Part shown: positions 1-64,000 of the stretch, piece by piece
Layout of the letters: the number at the start of each line of letters is the position of its first letter
How positions within the stretch are numbered: position 1 is the stretch's first letter
Source: Planctomycetota bacterium
GTDB taxonomy: Bacteria > Planctomycetota > Planctomycetia > Pirellulales > Pirellulaceae
Direction: 5' to 3'
Assembly (NCBI GenBank): GCA_026692905.1
Contig: JAPLNL010000029.1
Location: forward strand, 61,034-125,033
Length of the DNA stretch: 64,000 nt
Program-made: the position numbers and the translations under genes
Notes under the pieces: generated by a model
The model's input: the letters and a program-made list of their open reading frames with translations, nothing else
Databases searched by the model: none
What the model was told of the DNA's origin: nothing

Positions 1-90
1 AACAATCTCCCAAATAACAATCTCCCAAATAACAATCGCTCAAATAACAATCTCCCAAAGAACAAGCGCTCAGAGAACAATCGCTCAGTC
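1..90. repeat. 15-bp tandem repeat, six units
   Basis: Six consecutive 15-base units of the form AACAATCTCCCAAAT. Units 3, 5 and 6 vary (CGCTC in place of CTCCC, and different final bases). The array begins at the window edge, so it may extend further left. It is not coding in any convincing frame. The drift in the later units suggests an old array decaying at its right end. Confidence 0.85.
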
Positions 91-642
91 GAGAGCCGGC
101 ATGAGAACGGCCTTAGCACGACGCGCAAGCGCGCAAGCTAGTGGAGTGGTTAGTTGTTTTACTAGTTTGGGCGTCGTGTTATGTGGACTGGCAGCAGACG
201 GTGTCTAGCGGCGTTGCGAGAATGGAACCGAGAAACGGATTGCCGGAGAGTTGCAGAGCAATGGTATTGCCGCCAATGCCGCTCGTTCCAAGCTCGAAGT
301 CAATCAGGCGTTTTATCTGGGGGTTCGTTAGCATAGCGAACGAAACGTCAGTCTGAAAAATCTTATCGCATTCGCGATTTCATCGCAGAAGGCTCACTCG
401 GGAATCCATGCTCGAAGGGAGGAAAAACGGGTTGAATAGGGCTAGCAAAGCCACAAGCAAGCTGTGGTCCAATGAAATCACGTTGTATTTCAGGAGCAAA
501 AATGCTTTCCGAACTTTCCTTAAAGTATCGCCGATCGCAACACGAAGTCACAATGGCTGCGATCGCTTTCGACGCATTCCAATGCTCAAGTACTTTCGTG
601 CCAATCAATAGACCGTTTTCTTAAGAGGGGTTTCCACCGACC
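91..642. other. Gene-poor stretch with a decayed repeat
   Basis: No convincing gene. The left part holds a decayed copy of the dispersed palindromic repeat (114-181). An open frame at 141-356 starts inside that repeat and resembles no known protein. On the minus strand a 51-codon frame (179-334, starting MLTNPQIKRLIDFELG) reads somewhat like real protein and could be a relic or a very small gene. It ends inside the repeat and has no clear ribosome-binding site, so it is not called. The rest probably carries the promoter of the cyclase gene at 643. Confidence 0.4.
114..181. repeat. Decayed copy of the palindromic dispersed repeat
   Basis: The left arm begins TAGCACGACGCGCAAGC and has an internal duplication. 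The right arm, around 157-181, reads TTTACTAGTTTGGGCGTCGT and differs from the consensus arm (TTCACTAGCTTGCGCGTCGT) at a few positions. The two arms are inverted relative to each other, as in the intact copies at 2573, 7429 and 44707. Confidence 0.7.
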
Positions 643-2523
643 GTGTCACTACTCGTAACAGTCACTAGAAACGGGGCGAGTGTCTATTCTGCGTCAGTTG
701 ATGAGGCAGTGGAGATTGGACGAAGGCAGATTGGCGAGCCCGAAGAACCGCTTTTGTATCTAAATCCGCTCGGGCATTGGCGACTGATCATTGCAGAACT
801 TGAGCTGCGAACGGTACCTCGTTCTCTCATTCGTCTTGATCCGTTAGGAGGGGATCAATGGCGAATAACGAACCTCCATAAAAGCGCGACCATCGCCGTG
901 CCCGGCATCAAGATACTTGGCTTCAATCAAAGTTGCACAATCGACTTACCCTCTCAGATTCAATTGCCCGAGAGTATGTCGTTGAGCTTTGAGTCGAGCG
1001 TCGCAAAAAAGCCGCAATTCGTGGATGAGGCTTGGGAAGGAAGTCTCTGTGCGTTAGGTGTAGCTCCTCTACGGCTATCAAGTAAGGAGTTGTTTGAACC
1101 TCAGCAGAGCTTTTCTCGATTTTCAATGCAAGGAGGAAGCGGTACTCAGCTTGACGTTCAAGTCGTACTAGAATGGTTGGGGCAAGCGGTCGCAGCCATG
1201 CAACGCCCGGTTTCTTCTGCTGGCTTCTTTTCGGGAATCGCGCAAGCTGTAGCGAGTATTATCGAAGTGGATCGAGCGGAGGTTATTTTGTGGGATGGCA
1301 AGCAGTGGGAGTTGGATGCGTCTCGGCGTTTCGTTAATCCGCGAATTGACGAAGCGAGCTTGCGAGCGCCATCGAATACCATGTTGCAGCAAGTGTTGGA
1401 CACTAAGCGAATCGTCGTCTATCCGAAATCTCGCGGAGGTTCGTCCGATCTTCAATCGATGAGTGTGAAATTGCTGCATACTGCGGTCGCATGTCCAATT
1501 CTCGACATTCTCGAAGGAAGCAATGAGATTCTTGGGGTACTCTATGCCGATCGCATGTTGAATGTGGAATGGCAATTGGGCAGGGTCATGGAGGCAGAAC
1601 AAAGATTGATTGCGATCCTTGCCACCGCGATTGCATCGAGTATCGCTCGCATAAAACGAGAGGCGCTCGTGACCAAATACCAGCAATTTTTCTCTCCTAA
1701 AGTGACTGAGGCAATTAGCCTCAATCCGGCGTTGCTAGAAGGGGAGGACGTCGAGGTATCGGTATTGTTCTGTGACATTCGAGGATTCAGCCATACGACT
1801 GATTTGATTGGTACCCAAGCGGCCATGTCTTGGATTGGCGACATACTAAGTGAGCTATCTGCCTTGGTTTTGAAATCGGACGGCGTCTTGGTTGATTACG
1901 TAGGGGATGAGATGTTTGCGATGTGGGGAGCGCCGGAGAATTCTCCAGATCATGCGTTTCGGACAGCCATGGCAGCCCGAGAAATGATGGCGCTTCGAAA
2001 AAATTTGAGTGAAAGATACAGGGAATCGATTCCGAGTGGGATTGATTTTGGAATTGGTATCTGCACGGGGCCGGCGCGGGTTGGAAATACGGGTTCCAAA
2101 CAGAAATTCAAGTATGGCCCGATGGGCAGAACGGTGAATTTAGGAAGCCGAATTCAGGGGCTCACCAAGCATTGGAAAGTCTCGGCACTCATGGATGAGG
2201 AGACTGCAAAATGCTTGCCAAGCGATTTGCTAAAGCGAAGACTCTGCAGAGCGAAAGTAGTCGGACTCGATGGCGATTTGGATCTCTTCGAATTGTTGCC
2301 GGACGACTCCCCACAAAATGCCGAACTCGTGGTCGCATACGCCTCGGCTCTAGCGCTTTACGAGTCGGGTATTCATTTTCGCGAGGCAGTACGTGCGTTT
2401 GGTTCGCTCGTACAACAATTCCCCACGGACGGCCCATCTTTGATCATGCTTGTCCGGGCAGTCAATGAATTGGTCGAACCATCGCAGCCCTTTTCTCCCG
2501 TCTGGAACGCCAAAAGCAAATAG
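643..2523 (+). CDS. FHA-like / GAF / class III adenylate-guanylate cyclase
   Basis: A 626-residue protein predicted to make cyclic AMP or cyclic GMP in the cytoplasm. The N-terminal ~100 residues look like an FHA-type beta sandwich. Residues ~185-340 resemble a GAF domain, a likely ligand or redox sensor. Residues ~370-500 are a class III nucleotidyl cyclase. The two metal-binding aspartates are present (LFCDIRGFS and VDYVGDEMFAMWG), as are the later Asn and Arg of the active site (GRTVNLGSR), so the enzyme should be active. The C-terminal ~80 residues look like a TPR-type helical pair. Substrate choice cannot be read with confidence. The start is a GTG with AGAGGGG about 12 bases upstream. 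There is no transmembrane segment. It is transcribed alone and followed by a palindromic repeat. Confidence 0.88.
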   Translation: MSLLVTVTRNGASVYSASVDEAVEIGRRQIGEPEEPLLYLNPLGHWRLIIAELELRTVPRSLIRLDPLGGDQWRITNLHKSATIAVPGIKILGFNQSCTIDLPSQIQLPESMSLSFESSVAKKPQFVDEAWEGSLCALGVAPLRLSSKELFEPQQSFSRFSMQGGSGTQLDVQVVLEWLGQAVAAMQRPVSSAGFFSGIAQAVASIIEVDRAEVILWDGKQWELDASRRFVNPRIDEASLRAPSNTMLQQVLDTKRIVVYPKSRGGSSDLQSMSVKLLHTAVACPILDILEGSNEILGVLYADRMLNVEWQLGRVMEAEQRLIAILATAIASSIARIKREALVTKYQQFFSPKVTEAISLNPALLEGEDVEVSVLFCDIRGFSHTTDLIGTQAAMSWIGDILSELSALVLKSDGVLVDYVGDEMFAMWGAPENSPDHAFRTAMAAREMMALRKNLSERYRESIPSGIDFGIGICTGPARVGNTGSKQKFKYGPMGRTVNLGSRIQGLTKHWKVSALMDEETAKCLPSDLLKRRLCRAKVVGLDGDLDLFELLPDDSPQNAELVVAYASALALYESGIHFREAVRAFGSLVQQFPTDGPSLIMLVRAVNELVEPSQPFSPVWNAKSK

Positions 2524-2572
2524 CAATGCTATTTAGCGAGCGACAAGCTGAAAACTTAGTACGACGAGCAAG

Positions 2573-2646
2573 TAGCACGACGCGCAAGCGCACGACGCGC
2601 AAGCTAGTGAATAAAATGTCCATTGACTAGCTTGCGCGTCGTGCTA
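2573..2646. repeat. Palindromic dispersed repeat (TAGCACGACGCGCAAGC family)
   Basis: The left arm reads TAGCACGACGCGCAAGC and is followed by a partial second copy. The right arm, CTAGCTTGCGCGTCGTGCTA, is its reverse complement. About 19 bases separate the arms. A further eroded fragment lies just upstream, around 2555-2572. It sits 50 bases after the cyclase stop codon, where a strong RNA hairpin could end or stabilise the transcript. Confidence 0.9.
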
Positions 2647-2761
2647 GAAATATAGGCCCTTGCGGTCGAAACAGCCCGCAAATAGGCTGTTTCCCAGCGC
2701 GAATCGGGTGGCTTGTGGTAGTATGGAGAGCAGTTAAACCTACTCGTAATCCAACAAGCCA

Positions 2762-5743
2762 ATGACGCAATTGAAACGATCGATCTTTGTAATTCCCAGC
2801 TCCGCCTTAGAGGATCTGCCGCCCAGAATGGGGCACCAGCTTGCGTCTGATTTCCTCGCAGCTTGGACTTCTCAATGGGACCCGCGTCTTCTGGTTGCTC
2901 TGGGGACACTTCCTGAATGGAAAAAAGCGGATGGCAGCTCGCTCGATCTGAATGCTTCACTCGTCCTTTGTCCTGATGTTTCCTGTCCCAAGATAGAAGT
3001 TTCGACTCGCGAGCAAATGGCGGTAAACCAATGCATCGTCGTGGAGTCCCAGTCCAGGCCCCGTCCCGAACTGGTGCAAGCACTCGTGGACGTTGTTTCT
3101 GCCAGCGAAGGTGAGGGGCTAGCGAGCCTAGTCGTAGCCGCCTCGCCGCCGCTTCTCGTCGAGGACTTTTATGCCTTAGGTTATGCGGTTCTTCAAGTTC
3201 AAATCCTTGCTCGCAAACTGCGTTATTCTTGGAACATCGATTGGATCATGTTCTCGGAGCAGGTGCTCTCGGCCGCACGGGCATCTTTGGCCCAAAACGC
3301 CGAAGAGGCCGAACAATGGCTACAAGCCAGCTTCGACTCGCTGTCGCAGGAACGCGATCGATACTGCTCACAGCAAGCGTACTTGCTCGATGTCGTACTG
3401 TTGGCAGCCAGCACTCTAGGATCATCCTTGGATCGACAAATGGAAGTGTCGCATCCGTTTAGCGTCATCGCAACCTCGAAATTGCTCAGCGAACTCCGAG
3501 ACCAGAACCCAGGTGCATGGACTTGTTTAAACCGACTCATTACAGATAAGGCATGTTCGTTGTTGGGTGGACTCGAAGTCGAGCGCCCACACGCATATCT
3601 TTCATCGGGTTCTATTGTTCGAGAGCTGGGACGCGGCCTCAGGTCCTATACGGAAATCGGTGTCGCGCCGCCAAAAGTGTTTACGCGATTTCAGCCAGGT
3701 TTTTTGGCTTCATCGCCTACGTGGCTGACGCAGTTTGGCTACACGGGAGCTTTTCTTGCAGCCTGGTCGGGTGGAGTCGTTCCCGAAAAAGATCAAGCCA
3801 AGATACGATGGCAGGCTTCCGATGATGGCAAGTCATTGGATACGGTGCTCGGTCATGTATTGGACGCTGCCAGCGCGGATAGCTACATCGATTTGGCTGT
3901 GCGGTTGTCCTCGCAGTTGGACTACCATCACATTCCAACGTTGGTCCTGGCCCACTGGCCGGGCATTCGCTTGGTCGCATTGGACGATTTTTTGCGAGTC
4001 ATTGCACGCACGCCAGCGCTTGGAAAATTTCACGCAGCGGAAGATTATTTTGCAACCACTACGCAACCCTATTCGAGCGATCGTTTTCTGAGCAACACGT
4101 TCAAGGTTCCAGTCCCAACGAATCTGCTTGAACAACATCAGCTTCACCTCAGCCTAGTTAGATACGAAAAAAATCGCGTTCAAGCGGAAAGGCTATGGTC
4201 GCTTGCGCATCTTTGGGAACAAGTTGCCAGCAAAGCATCGAACGACACAGGCGCGACGTCCCCAGAGCAAACCGAGATCGCAGAGCTTCTGACGCGAATT
4301 GACGGTTCTTTTGATGAAAAGATTTCTACGGACGAAATTTCGAAGAAGATTGCGAATGGCAAAGGAAAGATGATGGCTTGCATTCAAAAGACGCTCGGTG
4401 GCGGGACTGCGAAGCCCGGCGCGAATAGTGTAGGCGCGTACCTCGTCGTCAATCCAGCGAATCATTCGCAACGCATATTCCTTTCCGATTTGTCAGGCGC
4501 GATTGATTCCGCATCGTGCACACGAATTCTTGCAGCGGAGACCAAGTCGGGCAAGTCGCGAGTGGTGATCGATATCCCTCCCTTTGGCTTCGTCCGATTT
4601 CGCATGAATGCTTCTGGTGCTTCCAGTTCGGCCAACGTCTCCAGTTCCAAGCCATCCTTTTGGAAAAGGGTCGCTGGTGCGAGATCAGGGATAGCGCAGT
4701 CGGACTGGACATTGGCCAACGAGTTCATGGAGATTCAGATCGATCCAAAGAAAGGGCATTTGCGATCGGTCTATATCGCCAACAAGCGAGGCAGTCATTT
4801 GAGCGGCATGACATCACTGGTGCGAGGGCCGGTTGATGTGCTTCGAAAATGGAACGATGAGGACTGTCTCGAACTGACGAATGTTCAATTCAAGTTGGTC
4901 GAGTCGACGCCGTTGGTTGGAATCATTGAAGTGACTGGATCCGCTAAAAATTCGGACGCCAATTCGGTACGGGTCACAACGAGGTATACGTTATGGAAAG
5001 GTTCGCGGTCGATTGAAATCGATATTGTTGCGGAAGGGATGAACCTGGAGTCGTGCGGGTGTGTTTGGAGAACAGCTTGGCAAAACGAGGGTTCCGGCGT
5101 CGCCGCCTGGTATCAAGGGGTCAAAAGCAAGTTGCAAGGACCGCTGCAGGGTACGGTCGAGTTGATCGAAGTAGATGATGCGGATCATCGCATTTTCATT
5201 GCCCCGCTAGGGTTGAGCGCCCATCGACGATCTGGTTCGCGATTTTTGATCTCGCATCTTCCTGTGGATAGTGAGGGGAAAAGCAGAGCGAGCATTGCGA
5301 TTGGCTTGGATTGGCCGCGTCCTTATGAAACAGCCATGGATCGATGCGATTCACCGTGGCTGACGCAAGATCCATCCGCTAGCGACAAGCCCGATTCGGG
5401 GGCTTGGCTTGCCCAATGCAGTCTTTCGAACGTGAATCTCGCATGGGACGACTCCAGGCCAGTTTTGGATGCGAATTTTTTTCCTGCCGAGGAATCAGAC
5501 ACTTGGACTGGGCAAACTGCGGACGGCTGTATTTGGCTTAGAGAAATGCAAGGGAGACGTGGTTCGGCTAAGTTGAGTTTTTTTCGTAACGTGCTCGAAG
5601 CTTGGCGAGTTGATTGTCAGGGCCGAGAATTTGATACACTATCGATAGTCGATGGTCAGGTTGTTCTCGAGGTGCAAGCGTACGAGCAGTCCCGAATACT
5701 ATTGCGATGGGATTTTGGGAAAAACGAAGCGAAGGCAACATGA
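2762..5743 (+). CDS. Large protein with GH38-like C-terminal domain
   Basis: A 993-residue protein with no clear signal peptide or membrane span. From about residue 655 (LANEFMEIQIDPKKGHLRSVY) it resembles the C-terminal beta-sandwich of family 38 alpha-mannosidases, in which a strand of the type NEFYRVEVDPRTG is typical. The N-terminal half is compatible with a diverged glycosidase-like barrel, but I cannot identify a canonical catalytic Asp motif. It could be an enzyme on an unknown glycan or a non-catalytic carbohydrate-binding relative. The stop codon overlaps the start of the Ser/Thr kinase gene in an ATGA, so the two are probably translated together. The GH38 relation is an inference from sequence style; the gene itself is secure. 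Confidence 0.6.
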   Translation: MTQLKRSIFVIPSSALEDLPPRMGHQLASDFLAAWTSQWDPRLLVALGTLPEWKKADGSSLDLNASLVLCPDVSCPKIEVSTREQMAVNQCIVVESQSRPRPELVQALVDVVSASEGEGLASLVVAASPPLLVEDFYALGYAVLQVQILARKLRYSWNIDWIMFSEQVLSAARASLAQNAEEAEQWLQASFDSLSQERDRYCSQQAYLLDVVLLAASTLGSSLDRQMEVSHPFSVIATSKLLSELRDQNPGAWTCLNRLITDKACSLLGGLEVERPHAYLSSGSIVRELGRGLRSYTEIGVAPPKVFTRFQPGFLASSPTWLTQFGYTGAFLAAWSGGVVPEKDQAKIRWQASDDGKSLDTVLGHVLDAASADSYIDLAVRLSSQLDYHHIPTLVLAHWPGIRLVALDDFLRVIARTPALGKFHAAEDYFATTTQPYSSDRFLSNTFKVPVPTNLLEQHQLHLSLVRYEKNRVQAERLWSLAHLWEQVASKASNDTGATSPEQTEIAELLTRIDGSFDEKISTDEISKKIANGKGKMMACIQKTLGGGTAKPGANSVGAYLVVNPANHSQRIFLSDLSGAIDSASCTRILAAETKSGKSRVVIDIPPFGFVRFRMNASGASSSANVSSSKPSFWKRVAGARSGIAQSDWTLANEFMEIQIDPKKGHLRSVYIANKRGSHLSGMTSLVRGPVDVLRKWNDEDCLELTNVQFKLVESTPLVGIIEVTGSAKNSDANSVRVTTRYTLWKGSRSIEIDIVAEGMNLESCGCVWRTAWQNEGSGVAAWYQGVKSKLQGPLQGTVELIEVDDADHRIFIAPLGLSAHRRSGSRFLISHLPVDSEGKSRASIAIGLDWPRPYETAMDRCDSPWLTQDPSASDKPDSGAWLAQCSLSNVNLAWDDSRPVLDANFFPAEESDTWTGQTADGCIWLREMQGRRGSAKLSFFRNVLEAWRVDCQGREFDTLSIVDGQVVLEVQAYEQSRILLRWDFGKNEAKAT

Positions 5744-7296
5744 ACCCAAATTTAGATACGATTGATTTAACGAACAAGAGCATTGCTGGATACTCGATTT
5801 TGCATCGCTTGGGTGTCGGTGGCATGTCGGAGGTCTATCTCGCTTTCCAGGAATCGCTTCATCGGCATGTCGCGCTCAAGGTGATGCGAGCGGATTTGGT
5901 TGGCTCAAGCGACCATGAGCAGCGATTTTTGCAAGAGGCCCGGGCGGTCGCTTCGCTGATCCATCCGAACATCGTTCAAGTTTATGACGTTGGCAAGTTT
6001 GAATCGATTCACTATATCGCTCAGGAATACGTGCCAGGCAGCAATTTGTTTTCCTATGTTCAGCGTCGTGGTGCTTTGCCGTTGGCTGAGTCGCTATCGA
6101 TACTTTGGCAAACGAGCGCAGCGCTTCAGAAGGCTGCGTCGATTGGGTTGGTTCATCGCGACATCAAGCCCGACAATTTGTTGCTGACACCGGACGGCGA
6201 GGTCAAGGTGGCGGACTTTGGTCTGGCGCGTGCGCGAGGTCAATCATTGAACTTGACGGCGGTCGGTGTTACTTTGGGTTCGCCGTTGTACATGAGTCCT
6301 GAGCAGATTCAAGGATTAGCAGTTGATTCGAGAAGCGATCTCTATTCGCTTGGCGCGACAGCTTATCACATGCTAACAGGGCGACCGCCATTCTCGGGTG
6401 AGACTGCGCTGGCACTTGCGATGCAGCATCTGCAGGCAGAGCCAACACGATTGGAGCAGTTAAGGTTTGATCTGCCACTTGGGCTCATCGAGATCGTGCA
6501 TCGATTGTTAGCCAAAAATCCTGACGATCGCTTTGCATCTGCTGTTGAGCTATCGCGAGCTTTAAAAGAGGTGATGGACAGCAGTACCTCAGAGCAAACG
6601 AATCAGGTCATCCCCTTTTCTGGTTTGGTGGTAGAACAGCAGCGCATCAGCAATCTCGAGGCAACACAGGAGTTGCAAAAACTGGCCAAACCGAGTGCGG
6701 TTTTTATTAACGAAACATTGACATCCAAAAGCAAATGGGTGATGCATCGATTCGTGTTAGCCGCGTCTGCATTGATCCTAGGGTTTTTGTCCGCATACTA
6801 TTTTTTCCGTGAAGATCTATTTGCCAATCAAGTGAAGACGACGGCGGGAGTGACACATCAGAGCACAATCCAAAGGCAATATGCGTTAGCATTGATCGAA
6901 AACAATTTGAAACACTGGTTGGCGGTTTCAGAGAACTTCCCGCCCACAGATAACGCTAGCAAGGACTACGCGGCGAAAGCCAAGTTGCAAATCGCCAGGC
7001 TCGCGATCGAAGGGGGGAATTTCACCTCCGCGGTCGATACGCTGATCAGCGTATTGGATTCGGAGTGCACAGAACCGGCTATCCCAGTGATCGCAACGAT
7101 TGAATTGGGTTATGTAAGCAACAAACTGATTGGCAATCGTATGTGGCCGAAGCTGTATGAAGATGCTGCCAGCAAACTGGCGTTGCTGGAAGAGGACAAG
7201 CAAAAGCTTGTTACTGATTCGTTGCCTAGGCAGGTCAAAGAAGAATGGGGACGTGAAGACAATCGTCGCCAAAATGAAGCCAGGACGTCAGATTAA
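5740..7296 (+). CDS. Membrane-anchored Ser/Thr protein kinase (PknB type)
   Basis: A Hanks-type kinase of 518 residues. Kinase landmarks in order: glycine-rich loop LGVGGMSEVY, lysine in ALKVM, catalytic loop HRDIKPDNLL, DFG in VADFGLA, and MSPEQ for the APE motif. All are intact, so it should phosphorylate protein Ser/Thr. After the kinase domain (~residues 15-275) comes a linker, one transmembrane helix (~345-362) and a C-terminal extracytoplasmic domain of ~155 residues that may be helical. The ATG at 5740 is chosen over an in-frame ATG at 5707. It lies in an ATGA overlap with the upstream stop, has GAAGG four bases before it, and sits close to the kinase domain. Coupling to the GH38-like gene suggests a functional link. 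Confidence 0.93.
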   Translation: MNPNLDTIDLTNKSIAGYSILHRLGVGGMSEVYLAFQESLHRHVALKVMRADLVGSSDHEQRFLQEARAVASLIHPNIVQVYDVGKFESIHYIAQEYVPGSNLFSYVQRRGALPLAESLSILWQTSAALQKAASIGLVHRDIKPDNLLLTPDGEVKVADFGLARARGQSLNLTAVGVTLGSPLYMSPEQIQGLAVDSRSDLYSLGATAYHMLTGRPPFSGETALALAMQHLQAEPTRLEQLRFDLPLGLIEIVHRLLAKNPDDRFASAVELSRALKEVMDSSTSEQTNQVIPFSGLVVEQQRISNLEATQELQKLAKPSAVFINETLTSKSKWVMHRFVLAASALILGFLSAYYFFREDLFANQVKTTAGVTHQSTIQRQYALALIENNLKHWLAVSENFPPTDNASKDYAAKAKLQIARLAIEGGNFTSAVDTLISVLDSECTEPAIPVIATIELGYVSNKLIGNRMWPKLYEDAASKLALLEEDKQKLVTDSLPRQVKEEWGREDNRRQNEARTSD

Positions 7297-7428
7297 CAGA
7301 CCATTCTTTTCTGGATGCGTCGAACCATTAACTCTGGCCGGTTTTTGGAGTTCAAGCTAACTTGAGCAGGCAGCTAGAGAAAGCGAGGGGGCCCTCAGTA
7401 TGGCGAGCGGCAGAATATAAACTAACTT

Positions 7429-7487
7429 GGCACGACGCGCAAGCTAGTGAATCGACTGTCTAGTTCACTAGCTTGCGCGTCGTGCTA
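7429..7487. repeat. Palindromic dispersed repeat
   Basis: The left arm reads GGCACGACGCGCAAGCTAG and the right arm CTAGCTTGCGCGTCGTGCTA. About 13 bases separate the arms. This is an almost intact copy, intergenic, about 130 bases after the kinase stop codon and ahead of the aldolase gene. Confidence 0.9.
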
Positions 7488-7534
7488 GGGAAATTGGAAC
7501 CCACGGTCTCACTACTCAAACAGTCAATAACAGA

Positions 7535-8497
7535 ATGAACGAAAAGAGCACGATTTTTACGGGATGCATTCCCGCTTTGATGACTCCGTGTACGCAAAAG
7601 GGCGAACCGCTTTTTGACCAATTGGTCTCTAAAGGAAAGGAGCTGGTCGAAGTCGGCATGCGAGCCGTGGTTTATTGTGGTTCGATGGGAGACTGGCCGC
7701 TGCTGACGGATTCGCAACGACAAGAGGGAGTGCGGCGTTTGGCAGCGGCAGGAGTGCCGGTGATTGTTGGGACGGGGGCACAGAACCCAGCGATTGCGGC
7801 GGCGCACGCTTCGCATGCCAAGAGCGTCGGCGCTGCGGGCTTGATGGTGATTCCCAGAGTCTTGTCGCGAGGAAATTCGGTTGCAGCCCAGAGGGCGCAT
7901 TTTGCTGGCATTCTCAAAGCGAGTGTCGATCTTCCTGCTGTCATTTACAACAGTCCATATTATGGTTTCGAGACCAAGGCAGACTTGTTCTTTGACTTGC
8001 ATCGAGAGTTCCCGAACTTGATCGGATTCAAAGAGTTCGGCGGTGCGAAATCGCTAACGTATGCGGCAGAACACATCACGACAGGCAATCCAAAGCTCAC
8101 TTTGATGGTGGGCGTCGATACTCAGGTTTACCATGGGTTTGTCCATTGCGGTGCTGGCGGAGCGATCACAGGCGTTGGGAACGCTTTACCCCGCGAAGTG
8201 TTGAGAATGGTTGAGCTGTGCGAAAGAGCTGCAGCGGGGGACGCCAAGGCGCGAGTGCTAGCTTCGGAACTTAACGAAGCCTTAACAGTTCTTTCCACCT
8301 TTGATGAAGGACCGGACTTGGTGCTGTATTACAAGTACTTAATGGTTTTGGAAGGGAACTCCGAGTACGAGCATCACATCAACGCAACGGATCGGCTTTC
8401 GGATAGTCAGCGTGAGTATTTGCGCAACCAATGGCAATTGTTTCGCAAGTGGTGGGCTGGTTGGTCAGGCAAAGCGGATTCAATTCATGCCGGCTAA
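7535..8497 (+). CDS. DapA-family aldolase/lyase
   Basis: A 320-residue member of the dihydrodipicolinate synthase / N-acetylneuraminate lyase superfamily, a TIM barrel that forms a Schiff base with a 2-oxo acid. The Schiff-base lysine is K166 in IGFKEFGG and the conserved tyrosine is Y138 in YNSPYYG. GSMGDWPLL stands where classical DapA has GTTGE, so it is unlikely to be the lysine-pathway enzyme. Related branches act on sugar acids or on hydroxyproline-derived substrates, and the exact substrate cannot be read from sequence. It is a single-gene unit between a palindromic repeat and a hairpin that includes its stop codon. Confidence 0.85.
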   Translation: MNEKSTIFTGCIPALMTPCTQKGEPLFDQLVSKGKELVEVGMRAVVYCGSMGDWPLLTDSQRQEGVRRLAAAGVPVIVGTGAQNPAIAAAHASHAKSVGAAGLMVIPRVLSRGNSVAAQRAHFAGILKASVDLPAVIYNSPYYGFETKADLFFDLHREFPNLIGFKEFGGAKSLTYAAEHITTGNPKLTLMVGVDTQVYHGFVHCGAGGAITGVGNALPREVLRMVELCERAAAGDAKARVLASELNEALTVLSTFDEGPDLVLYYKYLMVLEGNSEYEHHINATDRLSDSQREYLRNQWQLFRKWWAGWSGKADSIHAG

Positions 8498-8532
8498 AGG
8501 CGGTACACCCGCTGTTGGTGTCCCGCCTTTAG
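8494..8532. repeat. Hairpin repeat overlapping the aldolase stop codon
   Basis: Ten-base arms CTAAAGGCGG and CCGCCTTTAG, with an inner ACACC/GGTGT pairing, make a long stem-loop. The TAA stop of the upstream gene lies within the left arm. There is no U-run after it. The sequence style (AAAGGCGGTACACC...) is one I associate with repeated elements in planctomycete genomes, so this may be a dispersed repeat that also acts as a transcript end. Confidence 0.65.
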
Positions 8533-8844
8533 GCGGCGTCTGCCAATGTTTGTGGAACTATTTCGTTTTGAAAGCATCTCACTTTCTATTTCGTAGCGAG
8601 CAGTTTGCCTAATGCGTAGCGTCCCCCTAATCTTCATAATCGGAGAATTTGTCGGATGGAAACGGCATTCTTAGAATAGTTGTGCGGTTTGGCGCTTTAA
8701 CGCCAGCCTGTCGGACAATATTCTTAACGGTAACTTCTCGTTTTTGGCAAATCCGATTGATGGAATGCATGCAATCATTCGATTGTTGGATGGCCTCGAT
8801 TTATTTGAATCATTTAGTTCCTCGTTTCGTATCGATCAACAGCT
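8533..8844. other. Intergenic region upstream of the GAF-HlyD cluster
   Basis: About 310 bases with no supported gene; the open frame at 8649-8867 runs into the next gene and is not protein-like. The region presumably carries the promoter for the 8845-14985 cluster. I could not identify a confident promoter or operator in it. Confidence 0.4.
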
Positions 8845-10905
8845 ATGGCTTCCGGACCATCGGATGAGAATGTAGAGAACACCAAACGCCACATTCGGAC
8901 CTTGGTCAATGAGATCACGGAACTATCCAAGTCCGATGCCAAATCTGCTGAGTATTATCCGGCGGTTTTGCAGCGAATCATTTCCGCTTTGGCGGCTGCT
9001 GGCGGCGCGATTTGGTTGGTGGATGGCGACGGCAATATGAGGTTGGCTCACCAGATCCAAATGGATTCGAGCTTAATGCAGGCCAACAATCAAGAAGCCA
9101 TGATGCACGGTCGGCTTCTGACACGGCTCTTTACGCAGGGCCGGGCCGAATTGATCCCGCCTATGTCAGGGACAGGGGACGAATCGGGCGAAGGTAATCC
9201 GACTCGCTATCTTTTGGTTACAGCGCCATTGGTATCGAATAAGCAGCCGGTTGGCTTGCTTGAAGTGATGCAGCGGCCGGACTCGCCGGCAGAAGCGCAG
9301 CGTGGCTACTTGCGGTTCTTGGAGCACATGACCAAGTTGATGGGGGACTGGATTCAAGGGAACGCTTTGCAGCAGGTTTCCAATCGTCAGGAGATGTGGC
9401 AGCAGTCCGATCAGTTTGCGAGACTGGTTCACGACAATTTGGACCTCAATGATACGGCTTACACAATAGCCAACGAAGGTCGGCGGTTGATCGAATGCGA
9501 CCGGGTGAGTGTTGCGATGCTCAAGGGCGGTAAGCTCAAGGTAATAGCGATTTCGGGCCAAGACTCGATCGAAAATCGTTCGAATATTGTACAGTCGTTG
9601 AATGCCTTAGCGACGAAGGTTGTGCGCAGTGGTGAGCCACTTTGGTACGACGGTTCGATGGTAGACTTGCCGCCACAGATTGAGGAAGCGGTTGAGGACT
9701 ATGTGGATTTGTCGCATGGTCGCACGATAACGGTTTTGCCAATCCGACAGCCCGAGCGTAAGATCGAGGGCGACGTGTTGGCGGCTCGCAGCGAGACGAG
9801 TGAGACTCGAACGCGACGAGACATTATTGGCGCTTTGATCGTCGAGCAGATCGAAACGCAGTTGTCGCGTCAGACGTTGGAGGGGCGTGTTGATTTGGTT
9901 TACGAGCACTCCTGTCGTGCGCTTTCCAACTCGCTTTCGCACAGCCAGATTTTGTTCATGCCGGTTTGGCGATTTTTGGATAAGATGACATGGATGTTTC
10001 GCGGCTCGGCATTGCCAAAAACCGCCGCGATATTGGGGGCGATCGGCGTAGCTTTGCTCGCGATGTTTATTGTTCCGGTCGATTTTGATCTGGAGGGGAA
10101 TGGCAAATTCAAGCCGAGTGTGGAAAAGAATGTTTACGCTCACGTGGACGGTGAAGTGGCGGGTGTTTTCGTCAAGCATGGCCAGGATGTCGAGGCAGGT
10201 CAGCCGCTATTGAAACTAAAAAACCCGGAACTTGAGCAGCAGATAAAGAGTATTGAAGGCGAAATTGATACGCAGACGGCACGGATGAACAACGCAGGAG
10301 CTGCGAGACAAAATCCCAACATGACCACGGCTGAAAAGAATAAGAACTATCAGGAATATGAGGAAAGCAAAACAACGATTGAAGCGAAGAGAGCGCTGTT
10401 GAAGCTTTACGAAGAAAAGAATCGAAAGCTGGTTAGAACCAGTGAGATATCTGGAAGAATTTCGACGTGGGACGTTGAGAAAGTCCTGAATGCAAGACCA
10501 GTGGTAACCGGGCAGTTGTTGATGACGGTATTCGATCCCAAAGCAGATTGGGAGATCGAAGTCCTGATGCCAGAGAAGCGAATGCGATATCTTGATTTGG
10601 GAATGACCGAGGCGCTGAAGAACGGCAAGGAATATTTGGAGGTCGATTTTATTCTGATGACGGACCCCAAGGTCAGGCACAAGGCCAAGGTTTACCCCGA
10701 TGGAATTAGTCAGCGTGCGGAACTTGATACCGAGGATGGAGCTGTTGTCAAGATTCGATGCAAACCGGACAGTGAAGCGATGGAAAAGATCAAGCGATAC
10801 CCTGAAGCTCGTGTGATTGCGGACATCAAATGTGGCAAGGAAAGTGCGGCCTTCGTTTGGTTTCACGAAGTGGTTGAATGGGTCCGAGCCAATGTTTGGT
10901 TCTAG
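8845..10905 (+). CDS. Tandem-GAF sensor fused to HlyD-type membrane adaptor
   Basis: 686 residues. The N-terminal ~370 residues contain two GAF-like domains (about 25-175 and 190-340) and have no signal peptide, so they should be cytoplasmic. One transmembrane helix follows (~390-412, ILGAIGVALLAMFIVPV). It is followed by a biotinyl-lipoyl-like half motif (GEVAGVFVKHGQDVEAGQPLLKL, around 435-457), a short coiled coil and an adaptor beta-barrel region, as in HlyD membrane fusion proteins. A cytoplasmic sensor covalently joined to a periplasmic adaptor is an unusual architecture. It begins a same-strand cluster with a second HlyD protein and an M50/HlyD protein. No ABC, RND or TolC partner is in the window. 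Inference: ligand binding to the GAF domains gates an envelope complex. Confidence 0.85.
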   Translation: MASGPSDENVENTKRHIRTLVNEITELSKSDAKSAEYYPAVLQRIISALAAAGGAIWLVDGDGNMRLAHQIQMDSSLMQANNQEAMMHGRLLTRLFTQGRAELIPPMSGTGDESGEGNPTRYLLVTAPLVSNKQPVGLLEVMQRPDSPAEAQRGYLRFLEHMTKLMGDWIQGNALQQVSNRQEMWQQSDQFARLVHDNLDLNDTAYTIANEGRRLIECDRVSVAMLKGGKLKVIAISGQDSIENRSNIVQSLNALATKVVRSGEPLWYDGSMVDLPPQIEEAVEDYVDLSHGRTITVLPIRQPERKIEGDVLAARSETSETRTRRDIIGALIVEQIETQLSRQTLEGRVDLVYEHSCRALSNSLSHSQILFMPVWRFLDKMTWMFRGSALPKTAAILGAIGVALLAMFIVPVDFDLEGNGKFKPSVEKNVYAHVDGEVAGVFVKHGQDVEAGQPLLKLKNPELEQQIKSIEGEIDTQTARMNNAGAARQNPNMTTAEKNKNYQEYEESKTTIEAKRALLKLYEEKNRKLVRTSEISGRISTWDVEKVLNARPVVTGQLLMTVFDPKADWEIEVLMPEKRMRYLDLGMTEALKNGKEYLEVDFILMTDPKVRHKAKVYPDGISQRAELDTEDGAVVKIRCKPDSEAMEKIKRYPEARVIADIKCGKESAAFVWFHEVVEWVRANVWF

Positions 10906-10969
10906 TCCGTCGACGCTAAGTGCATAACAATACAGATTTAGAATACTTGTTTTTGATGGGACACCGATT

Positions 10970-12229
10970 ATGGCTGATAAGAAACTGACGATAGGACTTC
11001 CAATTGCTCTTGTGCTGGGTTGCAGTGCTTTGGCGTTTGGCGTTGTGCCTGGCGTTCGGGATTGGGTCGACCAAATGATTCCATGGCTTGGAATCAACGG
11101 CCCAAGGTCGGTTGCTCAAAGTCAAAAAGGACCGACAGCAACGGGTTTAAAGGCTGAGGATGAAAAAGCAGAGCAAGCACCGGTTGCTGGGAACGCCACC
11201 GCTTCGGAGGCCGCACTGCGTACCGAGGTCGAAGTCAACAAGCCTAAGTTCGCAGTGCAGTTTGCAGGAGGGGCTGAGCCGATCGCAAATGAACCTCCGA
11301 TCCAAAACCAGGACAACGCTCCGACGGTTAGTCCTTTCCTCAGAACGACACCTGCATCTACACTTCCAACCCTTCCTACAACAGGGTTGAAAGTTCCAAC
11401 TTCCGAAAACGGAGTATTAATAATCGAAGGTGCGCAGGTCACATTTCCGGATGACATTACGGTCAGCGCCACTGCGGAAGGAACAATACTGAAATTGTTG
11501 GTCGATGATGGTACCGTCATTGAAGCTGGCATGCCGATGATCGAAATCGATTCACGATTAGCGGAGAAGGAAGTAGTCGTTTCCGAGAAAGAGCTCAAGG
11601 CGGCTAACTTGAAAGCGAATGATGACAGCAATGTCAAATACTCAGAGGCAGCCAAGGAAGTGGCGAGGCAGGACGTTGAGATATCAAAAGAATTGATCAA
11701 GAGTCGCGCAGAGGGAATTATGGAAGGCAGAAAGAAGGAACTTGAATTCAAGAAGGCATCGCTGCAAGTCACCGTATCAACTATCGAAAAGGAGCGAGAC
11801 CAAGCCGATGTTGGCGTTAAAACCGCGAAGGTGGAAGCGGCTAGAGTTCAACTCGAGCTCCGTAGGATTAATGCACAGCGAACTGGGGTTGTGAATCAAG
11901 TTGTCAAACGTCAATACGCTTATGTTCGAGCCGGGGAACCGATCCTCAACCTTACATCCATGGAGAAAATTCGCATCACTGGAACAACACCAAGGCTTTC
12001 TGAGTCTCCACACCTGCTGTTGAATTCACCGGCCCGAGTTACCATCAATTATGCTGTGGGGAAATCCGAAACGGTGGATGGAATCGTCACCTATGTGAGC
12101 CCCAAAAGCGATGGTCCCAACCAGTACAAGTTGCATGTGGATTTGCCAAACCGACTGACTCCCGATGGCCAATATCTGTTCCGAGACGGAATGGTTGCTG
12201 ATATCGAAGTAAGAACTCGAAGCCGATAG
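10970..12229 (+). CDS. HlyD-family membrane fusion protein
   Basis: A 419-residue periplasmic adaptor anchored by one N-terminal helix (~residues 7-25, IGLPIALVLGCSALAFGVV). After a low-complexity linker come the first lipoyl half (~168-192, GTILKLLVDDGTVIEAGMP), a long coiled-coil hairpin rich in Lys and Glu (~195-290), the second lipoyl half and a beta-barrel region. Adaptors of this type bridge inner- and outer-membrane transport components. It lies 64 bases after the GAF-HlyD gene and 79 bases before the M50-HlyD gene. Three adaptor-type proteins in a row suggest a hetero-oligomeric adaptor ring. The linker is longer than usual. Confidence 0.88.
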   Translation: MADKKLTIGLPIALVLGCSALAFGVVPGVRDWVDQMIPWLGINGPRSVAQSQKGPTATGLKAEDEKAEQAPVAGNATASEAALRTEVEVNKPKFAVQFAGGAEPIANEPPIQNQDNAPTVSPFLRTTPASTLPTLPTTGLKVPTSENGVLIIEGAQVTFPDDITVSATAEGTILKLLVDDGTVIEAGMPMIEIDSRLAEKEVVVSEKELKAANLKANDDSNVKYSEAAKEVARQDVEISKELIKSRAEGIMEGRKKELEFKKASLQVTVSTIEKERDQADVGVKTAKVEAARVQLELRRINAQRTGVVNQVVKRQYAYVRAGEPILNLTSMEKIRITGTTPRLSESPHLLLNSPARVTINYAVGKSETVDGIVTYVSPKSDGPNQYKLHVDLPNRLTPDGQYLFRDGMVADIEVRTRSR

Positions 12230-12308
12230 TAGAGAATGGTTCGCTGCTTTTCTGGCAGCGGTTTGCTGTTTGCCCACAACTCGTTAGCCAAAAGAAAGCC
12301 CAAGCTAT

Positions 12309-14549
12309 ATGACAACGATGGCGGATTCACTCGTCAATAGCGCGATGCGCCCGCTGAGGCTGCGTCGTCGTCCTGACTTGGAGTCACGTCGCCATCGTTA
12401 CGATGGCAGAGCGTATTGGGTGGTCAAGGAGCCAGTCGGCCTCAATTACTTCCGTTTTCATGAAGAGGAGTTTGCCATTCTCAATATGTTGAATGGTCAG
12501 ACATCGCTCCAGCAAATTCGCGAGTCCTTTCAGGCTGAGTTCGCGCCGCAGCGAATTTCGCTTCAAGACTTGCAGCAGTTTGTTGGAATGCTCCATCGCA
12601 GCGGACTTGTTATCTCGCACGCTGGTGGACAAGGTCGTCAGTTGCGTCGGCGCGGAGATCAAAAGCGCAAGAAAGAGTTGTTAGGGAAATTTGTTAATGT
12701 GTTCGCCATTCGTTTTCGTGGGATTGACCCCGAGCGGATTTTGAATCGTTTGCTTCCATGGTTCGGTTGGCTATTTACGACTTGGTGCATCATGCTCGTT
12801 GCGGTGATTGGCTTAATGGCCATCACGCTGGTGCTGGTCAACTATCAAGAGTTCAAGGGTAAGCTTCCGACGTTCCAGCAGTTCTTTGCTGCCAATAACT
12901 GGATCTGGCTTGGAGGCACGATGGCAGCAGTGAAGATACTTCACGAGTTCGGGCATGGACTGAGTTGTAAGAAATTTGGCGGCGAGTGCCACGAGATGGG
13001 CTTCATGATGCTCGTTTTTACTCCGTGTTTATATTGCAACGTATCTGACTCTTGGATGTTGCCAAACAAATGGCAGCGAGTGTTCATTGGTGCGGCCGGA
13101 ATGTATGTCGAGTTGATACTTGCCTCGATTGCCACCTTCCTTTGGTGGTTTAGCGAGGACGGGATGTTCCGCTTTTTGTGCTTGAGCGTCATGTTCATCT
13201 GTTCGGTAAGCACAGTGGTTTTCAATGGGAACCCTCTACTGCGTTTCGACGGATACTACATCACGATGGACACGTTGGAGATTCCCAATCTTCGTCAAAA
13301 ATCGAGCGAGATACTAAAGCGTTGGTTTCAAAAGACTTGCTTAGGTCTCGAATTGCAAGACAACCCCTTTCTGCCAACGCGCAACAGTGCGATGTTTGGA
13401 ATCTACACAATCGCTTCCTTTATTTACCGCTGGGTCGTGGCATTCGGAATCATTATGTTTCTAAATCAAGTGCTTAAGCCATATGGATTGCAGTCTTTGG
13501 GACGAGCGTTTGCAGTGGCGGGTGTGGCTGGGATGGTCGTGCCAGCGTTCTCGGCAGTTTATAAGTTCCTCAAAACGCCAGGAAGGGCAGCCAAAATCAA
13601 ACAAGGAAACGTGCTTACCAGTTTGGGAATCGCCTCCGCGGTATTAGCTTTCCTTTGCTTTTTCCCGCTTCCCTACCACGTTTATTGCCCGAGCGAAGCT
13701 CAGCCTAGAGAAGCACTCGAAGTTCATACGCTTGTTGCGGGTAAGCTCGTTGGTTGGCAGACCAAACCTGGGCAGCCGATTGCTAAGAACGCACCGATCT
13801 GCAAGTTAGAGAATTTGGATTTGACGATCAAGATCCAAGAATCACAAAGCGAAATCCGGTTTACAGAGTCGCAGATTGAACAAGCGACTTACCTATCGAA
13901 TACGGACCGACGAATGATACGAGAGTTGGACGCACTTCGAAGCGACTTAAAGAAGAAACAGGATGTCCTGACGACACTAAAGGAGAAAGAAGACAATCTC
14001 ATCATTCGGAGTCCGATCGATGGCTTTGTTGTTCAGTCTGCGGACAAAGAAGAAAGCAAGGCGGCTAAAGCTCAAGGGCAATTGCCCGGTTGGTTTGGGA
14101 ATCCGTTTGCCGATTGCAATTCAGAGGCGGTGTTCAGTGAGGGCGAGTTGGTTTGCCTAGTTGCCCCGACACGGGAAATGGAAGCCGTGATTGTTGTTGA
14201 TCAACACGATCGTGAAGAACTCGACGAAGGAAATGAAGTCGAGTTCATGTTTGATGCTGCGGCTTTGGTGTCCGTCAAAGGAAAGATTATCCGCTTTTCA
14301 GAATCTGAGTTGAAGGAAGTGTCACCCAGTTTATCCATTACTTCAGGGGGGACGCTTGATACCAAAACAGACGAGATGGGCAAGACTCGACCAATTAGCA
14401 CATCGTATCCAGCAACGGTAGAGCTTATCGGAACGGACGCCCCATTGCGGGCTGGTTATCGAGGCAACGCGAAAGTCCACTTGGCATGGAAATCCCTCGG
14501 CTCTCGTTTTTATCGTTACGTTCTCAAAACCTTTAACTTTGAATTTTAG
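12309..14549 (+). CDS. PqqD-like / M50 metalloprotease / HlyD fusion membrane protein
   Basis: 746 residues. The N-terminal ~100 residues look like a PqqD-type winged-helix domain (YDGRAYWVVKEPVGLNYFRF...). A polytopic site-2-protease-like M50 domain follows. Its zinc motif HEFGH is at H212-H216, and a plausible third ligand is D314 in NPLLRFDGYY. More transmembrane helices (to ~460) lead to a C-terminal HlyD-like part with split lipoyl motifs and a coiled coil (~470-740). Related proteins include the YydH group, which works with exported peptides in Firmicutes. Here no ABC transporter or precursor peptide is adjacent. Catalytic residues are intact, so it may cleave a membrane or peptide substrate during export. 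It is the third gene of the cluster. Confidence 0.87.
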   Translation: MTTMADSLVNSAMRPLRLRRRPDLESRRHRYDGRAYWVVKEPVGLNYFRFHEEEFAILNMLNGQTSLQQIRESFQAEFAPQRISLQDLQQFVGMLHRSGLVISHAGGQGRQLRRRGDQKRKKELLGKFVNVFAIRFRGIDPERILNRLLPWFGWLFTTWCIMLVAVIGLMAITLVLVNYQEFKGKLPTFQQFFAANNWIWLGGTMAAVKILHEFGHGLSCKKFGGECHEMGFMMLVFTPCLYCNVSDSWMLPNKWQRVFIGAAGMYVELILASIATFLWWFSEDGMFRFLCLSVMFICSVSTVVFNGNPLLRFDGYYITMDTLEIPNLRQKSSEILKRWFQKTCLGLELQDNPFLPTRNSAMFGIYTIASFIYRWVVAFGIIMFLNQVLKPYGLQSLGRAFAVAGVAGMVVPAFSAVYKFLKTPGRAAKIKQGNVLTSLGIASAVLAFLCFFPLPYHVYCPSEAQPREALEVHTLVAGKLVGWQTKPGQPIAKNAPICKLENLDLTIKIQESQSEIRFTESQIEQATYLSNTDRRMIRELDALRSDLKKKQDVLTTLKEKEDNLIIRSPIDGFVVQSADKEESKAAKAQGQLPGWFGNPFADCNSEAVFSEGELVCLVAPTREMEAVIVVDQHDREELDEGNEVEFMFDAAALVSVKGKIIRFSESELKEVSPSLSITSGGTLDTKTDEMGKTRPISTSYPATVELIGTDAPLRAGYRGNAKVHLAWKSLGSRFYRYVLKTFNFEF

Positions 14550-14649
14550 CAGATTCCTGCACGTACCAAAGTTACGTGGTACAGTTATTGTTGTACGGAG
14601 AGGGGCCTAAGCCTTCTCAACCTTTGTTTCTAGGAGTGAACTTAAACTT

Positions 14650-14985
14650 ATGTCAACAGATCTACAAACACCAGACGCCGCCGAGGCTCAGCGCCAACAA
14701 CCACAAAACGTCCAAGTCCAAGTGCACGACGCAGACGCAATTGCTTGTTATGCGAATTTCTGCCGCGTCACCGGCTCTCCAGAAGAATTGATCGTCGATT
14801 TCGGTCTTAACCCACAGCCAGTTGGGGTGCCAAAGGATCCGATCCATGTTAAGCAACGCATCATTATGAATTTCTTCACAGCCAAGCGTTTGCTCGGCGC
14901 ACTTCAAATGTCCATCCAAAGACATGAAGCTGTCTTTGGCGTCCTTGAGACAGACATTCAGAAGCGATTGCGCGTCCAACAGTAA
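14650..14985 (+). CDS. DUF3467 family protein
   Basis: A 111-residue soluble protein. The core from ADAIACYANFCRVTGSPEEL through VDFG and HVKQRIIMNFFTAKRLLGAL matches DUF3467, a small domain of unknown function normally ~80-100 residues long. The N-terminal ~25 residues are Gln/Asp-rich and disordered. It starts 100 bases after the M50-HlyD gene on the same strand and is followed at once by an intrinsic terminator, so it is probably the last gene of the transcript. An AGGAG lies 13 bases before the ATG, longer than ideal. Whether it is a regulator, a chaperone or a substrate of the envelope complex is not known. Confidence 0.85.
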   Translation: MSTDLQTPDAAEAQRQQPQNVQVQVHDADAIACYANFCRVTGSPEELIVDFGLNPQPVGVPKDPIHVKQRIIMNFFTAKRLLGALQMSIQRHEAVFGVLETDIQKRLRVQQ

Positions 14986-15013
14986 TTTGTTGTGGTGTTG
15001 CCAATGAACTTAG

Positions 15014-15046
15014 AAACAGCTCGCGATCTTGCGAGCTGTTTTCGTT
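15014..15046 (+). terminator. Intrinsic terminator after the DUF3467 gene
   Basis: Arms AAACAGCTCGC and GCGAGCTGTTT form an 11-bp stem with a 6-base loop, followed by TTCGTTT. It lies 29 bases after the DUF3467 stop codon and marks the end of the 8845-14985 transcript. Confidence 0.85.
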
Positions 15047-15092
15047 TCGATGGTTTTGGTGTTCGTGTAACAGTTAATTGGAGGCGTACACC

Positions 15093-15237
15093 GTAGCACG
15101 ACGCGCAAGCTAGTGAATCTTGTAGCACGACGCGCAAGCTAGTGAATCTTGTAGCACGACGCGCAAGCTAGTGAACCTTGTAGCACGACGCGCAAGCTAG
15201 TGAACCTTGTAGCACGACGCGCAAGCTAGTGAACCTC
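15093..15237 (+). repeat. Five tandem 29-bp copies of the dispersed repeat arm
   Basis: Five direct units of 29 bases, each beginning GTAGCACGACGCGCAAGC and ending GAATCTT, GAACCTT or GAACCTC. Elsewhere in the window this arm appears once and faces an inverted partner; only here is it expanded. The units are contiguous with no spacers, so this is not a CRISPR array. Confidence 0.95.
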
Positions 15238-15319
15238 GGAATTTGAAATAGGCTTGGAACGAGCTATTTGGTTTATGTTGTCTCCTGAACGCTCTAGAAT
15301 CCCGGTCGCGCCCACGCAA

Positions 15320-15366
15320 TCGTCGCGGAGCGACGAGCGACAATGTCGCCCTTCGCTGCGCGAAGG
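15320..15366. repeat. Three abutting perfect mini-hairpins
   Basis: Three stem-loops stand end to end without a spare base, each with a 3-base loop: 15320-15336 (TCGTCGC/GCGACGA), 15337-15349 (GCGAC/GTCGC) and 15350-15366 (CCTTCGC/GCGAAGG). They lie between the five-unit array and its inverted partner at 15407-15430. Confidence 0.8.
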
Positions 15367-15406
15367 TAGCGCGCGGCGAGACCGATAATCTCGTGAATCG
15401 ACTGGA

Positions 15407-15430
15407 TTCACTAGCTTGCGCGTCGTACTA
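15407..15430 (-). repeat. Inverted arm closing the composite repeat locus
   Basis: TTCACTAGCTTGCGCGTCGT followed by ACTA, the reverse complement of the tandem units at 15093-15237 with one base changed. Together with the array and the hairpins it frames a 338-base composite element directly upstream of the M32 carboxypeptidase gene. Confidence 0.9.
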
Positions 15431-15479
15431 AGTAAATCGGAACCTGCTACTCCCCCACCCAAAAAAAAGAATACATTCC

Positions 15480-16997
15480 ATGCAAAAAAGCGAAGCCCAA
15501 AGTATCTTTCAACAGACTTTTAAGTACGTTCGAGAAACGGCGATTCTCGAAAGTACCATGGCGTTGCTCGAATGGGACGAAAGGACTGGTTTGCCAGCTC
15601 ATGCAGGCGAACACCGAGCAGAGCAAGTGACGTTTTTGAGCGGACTGGTTCATCAGCGCAAGACGAGTTTACCATTCGGCAACTGGCTCAATGAGTTATC
15701 GCAATCGGAATTGATGTTGCAACCCAATAGTCCGGTGGGCGCTTCGATTCGAGGTATGAAACGGGACTTTGACAAAAATATTCAGTTGCCAGAAGAGTTG
15801 GTAAAACGCATTGCGCATGCCGTTACTGTAGGCCAACAGGTTTGGTCCGAAGCCAAACCCAAAAATGATTTCGCTTCGTTCTTGCCTCATCTAACCGACA
15901 TTGTCGCCTTGCGACGCGAGGAAGCCTCCATCTTAGCCGACGGGGCAAAGTGTCGTTACGACAGCTTGCTCGATCAATACGAGGAAGACGCCAGGACCGA
16001 TGAAGTCTCCGTCGTTTTTGCCGAACTACGGGAACGACTGGTTCCGTTGGTACAAAAACTAACACAGTCCAAATCGGGGCCGGACGGGAAGTCGATTGAG
16101 GGTTTGTTTGATGTGCCAAAGCAGAGAGAGTTCTCCCGTTGGGTAGCGGAGAAGATTGGTTTTCAGTTTCCTCGCGGTCGTCTTGATGAAACAGATCACC
16201 CTTTTTGCACGACGCTTGGTCCTAACGACCATCGTATCCTGACGCGTTATTATGAAGACTCGTTTAGCAGCGGACTGTATGGCACACTCCACGAAGCGGG
16301 GCATGGCATGTACGAACAAGGGCTCCCCACCGAATGGTATGGGTTGCCAGCGGGGAGTGCAGCATCGCTTGGAGTGCACGAGTCACAGAGTCGGCTATGG
16401 GAGAACATGATCGGTCGCTCGCGTGAGTTTTGGCAATGGTGCCTACCTTACGCTCAAAAATGGTTTCCGCAGTTGGCCGACGTTTCGGTCGAGTCCATTT
16501 ATGGTGACTTAAACCGAGTCGAGGCAAGTTTGATCCGCATCGAAGCGGACGAAGCGACCTACAATTTGCATATCTTGCTCCGTTTTGAGTTGGAGCGAGA
16601 GCTGATCGACGGCGATTTGCAATGCTCGGACTTGCCCAAGGCTTGGTCGGATCGTTACGAATCCTATCTGGGTATCCGGCCGAAGAACGATAGCGAAGGG
16701 GTCATGCAGGATGTACACTGGGCGGCAGGCTTGATCGGCTATTTTCCAACGTATACGCTTGGAAACATTTTCGCGGCACAACTCGTCAATGCGGCCAGCG
16801 ACGAACTGGGGGACTTGCCTAGCATGATTGCCAAGGGGGATTTTCAGCCTCTTTTGCGGTGGCTGCGAACCAAAGTGCACCAACATGGGCGTTGCCAAAA
16901 ACCGACGGAGTTAGTCGCCAATGCGACGGGAAAGCCGCTTTCCTCTCAACCCTTTATCGATTACCTAACCAAAAAGCTGACGCCGTTGTACAGGTAG
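15480..16997 (+). CDS. M32 metallocarboxypeptidase (carboxypeptidase Taq family)
   Basis: A 505-residue cytoplasmic zinc carboxypeptidase, the usual length for family M32. The zinc motif HEAGH is at H271-H275 (TLHEAGHGMYEQGLP), and the family motif around HESQSRLWENM follows at ~298-308, including the downstream glutamate ligand. The start region (ETAILESTMALLEWDERTGLP) is also typical. It removes C-terminal residues from peptides with broad specificity. The ATG follows an A-rich stretch (AAAAAAAAGAATACATTCC) without a clear Shine-Dalgarno sequence. It is followed 31 bases later by the sigma factor gene. Confidence 0.95.
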   Translation: MQKSEAQSIFQQTFKYVRETAILESTMALLEWDERTGLPAHAGEHRAEQVTFLSGLVHQRKTSLPFGNWLNELSQSELMLQPNSPVGASIRGMKRDFDKNIQLPEELVKRIAHAVTVGQQVWSEAKPKNDFASFLPHLTDIVALRREEASILADGAKCRYDSLLDQYEEDARTDEVSVVFAELRERLVPLVQKLTQSKSGPDGKSIEGLFDVPKQREFSRWVAEKIGFQFPRGRLDETDHPFCTTLGPNDHRILTRYYEDSFSSGLYGTLHEAGHGMYEQGLPTEWYGLPAGSAASLGVHESQSRLWENMIGRSREFWQWCLPYAQKWFPQLADVSVESIYGDLNRVEASLIRIEADEATYNLHILLRFELERELIDGDLQCSDLPKAWSDRYESYLGIRPKNDSEGVMQDVHWAAGLIGYFPTYTLGNIFAAQLVNAASDELGDLPSMIAKGDFQPLLRWLRTKVHQHGRCQKPTELVANATGKPLSSQPFIDYLTKKLTPLYR

Positions 16998-17028
16998 CTT
17001 TTTTTACGAATTGGGAACTCTTTTGGCT

Positions 17029-17688
17029 ATGGATGCGTCCGTTACTACAGCAACTAATCAAGCGGAGGAAACTGCGTTGATCGACTGTATCGTTTCGGGC
17101 CAAGCATCCAAATTTGAAATCCTGGTTGGAAACTACCAGCAGCGGATTTACGCGTCCTTGGTCGCAATGCTCGGCAATCGCCACGACGCCGAGGATGTGA
17201 CTCAGGAAACGTTTTTAACGGCGTTTCGCAAGCTGGACCAATTCGAGCGTCGGTCGTCGTTTTACACGTGGCTTCATCGAATCGCCTTCAATGCAGCCAT
17301 CGATTTGCAGAGGCGCAAGAAACGAACGAAGAATCTATTTTCGACTGGTGACAAGACCGAGACAGCGGAACCCAAGGAATATTATTCGGATTCGCCTGCA
17401 TCGATCGTCATGGCGAAAGAAACGGTTTGCCAAGTGCAGATCGCATTGTCACGCCTCGATGAAGAACGAAGGAACATCATCGTCCTACGGGACTTGCAAG
17501 GAATGGATTATGCCGAAATCGCTAAGATGTTGGGAATCCCGGTAGGAACGGTTCGCAGCCGCTTGCATCGAGCGAGGATCGAATTGAGAGAAATCATGAA
17601 TGCCATGGGGATCGGCGATCATGCCACGCAGCCAAACCAAGCCGCATTGAAAAATAAGACAGTTGCCCAAGGGAGGGACCAACGATGA
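17029..17688 (+). CDS. ECF-type RNA polymerase sigma factor
   Basis: A 219-residue sigma-70 family factor with only regions 2 and 4. Region 2 includes NRHDAEDVTQETFLTAFRKL and FYTWLHRIAFNAAID. Region 4 includes RNIIVLRDLQGMDYAEIA and the helix-turn-helix PVGTVRSRLHRAR. It directs RNA polymerase to a stress or envelope regulon. The ATG at 17029 is preferred over an in-frame TTG at 17011. The stop codon overlaps the next start in ATGA, and that gene encodes the probable anti-sigma factor. Confidence 0.93.
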   Translation: MDASVTTATNQAEETALIDCIVSGQASKFEILVGNYQQRIYASLVAMLGNRHDAEDVTQETFLTAFRKLDQFERRSSFYTWLHRIAFNAAIDLQRRKKRTKNLFSTGDKTETAEPKEYYSDSPASIVMAKETVCQVQIALSRLDEERRNIIVLRDLQGMDYAEIAKMLGIPVGTVRSRLHRARIELREIMNAMGIGDHATQPNQAALKNKTVAQGRDQR

Positions 17689-18836
17689 ATCCAGAGTTGA
17701 ACTCTGAATTTGAGGAAGTCCTGCTGACGGCTTACTTGGACGACGAAGTGACCGATGAGGAACGCGCTCTTGTTGAGAAACAACTTCGTACCTCCGAGTC
17801 CTCCCGCAAGCTATTAGAGGAGCTTCGTTCGGTTCGCGATCTGGTCGTTCAATTGCGCATGACACAACCAAGCCGAAGCTTTCAGCAAGGGCCTTGGAAC
17901 GACAATAGAGAGACCGTGGCATCTTCCCAAGTTGTTTTGAACGACCATCGATCCGGTTGGAATAAGTCATTCCAAAGACTTGCAAGCTTAGCGGCATTGA
18001 TTGCCGTCGGGGTAGGCGTCAGTGTTCTCCTGTTTGGTCCTAAGTGGAGCACGATGGCTATGACGGAAAACGCAAAGGCGCCACTCGGGGCGGGCGGAAC
18101 CGTGCTTGGGAACGCACAAGCTCCGGCTGCAGTTCCGAAGTCCACGCCTTCCGAACTCGATTTCTTGCTGCCATTGATTCAAAAAGAGGCCGATGCGGAT
18201 TGGTTGGCCGTAGATGGTCGCATGGAGTCGGCGACCATCGTTGATAAAGAGGATCGTGATTTGGCCTTAAAAGAAGCTGAGGCCAGCCCGAAAATTTCGC
18301 CCCCACAGGCCCGATATATCTTTCGATTTCAAGGAACCGTCTCCGATCAAGGCAAAGGGTCATTTGATGGGCTTGATATTGCAAAAAAACGATATGCAGC
18401 CGTCGCAGCGAACGAGTTGAGACTACGCTCCACCAAAAAGGAAATCGACGAAGCTGCCAATCCCATATTGATTGAATTGCAGATATCGTCAGATAACTGG
18501 GCATCAGGTTCCGAACGTCTTCGGCAAATGGGCTTCGATGTCCCTCTTGAGCTACCTCAAACCGAGTACCTGGATTTCACCGCGATTCAAATCCCAAAAG
18601 ATGCTTCGGGGCTGGGTACCACGACCGACATTGCAGTGAACCCGTTGGAAACGGACGTGAAGCAGTCCAATGCGACTCCTGCGATTGGCTGGGTGCTCCG
18701 ACGCATCGATTTAAGTCGTAATCCATTGGATTCGAAACAGGCGAGCGTTACGAACGCTGGTTCGAAAAATGAGCAGCTGGGGACGCAGCCGGAAGGACAA
18801 ACAAGGATTCGCGTTCGAGCGATGAAAAAAGAGTAG
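17685..18836 (+). CDS. Probable membrane anti-sigma factor
   Basis: 383 residues, translationally coupled to the sigma gene. The N-terminal ~60 residues (LLTAYLDDEVTDEERALVEKQL) resemble the anti-sigma domain found beside ECF factors, but the zinc His-Cys-Cys ligands are absent. A single transmembrane helix lies at ~102-120 (LASLAALIAVGVGVSVLLFG). The remaining ~260 residues should be extracytoplasmic and I do not recognise them; they contain long low-complexity linkers. The expected role is to hold the sigma factor inactive until an envelope signal acts on the outer domain. Function is inferred from operon position and topology. Confidence 0.8.
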   Translation: MNPELNSEFEEVLLTAYLDDEVTDEERALVEKQLRTSESSRKLLEELRSVRDLVVQLRMTQPSRSFQQGPWNDNRETVASSQVVLNDHRSGWNKSFQRLASLAALIAVGVGVSVLLFGPKWSTMAMTENAKAPLGAGGTVLGNAQAPAAVPKSTPSELDFLLPLIQKEADADWLAVDGRMESATIVDKEDRDLALKEAEASPKISPPQARYIFRFQGTVSDQGKGSFDGLDIAKKRYAAVAANELRLRSTKKEIDEAANPILIELQISSDNWASGSERLRQMGFDVPLELPQTEYLDFTAIQIPKDASGLGTTTDIAVNPLETDVKQSNATPAIGWVLRRIDLSRNPLDSKQASVTNAGSKNEQLGTQPEGQTRIRVRAMKKE

Positions 18837-18972
18837 CACTGCGGAGTGTCATTTGTCACTGCTTCGCAGTTCATGACTTGTGTAGTCCGCAAACAACACG
18901 GGGCGTCCGTTTTGGTTTCGGTTTGAAATCGAAAAAGTTCTATTTCTTCGATTCAAAACAATCCTGCAATTT

Positions 18973-21684
18973 TTGAGCCGAGGTGCTGCGAAGTCTGCGT
19001 CAAGAGGGTATCGTGAAAGCTTCGGTTTATCGAACAGGCTTGGTTTCCCACTCACGAGAACAGTTCTAGTGGCGTGTTGCAGTACTAATTTCGCACGAAT
19101 CGTTGTCGTTGCAGCTCACAATTGGCTGATCATCGTTGCATTGTTAGCCCACTCCACTGCACCGTGCAAGGCGTCGGAAATCGATGACGTCAAGAACTAC
19201 TTCCGCTCCGGTGACTACGAAGCCTGCATCAAGCTGGCCAGTGAGCAGGTCGAAAAAGGTGTTTGGAACGAACTCTGGCCACGCATGCTGATTGAGTCGT
19301 ATCTTGCGACAGGCGACTACCCTGCTTCTCTGAAAGCATTTGAAAAAGCGAAAGAGCGTTTCGGTGAAAGCATTCGAATGCGACTTGTCGGGGTGCGTGT
19401 CTACAAAATGAACAATGCGGCCAACAAAGCCGAGGAACAGTTGGCTTTTTTGGAAGCGATGTATGTTCGAACGCCTTGGAGGTTCACTAATAAAAGTGAT
19501 CTCGTAGCCGTTGGCGACTTTTTCTTAGCCCGAGGAGCGGATCCCAAAGAGGTCTTGAAAAACTGTTACGACCCAGCAGCCAAGTCGAGTTCTTCAGCTG
19601 AGATGTTCGAAGCCCACATGGCAACAGCTCGGATGGCGATCGATAAAAACGATGACAAAGTCGCTTCACAGTCGCTTGCAAAAGCGATCAAACTAGACGA
19701 GACCGATCCCGAACTGTTTTATCTTCTCGGCAAAAGCTGGAACGCAACCGACCCAGCCAAATCGGCTGAGTACTTTGCTAAGTCGATTGCATTGAATCCC
19801 AAGTTCGTACCAAGCTTGATCCACGCAGCCGAAGCCAGGACGTCGGCAGAGGACTACGATTCAGCCGAAGCGATTCTGGCGGAAGTCGAGAAGGTTAATC
19901 CAAATCTTCCGAAGCTTTGGGCGTTGCGAGCGGCGATTGCTCACCTTCAGGGACGCTACGAGGCCGAAGGGGAAGCCAGGCGCAAAGGCCTCCTTCCATG
20001 GGCATTGAACCCGGAAGTGGATTTCACCATTGGCAAGCAATTGGCTATGCACTACCGATTCACCGAATCCGTCGAATACCAAACACGAGCTCTCAAAATG
20101 GATGCTGACTATGCACCAGCTAAGACGCAGTTAGCGCAGGACCTGTTACGGTTAGGGAAAACCGGTGAGGGATGGGAAGTCGTCGAAGCCGTTCGCAAAA
20201 AAGATCCCTACGACGTTACCGTATTCAACCTTCGCCAGTTAAAAACGGAATTGGAAAAATTTGCCACGCTTGAGGCTCCAGGCTTTGTTATTCGCATGGA
20301 CGCACGCGAAGCCAGAGTCTATGGCCAAGATGTCGTTCAACTGTTAAGCGAAGCGCGGGATATTTTGACGAAGAAGTACGCGGTTCAATTGGAAGAGCCG
20401 GTGTTTGTCGAGATTTTCCCAAAGCAAAAGGAGTTTGCGATCCGGACATTTGGAATGCCGGGTGGCGAAGGGTTCTTGGGTGTCTGCTTCGGCCGCTTGA
20501 TCACTGCCAACTCACCTGCGGCATTGCAAGTCGACTCGAATTGGAAGGCGGTTCTGTGGCATGAGTATTGTCACGTTGTTACCCTTCAAAAAACCAAGAA
20601 CAAGATGCCGCGATGGCTCTCCGAAGGGATCTCCGTCTATGAAGAGCGTCAGCGAAATGCGACCTGGGGTCAGTCGATGGATCCTCTTTATCGCGAGATG
20701 ATTTTGGGAACCGGTTTCGTGCCGGTGAGTAAGCTTAGCGGCGCCTTCTTGCAACCCAAGAGTCCGATGCATTTGCAGTTTGCGTATTACGAGTCTTCGT
20801 TGGTGGTGGAATACTGGATTGAGAAGTATGGCATCGAAGTCATGCGTCGATTGTTGGACGACTTGTCGATCGGCATGCCGGCTGCGGAAGCTCTTAAGCG
20901 AGCACCGGGCACGCTGGAGTTGTTGGACAAGGAGTTTCAGGAATACGCTGTAGGACTTGCCTCAACGTATGGCGAAGGGGTCGACTTTGAAAGGGCCAAC
21001 GAAGAGGATAAGGTGGATGTGGCAAGTTGGCTGGCTGCGCATCCGGAAAATTATTGGGGGCTTCGCAGCCAGTGCATCGCACAAATCAAGGCCAAGAAAT
21101 GGGACGAGGCGCTCGTCATCGCGGACAAACTAAAAGCCATGCTCCCTAATGATGATTCTAATGAAGGTATCTATGCCCTGCTCGCGAGGATTTACCGAGG
21201 CAAGCAAAATGAGCCCGACGAGCGAGCCGCGTTGATCGAGCTCAGTGAGCGATCGTCGGATTGCCGTGAGGCTTTGCTTAGGCTGATCGAAATCGATGAA
21301 AAGCGTGAGGATTGGCCCGCGTTAGAAAAGTGGTCTGAGGCCTTGCAAGCCATCAATCCGATCCGAAGTGACCTTCAGGAGTTGCGAGCTAAGACGTACG
21401 AAAAACAAGGTAACGCGTCGAAGGCAGCGGAGTCTCTTTCCGCATGGCTCGATTTGCAACCCACAGACCCCGCCAGCATTCACTACCGACTAGCGCTAAG
21501 TCTTCGGTCGCTGGGCAAAGCCAAAGAATCCAAGAGGCACGTGCTAATGGCATTGGAGGAGTCGCCAAGGTACAAGGCTGCACTGAAACTTCTAGTCGAG
21601 ATAGCGAGTGCCACGGAGTCGTCTTCTGCTGTGCCTGCGCAAGCTCCATCATCGTCAACAGCTGTGGAGAAGGTTGAGCCATGA
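18973..21684 (+). CDS. Secreted TPR protein with gluzincin (peptidase MA-like) domain
   Basis: 903 residues from a TTG at 18973; a GTG at 19069 would give a tighter signal peptide (hydrophobic stretch IVVVAAHNWLIIVALLAHS) and may be the true start. TPR-like helical repeats run from ~residue 70 to ~400. A zinc-protease module follows with HEYCH at H530-H534 and the downstream glutamate in WLSEGISVYEE, typical of gluzincins of the peptidase MA clan. More TPR repeats (~660-880) end in a Ser/Ala/Pro-rich tail. It is probably periplasmic. The stop overlaps the DUF4159 start in ATGA, so it heads the same operon as the MoxR genes. Confidence 0.85.
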   Translation: MSRGAAKSASRGYRESFGLSNRLGFPLTRTVLVACCSTNFARIVVVAAHNWLIIVALLAHSTAPCKASEIDDVKNYFRSGDYEACIKLASEQVEKGVWNELWPRMLIESYLATGDYPASLKAFEKAKERFGESIRMRLVGVRVYKMNNAANKAEEQLAFLEAMYVRTPWRFTNKSDLVAVGDFFLARGADPKEVLKNCYDPAAKSSSSAEMFEAHMATARMAIDKNDDKVASQSLAKAIKLDETDPELFYLLGKSWNATDPAKSAEYFAKSIALNPKFVPSLIHAAEARTSAEDYDSAEAILAEVEKVNPNLPKLWALRAAIAHLQGRYEAEGEARRKGLLPWALNPEVDFTIGKQLAMHYRFTESVEYQTRALKMDADYAPAKTQLAQDLLRLGKTGEGWEVVEAVRKKDPYDVTVFNLRQLKTELEKFATLEAPGFVIRMDAREARVYGQDVVQLLSEARDILTKKYAVQLEEPVFVEIFPKQKEFAIRTFGMPGGEGFLGVCFGRLITANSPAALQVDSNWKAVLWHEYCHVVTLQKTKNKMPRWLSEGISVYEERQRNATWGQSMDPLYREMILGTGFVPVSKLSGAFLQPKSPMHLQFAYYESSLVVEYWIEKYGIEVMRRLLDDLSIGMPAAEALKRAPGTLELLDKEFQEYAVGLASTYGEGVDFERANEEDKVDVASWLAAHPENYWGLRSQCIAQIKAKKWDEALVIADKLKAMLPNDDSNEGIYALLARIYRGKQNEPDERAALIELSERSSDCREALLRLIEIDEKREDWPALEKWSEALQAINPIRSDLQELRAKTYEKQGNASKAAESLSAWLDLQPTDPASIHYRLALSLRSLGKAKESKRHVLMALEESPRYKAALKLLVEIASATESSSAVPAQAPSSSTAVEKVEP

Positions 21685-22517
21685 GAGGATTTCGGTATCG
21701 CGTGATATCATTGGGGATACTATTGATTGAAATGTGCTCGATGGTTTTGCTCGCGCAACAAGGGGGCCGGCGACGCCGAGGTTTTGAAACTACGGACCGG
21801 AAGGGTGTTCCTGTCTGGGATGTCGATAAGAAGTTTAGCAAGGACGTGTTTACGTTCGTTCGAATCAAGTACGCATCCTGGGGGCGTGGTGGTTGGTATG
21901 TAGATTATAGGGATAGCGAATTGAACTTCTCGTTACGACTGCAGCAGTTGACTACGCTCAAAGTGAATCCAGAACCGATCGTTTTGGAGCTGACCGACCC
22001 GCAACTATTTGATTACCCTTTTATCTACATCATAGAGCCGGGTTCGCTGATGTTCAGCCCTGAGGAAGTTGTCGCTTTGCGGCGATACTTGCTCAATGGA
22101 GGGTTCCTCATGGTGGATGATTTCTGGGGGGATGAACAGTACGAAAACTTTCACTCCCAGATTCGGCGTGTGTTCCCCGATCGCGAGCCTACGGAATTGC
22201 CTTTGGAGCACGAGATATTCCATTGTGTCTACGATCTGAAAGAAAAGCCTCAACTGCCCAGTATAGGCCACGCTCAATGGGGCCGATCAACAGGCGAGAT
22301 TTGGGAACGCACTCCCGATGGTTCCGACAACAGTATTCCGCATTACCGAGCTATTCGAGACGATGCTGGAAGGATCATGGTTTTCATTTGCCACAATACG
22401 GACTTAGGAGATGGCTGGGAACAAGAAGCCGAGGACCCATGGTATTTCGAAGAGTTCTCGGTCAAAAAAGCTTATCCGCTAGGGATCAACATCGTAACGT
22501 ACGCCATGACGCATTGA
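21681..22517 (+). CDS. DUF4159 domain protein
   Basis: 278 residues with an N-terminal hydrophobic signal (VISLGILLIEMCSMVLLA) followed by Arg-rich residues. The body has the DUF4159 hallmarks: FTFVRIKYASWGRGGWYVDYRDSELNF-type opening, LRRYLLNGGFLMVDDFWG and IFHCVYDLKE. The fold is related to glutamine-amidotransferase-like domains, but no catalytic triad is obvious. DUF4159 genes commonly sit beside moxR/DUF58 clusters, as here. It is coupled to the protease upstream by ATGA and separated from moxR by a tandem-repeat block. Exact function unknown. Confidence 0.85.
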   Translation: MRGFRYRVISLGILLIEMCSMVLLAQQGGRRRRGFETTDRKGVPVWDVDKKFSKDVFTFVRIKYASWGRGGWYVDYRDSELNFSLRLQQLTTLKVNPEPIVLELTDPQLFDYPFIYIIEPGSLMFSPEEVVALRRYLLNGGFLMVDDFWGDEQYENFHSQIRRVFPDREPTELPLEHEIFHCVYDLKEKPQLPSIGHAQWGRSTGEIWERTPDGSDNSIPHYRAIRDDAGRIMVFICHNTDLGDGWEQEAEDPWYFEEFSVKKAYPLGINIVTYAMTH

Positions 22518-22522
22518 GAAAG

Positions 22523-22679
22523 AGGCTTAAGGCTTAAGGCTTAAGGATTAAGCGACAACTGACAACTGACAACTGACAACTGACAACTGACAACTGACAA
22601 CTGACAACTGACAACTGACAACTGACAACTGACAACTGACAACTGACAACTGACAACCGAAAACCGAAAACCGAAAACT
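22523..22679. repeat. 7-bp tandem repeats just upstream of moxR
   Basis: Four 7-base units of AGGCTTA (the last is AGGATTA) at 22523-22550. After a 3-base gap come 18 more units at 22554-22679: fourteen GACAACT, one GACAACC, two GAAAACC and one GAAAACT. The block fills almost the whole DUF4159-moxR gap and ends 5 bases before the moxR ATG, so it replaces the usual ribosome-binding site. The identical units suggest recent slippage. Confidence 0.95.
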
Positions 22680-22684
22680 CACCA

Positions 22685-23674
22685 ATGACCCAAAACTACG
22701 ACGAAGAAGCGGCGATTGTAAAACAGATACGTGAGGGGCGTGCGAAGATCGATGCCGAGCTCTCCAAGACGATTGTTGGTCAAAAGGATGTTATTGAGCA
22801 ACTGCTCATTTGTCTTTTCTCCGGTTCCCATTGTTTGATTACCGGAGCTCCGGGATTGGCCAAGACGCTATTGGTGCGCAGTGTCGCTCAGGTTTTTCAT
22901 TTAGAGTTTCGTCGGATCCAGTTTACGCCCGACTTGATGCCGGCTGACATCACCGGGACGGAAATCTTGGATGAAGTGGACGGGCGACGTGTATTGCAGT
23001 TTGTGAAGGGACCGGTCTTCGCCAACGTGATCTTGGCGGACGAAATCAATCGAACGCCACCCAAAACCCAGGCGGCGCTGTTGGAAGCGATGCAAGAGCA
23101 TCAGGTGACATCGGCGGGCAAACGCTATACGCTACCGGAGCCGTTCTTTGTATTGGCGACGCAAAATCCGATCGAAATGGAAGGGACTTATCCATTGCCT
23201 GAGGCCCAACTGGACCGGTTCATGTTCAACGTCAAGATCGACTATTTGCCTTTCAAGGATGAGTTGCAGGTGGTTCTGGACACGACTAGCAAAACGCCGG
23301 AGAAGATTGAGCCGTTGTTCACTGGCGAGGACGTGCTAAAGTTCCACGCAATGGTGCGACGCATGCCGATTGCGGAAGAGGTTGCAGGATATGCCGTTCG
23401 GTTGGTCGCGGCCACGCGGCCTGGCCGTCCCGAGGCGCCTAGCTTTGTCAATCAATGGGTAAATTGGGGTGCTGGTTTGCGAGCTGCCCAGATGTTGGTA
23501 CTTGGGGCGAAGGCCAGGGCGCTTCTCAATGGCCAATCACACGTTTCGATCGAGGACATTCGGGCGTTGGTTCACCCAGTCATGCGGCATCGACTGCTGC
23601 TCGGTTACAAAGCCGAAGCCGAGGGGATCTCGGTCGAGGATTGTGTGGACCGTTTGTTGATTGAGGTCAAGTAG
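22685..23674 (+). CDS. MoxR-family AAA+ ATPase
   Basis: A 329-residue cytoplasmic AAA+ ATPase. Walker A GAPGLAKT is at ~60-67, Walker B VILADEINRTPPKTQ at ~115-129, and sensor 1 in FVLATQNPIEMEGTYPLPEAQLDRF is clear. MoxR proteins act as chaperone-like ATPases that mature or insert von Willebrand A proteins, which are encoded immediately downstream. The ATG at 22685 is preceded only by 7-bp repeats and ACTCACCA, with no Shine-Dalgarno match, so repeat number may influence translation. It is followed after 2 bases by the DUF58 gene. Confidence 0.95.
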   Translation: MTQNYDEEAAIVKQIREGRAKIDAELSKTIVGQKDVIEQLLICLFSGSHCLITGAPGLAKTLLVRSVAQVFHLEFRRIQFTPDLMPADITGTEILDEVDGRRVLQFVKGPVFANVILADEINRTPPKTQAALLEAMQEHQVTSAGKRYTLPEPFFVLATQNPIEMEGTYPLPEAQLDRFMFNVKIDYLPFKDELQVVLDTTSKTPEKIEPLFTGEDVLKFHAMVRRMPIAEEVAGYAVRLVAATRPGRPEAPSFVNQWVNWGAGLRAAQMLVLGAKARALLNGQSHVSIEDIRALVHPVMRHRLLLGYKAEAEGISVEDCVDRLLIEVK

Positions 23675-23676
23675 GA

Positions 23677-24723
23677 ATGGCTGTTCCGAATTCGAAGTCA
23701 GCTTTGAACATTTCGTCATCGAGCATTGCGCCGTCCGGTTCGACGTCCGCGATGGATCGTTGGATCGACATGTCTGCGCTGATGCGGATCAAGAACCTGC
23801 AGCTTCGCGCAAAATCCGTGGTCGACGGTTTTCATAATGGCCTTCATCGCAGCCCATTGCATGGTTTCTCCGTCGAGTTCAGCGAGTATCGGCCGTACAG
23901 TTTGGGGGACGACCCACGAACCATCGATTGGAAATTGTTTGCTCGAAGCGATCGTTTTTATATCAAGAAATTTGAGGATGAAACCAATCGACGCTGTTAC
24001 CTTGTGGTGGACAAGAGCAAGTCGATGGATTTCAGTTCACTTGAGTACAGCAAGTGCGATTATGCGAGGACGGTTGCAGCTACGCTCGCTTACTATTTGA
24101 CATTGCAACGCGATGCGGTTGGGCTTTTGACCTTTGATGAAAACATCTCCGATGTTTTGACAGCGCGGTTTCGGACTGGGCAACTCAAACGGATTCTATC
24201 GTTGTTAGAGAAGCCTTCGTCGGGCGCGTCGACGGATTTGTTGCGACCGCTTTCGCATCTGGCTGACATCGTACGTCAACGTAGCTTGATCATTATCCTG
24301 TCCGATTTCTTGGTCCCAACGGAATCGTTGCGAGTACCGCTTTCGATGCTCAAAGCCAGGCGCCATGACGTAGTCCTGCTGAGGGTTTTGGATCCTGCGG
24401 AAGTTACGTTGAATTTGGAGAAAGCCAGCATGCTTATGGATATTGAGACTGGACGGGAGATCTATGTTGACCCAAATGCCGCGAGAGCTTCCTACCAAAA
24501 AAAATTCCAGCAGCACCAAGCATCCTTGATGGAGCTCGCAGGCCAACTCGGCATCGGCTGGACTTCCTTACAAACGAATGAATCGGTGGAGCATGCCCTT
24601 TTCGATTTCTTGAGTCGTCAGCAGCGATCGAATGTGGGTGGCCCGCGAACACGGTCACAATTAGCTGGTGGCGGAGCATCTAGTGGTTCAGCCACGAGCA
24701 GTGTAGCAGGGGGGCAGCGATGA
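23677..24723 (+). CDS. DUF58 domain protein
   Basis: 348 residues. The core motif FSEYRPYSLGDDPRTIDWKL and the following FARSDRFYIKKFEDETNRR are diagnostic of DUF58, a VWA-related domain that accompanies MoxR. The metal site motif is VVDKSKSM, a DxSxS form. No transmembrane segment is visible, unlike many DUF58 proteins. The C-terminal ~35 residues are Gly/Ser-rich. Position between moxR and the BatA-like gene is the standard arrangement, and the stop overlaps the next ATG in ATGA. Confidence 0.93.
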   Translation: MAVPNSKSALNISSSSIAPSGSTSAMDRWIDMSALMRIKNLQLRAKSVVDGFHNGLHRSPLHGFSVEFSEYRPYSLGDDPRTIDWKLFARSDRFYIKKFEDETNRRCYLVVDKSKSMDFSSLEYSKCDYARTVAATLAYYLTLQRDAVGLLTFDENISDVLTARFRTGQLKRILSLLEKPSSGASTDLLRPLSHLADIVRQRSLIIILSDFLVPTESLRVPLSMLKARRHDVVLLRVLDPAEVTLNLEKASMLMDIETGREIYVDPNAARASYQKKFQQHQASLMELAGQLGIGWTSLQTNESVEHALFDFLSRQQRSNVGGPRTRSQLAGGGASSGSATSSVAGGQR

Positions 24724-26906
24724 GTTTCCTGGCTCCGTTGTATGCTTTGGCAGGACTTGCGATTGCGCTGCCGATTCTGTTTCATTTGATTCGAAGTCGG
24801 CCCAAAGAGCAAAAGCTAATGAGTTCGCTCATGTTTCTTGAGCCAACGCCTCCTAAGCTAACTCGACCGAGCAAAGTCGATCAGTGGTTGCTGTTGCTGC
24901 TGCGCGCGATTGCGATCGGGTTGCTTGCGTTCGCCTTTACACGACCTTATTGGAATGCTCCCGCCGAAAAAGACACGGATAAGATTGGGGTTCAAAGGAT
25001 TTTGCTGATCGACACCAGCGCCAGTATGCGACGCGATGGGCTTTGGGATGCAGCGACCCAGCGGGCGGAACAGATTGTTCGACAGTCTGGCCCAACCGAC
25101 GCGATTTCCGTTTACCAGTTCGATGCGACCATGCGCCCGTTGATCGGGATCGAGAGCGCTTTGCAAACCCCGGCTGCGCAGCGCCAGACGCAAGCGTTAG
25201 CCGGTCTGAAGAACCTTGCACCAACTTGGATGCATACGGATTTAGGATTGAGTTTGCTGACTGCTGCCGATCTTTTGCAAACCGATTGGGACTCATCATC
25301 GGACTCGAATGCGACGTTGAGTGAGATCGTGGTTGTAACGGATTTTCAGAACGGTGCCGAGTTAGAACGGCTTGCCGAGTACACTTGGCCTGCGTCCTGC
25401 AAAGTTCGAATCGAACGGGTCGAGGCGAGGGTGAAAGGGAATGCCAGTCTAACTTTGTTAACCCCTGAAGATGTGCTAAACAAGGACACATCGACCCGCC
25501 GCGATACGCCATCGGGAGGTAGTGCGACCACCGCGCTCGCAGATGCGGAACAGCTTCGCGTACGGGTTTCAAACACAGTTGGCTCAGCGAACGAATCGTT
25601 TCGATTGCATTGGCTCGACGGCGAACTCCGTCCGATCGAGGAGTCGCTTACTTCGTGCCGTGTTCCAGCTGGCAGTTCGTTGACGGTGCGAATGGCTGCT
25701 CCACCGAAAGGGGCGGTTGCCATTGAGCTTGATGGAGACAGTTCGGACTTTGACAACCGTTATTTCTTTTGTCGGACAGAGCCGATACAGACTAGACTGA
25801 TTTGCGTTGAATCCGCAAGCAGAGCACCAGACGAATCGCTGGGCTATTTCCTGGCCCAGTTACCGCTAAGCGATGCGACGCGAAAGGTTTCCTATCAACA
25901 ACGTCAACCAGCTTCAATCGATCCATGGCCCTCTGCTGCTGAAACGCCGCTCATTGTGGCTTCCCATGAATTAGTTTCTTCGGACATGGATGGGTTGGGA
26001 GAGTATATGAACCAGGGTGGCAGTTTGCTCTGGGTTTGGGATACAGGTGCTGTATCGAATGACGTTGAAGGTTCGAGCATATCAGTCGACTACGCACTTG
26101 GAATGCAGAAGCTAGCCGGGTCCAACGACGGTGAAGTTTCGGAAGCAAAAGTTCGTCAATATGCGATGTTGGAATCGGTGGACTTCAAGCATCCATTGTT
26201 CGCAGACCTCGCCGATTCCAAATTCAATGATTTTTCCAAGTTGCGATTTTGGAAGCACCGTCGGATTCAATCGCAGCCTTCGGACGAATGGCGGGTTTTG
26301 GCAAAGTTCGATGACGGTTCGCCGGCCTTGATCTACAAAGAGCGAGGGGCCGGGAAGCTTTGGATTCTATTGTCGGGTTGGCAACCGCTCGAGAGCCAGT
26401 TGGCTTTGTCGACCAAGTTTGTGCCTCTAATATCTGGTTTGTTTCGAATCTCGGCACCTGTGATCCACGATGATGTTTCGTATCGAGTGGGCGCGACGCT
26501 GACGATTCCGGGCGATCAGAAAATACTGGACCGATCTGGCCGTGAGGTTTCCGCTGAGAAAAGCGATAAGGAAATCGGTGAGAAAACAGATGGGAAGGGT
26601 GTCAAGACAGCCGCGTTGTCAGAGCCGGGAGTCTTTCGTCGTCAAAATGCAAACGGTACTGAGACTTGGCTGGCTGTGAATGCAATGGATTCCGAAAGCA
26701 ACACTTCGGTTGGCGGACTTGAGCGATTGGAAAAGCTTGGCGTCGTTATGTCCGATAGCAAGCCGCCGAAATCGGATGAATCGACTCGCCGCCAATTGAG
26801 AGCGGTTGAGCTAGAATCACAGCAGGGCTGGTGGCGGTGGATGATCTTCGGTGTCATTGGCGTTATTGGTGTGGAATCTTTATTATGCATTCGCAAAGCA
26901 GGTTGA
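24720..26906 (+). CDS. BatA-like membrane protein with VWA domain
   Basis: 728 residues. The N-terminus carries the BatA-type double helix: a first span (YALAGLAIALPILFHLI), then LMSSLMFLEPTPPK, then a second span (LLLLLRAIAIGLLAFAF). A VWA domain follows with the MIDAS motif LIDTSASM. The middle part includes a glutamine-amidotransferase-like segment (LGEYMNQGGSLLWVWD), and a last helix lies near the C-terminus (MIFGVIGVIGVESLLC). It probably forms a membrane complex with the downstream VWA protein under MoxR control. It is coupled to its neighbours by ATGA upstream and a 2-base gap downstream. Confidence 0.9.
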   Translation: MSFLAPLYALAGLAIALPILFHLIRSRPKEQKLMSSLMFLEPTPPKLTRPSKVDQWLLLLLRAIAIGLLAFAFTRPYWNAPAEKDTDKIGVQRILLIDTSASMRRDGLWDAATQRAEQIVRQSGPTDAISVYQFDATMRPLIGIESALQTPAAQRQTQALAGLKNLAPTWMHTDLGLSLLTAADLLQTDWDSSSDSNATLSEIVVVTDFQNGAELERLAEYTWPASCKVRIERVEARVKGNASLTLLTPEDVLNKDTSTRRDTPSGGSATTALADAEQLRVRVSNTVGSANESFRLHWLDGELRPIEESLTSCRVPAGSSLTVRMAAPPKGAVAIELDGDSSDFDNRYFFCRTEPIQTRLICVESASRAPDESLGYFLAQLPLSDATRKVSYQQRQPASIDPWPSAAETPLIVASHELVSSDMDGLGEYMNQGGSLLWVWDTGAVSNDVEGSSISVDYALGMQKLAGSNDGEVSEAKVRQYAMLESVDFKHPLFADLADSKFNDFSKLRFWKHRRIQSQPSDEWRVLAKFDDGSPALIYKERGAGKLWILLSGWQPLESQLALSTKFVPLISGLFRISAPVIHDDVSYRVGATLTIPGDQKILDRSGREVSAEKSDKEIGEKTDGKGVKTAALSEPGVFRRQNANGTETWLAVNAMDSESNTSVGGLERLEKLGVVMSDSKPPKSDESTRRQLRAVELESQQGWWRWMIFGVIGVIGVESLLCIRKAG

Positions 26907-26908
26907 GC

Positions 26909-29900
26909 ATGGATCCGCAAATCGCATACTTACTGTCAACTGTTTCGAATCGATTTCGAAGATTAAGATTCGCACGACTTCTGACCGCAGGTTGGATTCT
27001 CGTCGCGGTGGTAGCCCTATGCCTTGCGCAGTCGAATGCGTTGCCTAAGTTTAGTCGTTCGATTTTGCTTGTCGTGCTGGGTGGTGTTGTCGGACTTTGG
27101 CTTGCATGCAAACTGGCCTATAGGGATTTACGATGGATTGCGAACCGAATCGAAACGCAGTTTCCAACTTTGAAACAACGATTGGTGACTGCGATTCAGC
27201 CTATGCAAGCGAGCACATCTAGGTACCTAAGGAAAGCACTGGTCGATGAGACGATTGAGCACGCACGATCGAACGACTGGCAACAAACCGTTGCCACTCG
27301 CAGTCTCATCGGCGCATGGGCGGTGCAGTATATGGCGATGGCTTTGGCTCTCTTTACCTGCTTCTCTGTCTATTCCTCTTTGGCGAATCGACGCGATTTG
27401 ATTCCAACCGGTCCGAACAAGTTGATGTCGGACTCGGACCAGATCAAAGTGGAACCCGGAGATGCGGAAGTCGAACGAGGAAGCGATTTGGTGGTAAGCG
27501 TTCGATTTGCCGGCCAGGTTCCAAACGAAGCTTGGATCGATTCCGAATGCAAGACTGGCGACAAAGCGCGGCATTCCATGCAGCGCAGTCTCAAGGACCC
27601 GCTCTTCGGTGGCTATCTGCGAAACCTACAAATCGATTCTTCGTATCGAATCGACTATCTCACTGGGATGAGTTCGCGTTTTCAAATCAAGGTTTTTGAA
27701 TTTCCATGCCTGACGCAAAGCGACGCCAAAATGGAATCGCCAGAGTACGCCAAGCTTACCGTCAAGGAGATAGCCGATACACGACGCGTTTCGGTGGTGG
27801 ATGGCGCCAACTTAACTTGGAAATGCCAACTGAACAAACCGGTATCGATTGCTGAACTCATCGATCAAGATGGCGTTGCGACGCCGTTGGTTGCATCGAA
27901 AGACGATCCGCTACGATTTGAGGCGAACTTTGTGATGACCGAGTCGAGAAAATGGAAATTGCGATTGGTGGACAAAGAGAATCGAGCGGCCAAGTTCGAG
28001 GAGGAGTTGTCAGCGAAAGTGATTCCGAATCAACCACCTGAAACAAAACTGGTCAAAGCTCAGGACCAAAGTGTGTCGCCACTCCAAGAGTTAGAAATGA
28101 AGGCGACGGTCAAGGACGATTTTGGCGTACAACGTTCTGGTTTGACGTTTATGTTAGGAGATGCCGAGCCGACCGAGATCGTTTTGCCGGTCAATGAAAC
28201 GAAACCAGGCAAGGCGGAGCTATCGCATTTGATTGACTTGGAGTTGTTGCAAGCGAAACCGGACCAACTGCTAAGCTACTATTTTTGGGCAGAAGACATC
28301 GATCGAGACGGGGAAGTGCGTCGCGTGGATGGCGATATGTTCTTTGCTGAGGTACGCCCGTTCGAGGAGGTCTTCCGTGAAGGCGAGAGCCCAAGCAAGG
28401 AGCAACAAAGACAGCAACAACAACAGCAGCAAAGCGAAGGAGAAAAGAAAGCTGAGGACCTAGCTGAATTGCAGAAGCAAATTATTACAGGTGCTTGGAA
28501 TGTGATCCGACGTGAAAAGCCAAAAGCCATCAGCAAATCGTTTGCCGAGGACGTCAAACTGTTGGCAGATTCGCAGAGTGAAGCGATCGGGATGACGAAC
28601 AAGCTAGCTGAGTCGATTGAGGACCAGCAATCGGTAAAGTTTCTCGAGCAAGTACGAGTCGCCATGAACGCGGCCAAAGAACTATTTGAAAAGGCATCCA
28701 ACGATTCGGAGATCGTGCCTCTTCGAAGTGCGCTTCGCAAAGGACGTGAAGCATACGAAGGATTGTTACGACTTCGCGCTCGCGAGCATCAGATCGTGCA
28801 AGCTCAGCAGCAACAGCAGCAGAAATCACAGCAGAATAGCTCGCAAAAGAACCGACAACAACAAATCGATCAATTGAAGCTTGAGGACAACGAAAATCGC
28901 TACGAAACGGAGCAAAAGGCCGATACCGCCGAACCGTCCGCCGAACGTGAAACTCGACAAGTCATGAATCGACTTGCGGAATTGGCGAAACGTCAAGAAG
29001 ACTTGAACGAGCAGATCAAGAGTGTTGAGACTGCCTTGCAAGAAGCAAAGACCGAGGAAGCAAAGAAGGAACTCGAGGACCAGGTGAAACGATTGCGAGA
29101 AAACCAAGAGGAGCTGCTTCGAGACTCAGACGAAGTGCTTGAGCGGATGAACCAGCCGGAAAATCGCGAATCGATGCAAGAGGCACGTGAACAAATGGAA
29201 CAAGCGAGAAGCGATATGCAAAAGTCTGCCGAGTCCTTGGCAAAGAGCGAGACCTCTCCGGCGATTTCTTCCGGTACCCGAGCTCAGCGTCAGATGGACG
29301 AGACCAAGGACCAAATGCGGCAATCATCGTCGAGCCAGCTAGAGCAGACCATGCGAGATATGGTGCAGGACGCCAAACGTTTGGAAGAGCAGCAAAAGAA
29401 ATTAGAGGAAAAGTTAGCCACTTCCAATCAGCCCACCTCAGCAGCATCGACCGACGAAGAAATTTCAGGGCCCGTAGATGAGTCCGCTTCACCGCTTCGT
29501 CCGGATGGAGATACGCCCAAAGAGCCTACGACACGCAAAGATTGGCAGGCACAAAAGAAGGAACTCAAAGAGTTGCTGGAAAAGATGCAGGCAACTGTCT
29601 CAGAGGCTGAATCGAGCGAACCACTTTTGGCCGAAAAACTCTACGATTCTTTCCGTGAGAGCAAACAAAAGGGGCTTGAGCAACGCATGGACGAAATCCC
29701 AGTTTACGTTGAACGGGGGCTTGAGGAACAAGCGAGACGCTCGGCGAGTGAACTCAATCAAGGGATACGAAACCTGAAGGAGAATATCGAGAAGGCCTCG
29801 GAAGATGTGTTGGGGAGCGAAGAGCAGTCGCTCAGGCGAGCGCTCAAGGAGTTGGAGCGAGCGGAACGTCAACTGGATGCGGAACTGGAGAAAAGGGACC

Positions 29901-30538
29901 CAACGGGCAAAGGCCCGCGCGAGGGAGTTCCATCTGCAGATGAGCAAAACCAAGAGCAATCAGGACAACAACGGGAGGGCCAGCAACAACCTGGCCAGCA
30001 ACAACCTGGACAACAACAACCTGGACAACAACAACCTGGACAACAACAACCTGGACAGCAACAACCTGGACAGCAACAACCTGGACAGCAACAACCTGGA
30101 CAAGATCGACAACGGGGGGGCGAGCCGTCGAATCTAGGGAATCGAAACGCGGGACCATTGCAACGGATGCCACCCGGTGGTGTCGACTACGGACCGTTGA
30201 CAGGAACAGAATATTCCAATTGGGTCGACTCGTTGCGCGATGTTGAGGAATTGGTAACAGATCCGGAAATGAAGGGGGAAGTCAAACGAATTCGTGAAGC
30301 TGCTCGCGAAGTGCGTGTCGATTACAAGCGACATTCGAGAGAGCCGCAATGGTCGCTGGTCCGTGAGCTGATTGCGAATCCGATTGAGCAATTGCGAGAA
30401 AAGGTTCAAGAGGAACTATTGCGCAAATCCTCCGAACGAAGCTCTATTGTGCCCATCGACCATGACCCGGTCCCGAGCAAGTATCAGCAGCAACAGGACC
30501 GCTATTACGAGAACCTTGGGGGCGCTAAGAGTCGATGA
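26909..30538 (+). CDS. Large coiled-coil membrane protein, DUF4175-like
   Basis: 1209 residues from the ATG two bases after the upstream stop; a longer frame from 26831 overlaps that gene and is rejected. Three N-terminal transmembrane helices (within ~20-65 and ~130-160) precede an Ig-like extracytoplasmic region. A very long Gln/Glu/Lys-rich coiled coil (~490-1020) follows, then eight exact QQQPG repeats (~1025-1064) and a conserved C-terminal domain (YGPLTGTEYSNWVDSLRDVE). The layout resembles DUF4175-type proteins, which sit in the same kind of operon. The role is probably structural within the envelope complex. It is coupled to the next gene by ATGA. Confidence 0.82.
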   Translation: MDPQIAYLLSTVSNRFRRLRFARLLTAGWILVAVVALCLAQSNALPKFSRSILLVVLGGVVGLWLACKLAYRDLRWIANRIETQFPTLKQRLVTAIQPMQASTSRYLRKALVDETIEHARSNDWQQTVATRSLIGAWAVQYMAMALALFTCFSVYSSLANRRDLIPTGPNKLMSDSDQIKVEPGDAEVERGSDLVVSVRFAGQVPNEAWIDSECKTGDKARHSMQRSLKDPLFGGYLRNLQIDSSYRIDYLTGMSSRFQIKVFEFPCLTQSDAKMESPEYAKLTVKEIADTRRVSVVDGANLTWKCQLNKPVSIAELIDQDGVATPLVASKDDPLRFEANFVMTESRKWKLRLVDKENRAAKFEEELSAKVIPNQPPETKLVKAQDQSVSPLQELEMKATVKDDFGVQRSGLTFMLGDAEPTEIVLPVNETKPGKAELSHLIDLELLQAKPDQLLSYYFWAEDIDRDGEVRRVDGDMFFAEVRPFEEVFREGESPSKEQQRQQQQQQQSEGEKKAEDLAELQKQIITGAWNVIRREKPKAISKSFAEDVKLLADSQSEAIGMTNKLAESIEDQQSVKFLEQVRVAMNAAKELFEKASNDSEIVPLRSALRKGREAYEGLLRLRAREHQIVQAQQQQQQKSQQNSSQKNRQQQIDQLKLEDNENRYETEQKADTAEPSAERETRQVMNRLAELAKRQEDLNEQIKSVETALQEAKTEEAKKELEDQVKRLRENQEELLRDSDEVLERMNQPENRESMQEAREQMEQARSDMQKSAESLAKSETSPAISSGTRAQRQMDETKDQMRQSSSSQLEQTMRDMVQDAKRLEEQQKKLEEKLATSNQPTSAASTDEEISGPVDESASPLRPDGDTPKEPTTRKDWQAQKKELKELLEKMQATVSEAESSEPLLAEKLYDSFRESKQKGLEQRMDEIPVYVERGLEEQARRSASELNQGIRNLKENIEKASEDVLGSEEQSLRRALKELERAERQLDAELEKRDPTGKGPREGVPSADEQNQEQSGQQREGQQQPGQQQPGQQQPGQQQPGQQQPGQQQPGQQQPGQQQPGQDRQRGGEPSNLGNRNAGPLQRMPPGGVDYGPLTGTEYSNWVDSLRDVEELVTDPEMKGEVKRIREAAREVRVDYKRHSREPQWSLVRELIANPIEQLREKVQEELLRKSSERSSIVPIDHDPVPSKYQQQQDRYYENLGGAKSR
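29981..30100 (+). repeat. Eight 15-bp in-frame repeats encoding QQQPG
   Basis: Eight tandem units of CAGCAACAACCTGGA, with CAA/CAG and third-base variants, encode (QQQPG)x8 inside the coiled-coil protein gene. The high DNA identity of the units implies recent expansion; copy number is probably variable between strains. Confidence 0.95.
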
Positions 30539-32952
30539 AAACAGAATCGATGAATTCGAGTTTCTTCGATGTCTTTGGCTTCCAGGAAATTGTGTTCGGA
30601 AAACCGGAATGGTTTTACTATGTCGTTGCAGCGGCCGTGCTCTTGTCCGCTTTTACGATTTGGTCGTATCGCCGCAGCGAGATGCCATTTCGTTGGAAAC
30701 TGCTCGCCGTCGGGCTTCGTACTGTAGGCATTGCGCTGTTGCTGATTTGTCTGCTGGAGCCGCTAGGGTCTTTGCAGCGTCCAAAGTCGCAGGCGAATGT
30801 GTTTGCGGTGTTGATGGACAATAGTCAGAGCATGGGGATACTCATGCAGGAAGCGTCTAAGAGCAAGAGCACTGAGCTTGAGCAAAGTCTTAGTGACGAT
30901 GCCGCTTGGCAACGCAGATTGGCAGACGATTTCCGGATGCGTCGTTATTTGTTCGATTCGGCCATGGAGCCTGTGGACACTTTTGTTGGTCGCAGTGTCA
31001 AAGGAAACGAGTCGGCACTTTATCACTCATTGCAATCTCTTCGGGATCGATATCAAGGACAGCCACTAGCTGGCGTTCTTCTTTTTACGGATGGAAACGC
31101 CACGGATCGAAAACCGGATGGGAGTTTGTCGTCGCTTGGATTTCCGATCTACCCAGTTCGAATCGGCACATCCATTAATCAACGCGATGTGAGTGTCGTC
31201 TCCACTACGACGCGGCAGTCCGATTTTGAGACTTCCCCGGTTACGATCCAAGCGAGCGTGACCCAGACGGGCTTCCAAGGGGAATCGGTCGTAGTCGACT
31301 TGTTGGATAGCGGCAGCAAAGTTCTGCAGTCGCAAACTGTCAAGCTTAAGAATGCCGGTGAGTCTGTGCCGGTGGAGTTTCGGTTCAAGCCGGAGAAGTC
31401 GGGAGTACAGGGATTTCAAGTCGCGGTTCGCAGGGAAACCGCAACGGCCAAGGAGGACGGAACGAACGGCCCGAGCTTAGAAGTTACTCTGGGAAACAAT
31501 CGGCGTTTTGAAGTTGTGGACCGGGGACGGGGGCCGTACCGAATTCTCTATTTGGCTGGTCGGCCAAATTGGGAATTCAAGTTTCTGAAGCGAGCCCTGG
31601 ACGCGGACGATGAGATTCGATTGACTTCGTTGATTCGGATCGCGCGCAAGGAGCCAAAGTTTAGTTTTCGGGATTCCAAAGTGGACACATCCAATCCGCT
31701 TTTTTCCGGCTTCGAAGATATCTTGGATGAGGAAAAGGCCAAGTTTGATGAGCCAGTATTTGCAAGGCTCGGCGTAACGGAGGCCAACCAGTTGCAAAAG
31801 GGTTTTCCAAAAGACGCCGAAGAGCTGTTTGAGTATAACGCCGTGATCATCGACGATCTGGAGCACGATTTTTTGACCCAAGATCAACAGTCGATGCTTC
31901 GGCAGTTTGTTACGATTCGCGGCGGAGGACTGCTGGTGCTCGGTGGTCAAGAGTCGATGCGGGGGAAGGGTTTTTCGGACTCCGTGTTGAGCCAAATGCT
32001 ACCGATTTACTGTGGCGATGGATCGCCAAGTTCAAGCGAGAACGTAGCGCCGGGTGAATCCGAATCGATCGTTCGCTATCAGCTGAGCCGAGAGGGCTGG
32101 CTTCAGCCATTTCTTAGGCTGGCTGACAATGAAGCAGCTGAGAAAGAGCGATTGGAACGCATGCCGTCGTTTCAGGTGTTGAACCGATTGAACAAAGTGA
32201 AGCCCGGCGCCTCGGTTCTAGCCGAGGTATCGATCGATGCTGATGAACAGGTGCCTGTGTTGATTTCGCAGAGATTTGGAAAGGGGAGGACCTCGACGTT
32301 CATGATTGGCGATCTTTGGCGTTGGGCCATGCGGCACGAGGGAACGAGCCCTTCACCGCTTTTTCAAGCTTGGCGTCAAATGATTCGCTGGATGATCGCA
32401 GATGTGCCTAAGCCGATTCAAATGCAGTTAGGCGAATCGCGGGGCAGCAGCAAAGTTGCCAATATCATTGTTCAAGTCAAGGGAACGGATTTCAAAGCAG
32501 TGGATAACGCGGTGGTCAAGCTTTCGATCACTTCACCAAGCGGCAAAACGATCGTAGCTGATGCCGAACCGTCCGCCAAAGCTGCTGGACAATACGAAGG
32601 AATTTATGTGACTGAGGAGGAAGGGGTTTATTCGGCCGCCGCAGAAGTCATCGCACCGGACGGAAGTCGATTGGGATCGTCACAGCTTGGCTGGGTCTAT
32701 CAACCATCGGCTTCCGAATTCCAGTCGTTGGGTGAGAATAAAAACAGTTTGCAAACCATCGCAGACGAGACCGGCGGGGCGATCGTAAACTGGAGCGACT
32801 TGGACTCGTTTGTATCGAATGTTCCATCGACCCGAGTTCCAGTGACGGAAACCAAGATCTATCCGTTGTGGCATCAAAGCTGGGTATTGCTTTCTGCATT
32901 GGCTTGTATTTGCATCGAGTGGGGGCTAAGGCGTCGCTATGGCATGGCATAA
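30535..32952 (+). CDS. VWA / glutamine-amidotransferase-like membrane protein
   Basis: 805 residues. Two N-terminal helices (WFYYVVAAAVLLSAFTIWS and LRTVGIALLLICLLEPL) anchor an extracytoplasmic VWA-type domain with the MIDAS motif LMDNSQSM. From ~330 to 620 it resembles the class I glutamine-amidotransferase-like fold often joined to VWA domains (GRGPYRILYLAGRPNWEFKFL; IRGGGLLVLGGQESM). A beta-rich region follows, with a final helix near the C-terminus (SWVLLSALACICIEWGL). No catalytic Cys-His-Glu triad is evident, so it is presumably non-enzymatic. It overlaps the previous gene by ATGA and the next by 14 bases. Confidence 0.88.
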   Translation: MKTESMNSSFFDVFGFQEIVFGKPEWFYYVVAAAVLLSAFTIWSYRRSEMPFRWKLLAVGLRTVGIALLLICLLEPLGSLQRPKSQANVFAVLMDNSQSMGILMQEASKSKSTELEQSLSDDAAWQRRLADDFRMRRYLFDSAMEPVDTFVGRSVKGNESALYHSLQSLRDRYQGQPLAGVLLFTDGNATDRKPDGSLSSLGFPIYPVRIGTSINQRDVSVVSTTTRQSDFETSPVTIQASVTQTGFQGESVVVDLLDSGSKVLQSQTVKLKNAGESVPVEFRFKPEKSGVQGFQVAVRRETATAKEDGTNGPSLEVTLGNNRRFEVVDRGRGPYRILYLAGRPNWEFKFLKRALDADDEIRLTSLIRIARKEPKFSFRDSKVDTSNPLFSGFEDILDEEKAKFDEPVFARLGVTEANQLQKGFPKDAEELFEYNAVIIDDLEHDFLTQDQQSMLRQFVTIRGGGLLVLGGQESMRGKGFSDSVLSQMLPIYCGDGSPSSSENVAPGESESIVRYQLSREGWLQPFLRLADNEAAEKERLERMPSFQVLNRLNKVKPGASVLAEVSIDADEQVPVLISQRFGKGRTSTFMIGDLWRWAMRHEGTSPSPLFQAWRQMIRWMIADVPKPIQMQLGESRGSSKVANIIVQVKGTDFKAVDNAVVKLSITSPSGKTIVADAEPSAKAAGQYEGIYVTEEEGVYSAAAEVIAPDGSRLGSSQLGWVYQPSASEFQSLGENKNSLQTIADETGGAIVNWSDLDSFVSNVPSTRVPVTETKIYPLWHQSWVLLSALACICIEWGLRRRYGMA

Positions 32953-33964
32953 AACGGTATGGGATAAATTTGTTTCGATCGGCCTCGTTGGTTGTTTTGG
33001 ATTCTGTTCTCATTTGCAAGTCGATGCAGCATGCGCAATGGATCCACCAGTTCAAACCAAACGCTCCATTCTGGTAGTCGTCGGGGCAGCAGGGGAAGAG
33101 GAGTTCGGCAAAATCTTTCGGGAATCCGCGGAGCGTTGGCGAGTGGCTTTGCAAGCGGATGAATTGCAGCTTCTTGACGGGACTGATGTGGGGAAAAGCG
33201 ATGGGAAAGATCATCGACAACAAATTCTTGATTGGTGTTCAAGGGTCGACAACGAGCCCAACGAAGGCGGGATTTTGGGAGAGCGATGGTTGGTGATGAT
33301 CGGCCATGGAACACACGATCGGAATTCGAGCAAGTTCAATCTGAAGGGGCCTGACATTACGGCTGAGGCAATCGCCAAGGCCATGTCGGCGGTCAAGGTG
33401 AAGTGGCTAGTGATTGATGGTTCGTCCAGCAGCGGTCCGTTTATCAACGCTCTCTCCGGCGAAAACAGGATCATCATCACTGCCACGAAAAGCGGCTCGG
33501 AGCAAAATTACTCGAGATTCTCCGAGTACATGTCCAAGTCGATCTCCGATCCGTCAACCGACCTCGACCACGACGATTGCGTATCTATCTTGGAGGCGTT
33601 CTTGGCAGCCTCGAATCGCGTCTCGCAGTTTTATGAAAACGAAGGCAGGTTGGCTTCGGAGCAAGCTCTATTGGATGACAATGGAGATCGTCGGGGAACT
33701 CCCGCTGCATTTTATCGAGGAGCGAGACCTGCCAAGGCGCCGGCAAACGGATTGAAACTAGATGGTGCACTTGCAAGTCGAACGCTTGTATTTAACTTTG
33801 GACAACCGGACTTGAGAACCGCTGAGGACAAGGCGCAGTCTGAATTGCTCCTCGATCAAATCGAATCCCTGCGCGATCAAAAAAAGGAATTAGGCCAAGA
33901 TGCTTACTTCGAGAAAATCGAACGCCTATTCCTTGAACTTGCCAAAGTGATGCCAACTAAATAA
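32939..33964 (+). CDS. Secreted caspase-like (C13/C14-type) protein lacking the Cys nucleophile
   Basis: 341 residues with a probable signal peptide (VSIGLVGCFGFCSHLQVDAACA). The order of elements matches the caspase/legumain fold: strand then GHG (WLVMIGHGTHD, His123), then WLVIDGSSSSG at 157-166, then IIITATKSGSEQNYSRFSEYM. In active relatives the second block reads like D-x-C-x-S-G; here residues 162-165 are all Ser. The histidine is kept and the cysteine lost, so a pseudopeptidase is likely, although a Ser nucleophile cannot be excluded. It is the last gene of the MoxR/VWA operon and overlaps its upstream neighbour by 14 bases. Confidence 0.7.
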   Translation: MAWHKTVWDKFVSIGLVGCFGFCSHLQVDAACAMDPPVQTKRSILVVVGAAGEEEFGKIFRESAERWRVALQADELQLLDGTDVGKSDGKDHRQQILDWCSRVDNEPNEGGILGERWLVMIGHGTHDRNSSKFNLKGPDITAEAIAKAMSAVKVKWLVIDGSSSSGPFINALSGENRIIITATKSGSEQNYSRFSEYMSKSISDPSTDLDHDDCVSILEAFLAASNRVSQFYENEGRLASEQALLDDNGDRRGTPAAFYRGARPAKAPANGLKLDGALASRTLVFNFGQPDLRTAEDKAQSELLLDQIESLRDQKKELGQDAYFEKIERLFLELAKVMPTK

Positions 33965-34002
33965 AAAAATGGCCATCAGTTAGCCGGAGGGAAACAGGAG
34001 AC

Positions 34003-35736
34003 CTATTTCTGTTCCGCCGCGGCGGTCCCCGATTTTTCGCTCGCTTGTTCGTTTGTGGTAGGAACGGTGGGAGACGGTGGTTGGACGGATTGTTCCCGCT
34101 GCTTCGCGGCCTGTTCCGCTCGAGAACGCAGCTCCTCCAACGCTTTCTTGACGATCTCTAAGCGTCCGCGTTCCAATTCCGCTTTCTCTTTCTGTTCGGT
34201 ATCCGCGTAAAGTGCAATCAGTTTTTCTCGTGTTTCAACTCGTTCGGGAGAGCTGCTCAGCGCGAGCAAATAACTCTCAATCGCGTCCTCTTTTCGCTTT
34301 TGCAAGACAAGGATATCGCCTCGCGAGTCATGGAACTCAGCCACCTTGGGTGTGGCCTCAATCGCCCGATCTATCAACTTCATCGCCTCGTCGAATTTTG
34401 GGGGAGTTAGCTGTGTGTACAACATGGCGAGATTGTTGAGAGCTAGTGTCATCCTGGGCAACTCCGCGAGCACAACTTCATATTCGTTGATTGCATCCTC
34501 AAGTTTTCCCTTGCTGTATGCTGTCTCGGCCAAAAGCAAACGAGCGACGTAGGATGTACCCATTGTTGCTATGCGTGCACGAAGCGAGTCGATGACCGTT
34601 TCATTTTGCCCAATTCCTAATTTGGATAAGAGCATGAGTTCCTCTTGCACAAGGATATTCGTAGGGTCGATTGCAATAGCGGCATTCAAAAAATCCAAGT
34701 TGACGTTAATTTGATCGCTCAACCGTACCGCCGTTGCCCGAAACTTTATGCGATAGGCATTGGAATACTCGCGGGCTAGTTTGCTTGAGTTGGGAAATCT
34801 CTTCGAACCTTTCTGGAGAATTTCGATTGCTTCATCGATTCGATTGGTAAACATCAATGCTTGTGAAGTTAGAATTACGTTCTCGCCGTCGTTATCGTCC
34901 AGTTTGTTCTTGATTTTTTCGACAAGCATATCTGCAGTTGCTCGAGCTTGAACGGACAGCGAGTTTTGGTTGTAGACCGCAATCGCATTCAATAGAAGTT
35001 TGGGCTCAAATTCAGCGGCTCGTTTCAGAAACTCTTGTGATTCCGTAGTCTTGTTTTCTTGTTGAAGCAATTGTGAATAAATGAGTAGCAGGGATGGCGG
35101 GACTTCATCGCCCGACGTGCCTCGTTTCAAGTGGTACTTCAAGGTCTCTACGTCAATTGCGTCGCCCTTTTGCGATCGTTCAACGAGGTCCATGGCTAAC
35201 CAAGTGTGGGCTTTTGTGTAGCCCGTGGTCTTTGTGGTCGCCAGACTCTCCATGATTTGGCGGGCACTTCCTCGACTTCCATACCGATCCATTTGGGTGG
35301 CAACATAAAACCGCGCAAATTTATTGTTTTGATTGATTTGCAATACGCGTCGAAATAGCATGTCAACAAACTCTGGCAATTGCTTGTTCACGCTTCTCGT
35401 CGACTCGTTCGACGCTGTATCTTTCTCCAATTCGGCGGCCTTAGATAGCTCAATCTCTTTCATTGCTCTATCTGCATACCAGGCAGCTTTAGCATTCGGA
35501 TCCGAGAGCTTCCCAGCGGCAATGAGCGAGCCCATGACAATGGCAATCAACGCTACCGGAAGTATCATCAAAACAGACGTCCAACGACGCGACTGACGCC
35601 AATAGGACAATAGATCCAAAAAATCGCCCGCTAACTCAACAGGCGAAAACCGAAACCGCTGAAACCAGTTGGTTTTGATTTTGGCATTCAACTCTTCTTC
35701 TGGATCAAGTGGATCCGATTTCTTTTGACCAAACAT
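34003..35736 (-). CDS. Membrane-anchored TPR protein
   Basis: 577 residues. A short cytoplasmic N-terminus contains FSPVELAGDFLDLLSYWRQSRRW. It is followed by one transmembrane helix (~58-77, VLMILPVALIAIVMGSLIA) and about ten TPR-like helical repeats, including the clear NNLAMLYTQLTPPKFDEAMKL. The C-terminus is charged and low in complexity. It is the last gene of the minus-strand exosortase operon, 11 bases after the exosortase stop. TPR proteins often accompany exosortase loci, where they assist export of extracellular polymer or sorted proteins. It converges with the MoxR operon; only 38 bases separate the two stop codons and no clear hairpin was seen there. Confidence 0.85.
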   Translation of the reverse strand: MFGQKKSDPLDPEEELNAKIKTNWFQRFRFSPVELAGDFLDLLSYWRQSRRWTSVLMILPVALIAIVMGSLIAAGKLSDPNAKAAWYADRAMKEIELSKAAELEKDTASNESTRSVNKQLPEFVDMLFRRVLQINQNNKFARFYVATQMDRYGSRGSARQIMESLATTKTTGYTKAHTWLAMDLVERSQKGDAIDVETLKYHLKRGTSGDEVPPSLLLIYSQLLQQENKTTESQEFLKRAAEFEPKLLLNAIAVYNQNSLSVQARATADMLVEKIKNKLDDNDGENVILTSQALMFTNRIDEAIEILQKGSKRFPNSSKLAREYSNAYRIKFRATAVRLSDQINVNLDFLNAAIAIDPTNILVQEELMLLSKLGIGQNETVIDSLRARIATMGTSYVARLLLAETAYSKGKLEDAINEYEVVLAELPRMTLALNNLAMLYTQLTPPKFDEAMKLIDRAIEATPKVAEFHDSRGDILVLQKRKEDAIESYLLALSSSPERVETREKLIALYADTEQKEKAELERGRLEIVKKALEELRSRAEQAAKQREQSVQPPSPTVPTTNEQASEKSGTAAAEQK

Positions 35737-35747
35737 TGCTGGTAGAC

Positions 35748-37487
35748 CTACTTAGCTTTCATCAAGGCAGATTGGCTCTGCTGGCGAACTTGGTCGAAAA
35801 TGGCGAAGAAGAGCTTTCTGTTTCGCTCAGCTTCTACCTCGCTCAATTCTTTACCGGATTCGAAGAATACCTGAACTTGATAAGTTTGCTGAGATACAGG
35901 CATCTCCCTGTTTTTGAGACGTTCGAAAATATTCTTTCGAACCAATTGCTCTGAGTCATTCTTACGATTGATTGGGATTCCGTTTTCGTCAAAGAACGCG
36001 AACCACACATAACCATAAAGACCATATTGGTTTTGCATTTTGAACTCTTCGGCCGTCCATGCTGGACCTGAATTCGCCGGAGCTTCGGTAGGCTTGATTT
36101 CCAATATTTTCCAGCCGTTTGATTGATAAAGGGACCAAATCGGCTGCCAGCCCGGGAACGGGAAATCAAGCGAGACGAACACCTTATTTCCTTGATCGTC
36201 AAATCTCCAAAGACGTGAATACTTTCCTTGAGTTGACATTCCAGGTTGGGTTATGTTGCGAAAATCGACTTTTTTCAGGCCACCAAATTGCTCGGGAAAC
36301 GCTTCGTCGGATGGCAATAATGCTGCCTTTCCCTCACCAATATCCACAATCAAAGCATCATTATCCGTTATCCTCATCGCGGAATAGAACGTGATCGCGC
36401 CAAAGAAAAGGCAGGCCGCTGCTGGCCCCGAGAGAGAAACCCAACTTGGCCTCCAAATCGAGAGTCCTATTCCTGTCGCCAATTGCCCCTCTACATTCAC
36501 TGGCCATCGCGTGACCTTCTGATATAGATCGATCAAACCACTCTTTTCGGTCTCTCGATTGGTCACTCGGGTGATCGGTTCGAAAATAGCAACAATGGTT
36601 TTGTGCGCAAGCCAGAAGGACAAAACTGTGGCAAGGAAAACCGCCACGGCAACCTCAGCGTGCAACCAGCCAATAGAAAAATCCGCTTTGAAATAAACCA
36701 ATCCAATCGCGATTACCAACAGTCGAAGAATATTCTCGAAAACAGCGAAAAATGGGATCGTTAGTAAGGTGATCAATCCGGACAAGAATGAGCATCTACG
36801 TATAGCAATGACCGCAATGCCAATCGCCAGAAAAGCGAAAACGCTGTCCAGGCCCGCGCAGGCAACCGAGACGCGGAACTTGCTCTCGGCGATTTGCATA
36901 TTATCACCCTCGACAATATTCGGAATGCCAAGCACATCGAGGAGTCCGTTGCAACACCAGGAAGAAATAGATTGAAGCCAATTGCTGACTTGAACATCCC
37001 TTCCACTCGGAAACGGAACCGTGACCATGAACAGCGAACCTATGGCAAATACGCGAGTCCATGCTGTCCCTCCAAACGCCGCTAACGACCAAGCTAAGAG
37101 AACAACGACAGACGCAACGTGAATCACCCAAGGAGAATACCAATAGATTCCAAAGGCTGCCGTTGCCAACCCGATCCACAATAGTACAACCGCCACTCGT
37201 CCGCGATTCAAGCTTGCTGGACGGTAACTACCTGTTCCACAAAGAAGCCACACGCCAAGTGCAATCGAAACCGGAAAATACCAAAACGCCTGTTGGCCGA
37301 TAAGCCGCCTCGATTGCATATAAAGCAGAGGGGCAACACCCAAAAGCGGCAGAAGCAATCCAGAAAACAACCACAATCGCAGCGTCGATACAGCCGAAGA
37401 ATCCATCACAAATTGAGCGGAACGTTTTTCGGCAATCTCTATGGAATCGCTCTCTTCTGAAGCCCCGGAGAAAACGGTTTTACTCAT
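35748..37487 (-). CDS. xrtU: Exosortase (planctomycete type) with fused EpsI-like domain
   Basis: 579 residues from the ATG at 37487; an in-frame TTG at 37502 is less likely. Eight or nine transmembrane helices carry the exosortase catalytic residues: Cys ~209 in SVACAGLDSVFAF, Arg ~253 in FENILRLLVIA and His ~274 in GWLHAEVAVAVF. The enzyme is thought to cleave PEP-CTERM-like sorting tails at the cell surface. After one more helix (~360-380) comes a ~200-residue extracytoplasmic domain related to EpsI (GWKILEIKPTE, YVWFAFFDENG), which in other bacteria is often a separate protein. This architecture fits the planctomycete exosortase U. It is preceded by the transglutaminase gene and followed by the TPR gene. 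Confidence 0.85.
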   Translation of the reverse strand: MSKTVFSGASEESDSIEIAEKRSAQFVMDSSAVSTLRLWLFSGLLLPLLGVAPLLYMQSRRLIGQQAFWYFPVSIALGVWLLCGTGSYRPASLNRGRVAVVLLWIGLATAAFGIYWYSPWVIHVASVVVLLAWSLAAFGGTAWTRVFAIGSLFMVTVPFPSGRDVQVSNWLQSISSWCCNGLLDVLGIPNIVEGDNMQIAESKFRVSVACAGLDSVFAFLAIGIAVIAIRRCSFLSGLITLLTIPFFAVFENILRLLVIAIGLVYFKADFSIGWLHAEVAVAVFLATVLSFWLAHKTIVAIFEPITRVTNRETEKSGLIDLYQKVTRWPVNVEGQLATGIGLSIWRPSWVSLSGPAAACLFFGAITFYSAMRITDNDALIVDIGEGKAALLPSDEAFPEQFGGLKKVDFRNITQPGMSTQGKYSRLWRFDDQGNKVFVSLDFPFPGWQPIWSLYQSNGWKILEIKPTEAPANSGPAWTAEEFKMQNQYGLYGYVWFAFFDENGIPINRKNDSEQLVRKNIFERLKNREMPVSQQTYQVQVFFESGKELSEVEAERNRKLFFAIFDQVRQQSQSALMKAK

Positions 37488-37613
37488 CGCTGCTCGTTTC
37501 AATGGTCAATGTTTGTCTCCGCGTCAAATTTCGAACGACACTTTTCCATCAATTTTAACTTGGGATTTGCATTCACGGGCGATTTTCACTGGAAATTCGC
37601 ATTTCCGCCAACA

Positions 37614-40022
37614 TTAGATCGTGGGGTTCAGGTGACTTTTTCGTTTCCCAAGGTCGGATTCTAAGGACTGTAAGGCTTGATTGATCCGAGACTGGTCCGA
37701 CTCGCTTAAACTTGCTAGTCCACCAAACCGTCGCTCGTAAAATAATTTTGAAAACAACTCAGCATCCAATTGGATCGAGTGCTGGCTGAGTGTGTTGGAC
37801 GCGGCTTGAAAAAACTCTCGCTGCGTTTGATGGCTCGATCGCTCAATCCCTACTCGATTCAACAAGCGAACGGCTTTGTTGTAAAAGTCGACACTGGAGA
37901 GAGGCCTTTGAGTAAATGGGACGCGAATTCGAATTTTCGGAATCCAAGTTGGAAAGAGCCATAGCAGCACGCGGTGGAGGGCAACGAAAAGAAATCCGAA
38001 AATGATGATGCCTACTGCAACTTGCCACGAAAACCATCGACTTGGCGACGCCAGGACTTTTACGATACCGCTGTTACTGACTTGCTCGTACCTGCTCTTT
38101 AGGGCGAGCCAAGCCTCGGAATAAGTACCATCGGACGATTCACTGAAGAGCGAAAATATCGTGCTCTGTTTTGACTTGTCCATATTGAGAATCATTTCAG
38201 ACCAATACTCTTGCATCACTCCCAATGTTTGGGCATTCGTGGACTTAAATGTCCCTCCTGCGTTGGAGCCCGCACCCGCTGGTGTCGCATCCAATCGCAA
38301 CCAAGCTCCGTCTCTGACGCAGCTCGGGATCGGAATCGAATGGGCCCTCAGTTCCTCTACTTTGAAGTATGCTTCGACCCACACATGCGCATGGCTTTGC
38401 TGCACAAGAAAATAGTCGCCAACATCGTTGTATTCGCTTGGTCGGAAGCCAACGACAAGTCGCGTTGGAATATCCATCGACCTCAAAAGCATCGCCAAAG
38501 CTGAGGCGAAATACTGACAATGCCCTTTACGTTTGTTAATCAAGAAATCCGCAATCGGATCAAGGTTACGATCAATCGGAGGGGTCAGTTTTAATGTGTA
38601 TGTAAAATCCGAACCATTTGCCAAATAATCCTCAATGAAAACCGCTCTTGCAAATTTGTCATCCTCTTCAGATTCACATTTAGTAAGAATTTCATCGCGC
38701 ACCGGAATGATCGATTGAAGCGACTCGGGGAATTCGATGAGCTCGCTTCTTCGGTAATCCATTCTTGCGCCTTTTCTTTCCTCTTCGATCAAGCAATCTA
38801 GGAGATCAGGCAATAGGGGACTGTCGATTCCGTTCTTGAATGCATAAGTAGTGTAAGAAAAGCGACGTTTTTCATTTTTTAATTGCACAGCCTCGCGCGT
38901 ATCCAGCATGCGCCAATCTCGTTTGGCAACGCTGAACCCAAGTTTCGTACGATGCTGCGAAAATGGGGCAATGGTGGGCACCACTTCCCCTAGACTTCCT
39001 TTTTCAATGATTTGAACCGTCACCGCATCGCGTTCCCTGACAAACGATTCGTCCATTTGAACGCTCATGGGTGGATCTCGCATGATTCGGGCATCGCGAA
39101 GTAGTCCCGGTTCCCCTGGCTGCCAACTCCCTCTGCGTGGACCATCAATGTATCGATGCGAAACAGTGGCACGAATGTAAGGAGGGAGCTCAGGGCGATA
39201 TGGGGTCTGCTTGCGTTCGTCTCGCATGCTCATGCGAAAAAGAGGTGTTTCGTTATTGAGCAGCTCTCCCACCATCCGCAACGAAATCTGCTCATTGAAT
39301 CCAACTCGTGCCGCACCGTTCACATTCCCATCGTACGAACCAAGATTTAAACGCGGTAACGAATAAAAGTATGCCACGGAAAAAACAAGAACCGAAAATG
39401 CAAATGGAAGAACTCCACTGCTCCAACGGGATGGCGAGTAGTAGTCTGTGTACTTTGTTCTTGTCAGCGGCGGCGATTCGACAGCTGAAAGTCTAACCCC
39501 CGAGCTTCGTTTGGTTACCAACTGCTCCTTGCCCAACCAATGCAGCATTTGCGCCCAAATCGTAGTCGACTCGGAAATCGATTCACTATGCCGCAAGTAC
39601 GAGGTAAATTGAGCTAACGCCATCATCGCTGCACAACCGATGGCAAGCATTGGCAGCATTAGTAGGCCGTAGAGTACATTGTCATTTACCAATGCGCCTA
39701 CCACCAATTCCAACAACAAGAAAACGCCCCACTGTTCGAAGACTCGCTTCGATTTCTTCTGAAACATTAACGGCAGTTGGACGTAGACCAATAGGTTTCC
39801 GACTTCGATGATTTTGTTCGTTTCCGAGTTGCTAACGAAGTCCGCAATGGCAATACCGGCTCCGGAAATCATCGCAACATACACAACCCATTTGTTCAAT
39901 GCGAACCAACCTAGGATGTCCGTGTAGACCAAGGACAGGATAAAGCAAAAACCCACCAAGACAGGCAGGTTCCAGGACTGTTTTCCCAGTCCAATCAACC
40001 CCGCAGTAATCGTTGCAAACAA
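37614..40022 (-). CDS. Transglutaminase-like membrane protein (TgpA type)
   Basis: 802 residues. About six N-terminal helices (~1-215) precede an extracytoplasmic region with a transglutaminase core. Its catalytic triad is Cys ~501 (KGHCQYFASALAMLLR), His ~544 (QSHAHVWVEAYF) and Asp ~579 (WLRLDATPAG). One helix (~680-700) and a cytoplasmic tail with a DUF4129-like pattern (NKAVRLLNRVGIERSSHQTQREF) follow. Family members cross-link or cleave surface polymers and are commonly linked to MoxR/DUF58 genes, which lie nearby on the other strand. The start is a TTG; the frame is open ~60 bases further upstream but holds no ATG or GTG, so the exact start is uncertain. Confidence 0.88.
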   Translation of the reverse strand: MFATITAGLIGLGKQSWNLPVLVGFCFILSLVYTDILGWFALNKWVVYVAMISGAGIAIADFVSNSETNKIIEVGNLLVYVQLPLMFQKKSKRVFEQWGVFLLLELVVGALVNDNVLYGLLMLPMLAIGCAAMMALAQFTSYLRHSESISESTTIWAQMLHWLGKEQLVTKRSSGVRLSAVESPPLTRTKYTDYYSPSRWSSGVLPFAFSVLVFSVAYFYSLPRLNLGSYDGNVNGAARVGFNEQISLRMVGELLNNETPLFRMSMRDERKQTPYRPELPPYIRATVSHRYIDGPRRGSWQPGEPGLLRDARIMRDPPMSVQMDESFVRERDAVTVQIIEKGSLGEVVPTIAPFSQHRTKLGFSVAKRDWRMLDTREAVQLKNEKRRFSYTTYAFKNGIDSPLLPDLLDCLIEEERKGARMDYRRSELIEFPESLQSIIPVRDEILTKCESEEDDKFARAVFIEDYLANGSDFTYTLKLTPPIDRNLDPIADFLINKRKGHCQYFASALAMLLRSMDIPTRLVVGFRPSEYNDVGDYFLVQQSHAHVWVEAYFKVEELRAHSIPIPSCVRDGAWLRLDATPAGAGSNAGGTFKSTNAQTLGVMQEYWSEMILNMDKSKQSTIFSLFSESSDGTYSEAWLALKSRYEQVSNSGIVKVLASPSRWFSWQVAVGIIIFGFLFVALHRVLLWLFPTWIPKIRIRVPFTQRPLSSVDFYNKAVRLLNRVGIERSSHQTQREFFQAASNTLSQHSIQLDAELFSKLFYERRFGGLASLSESDQSRINQALQSLESDLGKRKSHLNPTI

Positions 40023-40106
40023 TCCAAAATAGATCGAAACTCGTATGAAAATCTGCTGCTGATTTATGGTTCTACCCGTTCCAATCTCAATTGAATTCGC
40101 GATCGA

Positions 40107-41339
40107 TTACTTACGGTTGACACCAAGCGACTGCTTCACCGCCTGCACTATCCAAAGCAACGCGCCGAGCGCCAACAACATAACTAGAAACATCGGTATC
40201 AAAAGTTCCGGTGGCAAAAACATTCCCGAGCACATCTCCCAAACCCTTACCCAGTCAAGCATAACGTACAACGTCGCTGCGCATAAATAAGGTCCAAACG
40301 GAAGCGAGTTGTCGCGGGTCAAAATCCACACCACCACCACGAAAAGCATACCAAAGAACGGGGCAAGAAAAAACGCGATCCATACTATCTGCCAACCAAA
40401 AAACGCGCCTATCATTGCCATCAGGGTCACATCGCCAAAGCCAAGCGCCTCCTGGCCCATCGCCCAACATGCCACAATCCGGAACCCCCAAACCAGTCCT
40501 CCTCCAAGCCCCATCCCAAAGAGCGACGACAGCAAAGCCTCCCACTGCATAGGACCAACCATCCCATACGCAACGCACAATCCAATCATGCCCACCAACC
40601 ACAAACCTAACAGCATCTTCGTACTGGGACTTCGTCTTAAGACTTCAAAAAAGTAAATGAACGCTTTGGCTGCCCCGCGACGAGTTATCCAACGTCGATC
40701 CGCCATACCGAAGCACCAAAGACTCCAAAAAAAGAGACCCAGCAAAAGACCAAAACTCCCAGTCCAAGACGGGTTCCAACTGCCCGGCGAACTCGCTTGA
40801 AGCGGTAACGCTATTCCCTGAACCCCCGAAAAAACGGGAAGTACGATTTCGTGCAGTCGCCAATCCGGTATCGCCACTGCTCCCACAAGCCCCATGATCG
40901 TTCCAGGTATTGTTATCAAGTCTGGAATGGTTCGCTCATCGAAGTCGATAAAGGTCGCGACTGTCATCAGTGAAATCAAAAGACAAAATGCAACGAACTG
41001 GTGCCAAAGAGTGTTCTGCGAAATGGGAATCAATCCAGATGGCATGAATGCACCAGCCATGCAGTACCGATGAAGAAATACCAGAGCGATCGGCGCCGCC
41101 AGCTCAATGAGAAATGGTCGAAACCAAAACATTCGACCAAATTGCTTGGCCTCTGCGCTGCGAAATAGCCAACCTGCAATCGGTAACTTAGTCTGCCAAC
41201 TTCGAACGCCAATTTCTACGTGCGGGTTCTGCCAAGGGCTAATCGGGCGCGGGAAATAAGCGAACGAATAAATGGCAAAGTTGATCAATGGGCCGAGAAG
41301 AAGCCCAACGCCAATCAGCCCAGCCACAAATAGTCCCAT
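40107..41339 (-). CDS. Type IV prepilin peptidase (A24 family), Cys-less N-domain
   Basis: 410 residues with eight or more transmembrane helices. The two catalytic aspartate motifs are present: FIDFDERTIPDLITIPG and GFGDVTLMAMIGAFFGW. The enzyme would cleave prepilin-type leader peptides at the membrane, such as the one in the DUF1559 protein at 46731. The N-terminal cytoplasmic loop keeps the family pattern (ISPWQNP... LPIAGWLFRSAEAKQFG) but lacks the two CxxC pairs seen in PilD/TcpJ enzymes, so the zinc site and N-methylation are doubtful. The insert between the aspartates is longer than usual. It lies 31 bases after aroK on the same strand. Confidence 0.88.
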   Translation of the reverse strand: MGLFVAGLIGVGLLLGPLINFAIYSFAYFPRPISPWQNPHVEIGVRSWQTKLPIAGWLFRSAEAKQFGRMFWFRPFLIELAAPIALVFLHRYCMAGAFMPSGLIPISQNTLWHQFVAFCLLISLMTVATFIDFDERTIPDLITIPGTIMGLVGAVAIPDWRLHEIVLPVFSGVQGIALPLQASSPGSWNPSWTGSFGLLLGLFFWSLWCFGMADRRWITRRGAAKAFIYFFEVLRRSPSTKMLLGLWLVGMIGLCVAYGMVGPMQWEALLSSLFGMGLGGGLVWGFRIVACWAMGQEALGFGDVTLMAMIGAFFGWQIVWIAFFLAPFFGMLFVVVVWILTRDNSLPFGPYLCAATLYVMLDWVRVWEMCSGMFLPPELLIPMFLVMLLALGALLWIVQAVKQSLGVNRK

Positions 41340-41370
41340 ACCATTTCCCTCTAATTCAAGTTGATCAGCA

Positions 41371-41904
41371 TCAATGAATGCGTTGATACCAATCCAAAAT
41401 CAAGTCGGCCACTTTATCCATCGAGAGACCGTCGGTCGCGACCGCAAAATCAGAGACTTCGCTATACCATTCTAGTCGCTTCGCGAGTATCAAGCGAATC
41501 TCGTCCATGTCGCCAAGCTTACTGAGCTTGGGACGCCGAGCCTGCGTTAATTTGTCATTCGAAATCCGCTCAAAGATCGTCTCCGGTCTCGCTTGCAACC
41601 AAACGGTATGCCCCAAGCTACGAATGCATTCGCGGTTTTCTTGCCTCAGAACAGAGCCACCACCCAACGAGATAATGGCCGGTTGTTTGAGCGATCGCTG
41701 AAGGACAATCTGATTCGACTCTAAATCCCGAAAGCCTTGTTCACCCACCTCGGAAAACAATTCGGCGATCGTCTTACCCGCACTGGATTCAATTTCCAGA
41801 TCGATATCAATGAGCTGTCGGTTAAGACGTTGGGCCAAGCATTGTCCAACAACCGACTTCCCGCAGCCGCGGTAACCGGTTAAAAGAAGATGCTTTGAGG
41901 CCAT
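41371..41904 (-). CDS. aroK: Shikimate kinase
   Basis: 177 residues, the normal length. The P-loop GYRGCGKS is at 9-16. The shikimate-binding Asp is in LIDIDLEIE, the GGG motif in ISLGGGSVL and the lid Arg in RRPKL. It phosphorylates shikimate at the 3-hydroxyl, step five of chorismate synthesis, in the cytoplasm. ATG start at 41904. It is separated from rplU by a long palindrome and followed closely by the prepilin peptidase gene, an unusual partner for an aromatic-pathway gene. Confidence 0.95.
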   Translation of the reverse strand: MASKHLLLTGYRGCGKSVVGQCLAQRLNRQLIDIDLEIESSAGKTIAELFSEVGEQGFRDLESNQIVLQRSLKQPAIISLGGGSVLRQENRECIRSLGHTVWLQARPETIFERISNDKLTQARRPKLSKLGDMDEIRLILAKRLEWYSEVSDFAVATDGLSMDKVADLILDWYQRIH

Positions 41905-41977
41905 GGCACACCAACCATCTTGTTCGGAGATCGGGCAGATCCAATGTCGACCGGTACGGGGAAATATACCGCAGTAC

Positions 41978-42031
41978 GTAGCTGGATTCGCCAGGATTCA
42001 GTGACTTCTGAATTCTGGCGAATCCAGCTAC
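41978..42031. repeat. 24-bp-arm palindrome between rplU and aroK
   Basis: The left arm begins GTAGCTGGATTCGCCAGGAT and the right arm ends CGAATCCAGCTAC. The 24-base arms differ at one position and flank a 6-base loop. There is no U-run on either side. It probably caps the rplU transcript or is a dispersed palindromic repeat; only this copy was seen in the window. Confidence 0.85.
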
Positions 42032-42056
42032 CTTGCGAACAAGACAAAATGGAGCC

Positions 42057-42371
42057 CTAGCCTTGAATTGACTCGATTTTAATTCGAGTGTACTTTTGGC
42101 GGTGACCGGTTCGCACTTCGTAGTTCTTGCGACGACGGAACTTTTGAATGTAAATCTTCTCGCCTTGTTCAAGTCCAACAACCGAGGCGCTGACTTTTGC
42201 TCCCGTCAAGGTTGGCTGACCGAGCTTCAAACCAGCGTCACCGCCGATAGCAAGCACGCGATCGAAGTCGACTTTATCGCCAGTTACAGCGGTATCCCGG
42301 TAGTCAATATCGAGCAATTGCCCCTCTTTGACTTTGAACTGACGACCACCGTCACAAATAATCGCGTACAT
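42057..42371 (-). CDS. rplU: 50S ribosomal protein L21
   Basis: 104 residues, starting MYAIICDGGRQFKVKEGQ and ending with the typical L21 sequence IYIQKFRRRKNYEVRTGHRQ. It binds 23S rRNA in the large subunit. The ATG at 42371 is chosen; the open frame upstream to 42497 is out of family and rejected. In most bacteria rplU is followed by rpmA (L27); here the next genes on the strand are aroK and a prepilin peptidase, and no rpmA is present. Confidence 0.97.
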   Translation of the reverse strand: MYAIICDGGRQFKVKEGQLLDIDYRDTAVTGDKVDFDRVLAIGGDAGLKLGQPTLTGAKVSASVVGLEQGEKIYIQKFRRRKNYEVRTGHRQKYTRIKIESIQG

Positions 42372-42563
42372 AATTGATTCAGATACAAACGTTGCAAAAA
42401 CGAAAAGACCGGTACTGCCCCGGTTTACGGAGGTTAGAGGATAACAGCCCGATCGGCCATCGTCGAGTCCAAAGGCTCGATTTTCCCTAACAACCATTTT
42501 CGGTCGTACCCAAAAACAATTTTTCGGCTTTTCCTCCTACCGGTCTCCACTACATTGACCAGG

Positions 42564-44702
42564 ATGGCAGAACTAAATCCACCCCAGCAAGAAGCTGTCG
42601 ACACCCTTTCCGGCCCTCTTTTGGTTTTGGCGGGCGCCGGGACTGGAAAAACCCGCGTGGTTACCTTCCGCGTTGCCAATCTTATCCGAAACGGAATTCG
42701 CCCGGACCGTATTTTGGCCGTGACTTTTACCAATAAAGCCTCCATGGAAATGCAGGAGAGGATTGGACACCGGCTTAAGTTGCCTAAGAAAGTTCGGCGA
42801 GGACAAGCCGCCCCTCCAAAACCCGCAGTCGGCACATTCCATTCTCACTGCGTACAAATCTTAAAGAGGCACGCAAAGGAGCTCGGCTACCCCGAAAAGT
42901 TCACGATTTACGATCGAGGGGATGCTGAAAGCGTCGCCCGGACCGTCCTGCGAGAGATTCGAGTCCATGACGACATGCTCAAGCCAGGCGACTTTCTCAG
43001 CATCGTCAGCCGCTGGAAAAATCAAGGGATCCGCCCCGAACAAGCCGATTCGGCAGCCACGTCCGACAAAGAGCATCTCGCAGCCAGTGCCTTCAAACGC
43101 TATCAACGCTCGCTGAAAAACCACGCCGCTTTCGATTTCGACGACCTGCTGGTCTGCACGGAGCAACTCCTCACCGAGAACGACCGAGTTCGCCGAGAAG
43201 AAGCTGCCCGATACGACCACGTTCTCGTCGATGAATACCAGGACACTAACGGCACCCAGTACCGCATCATCCGCGCCCTCGCCATCGACCATCGCAATCT
43301 TTGCGTGGTCGGCGACGACGATCAATCGATCTATGGTTGGCGAGGCGCTGAGGTTCGTCACATTCTCAATTTCAAGAACGATTGGTCGGAGGCAAAGGTC
43401 GTTCGTCTCGAAGACAATTACCGCTCGACCGACGCGATTCTGCAAATGGCCAATCGTCTGATCCTTTTCAATGCACAACGACACGATAAAGTGCTCCGAG
43501 CAGCCCGCCCCAACGGCGCTCAGCCACGAATTCTTCAGTTTCCCGATGAAGCCGAAGAAGCCAAAGGCGTCGTCGAGGAAATCGATGCTCGACTCAAGAA
43601 AGACCTTACGACCCAGCCCAGAGACTTCGCGATTCTCTTTCGGACCAACGAGCAGCCACGCCCATTTGAAATGGAATTGCGCCGCTGCAAGGTCCCGTAC
43701 GTGATCACAGGTAGCCAATCCTTTTTCGATCGAAAAGAAGTTCGCGACATTCTCGCCTACTTCAAGTGGATCGCCACACCTACGGATGAATTGTCTCTGT
43801 TACGTGTAATCAACGTGCCGCCGCGCGGCATGGGGGCATCGAGCGTTGACAAACTGCTCAAGCAAGCGGTCGCGAACGGAACCAGCGTTTGGAAAATCAT
43901 GCATGACGATGCTTTCGTGAAGTCTCTCCCTTCGGCTGCACAACAAGGTATTAGCAGTTTGAAATTCCTTTACGAAGAGTTCTCGAAGAAATTCAAGGGG
44001 GCACCATCATCATCTGGCCAAACGAACTCCGAATCCACTTCCATCGAGTTCGAACGTGATGTTTCTGACCAGCCTCCGAATCTCAACGCAGATGACTCCG
44101 ACGATGCGGAGCTGCTCGAAGGCTCAGGACACATGACGCAAGCGGCCAGAGAATTCATCGATTCGATTCACTACCGACGAGAAATCAATCGCTTGTACCC
44201 CAACGCAGAAGAAGCAACAGCGAGAATCGGCTCTCTCGAAGAAGTCATCAATGCCATCGCGGAATACGAAAGCGAGTCCAATAAATCGGACCTCGGTGAC
44301 TTCCTATCCAAGGTAACGCTCGAGGGACGCGAGTTCGGATCTCCAAAAGAAAAGGAATTGCAGCGCAATGCCGTTTCCTTAATGACGTATCACAGCGCGA
44401 AGGGATTGGAGTTTCCATTTGTTTACATGGTGGGAATGGAAGAAGGAGTGTTGCCTCACAAACGGTCCCTTGTGGATAGCGCAGACGGAGTCGATGAGGA
44501 ACGGAGATTGTGTTACGTTGGTGTGACGCGAGCTCAAGACGAGTTGTCGATGACGCTACCGATGTCTCGCTTCAAGTGGGGGAAAGCAAGACCAACGTAT
44601 CCAAGCCGATTTCTCTACGAAGTAACCGGCCAAGCGGATAACCCAAACTGCGCGAAGGCAATCCAAGCAGCAACCAAGGAAGCGGTCAGGGCCATGCGTT
44701 AG
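42564..44702 (+). CDS. UvrD/PcrA-type superfamily 1 DNA helicase
   Basis: 712 residues. It contains the SF1A motifs in order: Q motif (LNPPQQEAV), Walker A AGAGTGKTR, motif Ia VTFTNKAS, Walker B VLVDEYQDTN, motif III VVGDDDQSIYGWRGA, motif IV LEDNYRST, motif V LMTYHSAKGLEF and motif VI VTRAQDEL. It is a 3'-5' helicase for repair or replication restart. It resembles PcrA/UvrD/Rep, and the exact member is not certain. The ATG at 42564 is chosen over an in-frame TTG at 42555; it places the Q motif at the N-terminus as usual. It is divergent from rplU and convergent with the RRM gene. Confidence 0.95.
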   Translation: MAELNPPQQEAVDTLSGPLLVLAGAGTGKTRVVTFRVANLIRNGIRPDRILAVTFTNKASMEMQERIGHRLKLPKKVRRGQAAPPKPAVGTFHSHCVQILKRHAKELGYPEKFTIYDRGDAESVARTVLREIRVHDDMLKPGDFLSIVSRWKNQGIRPEQADSAATSDKEHLAASAFKRYQRSLKNHAAFDFDDLLVCTEQLLTENDRVRREEAARYDHVLVDEYQDTNGTQYRIIRALAIDHRNLCVVGDDDQSIYGWRGAEVRHILNFKNDWSEAKVVRLEDNYRSTDAILQMANRLILFNAQRHDKVLRAARPNGAQPRILQFPDEAEEAKGVVEEIDARLKKDLTTQPRDFAILFRTNEQPRPFEMELRRCKVPYVITGSQSFFDRKEVRDILAYFKWIATPTDELSLLRVINVPPRGMGASSVDKLLKQAVANGTSVWKIMHDDAFVKSLPSAAQQGISSLKFLYEEFSKKFKGAPSSSGQTNSESTSIEFERDVSDQPPNLNADDSDDAELLEGSGHMTQAAREFIDSIHYRREINRLYPNAEEATARIGSLEEVINAIAEYESESNKSDLGDFLSKVTLEGREFGSPKEKELQRNAVSLMTYHSAKGLEFPFVYMVGMEEGVLPHKRSLVDSADGVDEERRLCYVGVTRAQDELSMTLPMSRFKWGKARPTYPSRFLYEVTGQADNPNCAKAIQAATKEAVRAMR

Positions 44703-44706
44703 GTAA

Positions 44707-44763
44707 TAGCACGACGCGCAAGCTAGTGAATCTATCCACTTCACTAGCTTGCGCGTCGTGCTA
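44707..44763. repeat. Palindromic dispersed repeat
   Basis: The left arm reads TAGCACGACGCGCAAGCTAG and the right arm CTAGCTTGCGCGTCGTGCTA. The best-preserved copy in the window, it lies 4 bases after the helicase stop codon. Confidence 0.93.
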
Positions 44764-44785
44764 AGGCACGCTCGCATCCACGAAA

Positions 44786-44826
44786 AAAGGGATGCTCAAA
44801 ACTGAGCATCCCTTTCGATTGTTTTT
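44786..44826. terminator. Bidirectional terminator between helicase and RRM genes
   Basis: Arms AAAGGGATGCTCA and TGAGCATCCCTTT form a 13-bp stem with the loop AAAC. A-rich sequence lies on the left and TCGATTGTTTTTT on the right, so it can act as an intrinsic terminator on both strands. This fits its place between two convergent genes. Confidence 0.9.
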
Positions 44827-44877
44827 TAACTGCTACAAGTCTATTTCTAGCTTGAGCACTGAGCCGATTTTGAAGGC

Positions 44878-45273
44878 TTAGTAACGATCGCGTCGGCCAC
44901 CGCCGCCGCCACCACCACCGCCGCCGCCACCGTAACCGCCGCCGCCGCCACGGCTGCCGCCGCCGCCACCACCGCCGTAGCCGCCGCCGCCGCCACGACT
45001 TCCACCACCACCGCCACCACCGCCGCCGCCTTCGCGAGGACGAGCTTCGTTGACAACGATTTGACGACCATCAAGTTCAGCGCCGTTCAATGCTCGGATA
45101 GCTTCGTCAGCACCCGATTCCATCTCGACGAACGCAAAACCCTTGGAACGACCCGTTTCACGGTCATTGACGACCTTAGCGGATGTAACCACCCCGTACT
45201 GAGCAAATGCTCGTTCGAGACTCTCGGACGTAGTGGCCCACGCAAGGCTACCCACAAAAATGTTCTTACCCAT
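44878..45273 (-). CDS. Glycine-rich RRM RNA-binding protein
   Basis: 131 residues. One RNA recognition motif occupies residues 2-80, with RNP2 IFVGSL and RNP1 KGFAFVEM intact. A tail of Gly runs broken by SRGG, YGG and a final RRDRY follows. Such single-RRM proteins are found in cyanobacteria and planctomycetes; in cyanobacteria they are often cold-induced. The ATG at 45273 is preferred over the TTG one codon upstream and has AAGGG seven bases before it. The Gly tail is encoded by near-repetitive GGC/GGT codons (about 44890-45036), so its length may vary by slippage. Confidence 0.94.
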   Translation of the reverse strand: MGKNIFVGSLAWATTSESLERAFAQYGVVTSAKVVNDRETGRSKGFAFVEMESGADEAIRALNGAELDGRQIVVNEARPREGGGGGGGGGGSRGGGGGYGGGGGGGSRGGGGGYGGGGGGGGGGGGRRDRY

Positions 45274-45276
45274 CAA

Positions 45277-45910
45277 ATAACCCTTGAACTTAACCTGTTT
45301 CCAAAATCACCGATCGCTACCACAACGGCAGCATTTTAAACAAATCGCGACTAGGTCTATCCGCGGAAACCTCTCGGACAGACCGTCCGATGCATGCGGC
45401 AGAACAACTCAATGGCGGACGAGACTGAAAAAGTTCGCGGCTGTCTTCGAGAAACCTGTTGCTTACATCTGTTGGATTCGGAGGGCTCTTTTCAGCTCCC
45501 TAATCCTCGACCAACGTTACAAACTTTAACCGCCTGACGCAAGAATAGCAACGTTAGTTGCAACGTCAAAAACCAGTAATAACCGTCAAAGCTGAGGAAA
45601 GTTGTTTTTTTTCCCGAACTTTTCTGTTCTGAGTTTCAGGCGAACTTGGGACATGTACCCTAGGTTCGGGACATTCGTGTTCGGGACTATGGTCCCAAAC
45701 TACGTCGGTTACTTCGCCATCCATGTCCGCTCTTTTAGGAACACGATAGATTGCCCGCCTTCGGGAACTTCATAATACGTTACGCCCAGATCACCCAAGC
45801 GTCGCACAATTCACGCCTTGATAACCTTTTCTTAACGCTTCCAACACAGCCGACGGATACGATTTACCAATAGCTAGCAAACCATAACGCGTTCATTAAG
45901 GAGAAGAAAC
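45277..45910. other. Long intergenic region between divergent genes
   Basis: 634 bases with no supported gene; the frame at 45284-45529 is not protein-like. It must hold the promoter and leader of the RRM gene (minus strand) and the promoter of the HD-like gene (plus strand). Notable content is a T-run at about 45604-45611 and three nearby GGGACAT/TTCGGGAC-type motifs at 45650-45690. A long leader would suit a cold-regulated RRM gene, but that is inference. Confidence 0.4.
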
Positions 45911-46498
45911 ATGATTGCGATCCGGGATAGAGGCTTTGATCAAGTAGGTACGTATCCATCCTCCGTGGGCGAAATATTTGAGTTGTTTCTTGCGGGTGAC
46001 AAACATTGGGACTTGTCCGTTTCAAACATCTTCTTTCAAGCGAGACAATTGGCCGCGAGCGCCGTTTCGGAGAACTCGGAAACATCTTTAGTTGTTGCTG
46101 CATTGCTTTTTCGACCATGCCAAATGCTCGCAAGCGGTTCCTTCCAATCTGGGGATTGGACAAGCGACTCTCTACTCGAAACAGGCACCTACGATTGGTT
46201 GGTCAAGAATTTCGGTAACGAAACCGCAGAGACGATTCGATTGCAACCTATTGCAAAGAGGTTTCTTGCAACGATTGTCCCAGAGTACTTTAGCCATCTG
46301 AATACTTCGGAACAAAAGAACGTTCTCTCCAATGGTGGCTTCATGACCGCGTCAGAGAGACTGACGTTTGGAAATCTCCGTTGCCACTGCCATGCGATGA
46401 AGATCGCGAGCTGGATCGATCGTGGAGTAGGCAGGTACCTTGAGATCCCCGAGATGGATTTTTTTATGCCGTTTGTGGAACGCTCGCTTCTGTCGTAA
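45911..46498 (+). CDS. Degenerate HD-domain protein (PhnZ-like fold, metal ligands lost)
   Basis: 195 residues, with a strong Shine-Dalgarno sequence AAGGAG seven bases before the ATG. The sequence follows the PhnZ-like HD phosphohydrolase/oxygenase family along its length: LVVAALL, then WLVKNFGNETAETIRL, then AKRFLATIVPEYFSHL, then NVLSNGGFMTASE. However, the metal ligands are replaced. The HD pair after LVVAALL is F67-R68. The HE site region reads SLLET. The His of RLHVxAKRY is Q112. The later WDD is WIDR. The fold is therefore probably retained as a non-catalytic binding protein. It stands alone upstream of a DUF1559 gene. Other assignments are unlikely given the colinear match, but no alignment was run. 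Confidence 0.68.
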   Translation: MIAIRDRGFDQVGTYPSSVGEIFELFLAGDKHWDLSVSNIFFQARQLAASAVSENSETSLVVAALLFRPCQMLASGSFQSGDWTSDSLLETGTYDWLVKNFGNETAETIRLQPIAKRFLATIVPEYFSHLNTSEQKNVLSNGGFMTASERLTFGNLRCHCHAMKIASWIDRGVGRYLEIPEMDFFMPFVERSLLS

Positions 46499-46730
46499 TG
46501 GGTGTTTCATTGAATCACTAAGTTGCGCGACGCCTTGCCATCTTAATGTAAGGCTAACTTATTCTTCATCAGGCCCTCAAGAACGACGGTTATCTTTTTG
46601 AATGGTTGTCCGACACCGATAGGATCGGGACTTAGTTGATCGAATGAGCTTCAAGAGTGTGCCAATACCTAGTCCCAATCCTGACATTGTTTGACAATTG
46701 TTTTCATCTGCGTAAAGAGAGTTGACTGAC

Positions 46731-47915
46731 ATGGCTGCTATGAAATGGAACCGACGAGGATTCACCTTGGTTGAGCTATTGGTCGTGATCGCGATCATTG
46801 GCATTTTGGTAGGGTTACTGTTACCCGCCGTACAAGCTGCTCGAGAGGCCGCGCGACGAATGCAGTGCTCGAACAACCTTAAGCAGCTTGGGTTGGCTTG
46901 CCTGAACCTAGAGAGCGCGACGAAGAGCTTTCCGCCAGGCTACACTAGTTTTTCAGAGACTTTGACGACAGCCCCGAATAACGTCAACGCAGGAAGCTCC
47001 ACTGCGAACTTCCCTGCATTTGTTATTACTGGTTCTCAAGGAGGTGGGATGATCCCTGGCGGTTCCGCATTTGGTCCAAGCTGGGTCATGCACGTTAATG
47101 CCTACATCGAAGAAGCAACGCTTGACAGTCGCATCCAATTGGGCATGTCGGCCAACGACATTGATGAAGCTTGTCCGTGGGACAACCTCGATGGAACGCC
47201 ACTCCGACGTCCAGAAATCGACACGCAAACGTTTGCGAGGAAATTCATGAGCTGCCCTAGTTCTCCTGAAACGGATGTACATTACAACGACTTGTCATTG
47301 GAGAATCTTCACAAGTCGAACTACGCGGCGTGCTTCGGAGGTCAATACATGCGAGACGCTACACAACGAGGCGACTCAGCCAAACGAGGTATGTTTGGTG
47401 CTGTCGAGGGGATCATCAAGTACCCGTATGGCAATCGATTTGGAGTTGGCAAAGGTATTCGGTTTGGCGCCATAATCGATGGCAGCTCGAATACTGTTGC
47501 GATCAGCGAAGTCCTGAACAACGCCAAAGCCGATGGTAGGACCAGTTCGACAGCCCCTGCTGGAATGAATCGCGACGTGCGAGGCACCCTTCTTTGTCCG
47601 ATGATGGGTGGCAACAGCTTCAGCGGTTTCTTTCCGCCCAACTCGCGTGGTACGGACGTGACCAACGGTTGCCCTCTCGCTACCGATCCAGCGGCCTATC
47701 CAAGCAATCACCCGATGTTTTGCACACAGGATCGAAACGTCAGTCCAGCCACAGGCGGACAATGGAACGCGGCAGCCAGAAGCTTGCACACCGGTGGCGT
47801 AAACACTGCCTTTGGTGATGGTTCCGTTCGCTTCTTCAGCAGCAGCACTGACAGAGCGACCTGGTCGTCGTTATGCACCATCGCCGGTGGCGAAGTTGCT
47901 AACGCGGACAACTAA
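46731..47915 (+). CDS. DUF1559 protein with prepilin-type N-terminus
   Basis: 394 residues. The N-terminal [19 protein letters not shown] is a type IV prepilin leader with the G/F cleavage site and a hydrophobic assembly helix. The following [20 protein letters not shown] and the C-terminal [18 protein letters not shown] define the planctomycete DUF1559 family, usually 300-400 residues. The protein is probably a surface pseudopilin processed by an A24 peptidase such as the one at 40107. Planctomycetes carry many copies of this family. The ATG at 46731 is chosen; a TTG at 46722 is in frame. A small lipoprotein gene follows 255 bases later, a common companion. Confidence 0.93.
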
Positions 47916-47958
47916 ATGCGTTTGCAAGGGCCATTTTGGGAACGCTGCGAAGCATTTT

Positions 47959-48027
47959 GTAGCGAAACTCGTCAAGAGTTTCGGTGGTTTAGGCGATGCA
48001 GCCGAAAGTCTTGACGACTTTCGCTAC
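47959..48027. repeat. Double-hairpin dispersed repeat, copy 1
   Basis: The left module contains CGAAACTC-GTCAA-GAGTTTCG and the right module CGAAAGTC-TTGAC-GACTTTCG. Each is a hairpin by itself, the two modules are also inverted copies of each other, and the outer ends pair as GTAGCG/CGCTAC. A second copy is at 52306-52375. Confidence 0.88.
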
Positions 48028-48170
48028 GCAGAAGCCTGTTTTTAGCAGCGCAATAGTGCTTCCTAGCGTTGTCCTTTTAGGGGAAGAGGTGAGGGGTGGA
48101 TCAGGCCCTTGGCTCTGAATAGCAAATTGTTATCGATACGGCCGCGTCGAAGACCTTACCGAAGTTGCGA

Positions 48171-48551
48171 ATGATAATGTCTCCCAAAAGTAAGTTGCTT
48201 GTTGTGATCGTCGCGATATTCGCATGCGGTTGCAGTTCAAAGAATACGGGCATTGTTGATATGGGGGGCGAGGAAGGTTCCAAAATCGCATTGCTGGTTG
48301 AAGACTTGAACGAGGTCAAACATAATGCAAAGAAATTGGCTGACTCCTTTACTGAGAAACCAAGCCAGGCAGATGCCAAAAAACTCAATAGCATGACCTT
48401 TTACATCAAAGGCAAACCCGCAGTGAACGGCTCCATCGCGACTTGCAGCGTCCTGGTCGAAAAGCAAGACGGAACACCGATGGGAGACGTTGAGTGGAGC
48501 TTCGAAAAACAAGCGGATGTATGGAAGATAAAATCAGCGCCGCTGCCTTAG
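48171..48551 (+). CDS. Small lipoprotein
   Basis: 126 residues. The N-terminus KLLVVIVAIFACGCSS is a lipoprotein signal with the lipid-attached Cys in the ACGC box. The mature part of ~105 residues has a short helix (LVEDLNEVKHNAKKLADSF) and a beta-rich end (WSFEKQADVWKIKSAPLP). Small lipoproteins like this regularly follow DUF1559 genes in planctomycetes. Two ATGs (48171 and 48177) precede the signal; the first is used here. Its end overlaps the next gene by 31 bases. Function unknown. Confidence 0.8.
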   Translation: MIMSPKSKLLVVIVAIFACGCSSKNTGIVDMGGEEGSKIALLVEDLNEVKHNAKKLADSFTEKPSQADAKKLNSMTFYIKGKPAVNGSIATCSVLVEKQDGTPMGDVEWSFEKQADVWKIKSAPLP

Positions 48552-49528
48552 CCGTGAAGCCCAGTCAATATTGGATGGTGTCGGCTCCGTTCGATCTGCT
48601 CTTCGTCGCGAATGTCTGTTGGCCATTGCTTCTGCTTCCAGGCTTCTCCTCCGAAACCTCGACCGTTGTCGATTTTTGGCAGGTGTATTATTTGACGTTG
48701 CCTCATCGTTGGTTGACGCTCTTTTTGGTATTCGTGGACAAAGACCGGCGAGCTGTCCGATCTTGGTTGCTCATTTCGATGGCCTTGGTTTCCGCTGCGG
48801 TCGTTGCTGGAGCCTATTGGGGCAGTGGTGCATTTCTGTGCCTGGGGCTCGTAGATTACGTCTGGAACGGTTGGCATTTTGCAAGCCAGCATTCTGGTGT
48901 TCTTCGAATCTACTCCAAAAAAGTGGATGGCGGTTTCGAATGGTTGGAGCGTTGGGGGCTAAGAGGATTCGTTTTTTACGTCATTGTGCGAACCTCAAGT
49001 TCTATCCTATGGAAACTAGAGAACGATTCGACCGCGATAGCGATCGCATCGGCTTTCGACTGGATCGTTTTGACGATTCCTGTTGCGATCCTGGTTACGA
49101 ACCTGCGAGGCTGGCATCGTCAACGCTTGCCGAAGCTCATTTACATGACCAGTGTGTTGAGCCTTTACACTGGTTACTTGTTGGCGAGCCATTTTCATTG
49201 GTCGCGATTCATCTTGTGCATCGCGACTGCAGCAGCCCTGTTCCATGCCATCGAATACATTGCGATTGTTACTCACTACGCCAATCGCCGCCAACGTGTT
49301 GGTTCGCAAGGATGGATGCGAGCGATTGCTGGACAATGGATGCTGGTCTTAACAGTATTCGTATTGTGCTTTGGGACGTTGGGAGTTTGGGCTGGCTCGC
49401 CGGCTTCGCGATATGAGACGATTTGGCAAGGTTTCAATTTATGGGCCGCGTTTACCCACTACGCATTGGACGGAGTGATTTGGAAACTTCGTCGTCCAGA
49501 AACGGCGATGGCACTTGGCGCAGCTTAA
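48521..49528 (+). CDS. Polytopic membrane protein with conserved His motifs
   Basis: 335 residues with seven to nine transmembrane helices. Three histidine-bearing segments lie near membrane ends: NGWHFASQHSGVLRIY (~115-130), FHAIEYIAIVTHYANRR (~245-262) and FTHYALDGVIWKLRR (~311-325). Their spacing is reminiscent of metal-binding membrane oxidoreductases, but they match no standard desaturase box, so no enzyme is claimed. The ATG at 48521 is preferred to an in-frame ATG at 48494. It overlaps the lipoprotein gene upstream and the TPR gene downstream, so the three are probably co-transcribed. Confidence 0.75.
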   Translation: MEDKISAAALAVKPSQYWMVSAPFDLLFVANVCWPLLLLPGFSSETSTVVDFWQVYYLTLPHRWLTLFLVFVDKDRRAVRSWLLISMALVSAAVVAGAYWGSGAFLCLGLVDYVWNGWHFASQHSGVLRIYSKKVDGGFEWLERWGLRGFVFYVIVRTSSSILWKLENDSTAIAIASAFDWIVLTIPVAILVTNLRGWHRQRLPKLIYMTSVLSLYTGYLLASHFHWSRFILCIATAAALFHAIEYIAIVTHYANRRQRVGSQGWMRAIAGQWMLVLTVFVLCFGTLGVWAGSPASRYETIWQGFNLWAAFTHYALDGVIWKLRRPETAMALGAA

Positions 49529-50693
49529 ATGGAAAAGCCGAAACGTTGTTGTGGTCATTTACGCAGTCTCGCTCTTGATTTGTGTTAGTAGTTTCGTATT
49601 GCGAATGTCTTCTGAGTTAGTGGACGTACTTCCTGTTTTCGCAAGTTACCGATTGTTTGCAACTCATTTGTTCGCATGTATACCAATCGCGATCATTCTT
49701 TCTAGCCAGTGTAAAACGATTGTTCTCAATCGTTTCTGGCATAAACTGCATCGCTATGCAATTCTTTTTCCAGTGTTCGTTACCTTGGCTTTTCCCGATG
49801 TCCTTAAGTCGCTGGCATGGACTTTACAGCAATTGGATGCAGGATTTCCATTGCGAACGGTGATTCGTTGTTCCATATCGATTCTCATTGTGTTTAGTTG
49901 GTTTGCCGCTTTTCCGATTTTCGTAAATTGGCAAGCGAGACGAGCTTGGTTGTGGACGATGTTGCTTTGTACTGTGTTTCCTGCTATTTTCGGTTGGAAG
50001 CAAGCTGAGTTGTGCCGCGATGAGTTTGGCTCTGGTATCGCTGGCATGCGGGTTTCGCAAGCTTCGCATGCTCTTAATCGATTGGTCGAAATCTCGGGGG
50101 CGGAAATGCATCAAGGTATTTCTCTGTTAGACTGGAGAAGTAAACTGACGCAAGAAATCGCTTTCATTCGAAAGAGGCTTACAAATCCATTCCCAAAGAA
50201 CCCGAGTACGAACGACTATTTGGAAAGGGCGACACAGTTGTTGTCACTATCACGCTATGCAGAGGCTGAACAACTTTTGTTGGATGCTAGCTCATCGGCT
50301 CCACAAGTTTTGCTCCTTCTCGCAATCTCTGCTAGAGAACAGAAGGAATATCAGAAATTGGAGATGCGATGTCGCGCACTATTGGACCTTTCCTCGACAA
50401 GCCAAACGTCGGCAAGTCGGGTAGACGATTCGCTCGTATTCCAGTTATTGGGAGAATCGTTCATCGGGCAGCGGAAGATTAAAGCGGCCATTGCCACATA
50501 TGAAATGGCCATCCAACGAGACGAACCCGACCGAGCCGAATTGGAAATGCGTTTGGGTAGTCTACTTGCCGAAGCAGGCGACGCTTCAGGCGCAGCCGAA
50601 CACTTCGAGCAAGCGGCTCGCATTGATCGCAACTTGACACAACAGGCGAACAAGCGAATACGGGGCCTGCAAAGCAATAGCTGTAAGTTTTGA
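49515..50693 (+). CDS. Membrane protein with C-terminal TPR repeats
   Basis: 392 residues. The first ~175 residues contain about five transmembrane helices. The remainder is soluble and includes TPR-like repeats (SRYAEAEQLLLDASSSAPQV; GQRKIKAAIATYEMAIQRD; GDASGAAEHFEQAARID). The start is a TTG at 49515 overlapping the previous gene by 14 bases; a GTG near 49551 is possible. It probably works with the His-motif membrane protein upstream, but no pathway can be named. Confidence 0.75.
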   Translation: MAQLKWKSRNVVVVIYAVSLLICVSSFVLRMSSELVDVLPVFASYRLFATHLFACIPIAIILSSQCKTIVLNRFWHKLHRYAILFPVFVTLAFPDVLKSLAWTLQQLDAGFPLRTVIRCSISILIVFSWFAAFPIFVNWQARRAWLWTMLLCTVFPAIFGWKQAELCRDEFGSGIAGMRVSQASHALNRLVEISGAEMHQGISLLDWRSKLTQEIAFIRKRLTNPFPKNPSTNDYLERATQLLSLSRYAEAEQLLLDASSSAPQVLLLLAISAREQKEYQKLEMRCRALLDLSSTSQTSASRVDDSLVFQLLGESFIGQRKIKAAIATYEMAIQRDEPDRAELEMRLGSLLAEAGDASGAAEHFEQAARIDRNLTQQANKRIRGLQSNSCKF

Positions 50694-50809
50694 ATAGACT
50701 ACCGACCAACTACATGAAATTCATATGCCGCTAACAATAGCTTAACATTTGCGACCTATCATTCGTCGCTTCAGTTGACTTCAATGGCCTACATTTTCAA
50801 GGTGATACG

Positions 50810-52246
50810 ATGTTTTCAAAAAAACCGCTGCGAATCATTGTTGCCGGCTACTACCTATGCATCAGTTCTGTCAACTTGCTGTGTGCGCACGATGATGACA
50901 AGACGCACACGCATGTTCGTGCAGTAAAACCAGCAGAAATGTATCAGCCTTCGCCAATTCCAGACCGAATCATTCTGACTTGGGCTGGCGATCCAAAGAC
51001 CACCCAAGCGGTAACCTGGCGAACTTCGGTTGAGGTTGCTGATGCGTATGCCGAGTTAGCAATCGCAGGAGGCGGGCCAGATTTCGCCGTGCTTTCCGAG
51101 ACATATCGTGCCAAGTCAACCGCACTAAAGACGGATCTCAACACCGCGCATTTTCATAGCGTCGAGTTCAAGGGGCTCAAGCCTGGAACGAAGTACGCTT
51201 ATCGAGTCGGTGACAAGACCAATTGGAGTGAGTGGTTCCATTTTTCGACCGAAAAAGACTCGCCGGAACCATTCTCGTTTATCTACTTTGGCGACGCCCA
51301 AAACGATCTTCGTTCGATGTGGTCGCGAGTCATTCGCGAAGCCCATTCGGATGCTCCGAAGGCCAAATTCATTATTCATGCTGGCGACTTGGTCAACACG
51401 GCTCAGTCCGATGGCGAGTGGGGTGAGTGGTTTGGGGCTGGCTCATGGCTCAACGCAATGATTCCAAGCGTGCCAAGTGTCGGCAATCACGAAATGCAGA
51501 AAGGAGACGACGGCAAGAGTCGATTGTCCCACCATTGGCGACCGCAGTTCACATTGCCACAACAGAATTGCCCAGAGGGTCTCGAGGAAACTTGCTACAC
51601 GCTCGAATATCAAGACACACTCATCGTCTCGATGAACAGCAACGAAAAGCTCGAGCAACAAGTGGAGTGGTTAGATAATGTCCTCGGCAAGAACAAACAA
51701 AAATGGGTCATCTGCAATTTTCACCACCCAATCTTTTCGACCGCTAAGGACCGCGACAACGCAAAACTTCGCAGTCTCTGGAAGCCTGTTCTGGACAAGT
51801 ATCGAGTTGACCTTGTTTTGCAAGGCCACGACCATACTTATGGACGGACTGGTCTTGATACGCCGGTTGCAATCCCCGAAACCGTAGGCAACGTCCCAAC
51901 GGGAGTGAACAAAGTCGATATGTTTACAGGCACGGTCTACGTTGTCTCGGTGAGCGGGCCCAAGATGTACAATCTTTCGCCAAGTACGCTCATGCAACGC
52001 GTAGCGGAAGATACGCAACTCTATCAAGTGATTCGAGTTGACGGCGACAAGCTGTTTTACGAATCCCGAACAGCCATCGGTGATTTGTACGACGGTTTCG
52101 TGTTAGAAAAGCAGCCGGGCAAACCCAATCGCATGACCGAAGTTGCTCCGGATGTTCCGGAACGACGACGGCAATCCAAAGAGCCCAAGGCTGCGGTCAA
52201 TGCTGTTCCTGCAAACGCGGCAACGCCAGCAGCGGTTGCAAAGTAA
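50810..52246 (+). CDS. Secreted purple-acid-phosphatase-like metallophosphoesterase
   Basis: 478 residues with a signal peptide (RIIVAGYYLCISSVNLLCA). A fibronectin-III-like N-domain (PDRIILTWAGDPKTTQAVTWRT, ~50-145) precedes the calcineurin-like phosphoesterase core. The metal-site motifs are FGDAQND, IHAGDLVN, VGNHEM, NFHHPIF and QGHDHTYGRTG, as in purple acid phosphatases. The usual GDxG first motif is GDAQ and the iron-ligand Tyr position is altered, so metal content may differ. It should hydrolyse phosphate esters outside the cytoplasm. It has a good ribosome-binding site (AAGGTG) and a low-complexity Ala/Pro tail. It stands just before the surface cluster. Confidence 0.92.
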   Translation: MFSKKPLRIIVAGYYLCISSVNLLCAHDDDKTHTHVRAVKPAEMYQPSPIPDRIILTWAGDPKTTQAVTWRTSVEVADAYAELAIAGGGPDFAVLSETYRAKSTALKTDLNTAHFHSVEFKGLKPGTKYAYRVGDKTNWSEWFHFSTEKDSPEPFSFIYFGDAQNDLRSMWSRVIREAHSDAPKAKFIIHAGDLVNTAQSDGEWGEWFGAGSWLNAMIPSVPSVGNHEMQKGDDGKSRLSHHWRPQFTLPQQNCPEGLEETCYTLEYQDTLIVSMNSNEKLEQQVEWLDNVLGKNKQKWVICNFHHPIFSTAKDRDNAKLRSLWKPVLDKYRVDLVLQGHDHTYGRTGLDTPVAIPETVGNVPTGVNKVDMFTGTVYVVSVSGPKMYNLSPSTLMQRVAEDTQLYQVIRVDGDKLFYESRTAIGDLYDGFVLEKQPGKPNRMTEVAPDVPERRRQSKEPKAAVNAVPANAATPAAVAK

Positions 52247-52305
52247 GCGTTGGGTCACATTGTTTTCCCCCGCGCCTCGAAAAGGCGACCAAAGTGAAGC
52301 ACTTC

Positions 52306-52375
52306 GTAGCGAAACTCGTCAAGAGTTTCGGTAGTTTCGGCGGGTGCAGACGAAAGTAGCGACGACTTTCGCTAC
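52306..52375. repeat. Double-hairpin dispersed repeat, copy 2
   Basis: It begins GTAGCGAAACTCGTCAAGAG and ends CGACTTTCGCTAC, with the same two-module layout as 47959-48027 but a different centre. The conserved ends and divergent middle match a mobile or REP-like element rather than a gene-specific regulator. Confidence 0.88.
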
Positions 52376-52527
52376 ATGATGCCTCACCCCAGAAGCATTC
52401 ATCGTTTATTCACCTTCGCTTCGCGAAACATTAAGACTTGTGCTGCATCATTCGCAGACCAATGAATGTGCTTTTTCACATGATCGCGACGAACCAAGCA
52501 CATCCGCATTTGTTTTTCGTATTAATT

Positions 52528-52597
52528 AGCCGATGGGTGCTAGCCCCGGTTCTCGACGAATGTCGAGTGGAAAACCGGGGCTATCGCCCAACGGCCA
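52528..52597. repeat. Long palindrome upstream of the DNRLRE gene
   Basis: The core arms TAGCCCCGGTT (52541-52551) and AACCGGGGCTA (52573-52583) are perfect. Pairing extends imperfectly outward (GCCGATGGG with CCCAACGGC) and inward (CTCGAC with GTCGAG). The resulting cruciform-capable element is about 70 bases long. It lies in a 373-base gene-free stretch (52247-52619) that also holds the double-hairpin repeat. Confidence 0.8.
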
Positions 52598-52619
52598 AAA
52601 GGGTTTCGCTTGAAGACGC

Positions 52620-53396
52620 ATGCCGAAGTGCTTATCTATGCTGATTTCAGAAAAAATTCACACTCAATGCCTGCTGATCTCCGCATGCTTCTTTGTTTCG
52701 GTTAGCCCTTTTACTTTCGGTATCGATCCGGTTAAACCTAGGGCATCCAGTTCAACGACCAAGGTGACCTTTCAAGAAGGCGTAGAAGGCTATTCAGGAA
52801 CAGTCGACACTGAGATATGGGCACTTGCTCCGACCACCTTCCTCGAGAGCAATCCAAACGCCTCGTCCGATGCAGATAACGATGGCGGCGAAAGCCAAGT
52901 TCTCATTCGCTTCGATGGAATTCTCGGCGATAGTCCTAAACAAATTCCGAAGGGTTCAAGGATCGTCTCTGCTCGAATGTTGGTCAGCGCGTTTGATCAA
53001 GGATCAACCGTGAATCTCCACCGAATGCTGATTCCCTTTTCTCGTTCCGCAACTTGGAATTCCGTGATCGATGGCGTGTCTGCGGATGGCCGCGAAGCCT
53101 CGCGGCACAAAGATAGTTTTACCTTCGGCAAGATTGCCGCCAACTCCTCGACCGTAATCTTCGACGTGACCGATACCGTACAAGCGTGGGCGAGCGGCCA
53201 AGCAAACCATGGCTGGGTGTTTATCAACACTGGAGGTAACGGCTGGGATTTCTATGCATCTGAGTTCGATGACATCAAGCAACGCCCGCAATTGATCGTT
53301 GAGTTCGAAACTGTTCCCAGCGCGAAAGCGCTAACCCAAACAAAATCAAAAGGAGACAAGGATGAGCCTGTTTCGAAACTCGCAGTGGAAAAGTGA
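52620..53396 (+). CDS. Secreted DNRLRE-domain protein
   Basis: 258 residues. A signal peptide is present (CLLISACFFVSVSPFTFG). The single beta-rich domain has DNRLRE-type hallmarks: TTFLESNPNASSDADNDGGESQVLIRFDGI near the N-terminus, IVSARMLVSAFDQGSTVNLHRM, WNSVIDG, FDVTDTVQAWASGQANHGWVF and the final RPQLIVEF. Such domains are extracellular structural or adhesive modules. The in-frame ATG at 52638 is an equally plausible start. It overlaps the DUF1501 gene by 35 bases in another frame and opens the surface cluster. Confidence 0.85.
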   Translation: MPKCLSMLISEKIHTQCLLISACFFVSVSPFTFGIDPVKPRASSSTTKVTFQEGVEGYSGTVDTEIWALAPTTFLESNPNASSDADNDGGESQVLIRFDGILGDSPKQIPKGSRIVSARMLVSAFDQGSTVNLHRMLIPFSRSATWNSVIDGVSADGREASRHKDSFTFGKIAANSSTVIFDVTDTVQAWASGQANHGWVFINTGGNGWDFYASEFDDIKQRPQLIVEFETVPSAKALTQTKSKGDKDEPVSKLAVEK

Positions 53397-54723
53397 CCCT
53401 TCGCACTTTGGGCGTCCATCGCGACGGGACTTTCTGTACGCCGGATGGCTCGGCGGAGCTGGCTTGACGCTCGGCAATCTGCTGCAACTGGAATCGCGAG
53501 CAGCTGAATCCCAAGCTCGCAAGCTGGAAGCGAAAGCGAAATCCGTGATTCATATCTACCTGCAAGGTGGATTCGCTCACATGGATAGCTTTGACCCCAA
53601 GCCTGACGCTCCGGCCGAATACCGTGGCATCCTTGATCCCATCGCAACCTCATTGCCTGGCGTTTACTTCAGCTCGCATATGCAGCAAACGGCCAAGGTA
53701 GCCGACAAGCTAACTGTGGTTCGCAGCATGACTCACACTGAGGTCGACCACAGCCGCGGCGAGCACAGCATGTTCACGGGCTACCGACCAAGTCCCGCGT
53801 TGGTCTACCCGAGTGTTGGTTCGGTAGTTACGCACGAGCTTGGCCCTCGCGATGCCATGCCATCGTATGTTTGCGTTCCAAATCAAGGGAGCCAGTTTCT
53901 TGGCAGCGGTTACCTCAGCAATGCATGTGGCCCATTTGCTCTCGGTTCCGACCCGTCGCGTTCTAACTTTTCGGTCCGCGATTTGAATTTGCCCAAAGGG
54001 ATCGATGAGCAGCGATTCGAGCGCCGCAAAGATTGGAAGCAAATGGTGGATGGCCATTTCGCCAACTTGGAACGGGATGATTCATTGGCAACGATGGATT
54101 CGTTTTATCAACGAGCGTACGATCTGTTGGCTTCGCCGCAAGCACGCGAAGCGTTTAGTCTCAAGAGTGAGACCGAGGCGACACGCGACCTGTACGGCAT
54201 GAAGCCTTGGGGGCCTGTATTGCGTCCCTCTGCTGGCGCCAGATTCTTGATAGCACGACGTCTGGTTGAGGCTGGTGCTCGATGCGTCACCGTTACGTAC
54301 GGAGCTTGGGATACACACGCATTCCACTATCGCGGCATTGAAACGCAATTGCCGGACTTGGATCGAGCTTTTGCCGGCCTCATTCAGGACTTGGACCAGC
54401 GAGGGATGCTTGACTCGACGCTCGTGTTGGTATCCAGCGAATTCGGTCGAACACCGAAGGTCAATGCGGGTGGCGGTCGCGATCACTGGCCTCGTGTGTT
54501 TAGCATTGTAATGGCTGGCGGTGGTGTCAAGCGTGGACAAATCTATGGCGCCTCGGATGCACTCGCTGCGGAGCCCGCCGACAACCCACTTGGCGTCGAG
54601 GATTACATTACCACCGTTTACCATTTGCTCGGTATCGACGCGTCCAAGTCGTTGATGTCACCTGGCGACCGACCGCAGCCTATTGTTACCAACGGCAAAG
54701 TAGTCCAAGGGCTTTTGGCATGA
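53362..54723 (+). CDS. DUF1501 (sulfatase-like) protein with Tat signal
   Basis: 453 residues. The N-terminus carries a twin-arginine signal (SRRDFLYAGWLGGAG). The family is DUF1501, related to the alkaline-phosphatase/sulfatase superfamily. Recognisable features are IHIYLQGGFAHMDSFDPKP, VDHSRGEHSMFTGYRPS, GAWDTHAFHYRG, SSEFGRTPKVNAGGGRDHW and GVEDYITTVYHLLGI. Planctomycetes have dozens of these, usually next to a DUF1549/DUF1553 gene, as here. The substrate is unknown. A strong AAGGAG precedes the ATG. The stop overlaps the next gene in ATGA. Confidence 0.95.
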   Translation: MSLFRNSQWKSDPSHFGRPSRRDFLYAGWLGGAGLTLGNLLQLESRAAESQARKLEAKAKSVIHIYLQGGFAHMDSFDPKPDAPAEYRGILDPIATSLPGVYFSSHMQQTAKVADKLTVVRSMTHTEVDHSRGEHSMFTGYRPSPALVYPSVGSVVTHELGPRDAMPSYVCVPNQGSQFLGSGYLSNACGPFALGSDPSRSNFSVRDLNLPKGIDEQRFERRKDWKQMVDGHFANLERDDSLATMDSFYQRAYDLLASPQAREAFSLKSETEATRDLYGMKPWGPVLRPSAGARFLIARRLVEAGARCVTVTYGAWDTHAFHYRGIETQLPDLDRAFAGLIQDLDQRGMLDSTLVLVSSEFGRTPKVNAGGGRDHWPRVFSIVMAGGGVKRGQIYGASDALAAEPADNPLGVEDYITTVYHLLGIDASKSLMSPGDRPQPIVTNGKVVQGLLA

Positions 54724-57242
54724 TTGTGCTCTCAGATCGCCAACGCCACGGTTCGGCAGGAGCCTCACCCTCCCGAAATTTGGGCGGAAGCCTCGGAACC
54801 AGATGTATTTGTTGGACCTTGCTTGTTGTTTGCTTAATGTGCTGCCAGGCAATCGCCGGCACACCCTCGCTCGAAGCAATCACGCCGCAGGTTGGGACAC
54901 GAGGAAGTTCGTTCACGGTGGTCGCCAAGGGGGCATCGCTCAAAGACGCTCGCACCGTTGTCTTCTATGATAGTGGACTTCGCTGCGAAAAAATCGAAGC
55001 AAAGAACGACGACGAAATCAAGATTGAGATCAAGGCTGAGACAAGCTGCACGCTGGGTCCTCATGCGTTTCGGCTTCTAACCGATGAGGGATTTTCGGAA
55101 CTTCGCACTCTCACGATTAGCCCGTTCCCAATTGTCCCAGAAAACAAAGAAGCTGATACACAATCGGTTCAAGGCAACGCAACGATTGTCGGTACACTCG
55201 AATCTGACGACGTTGATGTTTATCAAATTAGAGCTCGGACTGGTGATCGCATCTCCGCGGAAGCTGTCGCTGTCAGACTAGGCGCTACATTGCTGGATAC
55301 AGTTCTGACTCTTCGCGATCCGAATGGACGAGTGCTTCTGCGAGTCGACGATACCCCGATGCTGAATCAAGATCCCGCCTTTTCTGTTTTGGTTAGGGAA
55401 GGTGGGCTTTACACGGTGGAGATCACGTCGGCGGGAGCGAATGCCGATGTCGATAGTCAGTATGCTTTGCACATTGGAAGTTTTCCGCGTCCCTATCGTG
55501 TTTTTCCGCTAGGCGGAAGAACTGGCGCTGAATTGGATTTGGAAATCACGTCGTCGATCGGCGATGGAACGGATTCCATTCACAAGAAAATGATCTTGGA
55601 TTCAGGGCTGATTGGCACTCGTGAAGTCGAACTGATGGACGCAGGAGTTGTTTGTCCCTCACCGATCCCGTTGCGACTCAACACCTACGATCAAGCATTC
55701 GTGGATATGCCCCCCAAATCCGAAAGCGATGCATCAGTCTTAGAAGTCCCAGTCGCGTTTCAAGGTATCATCCGCGAAACAGCCGAAGTTGATTCGTTCG
55801 GTTTTAGTGTCCACCAAACGGGAATTGTCACATTGGAGGTGTTCGCGTCGCGACTCGGATCGTTGTTGGACTCGGTGGTCGAAGTGCAAGATCAATCGGG
55901 ACAAACCGTTTGTAGTGGCGATGACTTTGAGAGTCATGACTCGAGGTTGGTCTTCGAAGCCAAGGTTGGTGATCGTTACACCGCATTCATACGAGACAAA
56001 CGAAAAAACGCCGGTGCTGCCTACAGCTATTGCGTCGAGATCGCACCGTTACAATCCTCATTGACCGCGTTTTTGCCGAGGCGAAGCAAGCTTTCACAAG
56101 CTGGGCAAACGATTGTAGTCCCACGTGGCAATAGATCGCTCGGATTGATCGGACTTCATCGCGACCGAGTAGATGGGGAAGTACGCTTGGCTTTTCAAGG
56201 ATTGCCGCAAGGGGCCTCCACGGACTTCCCATCTGTTTCCAGTTCGCAATTTGTTGTGCCGGCGGTTTTCACAGCTGATGCTGCTGCCTCCACTGCTGGT
56301 TCGCTGGTGGCTGTGCAAGGGAGCTTAGATAGCGGAAGCAGCGGGATTTCAACCGGTGGATTCGAGCAGGTCGTCGATTTGGTGAACGGGCCAGCCGACG
56401 CAATTTTCCAACCAGCCCATGTCGATCGATTGGCTGTCGCGATTACCAATCCCGTCCCCTATTCGATTGAACTTGCAAAGCCAACGGTTCCGCTGGTTGC
56501 TGATGGAACAGTCGGGATAACAGTGCAAGTGACGCGAGAGCTTGGCTTCGATGCTCCCATCGATATTACCTTTCCATGGCTGCCTGAATGGGTTGACTGC
56601 GAGGCGAAAACGAGGATAGCGGGGAATCAAGATTCCGCGACGATCCTCCTCCGCTCCAATCGACGCGCGAACGCAGGAGTTTTTCCGATTGTTGCGGAAG
56701 GAACTCCTGGTTTGTCTGAAAGTAGTTCGGGGAACGTAGCCGTTTCAGAGATGCCCAGGACTCGAACGCGGCGACCATCTGTTGCGTCCTTGGTTCCCGT
56801 CGCAAGTTCCCTTCATGCCTTAAACATTACAACATCTCCCATTCGAGGTTTCATCGCGTCTGTTTCTGCAGAGCGTGGCACGCAAATCGAGTTAGAATGC
56901 AAACTTGAATTCGATAAAGCCGAATCGATTCCTAACGCACTGATTGCGTCCCTCGAAGGTCTGCCGAATCGAATCCAAGCAGAACCGGTCGCGGTTCGCT
57001 CATCCGACAAAGTGGTTCGCTTTAAATTAGTCATTGGAGAGGATGCCCCAACAGGGACATTTGGCCAAATCGTATGCCGACTCAGTGGCACCTCCGATGG
57101 CCAGCCTGTTTCGCTTTGCGTTGCCCGAGATTCCAAGCTCATTATTGCGGCTCCGGGCGCCTCAGAAAAAGATGAGTCAGGTCGTCCTCTAAGCCAACTC
57201 GAAGCTCTGCGTCGACGTCGTAGCGTCAAAGGTGGGTCATGA
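54720..57242 (+). CDS. Secreted PPC-domain protein with IPT/TIG-like start
   Basis: 840 residues. Residues ~45-120 look like an IPT/TIG-type Ig fold (LEAITPQVGTRGSSFTVVAKG). Bacterial pre-peptidase C-terminal (PPC) domains follow, the first at ~150-245 (ESDDVDVYQIRARTGDRISAE...) and another at ~345-440; the rest is beta-rich. No catalytic domain is visible, so it is probably a surface structural partner. The signal helix (WTLLVVCLMCC) begins only at ~residue 32, behind HGSAGASPSRNLGG, which looks like a translated intergenic repeat (54747-54790). ATGA overlaps at both ends tie it to the DUF1501 and DUF1549 genes. Confidence 0.85.
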   Translation: MIVLSDRQRHGSAGASPSRNLGGSLGTRCICWTLLVVCLMCCQAIAGTPSLEAITPQVGTRGSSFTVVAKGASLKDARTVVFYDSGLRCEKIEAKNDDEIKIEIKAETSCTLGPHAFRLLTDEGFSELRTLTISPFPIVPENKEADTQSVQGNATIVGTLESDDVDVYQIRARTGDRISAEAVAVRLGATLLDTVLTLRDPNGRVLLRVDDTPMLNQDPAFSVLVREGGLYTVEITSAGANADVDSQYALHIGSFPRPYRVFPLGGRTGAELDLEITSSIGDGTDSIHKKMILDSGLIGTREVELMDAGVVCPSPIPLRLNTYDQAFVDMPPKSESDASVLEVPVAFQGIIRETAEVDSFGFSVHQTGIVTLEVFASRLGSLLDSVVEVQDQSGQTVCSGDDFESHDSRLVFEAKVGDRYTAFIRDKRKNAGAAYSYCVEIAPLQSSLTAFLPRRSKLSQAGQTIVVPRGNRSLGLIGLHRDRVDGEVRLAFQGLPQGASTDFPSVSSSQFVVPAVFTADAAASTAGSLVAVQGSLDSGSSGISTGGFEQVVDLVNGPADAIFQPAHVDRLAVAITNPVPYSIELAKPTVPLVADGTVGITVQVTRELGFDAPIDITFPWLPEWVDCEAKTRIAGNQDSATILLRSNRRANAGVFPIVAEGTPGLSESSSGNVAVSEMPRTRTRRPSVASLVPVASSLHALNITTSPIRGFIASVSAERGTQIELECKLEFDKAESIPNALIASLEGLPNRIQAEPVAVRSSDKVVRFKLVIGEDAPTGTFGQIVCRLSGTSDGQPVSLCVARDSKLIIAAPGASEKDESGRPLSQLEALRRRRSVKGGS

Positions 57243-59803
57243 TCCGACTCCCGCCAACAACCCTTACTTCCCAAGGCCCCTTTATGATTACTAAGTTGCG
57301 TGATTCGGTCCCGCTGATAACGACAACAATCACTTGGCTCGCGGCGATAACGCTGACCATCTCCTCCTATGCTGCTGATCCCGATTTGGCGAAAGACAAG
57401 AGGGCAAGTCGAGCTAGCTCCGGGCAACCAACCGCTTTGTTGACTGCAATCAAAGTCGAGCCTGCCACGATCGAGTTGCGTTCCGCTCGCGATCATCAAG
57501 GCATTGTTGTTTCCGCGTTTTACTCGGATGGCAGCACCCGCGACGTGACCCATATGGCGACCATTCAGCTTGATTCTAAACCAATCTCGAATGCGACGAC
57601 CGAATACATCAACGAGTCTTTCATTCCCAAAAGCGACGGTTCAGCTCGAGCAACCATTTCGTATTCTGGCTTAGAATGCACAGCAGAGATTCGCGTTTCG
57701 GGAGCCCGTGTCCAACCGCCGATCGGATTTCGAAATGAGGTGCTTTCCAGTCTAACACGTGCAGGCTGCAACACCGGAAAGTGCCATGGTTCTGCCTCCG
57801 GCAAGGACGGCTTCCGTTTGAGTTTGTTCGGATATGATCCATCGGGAGATCACTACCGACTCACGCGCGAACGAAGCGGTCGACGTATCCAGCTTGCCGA
57901 TCCAAAAAACAGTCTCGTGGTTCTGAAGGCGATCGGCTCAGTGCCGCATACCGGCGGCGGTCGTATCGATGAAGCGACTGAGCCCTTTGAGACGTTGGTG
58001 CAATGGTTGCATGAAGGTGCGAAGCCAGACTCCGAGAGCTCGATCGTTCCAACTGGCATTGATGTCTTTCCAAACAAGTCCGTGTTTTCGACGCCAGAAG
58101 GTCAGCAGAAACTGATCGTTACCGCTCGCTACTCCGACGGCTCTGCGCGCGATGTCACCTCGAAGGCCGTATTTCTGAGCAACAACGATGCCGCTGCTTC
58201 GGTAACCGAGGATGGAATGGTCGAGGCTCGTGGTCCTGGCGCGGCCTTTATCTTGGCACGTTTTGATCAGTTCACGCAAGGGTCGTCAATCATGGTTCGG
58301 CCCGACGTCGACTTTGAATATCCAAAGCTGCCGGTATCTGGCAGGATTGATACGCTCGTCGATGATCGATTGAGGTTCATGCATCTGGCACCTTCGGATC
58401 TTGCTGATGACGAACAGTTTCTGCGGCGCGTTTCGATCGACTTGGTCGGGCTGTTGCCTACCACAGAGGAGTATCTCGCGTTTACACAAGACAAGTCCTC
58501 AAACAAACGGGAACAAGTCGTCGACCGTTTGCTGGAACGCACTGAAGTGCTTGATCTATGGGTTATGAAGTGGGCTGAATTGTTGCAAATTCGGACCAAC
58601 AATGGCGTCAGCCAAAAAGCGTTACGACTATACGACCGATGGCTTCGCGATGCAGTTCACTCCGGAACTACCATCGATAAAATCGTTCAAATGGTACTGC
58701 CTGCTAGTGGCGGTTCACTCGAAAACCCACCGACCAATTATTACCAAACCGAAACCACCCCTCAGTTGCTTGCCGAAAATGTCGCGCAAGTGTTTCTGGG
58801 GACGCGAATCCAATGCGCTCAATGTCACAATCACCCGTTCGATCGCTGGACCATGGATGATTATTACGGATTCGCTTCGTTCTTTAGCCAAGTTGGATAC
58901 AAACAAGCGGAGGACCCTCGCGAGTTGACGATCTACAACGCTGCCGAAGGAGAGATGTTGCACCCGATCGGAAACAAAAAAGTTCAGCCGAAGTTTCTCG
59001 GTGCTGAGATGCCAAAGCCAGAAGCTGGTCAAGATTATCGAACGGTGCTAGCTGGTTGGATTGCATCCAACGAAAACAAGGCATTTTCGAAGAACATTGC
59101 CAACATCGTTTGGGCTCATTTTTTCGGAATTGGAATCGTGGATCCTGTCGACGATATGCGAGTGAGTAATCCACCTTCGAATCCTGAACTACTTGACTAC
59201 CTCGGTGGCCGTTTGGTCGAGCATCAATTCGAAATCAAGAAATTGATACGCGAAATTTGCTTGTCGAGAACCTACCAAACATCGACACGCCGAAATAAAT
59301 CCAATCAATGGGATGAACGAGAGTTCACGCACCAAAAGATTCGACGAATGCGAGCCGAGGTCCTACTCGACTGCATCAGTCAAGCGACGGAGACGACAGA
59401 CCGGTTGCCGGGCTTGCCAAAAGGTTCACGGGCCGTACAGGTCGCAGATGGCTTGGCTGCTCATTACTTTTTGACCACCTTTGGTCGGTCGACACGAGCA
59501 ACTCCGTGCACCTGTGAAGTGAAGACGTCTCCAACTTTGTCACAAGCCTTGCATTTGCTAAATGGTGAAACGACCGGTGGCAAGATCAAGGAAGGAAACG
59601 TCGTCGGTCGGATGCTAGATACGGGTAGTTCGTCAGAGCAAGTGGCTCGTGAAATTTACATTCGTTGTTTGACCCGTCAGCCAACCGACTCCGAACTCAA
59701 ATCGATTTTGGATCGGCTCTCGAGTTACAACGATCCTCGCGACGGGCTCGAGGATCTGTACTGGGCTGTTTTGAACTCGAACGAGTTTGTGTTCAATCAC
59801 TGA
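57239..59803 (+). CDS. DUF1549/DUF1553 cytochrome-like protein with BIG2-type domains
   Basis: 854 residues with a signal peptide (TTTITWLAAITLTISSYA). A BIG2-like domain (~65-155) precedes a heme-type motif CNTGKCHG (CxxxCH). A second BIG2-like domain (~270-355) follows, then DUF1549 (~365-570), which contains CAQCHNHPFDRW, and DUF1553 (~610-850: HFFGIGIVDPVDDMR, RPFQ-type end LNSNEFVFNH). It is probably periplasmic or on the cell surface and may bind c-type heme. In planctomycetes it is paired with DUF1501, as here. Catalysis has not been established for the family. It overlaps the PPC gene in ATGA. Confidence 0.94.
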   Translation: MIRLPPTTLTSQGPFMITKLRDSVPLITTTITWLAAITLTISSYAADPDLAKDKRASRASSGQPTALLTAIKVEPATIELRSARDHQGIVVSAFYSDGSTRDVTHMATIQLDSKPISNATTEYINESFIPKSDGSARATISYSGLECTAEIRVSGARVQPPIGFRNEVLSSLTRAGCNTGKCHGSASGKDGFRLSLFGYDPSGDHYRLTRERSGRRIQLADPKNSLVVLKAIGSVPHTGGGRIDEATEPFETLVQWLHEGAKPDSESSIVPTGIDVFPNKSVFSTPEGQQKLIVTARYSDGSARDVTSKAVFLSNNDAAASVTEDGMVEARGPGAAFILARFDQFTQGSSIMVRPDVDFEYPKLPVSGRIDTLVDDRLRFMHLAPSDLADDEQFLRRVSIDLVGLLPTTEEYLAFTQDKSSNKREQVVDRLLERTEVLDLWVMKWAELLQIRTNNGVSQKALRLYDRWLRDAVHSGTTIDKIVQMVLPASGGSLENPPTNYYQTETTPQLLAENVAQVFLGTRIQCAQCHNHPFDRWTMDDYYGFASFFSQVGYKQAEDPRELTIYNAAEGEMLHPIGNKKVQPKFLGAEMPKPEAGQDYRTVLAGWIASNENKAFSKNIANIVWAHFFGIGIVDPVDDMRVSNPPSNPELLDYLGGRLVEHQFEIKKLIREICLSRTYQTSTRRNKSNQWDEREFTHQKIRRMRAEVLLDCISQATETTDRLPGLPKGSRAVQVADGLAAHYFLTTFGRSTRATPCTCEVKTSPTLSQALHLLNGETTGGKIKEGNVVGRMLDTGSSSEQVAREIYIRCLTRQPTDSELKSILDRLSSYNDPRDGLEDLYWAVLNSNEFVFNH

Positions 59804-59823
59804 TGAATACGCTGTGACTTCCT

Positions 59824-59852
59824 CCCCCTCGCCCCGTTTCGGGGAGAGGGGG
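59824..59852. repeat. GC-rich hairpin after the DUF1549/1553 gene
   Basis: Arms CCCCCTCGCCCCG and CGGGGAGAGGGGG (one mismatch) flank a 3-base loop, 20 bases after the stop codon. There is no U-run, and the style is that of a dispersed GC-rich repeat. A related hairpin lies at 59988-60014. Confidence 0.75.
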
Positions 59853-59987
59853 CCGGGGGGGTGAGGGGCGGAATCGCTAGTTGAAAAACTTTTGTCCAAC
59901 GGTGTGTTCAAACACCAAAACATGCCAAGCCATTGCGACCAGCACTAAAGTCCAATCATAACTCGGAGCAAAACCCCTCACTCCCAG

Positions 59988-60014
59988 CCCCTCTCCCCTA
60001 AAAGGGGCGAGGGG
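59988..60014. repeat. GC-rich hairpin before the PSCyt1 gene
   Basis: Arms CCCCTCTCCCC and GGGGCGAGGGG (one mismatch) flank a 5-base loop. It ends 14 bases before the proposed ATG, where it could mask the ribosome-binding region. It is related to 59824-59852 in the opposite arrangement. Confidence 0.75.
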
Positions 60015-60028
60015 AGCAAAGGCAAGTG

Positions 60029-60586
60029 ATGGGAGCGCTCAAACAGGATCAAACGATGTGTGAATCAAATAAACAAAATTCTAACGAAGCTGGCCTATGT
60101 AGCGCACCCCAGGCAGAGCCTACAATTCGATGGGTTCCCCGGCAGAGCCTGGGAACCAGCAGCATCATTCTTTCATTTGCATGCCTTTTGCTGGTTTCGC
60201 GCACCATATCAGCACAAACGATGACCGGTAGCGAATCCGAAACGAATTCAGAAAAAGTATCATTCGATGCCGTTCAGCCTATTTTGCGTAAGCACTGTGA
60301 ACGTTGCCACAACGAAGATCAACCGCGCGGCGACTTGGTCCTGACGTCCTTAGACAAAGTACTGGCAGGCTCAAGTTCCGGATTTGTGGTGGTTGCAGGC
60401 AAGGTAGAGGAGAGCCCGCTCTACTTGCTCATGGCGCATCTCGACACCCCAAAAATGCCACCCAACAAACCTCGTATACCACAGCGCGAGCTCAACATCA
60501 TCGAGCGATGGATAACGACAGGACTCGTTGAGGAATCTCAAGCTTCAGCCAAGGGTTCACAACGAGTTAAAAAGTGCAGGAAATGA
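60029..60586 (+). CDS. PSCyt1-type cytochrome domain, probable 5' part of a split gene
   Basis: 185 residues. The hydrophobic signal (SIILSFACLLLVSRTISA) starts only at ~residue 45, after a stretch that includes GSAGASP-like repeat-derived sequence (GGTTCCCCGGCAGAGCCTGGG). The domain ~70-170 has the planctomycete cytochrome pattern: VQPILRKHCERCHNEDQPRGDL with CxxCH, then MPPNKPRIPQRELNIIERWI. In related genomes this domain is commonly fused to a WD40 propeller. Here the frame stops at 60586, and the WD40 frame, displaced by one, overlaps it from 60528. The ATG at 60029 follows AAAGG. Confidence 0.75.
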   Translation: MGALKQDQTMCESNKQNSNEAGLCSAPQAEPTIRWVPRQSLGTSSIILSFACLLLVSRTISAQTMTGSESETNSEKVSFDAVQPILRKHCERCHNEDQPRGDLVLTSLDKVLAGSSSGFVVVAGKVEESPLYLLMAHLDTPKMPPNKPRIPQRELNIIERWITTGLVEESQASAKGSQRVKKCRK

Positions 60587-61865
60587 TTCGAGAGTCTTTG
60601 GCCCCCTTGCCTCAATACCGCAGCCGGCTCCAGTTCGAGCGATGGCCTCTCACCCTACTGAGCCAGTAGTTGCCGTTTCGGGACTTCATCAAGTCGCAAT
60701 CCTGAATACGAACACGGCGCAATTCGAGTCGCAAGCCATTGAAATTGGCGAACGAGACATTTCGGCATTGCGATTTTCGGCCGATGGCAAAGTGCTTTTG
60801 ATTGCGGTAGGCATGATTGGTGAGTCTGGAACGGTGCTTGTTCTCGACTGGCAATCAAAGCAGTGGTTACCAAGCATCGGCGATGAGTCGGACAATATCC
60901 AATCGCTTGATTGCAATGGCGACGCGAGCCAAGTTGCTATCGGGACGGCAACGCGTCTCGTGAAACTGTTCGATCGAGCAACACAGAAGGAACTTTTTGT
61001 ACAACGAAAGCATACCGATTGGGTACTGTCGGTCGCGTACAGTCATGACGGTTTTTTGCTCGCTAGCGGCGACCGATTTGGTGGTATTCATGTTTGGGAA
61101 GCGGACACTGGGAAAGAATTCGCTGCTCTGCGAGGTCATGCAGGGGGCATTACCGGGCTGGCTTGGTCTCCTGACGGAAACGAACTGATTTCGTCGAGTC
61201 TCGACGGAACGGTTCGCGTTTGGAACATGCATACACTTCAAGTTGAGAAGACATGGCAGGCACACGAACGGGGTGTGCTTTCCTTGACAGTGGATTCACA
61301 AAAGAACTTCTTGACAAGCGGTCGTGACGGTTGGGTTCGGAAATGGATAGCGGCAGAGTCAATTCCGTGCTGGCAGAGTAAACTGCCAGACGAAGCCATT
61401 GGCGTTTGCAGTTTGGCTGCAGTTCAAGGGATGGCGATAGGAGCGGATGCGGTTGGAGGAATCTACCGATTGTCCACTGTTTCATCGGAGGCAAACGAAT
61501 CCGAGTCGAGGACTTTGATTTTGTTCCCGAGCAGCCAGCACAATCGGTCGTTTGCTTCGGTCGCACCAACAGCACCAAGACGGACGGTTTTGAAGCCGAG
61601 TGTTGTTGACGATGTAGAGGTCGCGCCCGGCAGTAGCGACCCACGGTGGGGCACTTTTGCCGAAAGTGCCTTTGCGAAAACATTGTCGTCCGATTTAGAA
61701 GAGAGCCGCAGAGCTCTTGCCAGTGTCGAGCAATCGCTCGAACAAACCTATCGAACCGCAGAGCAGCTCGAAGAGTCCGCGGCCAGGCTCAAGCAATTGA
61801 TCATTTTGCATGAGGCGAGAATAAAACAAATGGAACTGCAACAAAAACCCAATCGCAGCAAGTAA
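60528..61865 (+). CDS. WD40 propeller protein, probable 3' part of a split cytochrome-WD40 gene
   Basis: 445 codons open from a TTG at 60528; the first ATG, at 60642, would give 407 residues. WD40 repeats include KHTDWVLSVAYSHDGFLLASGDRFGGIHVWEADTG-type blades, GHAGGITGLAWSPDGNEL and GVLSLTVDSQKNFLTSGRDG. A coiled-coil tail ends the protein (LASVEQSLEQTYRTAEQLEE). There is no signal peptide. Relatives are usually a single protein with the cytochrome domain encoded just upstream. Homology-like sequence begins before the ATG (VFGPLASIPQPAPVRAMASHP), which fits a frame interruption near 60569-60573 (AAAAA) rather than a separate start. Confidence 0.75.
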   Translation: MRNLKLQPRVHNELKSAGNDSRVFGPLASIPQPAPVRAMASHPTEPVVAVSGLHQVAILNTNTAQFESQAIEIGERDISALRFSADGKVLLIAVGMIGESGTVLVLDWQSKQWLPSIGDESDNIQSLDCNGDASQVAIGTATRLVKLFDRATQKELFVQRKHTDWVLSVAYSHDGFLLASGDRFGGIHVWEADTGKEFAALRGHAGGITGLAWSPDGNELISSSLDGTVRVWNMHTLQVEKTWQAHERGVLSLTVDSQKNFLTSGRDGWVRKWIAAESIPCWQSKLPDEAIGVCSLAAVQGMAIGADAVGGIYRLSTVSSEANESESRTLILFPSSQHNRSFASVAPTAPRRTVLKPSVVDDVEVAPGSSDPRWGTFAESAFAKTLSSDLEESRRALASVEQSLEQTYRTAEQLEESAARLKQLIILHEARIKQMELQQKPNRSK

Positions 61866-61943
61866 GTGTTGCAATCGAATGTTCCCGACGCTTTATGATT
61901 TGCTCGAGTGCATGCGTTTGCATGGTTGATAGCCCAGCCAGAT

Positions 61944-61995
61944 AGCCCGGAGGGCGACACATCAAATCATTCTGAAATGTGTCGCCCTCTGGGCT
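61944..61995. repeat. Palindrome upstream of the PQQ-propeller gene
   Basis: 19-base arms AGCCCGGAGGGCGACACAT and ATGTGTCGCCCTCTGGGCT (one mismatch) flank a 14-base loop. It lies in a 315-base stretch (61866-62180) that also contains a GGGATATGCCGCCCTCCGGG-type repeat near 62049-62070. An open frame runs through both, but it is repeat-derived. Confidence 0.85.
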
Positions 61996-62180
61996 CAATA
62001 TGCATGAATGTCCGAAACCGTTGGCTTACGCCAGCTTACTCCGCCGGCAGGGATATGCCGCCCTCCGGGCTTTTTGCGGGCATAAGCAATCACCATGCAA
62101 TACCGAACTTTTTAACACCTCAGCCACTGGCTCGGGCTATGCAACCTTTCTACGACTATTCTCCCATCAACAGGATTTCC

Positions 62181-63410
62181 ATGCGTCCCCTTTCAATGTT
62201 CCTTGGTTTGATTGCAATTTGCTCACTCAACTTCGAAGCTCATTGTGAGGACTGGCCGATGTGGCGTGGACCTCGGGGTGACGGTATCGGCCAAGGAAAA
62301 GACATCCCCACAAAATGGTCCACGAAAGAAAACATTCGTTGGAAGCTGGAGATTCCAGGCGAAGGTCGATCGTCTCCGATTGTGTGCAAGGATAGCGTCT
62401 TTGTAACGACATCGAATGCCGAAAACTTGAGCCGACGCTTGATACGTATCGACCGCGAGACTGGCAAGATAGTGTGGAATGTCGAGGTGCATCAGGGGCC
62501 AATCGAAAAGCAGCACAGGCAAAACACCAGCGCATCGAGTACTCCGGCAACGGATGGCATTCGAATCTATTGTGCTTTTGTCGACGATCAAAAGATGGTT
62601 GTTTCGGCCGTCGACTGGGATGGCAAAATCGTTTGGAGTGTCAGCCCCGGCAGTTTCTATGCCTCGCATGGTTTTGCAGCTTCTCCAGTTCTTTGCGATG
62701 GTGGGGTTTTGATCAATGGCCATCAGGATGGAGGCGCCTTTGTGGTCTTGCTTGACGGAGCAACCGGCAAGGAGAAATGGCGTTACAAGCCAGACACCGA
62801 CTTGCGTTCCTTTTCGACTCCTGTACTCGCAAGTTATGAAGGTGCACGGCAGATCATTTTGACGGGAGCCAAGCAAACTGTCGGTTTAGAGCCAGAAACC
62901 GGTGAAAGGATTTGGTGGGTGGATGGTCCGACGGAAAAATTTGTGTGCACGCCATCGATTGGACTTGGGCATGTCTTTAGTTTCGGCGGTTCGCCCAGCG
63001 AGCGAGCGTGCGCGATTCGGCTTGGTGGCCGTGGAGATTTGACAAGGACCAATATCGCCTGGACCAAAGAACGAAGCATGCCTTACGTTCCAACGCCGCT
63101 TCTCCTTGGGAAATATCTTCACGTCATGAACGACGCTGGCATATACTCGTGCGTAGAGCCAGTTAGTGGAGATGTGCTCAAAACACTGCGCAAGGGAGGT
63201 AACACGTACAGTTCACCGATTGGAATTCAGGACAAGGTCTACTTCTTTGACGACAATGGGCTATGTACCGTGATTCGTAACAGTGCCGACTACGAAGTAC
63301 TTGCCAAGAACGCATTGGAGGAATTAGTGCAAGCAACGCCAGCCATTGCGGACGGTGCGATGTATGTCCGAGGCGAACGCCATTTGTGGAAGATCGAAGA
63401 AACGAACTAA
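62181..63410 (+). CDS. Secreted PQQ-like beta-propeller protein
   Basis: 409 residues. The ATG at 62181 is chosen: AGGA lies five bases upstream and a signal peptide follows at once (SMFLGLIAICSLNFEAHC). The longer frame from 61908 is translated intergenic repeat. Propeller blades of the PQQ type repeat through the protein (WPMWRGPRGDGIG at the start, GKIVWNVEVHQG, GKIVWSVSPGS, GKEKWRYKPDTDL, GERIWWVDGP). No quinoprotein active-site residues are evident. In planctomycetes these are exported, often described as outer-membrane-assembly-like. It ends the surface cluster. Confidence 0.88.
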   Translation: MRPLSMFLGLIAICSLNFEAHCEDWPMWRGPRGDGIGQGKDIPTKWSTKENIRWKLEIPGEGRSSPIVCKDSVFVTTSNAENLSRRLIRIDRETGKIVWNVEVHQGPIEKQHRQNTSASSTPATDGIRIYCAFVDDQKMVVSAVDWDGKIVWSVSPGSFYASHGFAASPVLCDGGVLINGHQDGGAFVVLLDGATGKEKWRYKPDTDLRSFSTPVLASYEGARQIILTGAKQTVGLEPETGERIWWVDGPTEKFVCTPSIGLGHVFSFGGSPSERACAIRLGGRGDLTRTNIAWTKERSMPYVPTPLLLGKYLHVMNDAGIYSCVEPVSGDVLKTLRKGGNTYSSPIGIQDKVYFFDDNGLCTVIRNSADYEVLAKNALEELVQATPAIADGAMYVRGERHLWKIEETN

Positions 63411-63473
63411 ATCCTCAGTGGGGGCGGACTGCAATGAAACGCAATCCGGGCGTTTACGTTCGGGGCAGGTCCA

Positions 63474-64000
63474 TTACGGATTTCCCGCTCGAAATCGCTT
63501 TAGCTGTTTGCGGTGCTGTTTGTTCTTGGGCTCCATTCGCAAACATTTTTCCGACAACTCGATCGCTCGTTCCACGTTTCCGAGTCGGTACTCAATCTCT
63601 GCCAGCGTATCCAAGTAAGTTGCTTCGGGATAACTCGCGGTGACTTTGTTGGCAAGCATCTTGGCTTGTTCTAAATTCCGATTGCACAACGCGGCCAGCC
63701 ATGCTGTGTTGTTGCCAATGAGTGAGTCGTTCGGGAACTCCTCTAAGTGCTTGAGTAACGGGTGGTAGAACAGATGAAACCATTCGTCAGCCAATTCTTT
63801 GCCAAAGACACGCTCCGCCGCGGGGACGATCACGATCGGCACGTCGATGTCTTGCGGTTTGCAACGAAATGCGACTCGAACCAATTTGTCCGCCAACTCC
63901 CGATCGTTGTTCGATATGGCCTCCAAAATCAAGGACTGAAATGCATTTCCAAAAGACTGGAGAAGGTCATCGACGTCGATTCGTTCGTTTGACCATTGAT
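63474..64000 (-). CDS. TPR protein, C-terminal part (runs off the window)
   Basis: At least 175 residues. The frame is open from the right edge and reads NERIDVDDLLQSFGNAFQSL before entering ILEAISNNDRELADKLVRVAF, so the TTG at 63932 is not the start. The end contains TPR-like repeats (NTAWLAALCNRNLEQAKMLA; YLDTLAEIEYRLGNVERAIE; NKQHRKQLKRFRAG). The gene is on the minus strand, convergent with the PQQ-propeller gene. Only the C-terminal end can be judged; the N-terminus and any other domain lie outside the window. Confidence 0.85.
   Translation of the reverse strand, partial: QWSNERIDVDDLLQSFGNAFQSLILEAISNNDRELADKLVRVAFRCKPQDIDVPIVIVPAAERVFGKELADEWFHLFYHPLLKHLEEFPNDSLIGNNTAWLAALCNRNLEQAKMLANKVTASYPEATYLDTLAEIEYRLGNVERAIELSEKCLRMEPKNKQHRKQLKRFRAGNP

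Follow-up and report, generated by a model that had tools for sequence, protein, structure and literature searches.

A four-gene planctomycete locus as the likely membrane-adaptor part of an exporter for giant LEPR-XLL proteins

What might three HlyD-type adaptor proteins, one of them fused to a membrane protease, export from a locus that encodes no pump? The question is raised by four genes of a Pirellula-like bacterium, which lie in a window (the whole stretch of DNA analysed, 64,000 nt, whose positions serve as coordinates throughout). A first-pass annotation made from the sequence had proposed that the three adaptor-bearing proteins work together with a DUF3467 protein, perhaps using the protease in place of a pump and with a peptide as substrate. 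Our preferred answer, to which we give a probability of roughly 0.7, is that the locus is the membrane-adaptor part of a dedicated exporter for giant surface proteins that carry an LEPR-XLL leader.

The four genes and their domains

All four open reading frames were found where the annotation had placed them, on one strand (Table 1). The intrinsic terminator said to close the set is present as a perfect 13-bp stem followed by a T-rich tail. Between genes 2 and 3, at 12241-12261, there is another hairpin, again with a T-rich tail, so the four genes do not necessarily form a single continuous transcript.

Gene 1 encodes two GAF stretches (Pfam GAF, 1.2e-8; GAF_2, 6e-7), a single strong transmembrane helix at residues 394-412 and an HlyD_3 domain (4e-7), confirming the reading of a two-GAF sensor joined to HlyD by one helix. 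The predicted layout is a cytoplasmic tandem GAF, one membrane helix and a periplasmic adaptor; solely from the presence of the GAF domains, a cytoplasmic ligand may regulate the system. The gene 2 product has one N-terminal membrane segment beside its HlyD_3 match. Gene 4 does encode a DUF3467 protein, at 84 bits against a Pfam cut-off of 25. It is soluble, without transmembrane segments, and is modeled as a beta-beta-beta-alpha fold (pLDDT 83). For the idea of a SecB-like chaperone, this model gave no confident fold match: the best Foldseek E value was 0.24, and VIA-align returned weak matches (Z of at most 5.2) to COMMD and then to PUR/PC4.

The product of gene 3 is a three-part fusion. Its Peptidase_M50 match (3.9e-6, 26.8 bits) falls slightly below the Pfam cut-off of 27.2. 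The zinc site is nonetheless intact, as had been claimed, with the HExxH motif and the distal aspartate both present in membrane segments and H212, E213, H216 and D314 invariant in 30/30 relatives; this invariance is a new point as far as our literature search reached. The C-terminal part matches HlyD_3 at 4e-5 and, by profile, EmrA/MacA-type structures. The PqqD-like part named by the annotation fares differently by sequence and by structure. Its Pfam score is sub-threshold (E = 0.013, 16.3 bits against a cut-off of 23.4), but the AlphaFold2 model of residues 16-106 (pLDDT 87.9) adopts a winged-helix RRE fold, and its top Foldseek and VIA-align matches are leader-bound RRE domains (5v1v, 6jx3; Z 10.6). 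Matches to the RRE/PqqD domains of TbiB1, TfuB1 and PqqD extend over 83-86 residues with Z of about 10.5. Fold alone thus supports the identity of this domain, and the idea that it may bind a peptide is strengthened accordingly. A predicted leader-binding RRE/PqqD fold at the N-terminus of the M50 protein is also new within the reach of our search. Unlike the domains that it resembles, this putative leader binder shares its polypeptide with a membrane protease and an export adaptor.

Table 1. Features of the locus by position in the window
Feature	Position	Strand	Evidence
Gene 1, GAF-GAF-TM-HlyD protein, 686 aa	8845..10905	+	ORF, Pfam, TM prediction
GAF domain 1, aa 40-162	8962..9330	+	PF13185/PF13492
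GAF domain 2, aa 200-343	9442..9873	+	PF01590
HlyD-like part of GAF protein, aa 428-599	10126..10641	+	PF13437/PF16576
Gene 2, second HlyD-type periplasmic adaptor, 419 aa	10970..12229	+	PF13437 (HlyD_3) 3e-8
Gene 3, RRE/PqqD-like - M50 site-2 protease - HlyD fusion, 746 aa	12309..14549	+	Pfam
Putative N-terminal RRE/PqqD-fold domain, aa 16-106	12354..12626	+	AlphaFold2, Foldseek, VIA-align
Zinc-site motif HEFGH, aa 212-216	12942..12956	+	H, E, H invariant in 30/30 relatives
Third zinc-ligand motif NPLLRFDGY, aa 308-316	13230..13256	+	N308, P309, D314 invariant, 30/30
HlyD-like C-terminal part of M50 protein, aa 458-665	13680..14303	+	PF13437
Gene 4, DUF3467 protein, 111 aa	14650..14985	+	PF11950 7.6e-24
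Intrinsic terminator hairpin, 3' of DUF3467	15013..15042	+	-19.7 kcal/mol, z -4.66

A recurrent module and its dispersed parts

Judged by sequence, the four genes are a copy of the 'secondary SecA_DEAD / type I secretion-related' module of Planctomycetes and Proteobacteria, whose role Kamneva, Poudel and Ward (2015; PMC4452313) called completely unknown. The module consists of GAF-HlyD, M50-HlyD and HlyD genes, a short secondary SecA and sometimes an OEP; its authors saw no pump gene, reported SecA split from the adaptors, and proposed SecA as the ATPase, M50 as the pore and GAF as the regulator (PMC4452313). The first-pass suggestion that a membrane protease replaces the pump lies near this proposal. 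M50-HlyD, the adjoining GAF-HlyD and the extra HlyD are all found at our locus, and the secondary SecA_DEAD protein is encoded outside the cluster, on another contig of the genome, contig 86. The 2015 paper names neither a substrate nor DUF3467 nor a PqqD/RRE domain, and no later work on the module turned up in our literature search, which had most subscription papers and all bioRxiv preprints outside its reach.

M50-HlyD relatives occur in 32 of 149 genomes of the phylum (E<1e-30), and we found no viral ones. Among 80 named loci, the M50 gene has a GAF-HlyD neighbor in 54, a second HlyD gene recurs in 57, and DUF3467 adjoins the adaptor/M50 genes in 19. The order GAF-HlyD, HlyD, M50 is repeated on dozens of named planctomycete contigs, three of which carry SecA2, GAF-HlyD, HlyD, M50 and DUF3467 as a one-strand run, and a SecA-like gene adjoins the adaptors in four relatives (L039, L136, L137 and L144). 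Across the 149 planctomycete genomes DUF3467 tracks M50, which is present in 21 of the 28 genomes with DUF3467 (Fisher p = 4e-12); DUF3467 is also found in distant organisms among the control genomes, which counts against the exporter model. The recurrent gene order and this co-occurrence bear out the grouping of DUF3467 with the three adaptor proteins: GAF-HlyD and DUF3467 genes do accompany M50-HlyD homologues. DUF3467 is a recurrent component of the module, a finding that is new as far as our search extended. We also looked for a constant neighboring pump gene, and no ABC, MFS or RND gene recurs across 41 + 80 neighborhoods. Two recurrent neighbor families of ~650 aa, considered as ABC exporters, turned out to be SecA-like and OEP.

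That no pump, channel or precursor was to be seen holds within the window but not for the genome. The window encodes no giant, SecA2 or TolC, which weighs against the exporter model, and the assignment of its copy is therefore inherited from relatives. Elsewhere in the genome, contig 86 encodes a short SecA2-like ATPase, contig 46 carries a TolC-like channel (OEP), an HlyD adaptor and an LEPR giant together, and two additional M50 copies have LEPR giants at 6 and 11 kb; two LEPR-XLL matches in the genome exceed the 17-bit cut-off, and large frames contain three others. The SecA2-like protein scores below the SecA2 equivalog cut-offs and retains the DEAD, P-loop and preprotein cross-linking domains. 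Of the 32 M50 genomes, 24 gave at least two SecA_DEAD matches, a count that takes in split domains, versus 16/117 others; the remaining 8/32, with one match or none, count against the exporter model.

LEPR-XLL giants as candidate cargo

The likely cargo is giant proteins rather than the small peptide that the annotation had envisaged. We scored LEPR-XLL by its curated cut-off alone because NF012209 at E <= 1 is too loose, matching 78/149 genomes. Over the cut-off, LEPR-XLL occurs in 16 of the 149 planctomycete genomes; M50-HlyD is present in 15 of these and in 17 of the 133 others (p = 5e-11), and the association persists when counted by family (11/12, p = 1.4e-7). Counting against the exporter model, 17/32 M50-HlyD genomes have no LEPR-XLL protein over the cut-off of this 24-position model, which misses variants.

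Adjacency points the same way. Downstream of the module, and on its strand, planctomycete loci L141, L165 and L170 each have an LEPR giant. On alphaproteobacterial plasmids, with parts identified by Pfam, Pontibrevibacter has on one strand LEPR giant - DUF3467 - GAF-HlyD - RRE/M50/HlyD - SecA2-like - HlyD. Without DUF3467, the set is found again in Pseudosulfitobacter, in Methylosinus with TolC added, and in Mesorhizobium, where the second HlyD flanks it from the other side; in Thalassospira the series runs LEPR giant - DUF3467 - adaptor - M50 - HlyD - TolC. A proteobacterial subtype combines a giant bearing LExRx[ML]FD[AG]A with TolC, two HlyD genes and M50 and has no adjoining SecA2, GAF or DUF3467. 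This counts against the exporter model, since SecA2 is not a strict requirement for giants whose leader is of a related type. Leader subtype appears to match exporter subtype, LLSAD going with GAF, DUF3467 and usually SecA2, and MFDAA occurring without them.

Ten proteobacterial plasmid-borne giants from 10 loci are all tagged and all lie beside the cassette. All nine whose starts were examined bear the motif, and a hydrophobic signal stretch is absent from each (9/9); the tenth tagged giant lies close to the M50 gene in Azospirillum B510. For a chance estimate we used the strict motif form, which matched 0/5117 internal windows; with a looser LExR pattern, false matches appeared, for example in a kinase. 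Giants in relatives reach about 16,000 aa. Sequence evidence establishes which parts there are, that they co-occur and that LEPR giants adjoin them; the giants are the likely substrates, a link that is new as far as the literature could be searched.

A model for the exporter and its alternatives

Several elements of the exporter that we favor are inferred: that the leader is bound and cleaved, that the chain is threaded, that the system is gated, and what DUF3467 does. A giant would carry no classical hydrophobic signal peptide but a basic stretch and LEPRxLLSA at its N-terminus, and the M50-HlyD protein would bind this leader through its RRE/PqqD-like domain at the cytoplasmic end. The short SecA2-like ATPase would drive the chain over the inner membrane, possibly via the membrane part of the M50 protein, whose zinc site would probably cut off the leader or cleave a chain that has stalled. 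The conduit through periplasm and outer membrane would be built from the TolC-like protein and the HlyD parts of the three adaptor proteins. The tandem GAF domains may gate the exporter by a cytoplasmic ligand; with PilZ genes next to two paralogues, c-di-GMP is the first candidate. DUF3467 may act as a small helper in the cytoplasm, perhaps one that chaperones the giant or SecA2 or serves either of them as an adaptor.

This system and type I secretion (HlyB/HlyD/TolC) have in common HlyD adaptors, a TolC-like channel, which here is encoded on contig 46 next to an adaptor and an LEPR giant, and, if the giants are the cargo, very large repeat-rich substrates (RTX/cadherin/Ig-like). Type I systems, however, have an ABC ATPase and a C-terminal signal, whereas here a SecA-like motor would take the place of an ABC gene, none of which is found at the locus or recurrently in relatives, and the leader is N-terminal. 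PCAT bacteriocin exporters likewise unite leader recognition, protease and adaptor, with a C39 protease instead of a zinc site-2 protease. In Gram-positive bacteria, accessory SecA2 is a second, shorter SecA that serves some large surface proteins; the partners of the SecA2-like protein here differ, being of HlyD/M50/TolC type. That these features amount to a separate secretion system, in which an RRE, zinc protease and adaptor fusion replaces the ABC exporter and SecA moves LEPR-type giants without SecYEG, is a tentative proposal with somewhat less than an even chance.

Accessory SecA2 proteins of other bacteria operate with SecYEG. A variant of the exporter model, which we consider rather unlikely, has SecYEG and SecA2 move the giants over the inner membrane, with M50-HlyD as a processing and docking platform only and no channel. 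The domains kept by the SecA2-like protein suit this variant, but SecY substrates typically have a hydrophobic stretch that is missing from the leaders.

Small ribosomal peptides are improbable cargo. In that case the PqqD/M50 protein, with its attached adaptor, would mature peptides as the daptide or epipeptide proteases do, and the precursor would be a short unannotated ORF. In favor, RRE folds are characteristic of RiPP enzymes, and the best NCBIfam match of gene 3 is daptide_HExxH (8e-56), followed for the M50 part by LiaK/YydH (7e-14). Intramembrane metalloproteases of these classes (NF041824, NF058609) share the M50 core and N-terminal PqqD-like region. Yet the daptide_HExxH score, 189.8 bits, is far below the curated cut-off of 300, HlyD is fused here, no further RiPP enzyme recurs beside the M50 gene, and the recurrent cassette gene encodes a giant with a leader-like motif instead of a short precursor.

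Regulated intramembrane proteolysis is a shade less credible still: a GAF-controlled M50 would cut a membrane-bound, anti-sigma-like regulator, the adaptors merely holding the complex. An invariant zinc site, the GAF domains and an ECF sigma/anti-sigma pair 2 kb downstream (17011-18836) fit this reading, but the pair does not recur as a neighbor, and HlyD in three proteins together with recurrent TolC, SecA2 and giant genes indicates transport. Least probable of all are ordinary accessory adaptors for an ABC, MFS or RND pump encoded elsewhere: HlyD families usually are pump adaptors, and the RND_mfp and type_I_hlyD models match below cut-off, but no pump family recurs in our neighborhoods or in those of Kamneva et al. 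(PMC4452313), and the recurrent ATPase is SecA-like.

Linking the module to LEPR-XLL would give cargo to a machine orphaned since 2015, a reader, the RRE, to an orphan sorting tag, and a context to DUF3467. All three would become testable in culturable, harmless hosts such as Methylobacterium extorquens AM1, where the four-gene operon is already known. If the exporter model is true, RiPP-style leader recognition would serve the sorting of giant surface proteins.

Module genes and their neighbors

The first-pass annotation had described four same-strand genes here; ORF calling in the window, by longest ORFs, placed all four as described, and domain profile searches found the claimed domains, the PqqD-like one below its cut-off. 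The terminator said to close the cluster is likewise present. Between genes 2 and 3 lies a second, weaker hairpin followed by T-rich sequence, so separate transcription units are possible.

Features in the window and at other loci (window positions unless a contig or locus precedes them)
Feature	Location	Strand	Description
Gene 1, GAF-HlyD	8845-10905	+	GAF pair, a single strong membrane helix by hydrophobicity (aa 394-412), HlyD part
Gene 2, HlyD	10970-12229	+	HlyD adaptor with N-terminal membrane segment
Gene 3, M50-HlyD	12309-14549	+	PqqD-like region, M50 core with HEFGH and NPLLRFDGY, HlyD part
Gene 4	14650-14985	+	DUF3467
Terminator	15013-15042		13-bp hairpin
ACGACGCGCAAGCTAGTGA array	15093-15236		Five copies, near-perfect 29-bp tandem array
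Other ACGACGCGCAAGCTAGTGA copies	2592, 2624, 7432, 7465, 15408, 44711, 44741		Mostly inverted pairs about 30 bp apart
Cyclase-domain protein	643-2523		Guanylate/adenylate cyclase domain
Sigma/anti-sigma pair	17011-18836		ECF sigma factor, then zf-HC2 anti-sigma-like protein
Heptamer arrays	22523-22679		Adjoining, between ORFs; AGGCTTA x4 and GACAACT x18, 97% identical
1235-aa ORF	26831-30538		Surrounding stretch has AT skew 0.33
Coding repeat	29981-30102		15 bp, 8 copies, within the 1235-aa ORF
Tandem-DUF3467 protein	G000:C111:827-1576		Same genome, apart from the module
Secondary SecA	L081:5161-13402		Same genome; stretch includes neighboring genes that look flagellar hook-type by eye (N-termini flgK/flgL-like)
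PilZ genes	L036:12269-12667; L037:12012-12458		Same genome; c-di-GMP receptor
SapC-family gene	L207:16170-16991		Pseudosulfitobacter, between M50 and SecA2

Just past the terminator lies part of a repeat family: the 19-bp ACGACGCGCAAGCTAGTGA occurs 12 times in the window against 0 expected and is a REP-like element.

We clustered the genes around 40 relatives of the M50 protein and, separately, around 80 named loci. Both clusterings recovered GAF-HlyD, HlyD and DUF3467 beside M50, bearing out the proposed association, and both added a SecA-like protein of ~650 aa and a TolC-like outer-membrane protein (OEP). HlyD-bearing profiles (e.g. M50 and GAF-HlyD) cross-label one another in some locus annotations. 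A constant pump gene beside other copies would have marked these proteins as ordinary pump accessories; no ABC, MFS or RND gene recurs around the 40 relatives or the 80 loci, which argues against that reading. The order SecA2 (a short secondary SecA-like ATPase), GAF-HlyD, HlyD, M50, DUF3467 forms a single run on three named contigs, and in G121, a genome of the same family, SecA2 lies immediately upstream of GAF-HlyD (locus L039). The sigma/anti-sigma pair, which adjoins an M32 carboxypeptidase and a TPR/Peptidase_MA protein, is non-recurrent as a module neighbor.

Secondary SecA_DEAD proteins have been reported from loci that also encode M50-, GAF- and HlyD-domain proteins and, in some cases, an OEP; SecA was suggested to take the place of the ABC ATPase and M50 to act as the pore, the module's biological role was called unknown, and DUF3467 and PqqD are absent from the text (Kamneva, Poudel and Ward 2015, PMC4452313). 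The first-pass annotation had thus come upon a module already in the literature; this copy has its SecA gene (674 aa) away from the cluster, on contig 86.

Protease site and N-terminal fold of M50-HlyD

The 5.96-Mb assembly holds four M50-HlyD copies. The nearest named relatives of the window protein belong to uncultured Pirellula and further Pirellulaceae (locus L126, 76% identity). The protein occurs at E < 1e-30 in 32 of 149 species genomes sampled from the phylum, many of them incomplete. Because H212, E213, H216 and D314 are kept in all 30 aligned relatives, at identities down to 20%, we expect a working protease, more than a membrane pore.

The N-terminal 120 residues were modeled (pLDDT 87.9). 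The top fold matches were lasso-peptide B1 proteins in complex with a leader peptide (VIA-align Z 10.5-10.6 across 83-86 residues; Foldseek E 7e-4 and 9e-3), followed by TigE and PqqD (Z 8.4); the top three PDB sequence matches were PqqD, PqqC/D and TfuB1, all at weak E values (0.01-0.02). As the best fold and sequence matches are RRE/PqqD domains, we assign the modeled domain a leader-binding RRE fold, which Pfam by itself would miss.

LEPR giants as candidate substrates

Several M50 loci contain giant ORFs that carry a LEPR-like motif at the N-terminus. In the window's own genome, NCBI family LEPR-XLL (NF012209) gave two matches over cut-off plus three others in large frames. Of these five, two are located 6 and 11 kb away from other M50 copies. 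On contig 46 another begins directly after an HlyD adaptor gene, divergent from a TolC-like gene; contig 38 reads giant RTX/cadherin repeats, PilZ, GAF-HlyD, M50. No giant adjoins the window copy. Across the 149 genomes this short profile exceeded its cut-off in 16, 15 of them with M50-HlyD; the single match among the 117 genomes lacking M50-HlyD (G044) spans only model positions 8-19. Counted by family, 11 of the 12 with LEPR-XLL have M50-HlyD (p = 1.4e-7), and in families that include genomes both with and without M50, none of the latter has a match. DUF3467 is similarly associated (21 of 28 DUF3467 genomes have M50-HlyD; p = 4e-12, 149 genomes). In other Planctomycetia a tandem-DUF3467 gene directly follows the single one.

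Searching plasmids with the window M50 protein (tblastn; loci hand-picked among the 40 best of 80 records) revealed cassettes in an independent phylum, in Alphaproteobacteria. Pontibrevibacter has LEPR giant (31.8 kb), DUF3467, GAF-HlyD, M50, SecA2, HlyD; Pseudosulfitobacter, LEPR giant (38.7 kb), GAF-HlyD, M50, SapC, SecA2, HlyD; Methylosinus, a 26.5-kb giant, DUF3467, GAF-HlyD, M50, SecA2, HlyD, TolC. Mesorhizobium and Thalassospira are similar, and the stretch read in Pseudohalocynthiibacter has DUF3467, GAF-HlyD, M50 and SecA2 and no giant. The cassette genes labeled 'prepilin peptidase', 'DEAD/DEAH helicase' or 'hypothetical' encode SecA-like proteins. All nine giants read at their start carry a leader motif and none a hydrophobic signal stretch; a strict motif pattern matched none of 5117 internal windows. 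A tenth giant with the motif lies near the M50 gene of Azospirillum B510. Five leaders are (L/M)EPRxLL(S/N)AD-like and four LExRx(M/L)FD(A/G)A-like, the latter accompanying TolC, HlyD, HlyD, M50 cassettes free of GAF, DUF3467 and SecA2 (IncF plasmids of E. coli; plasmids of Variovorax, Azospirillum and Niveispirillum; L216, L215, L212, L218). Leader and exporter type thus appear to covary, in few examples.

A proposed route of export

We propose, with a probability of about 0.7, that the module is an exporter dedicated to LEPR giants. In the most likely mechanism, the RRE domain would catch the leader, a SecA2-like motor would push the unfolded chain, the M50 site would trim the leader, and the chain would leave by way of the HlyD parts and TolC. 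LEPR leaders would be the obvious RRE ligand, and we give such binding roughly even odds. The inner membrane could be crossed either through SecYEG or through the M50 membrane part; export without SecYEG is a tentative proposal. GAF gating is a guess, as is the role of DUF3467 within the export module. The cyclase-domain protein, whose gene precedes GAF-HlyD by about 6 kb, might supply a GAF ligand. The PilZ genes adjoin two other M50-HlyD copies of this genome, hinting that export of the giants may be under c-di-GMP control.
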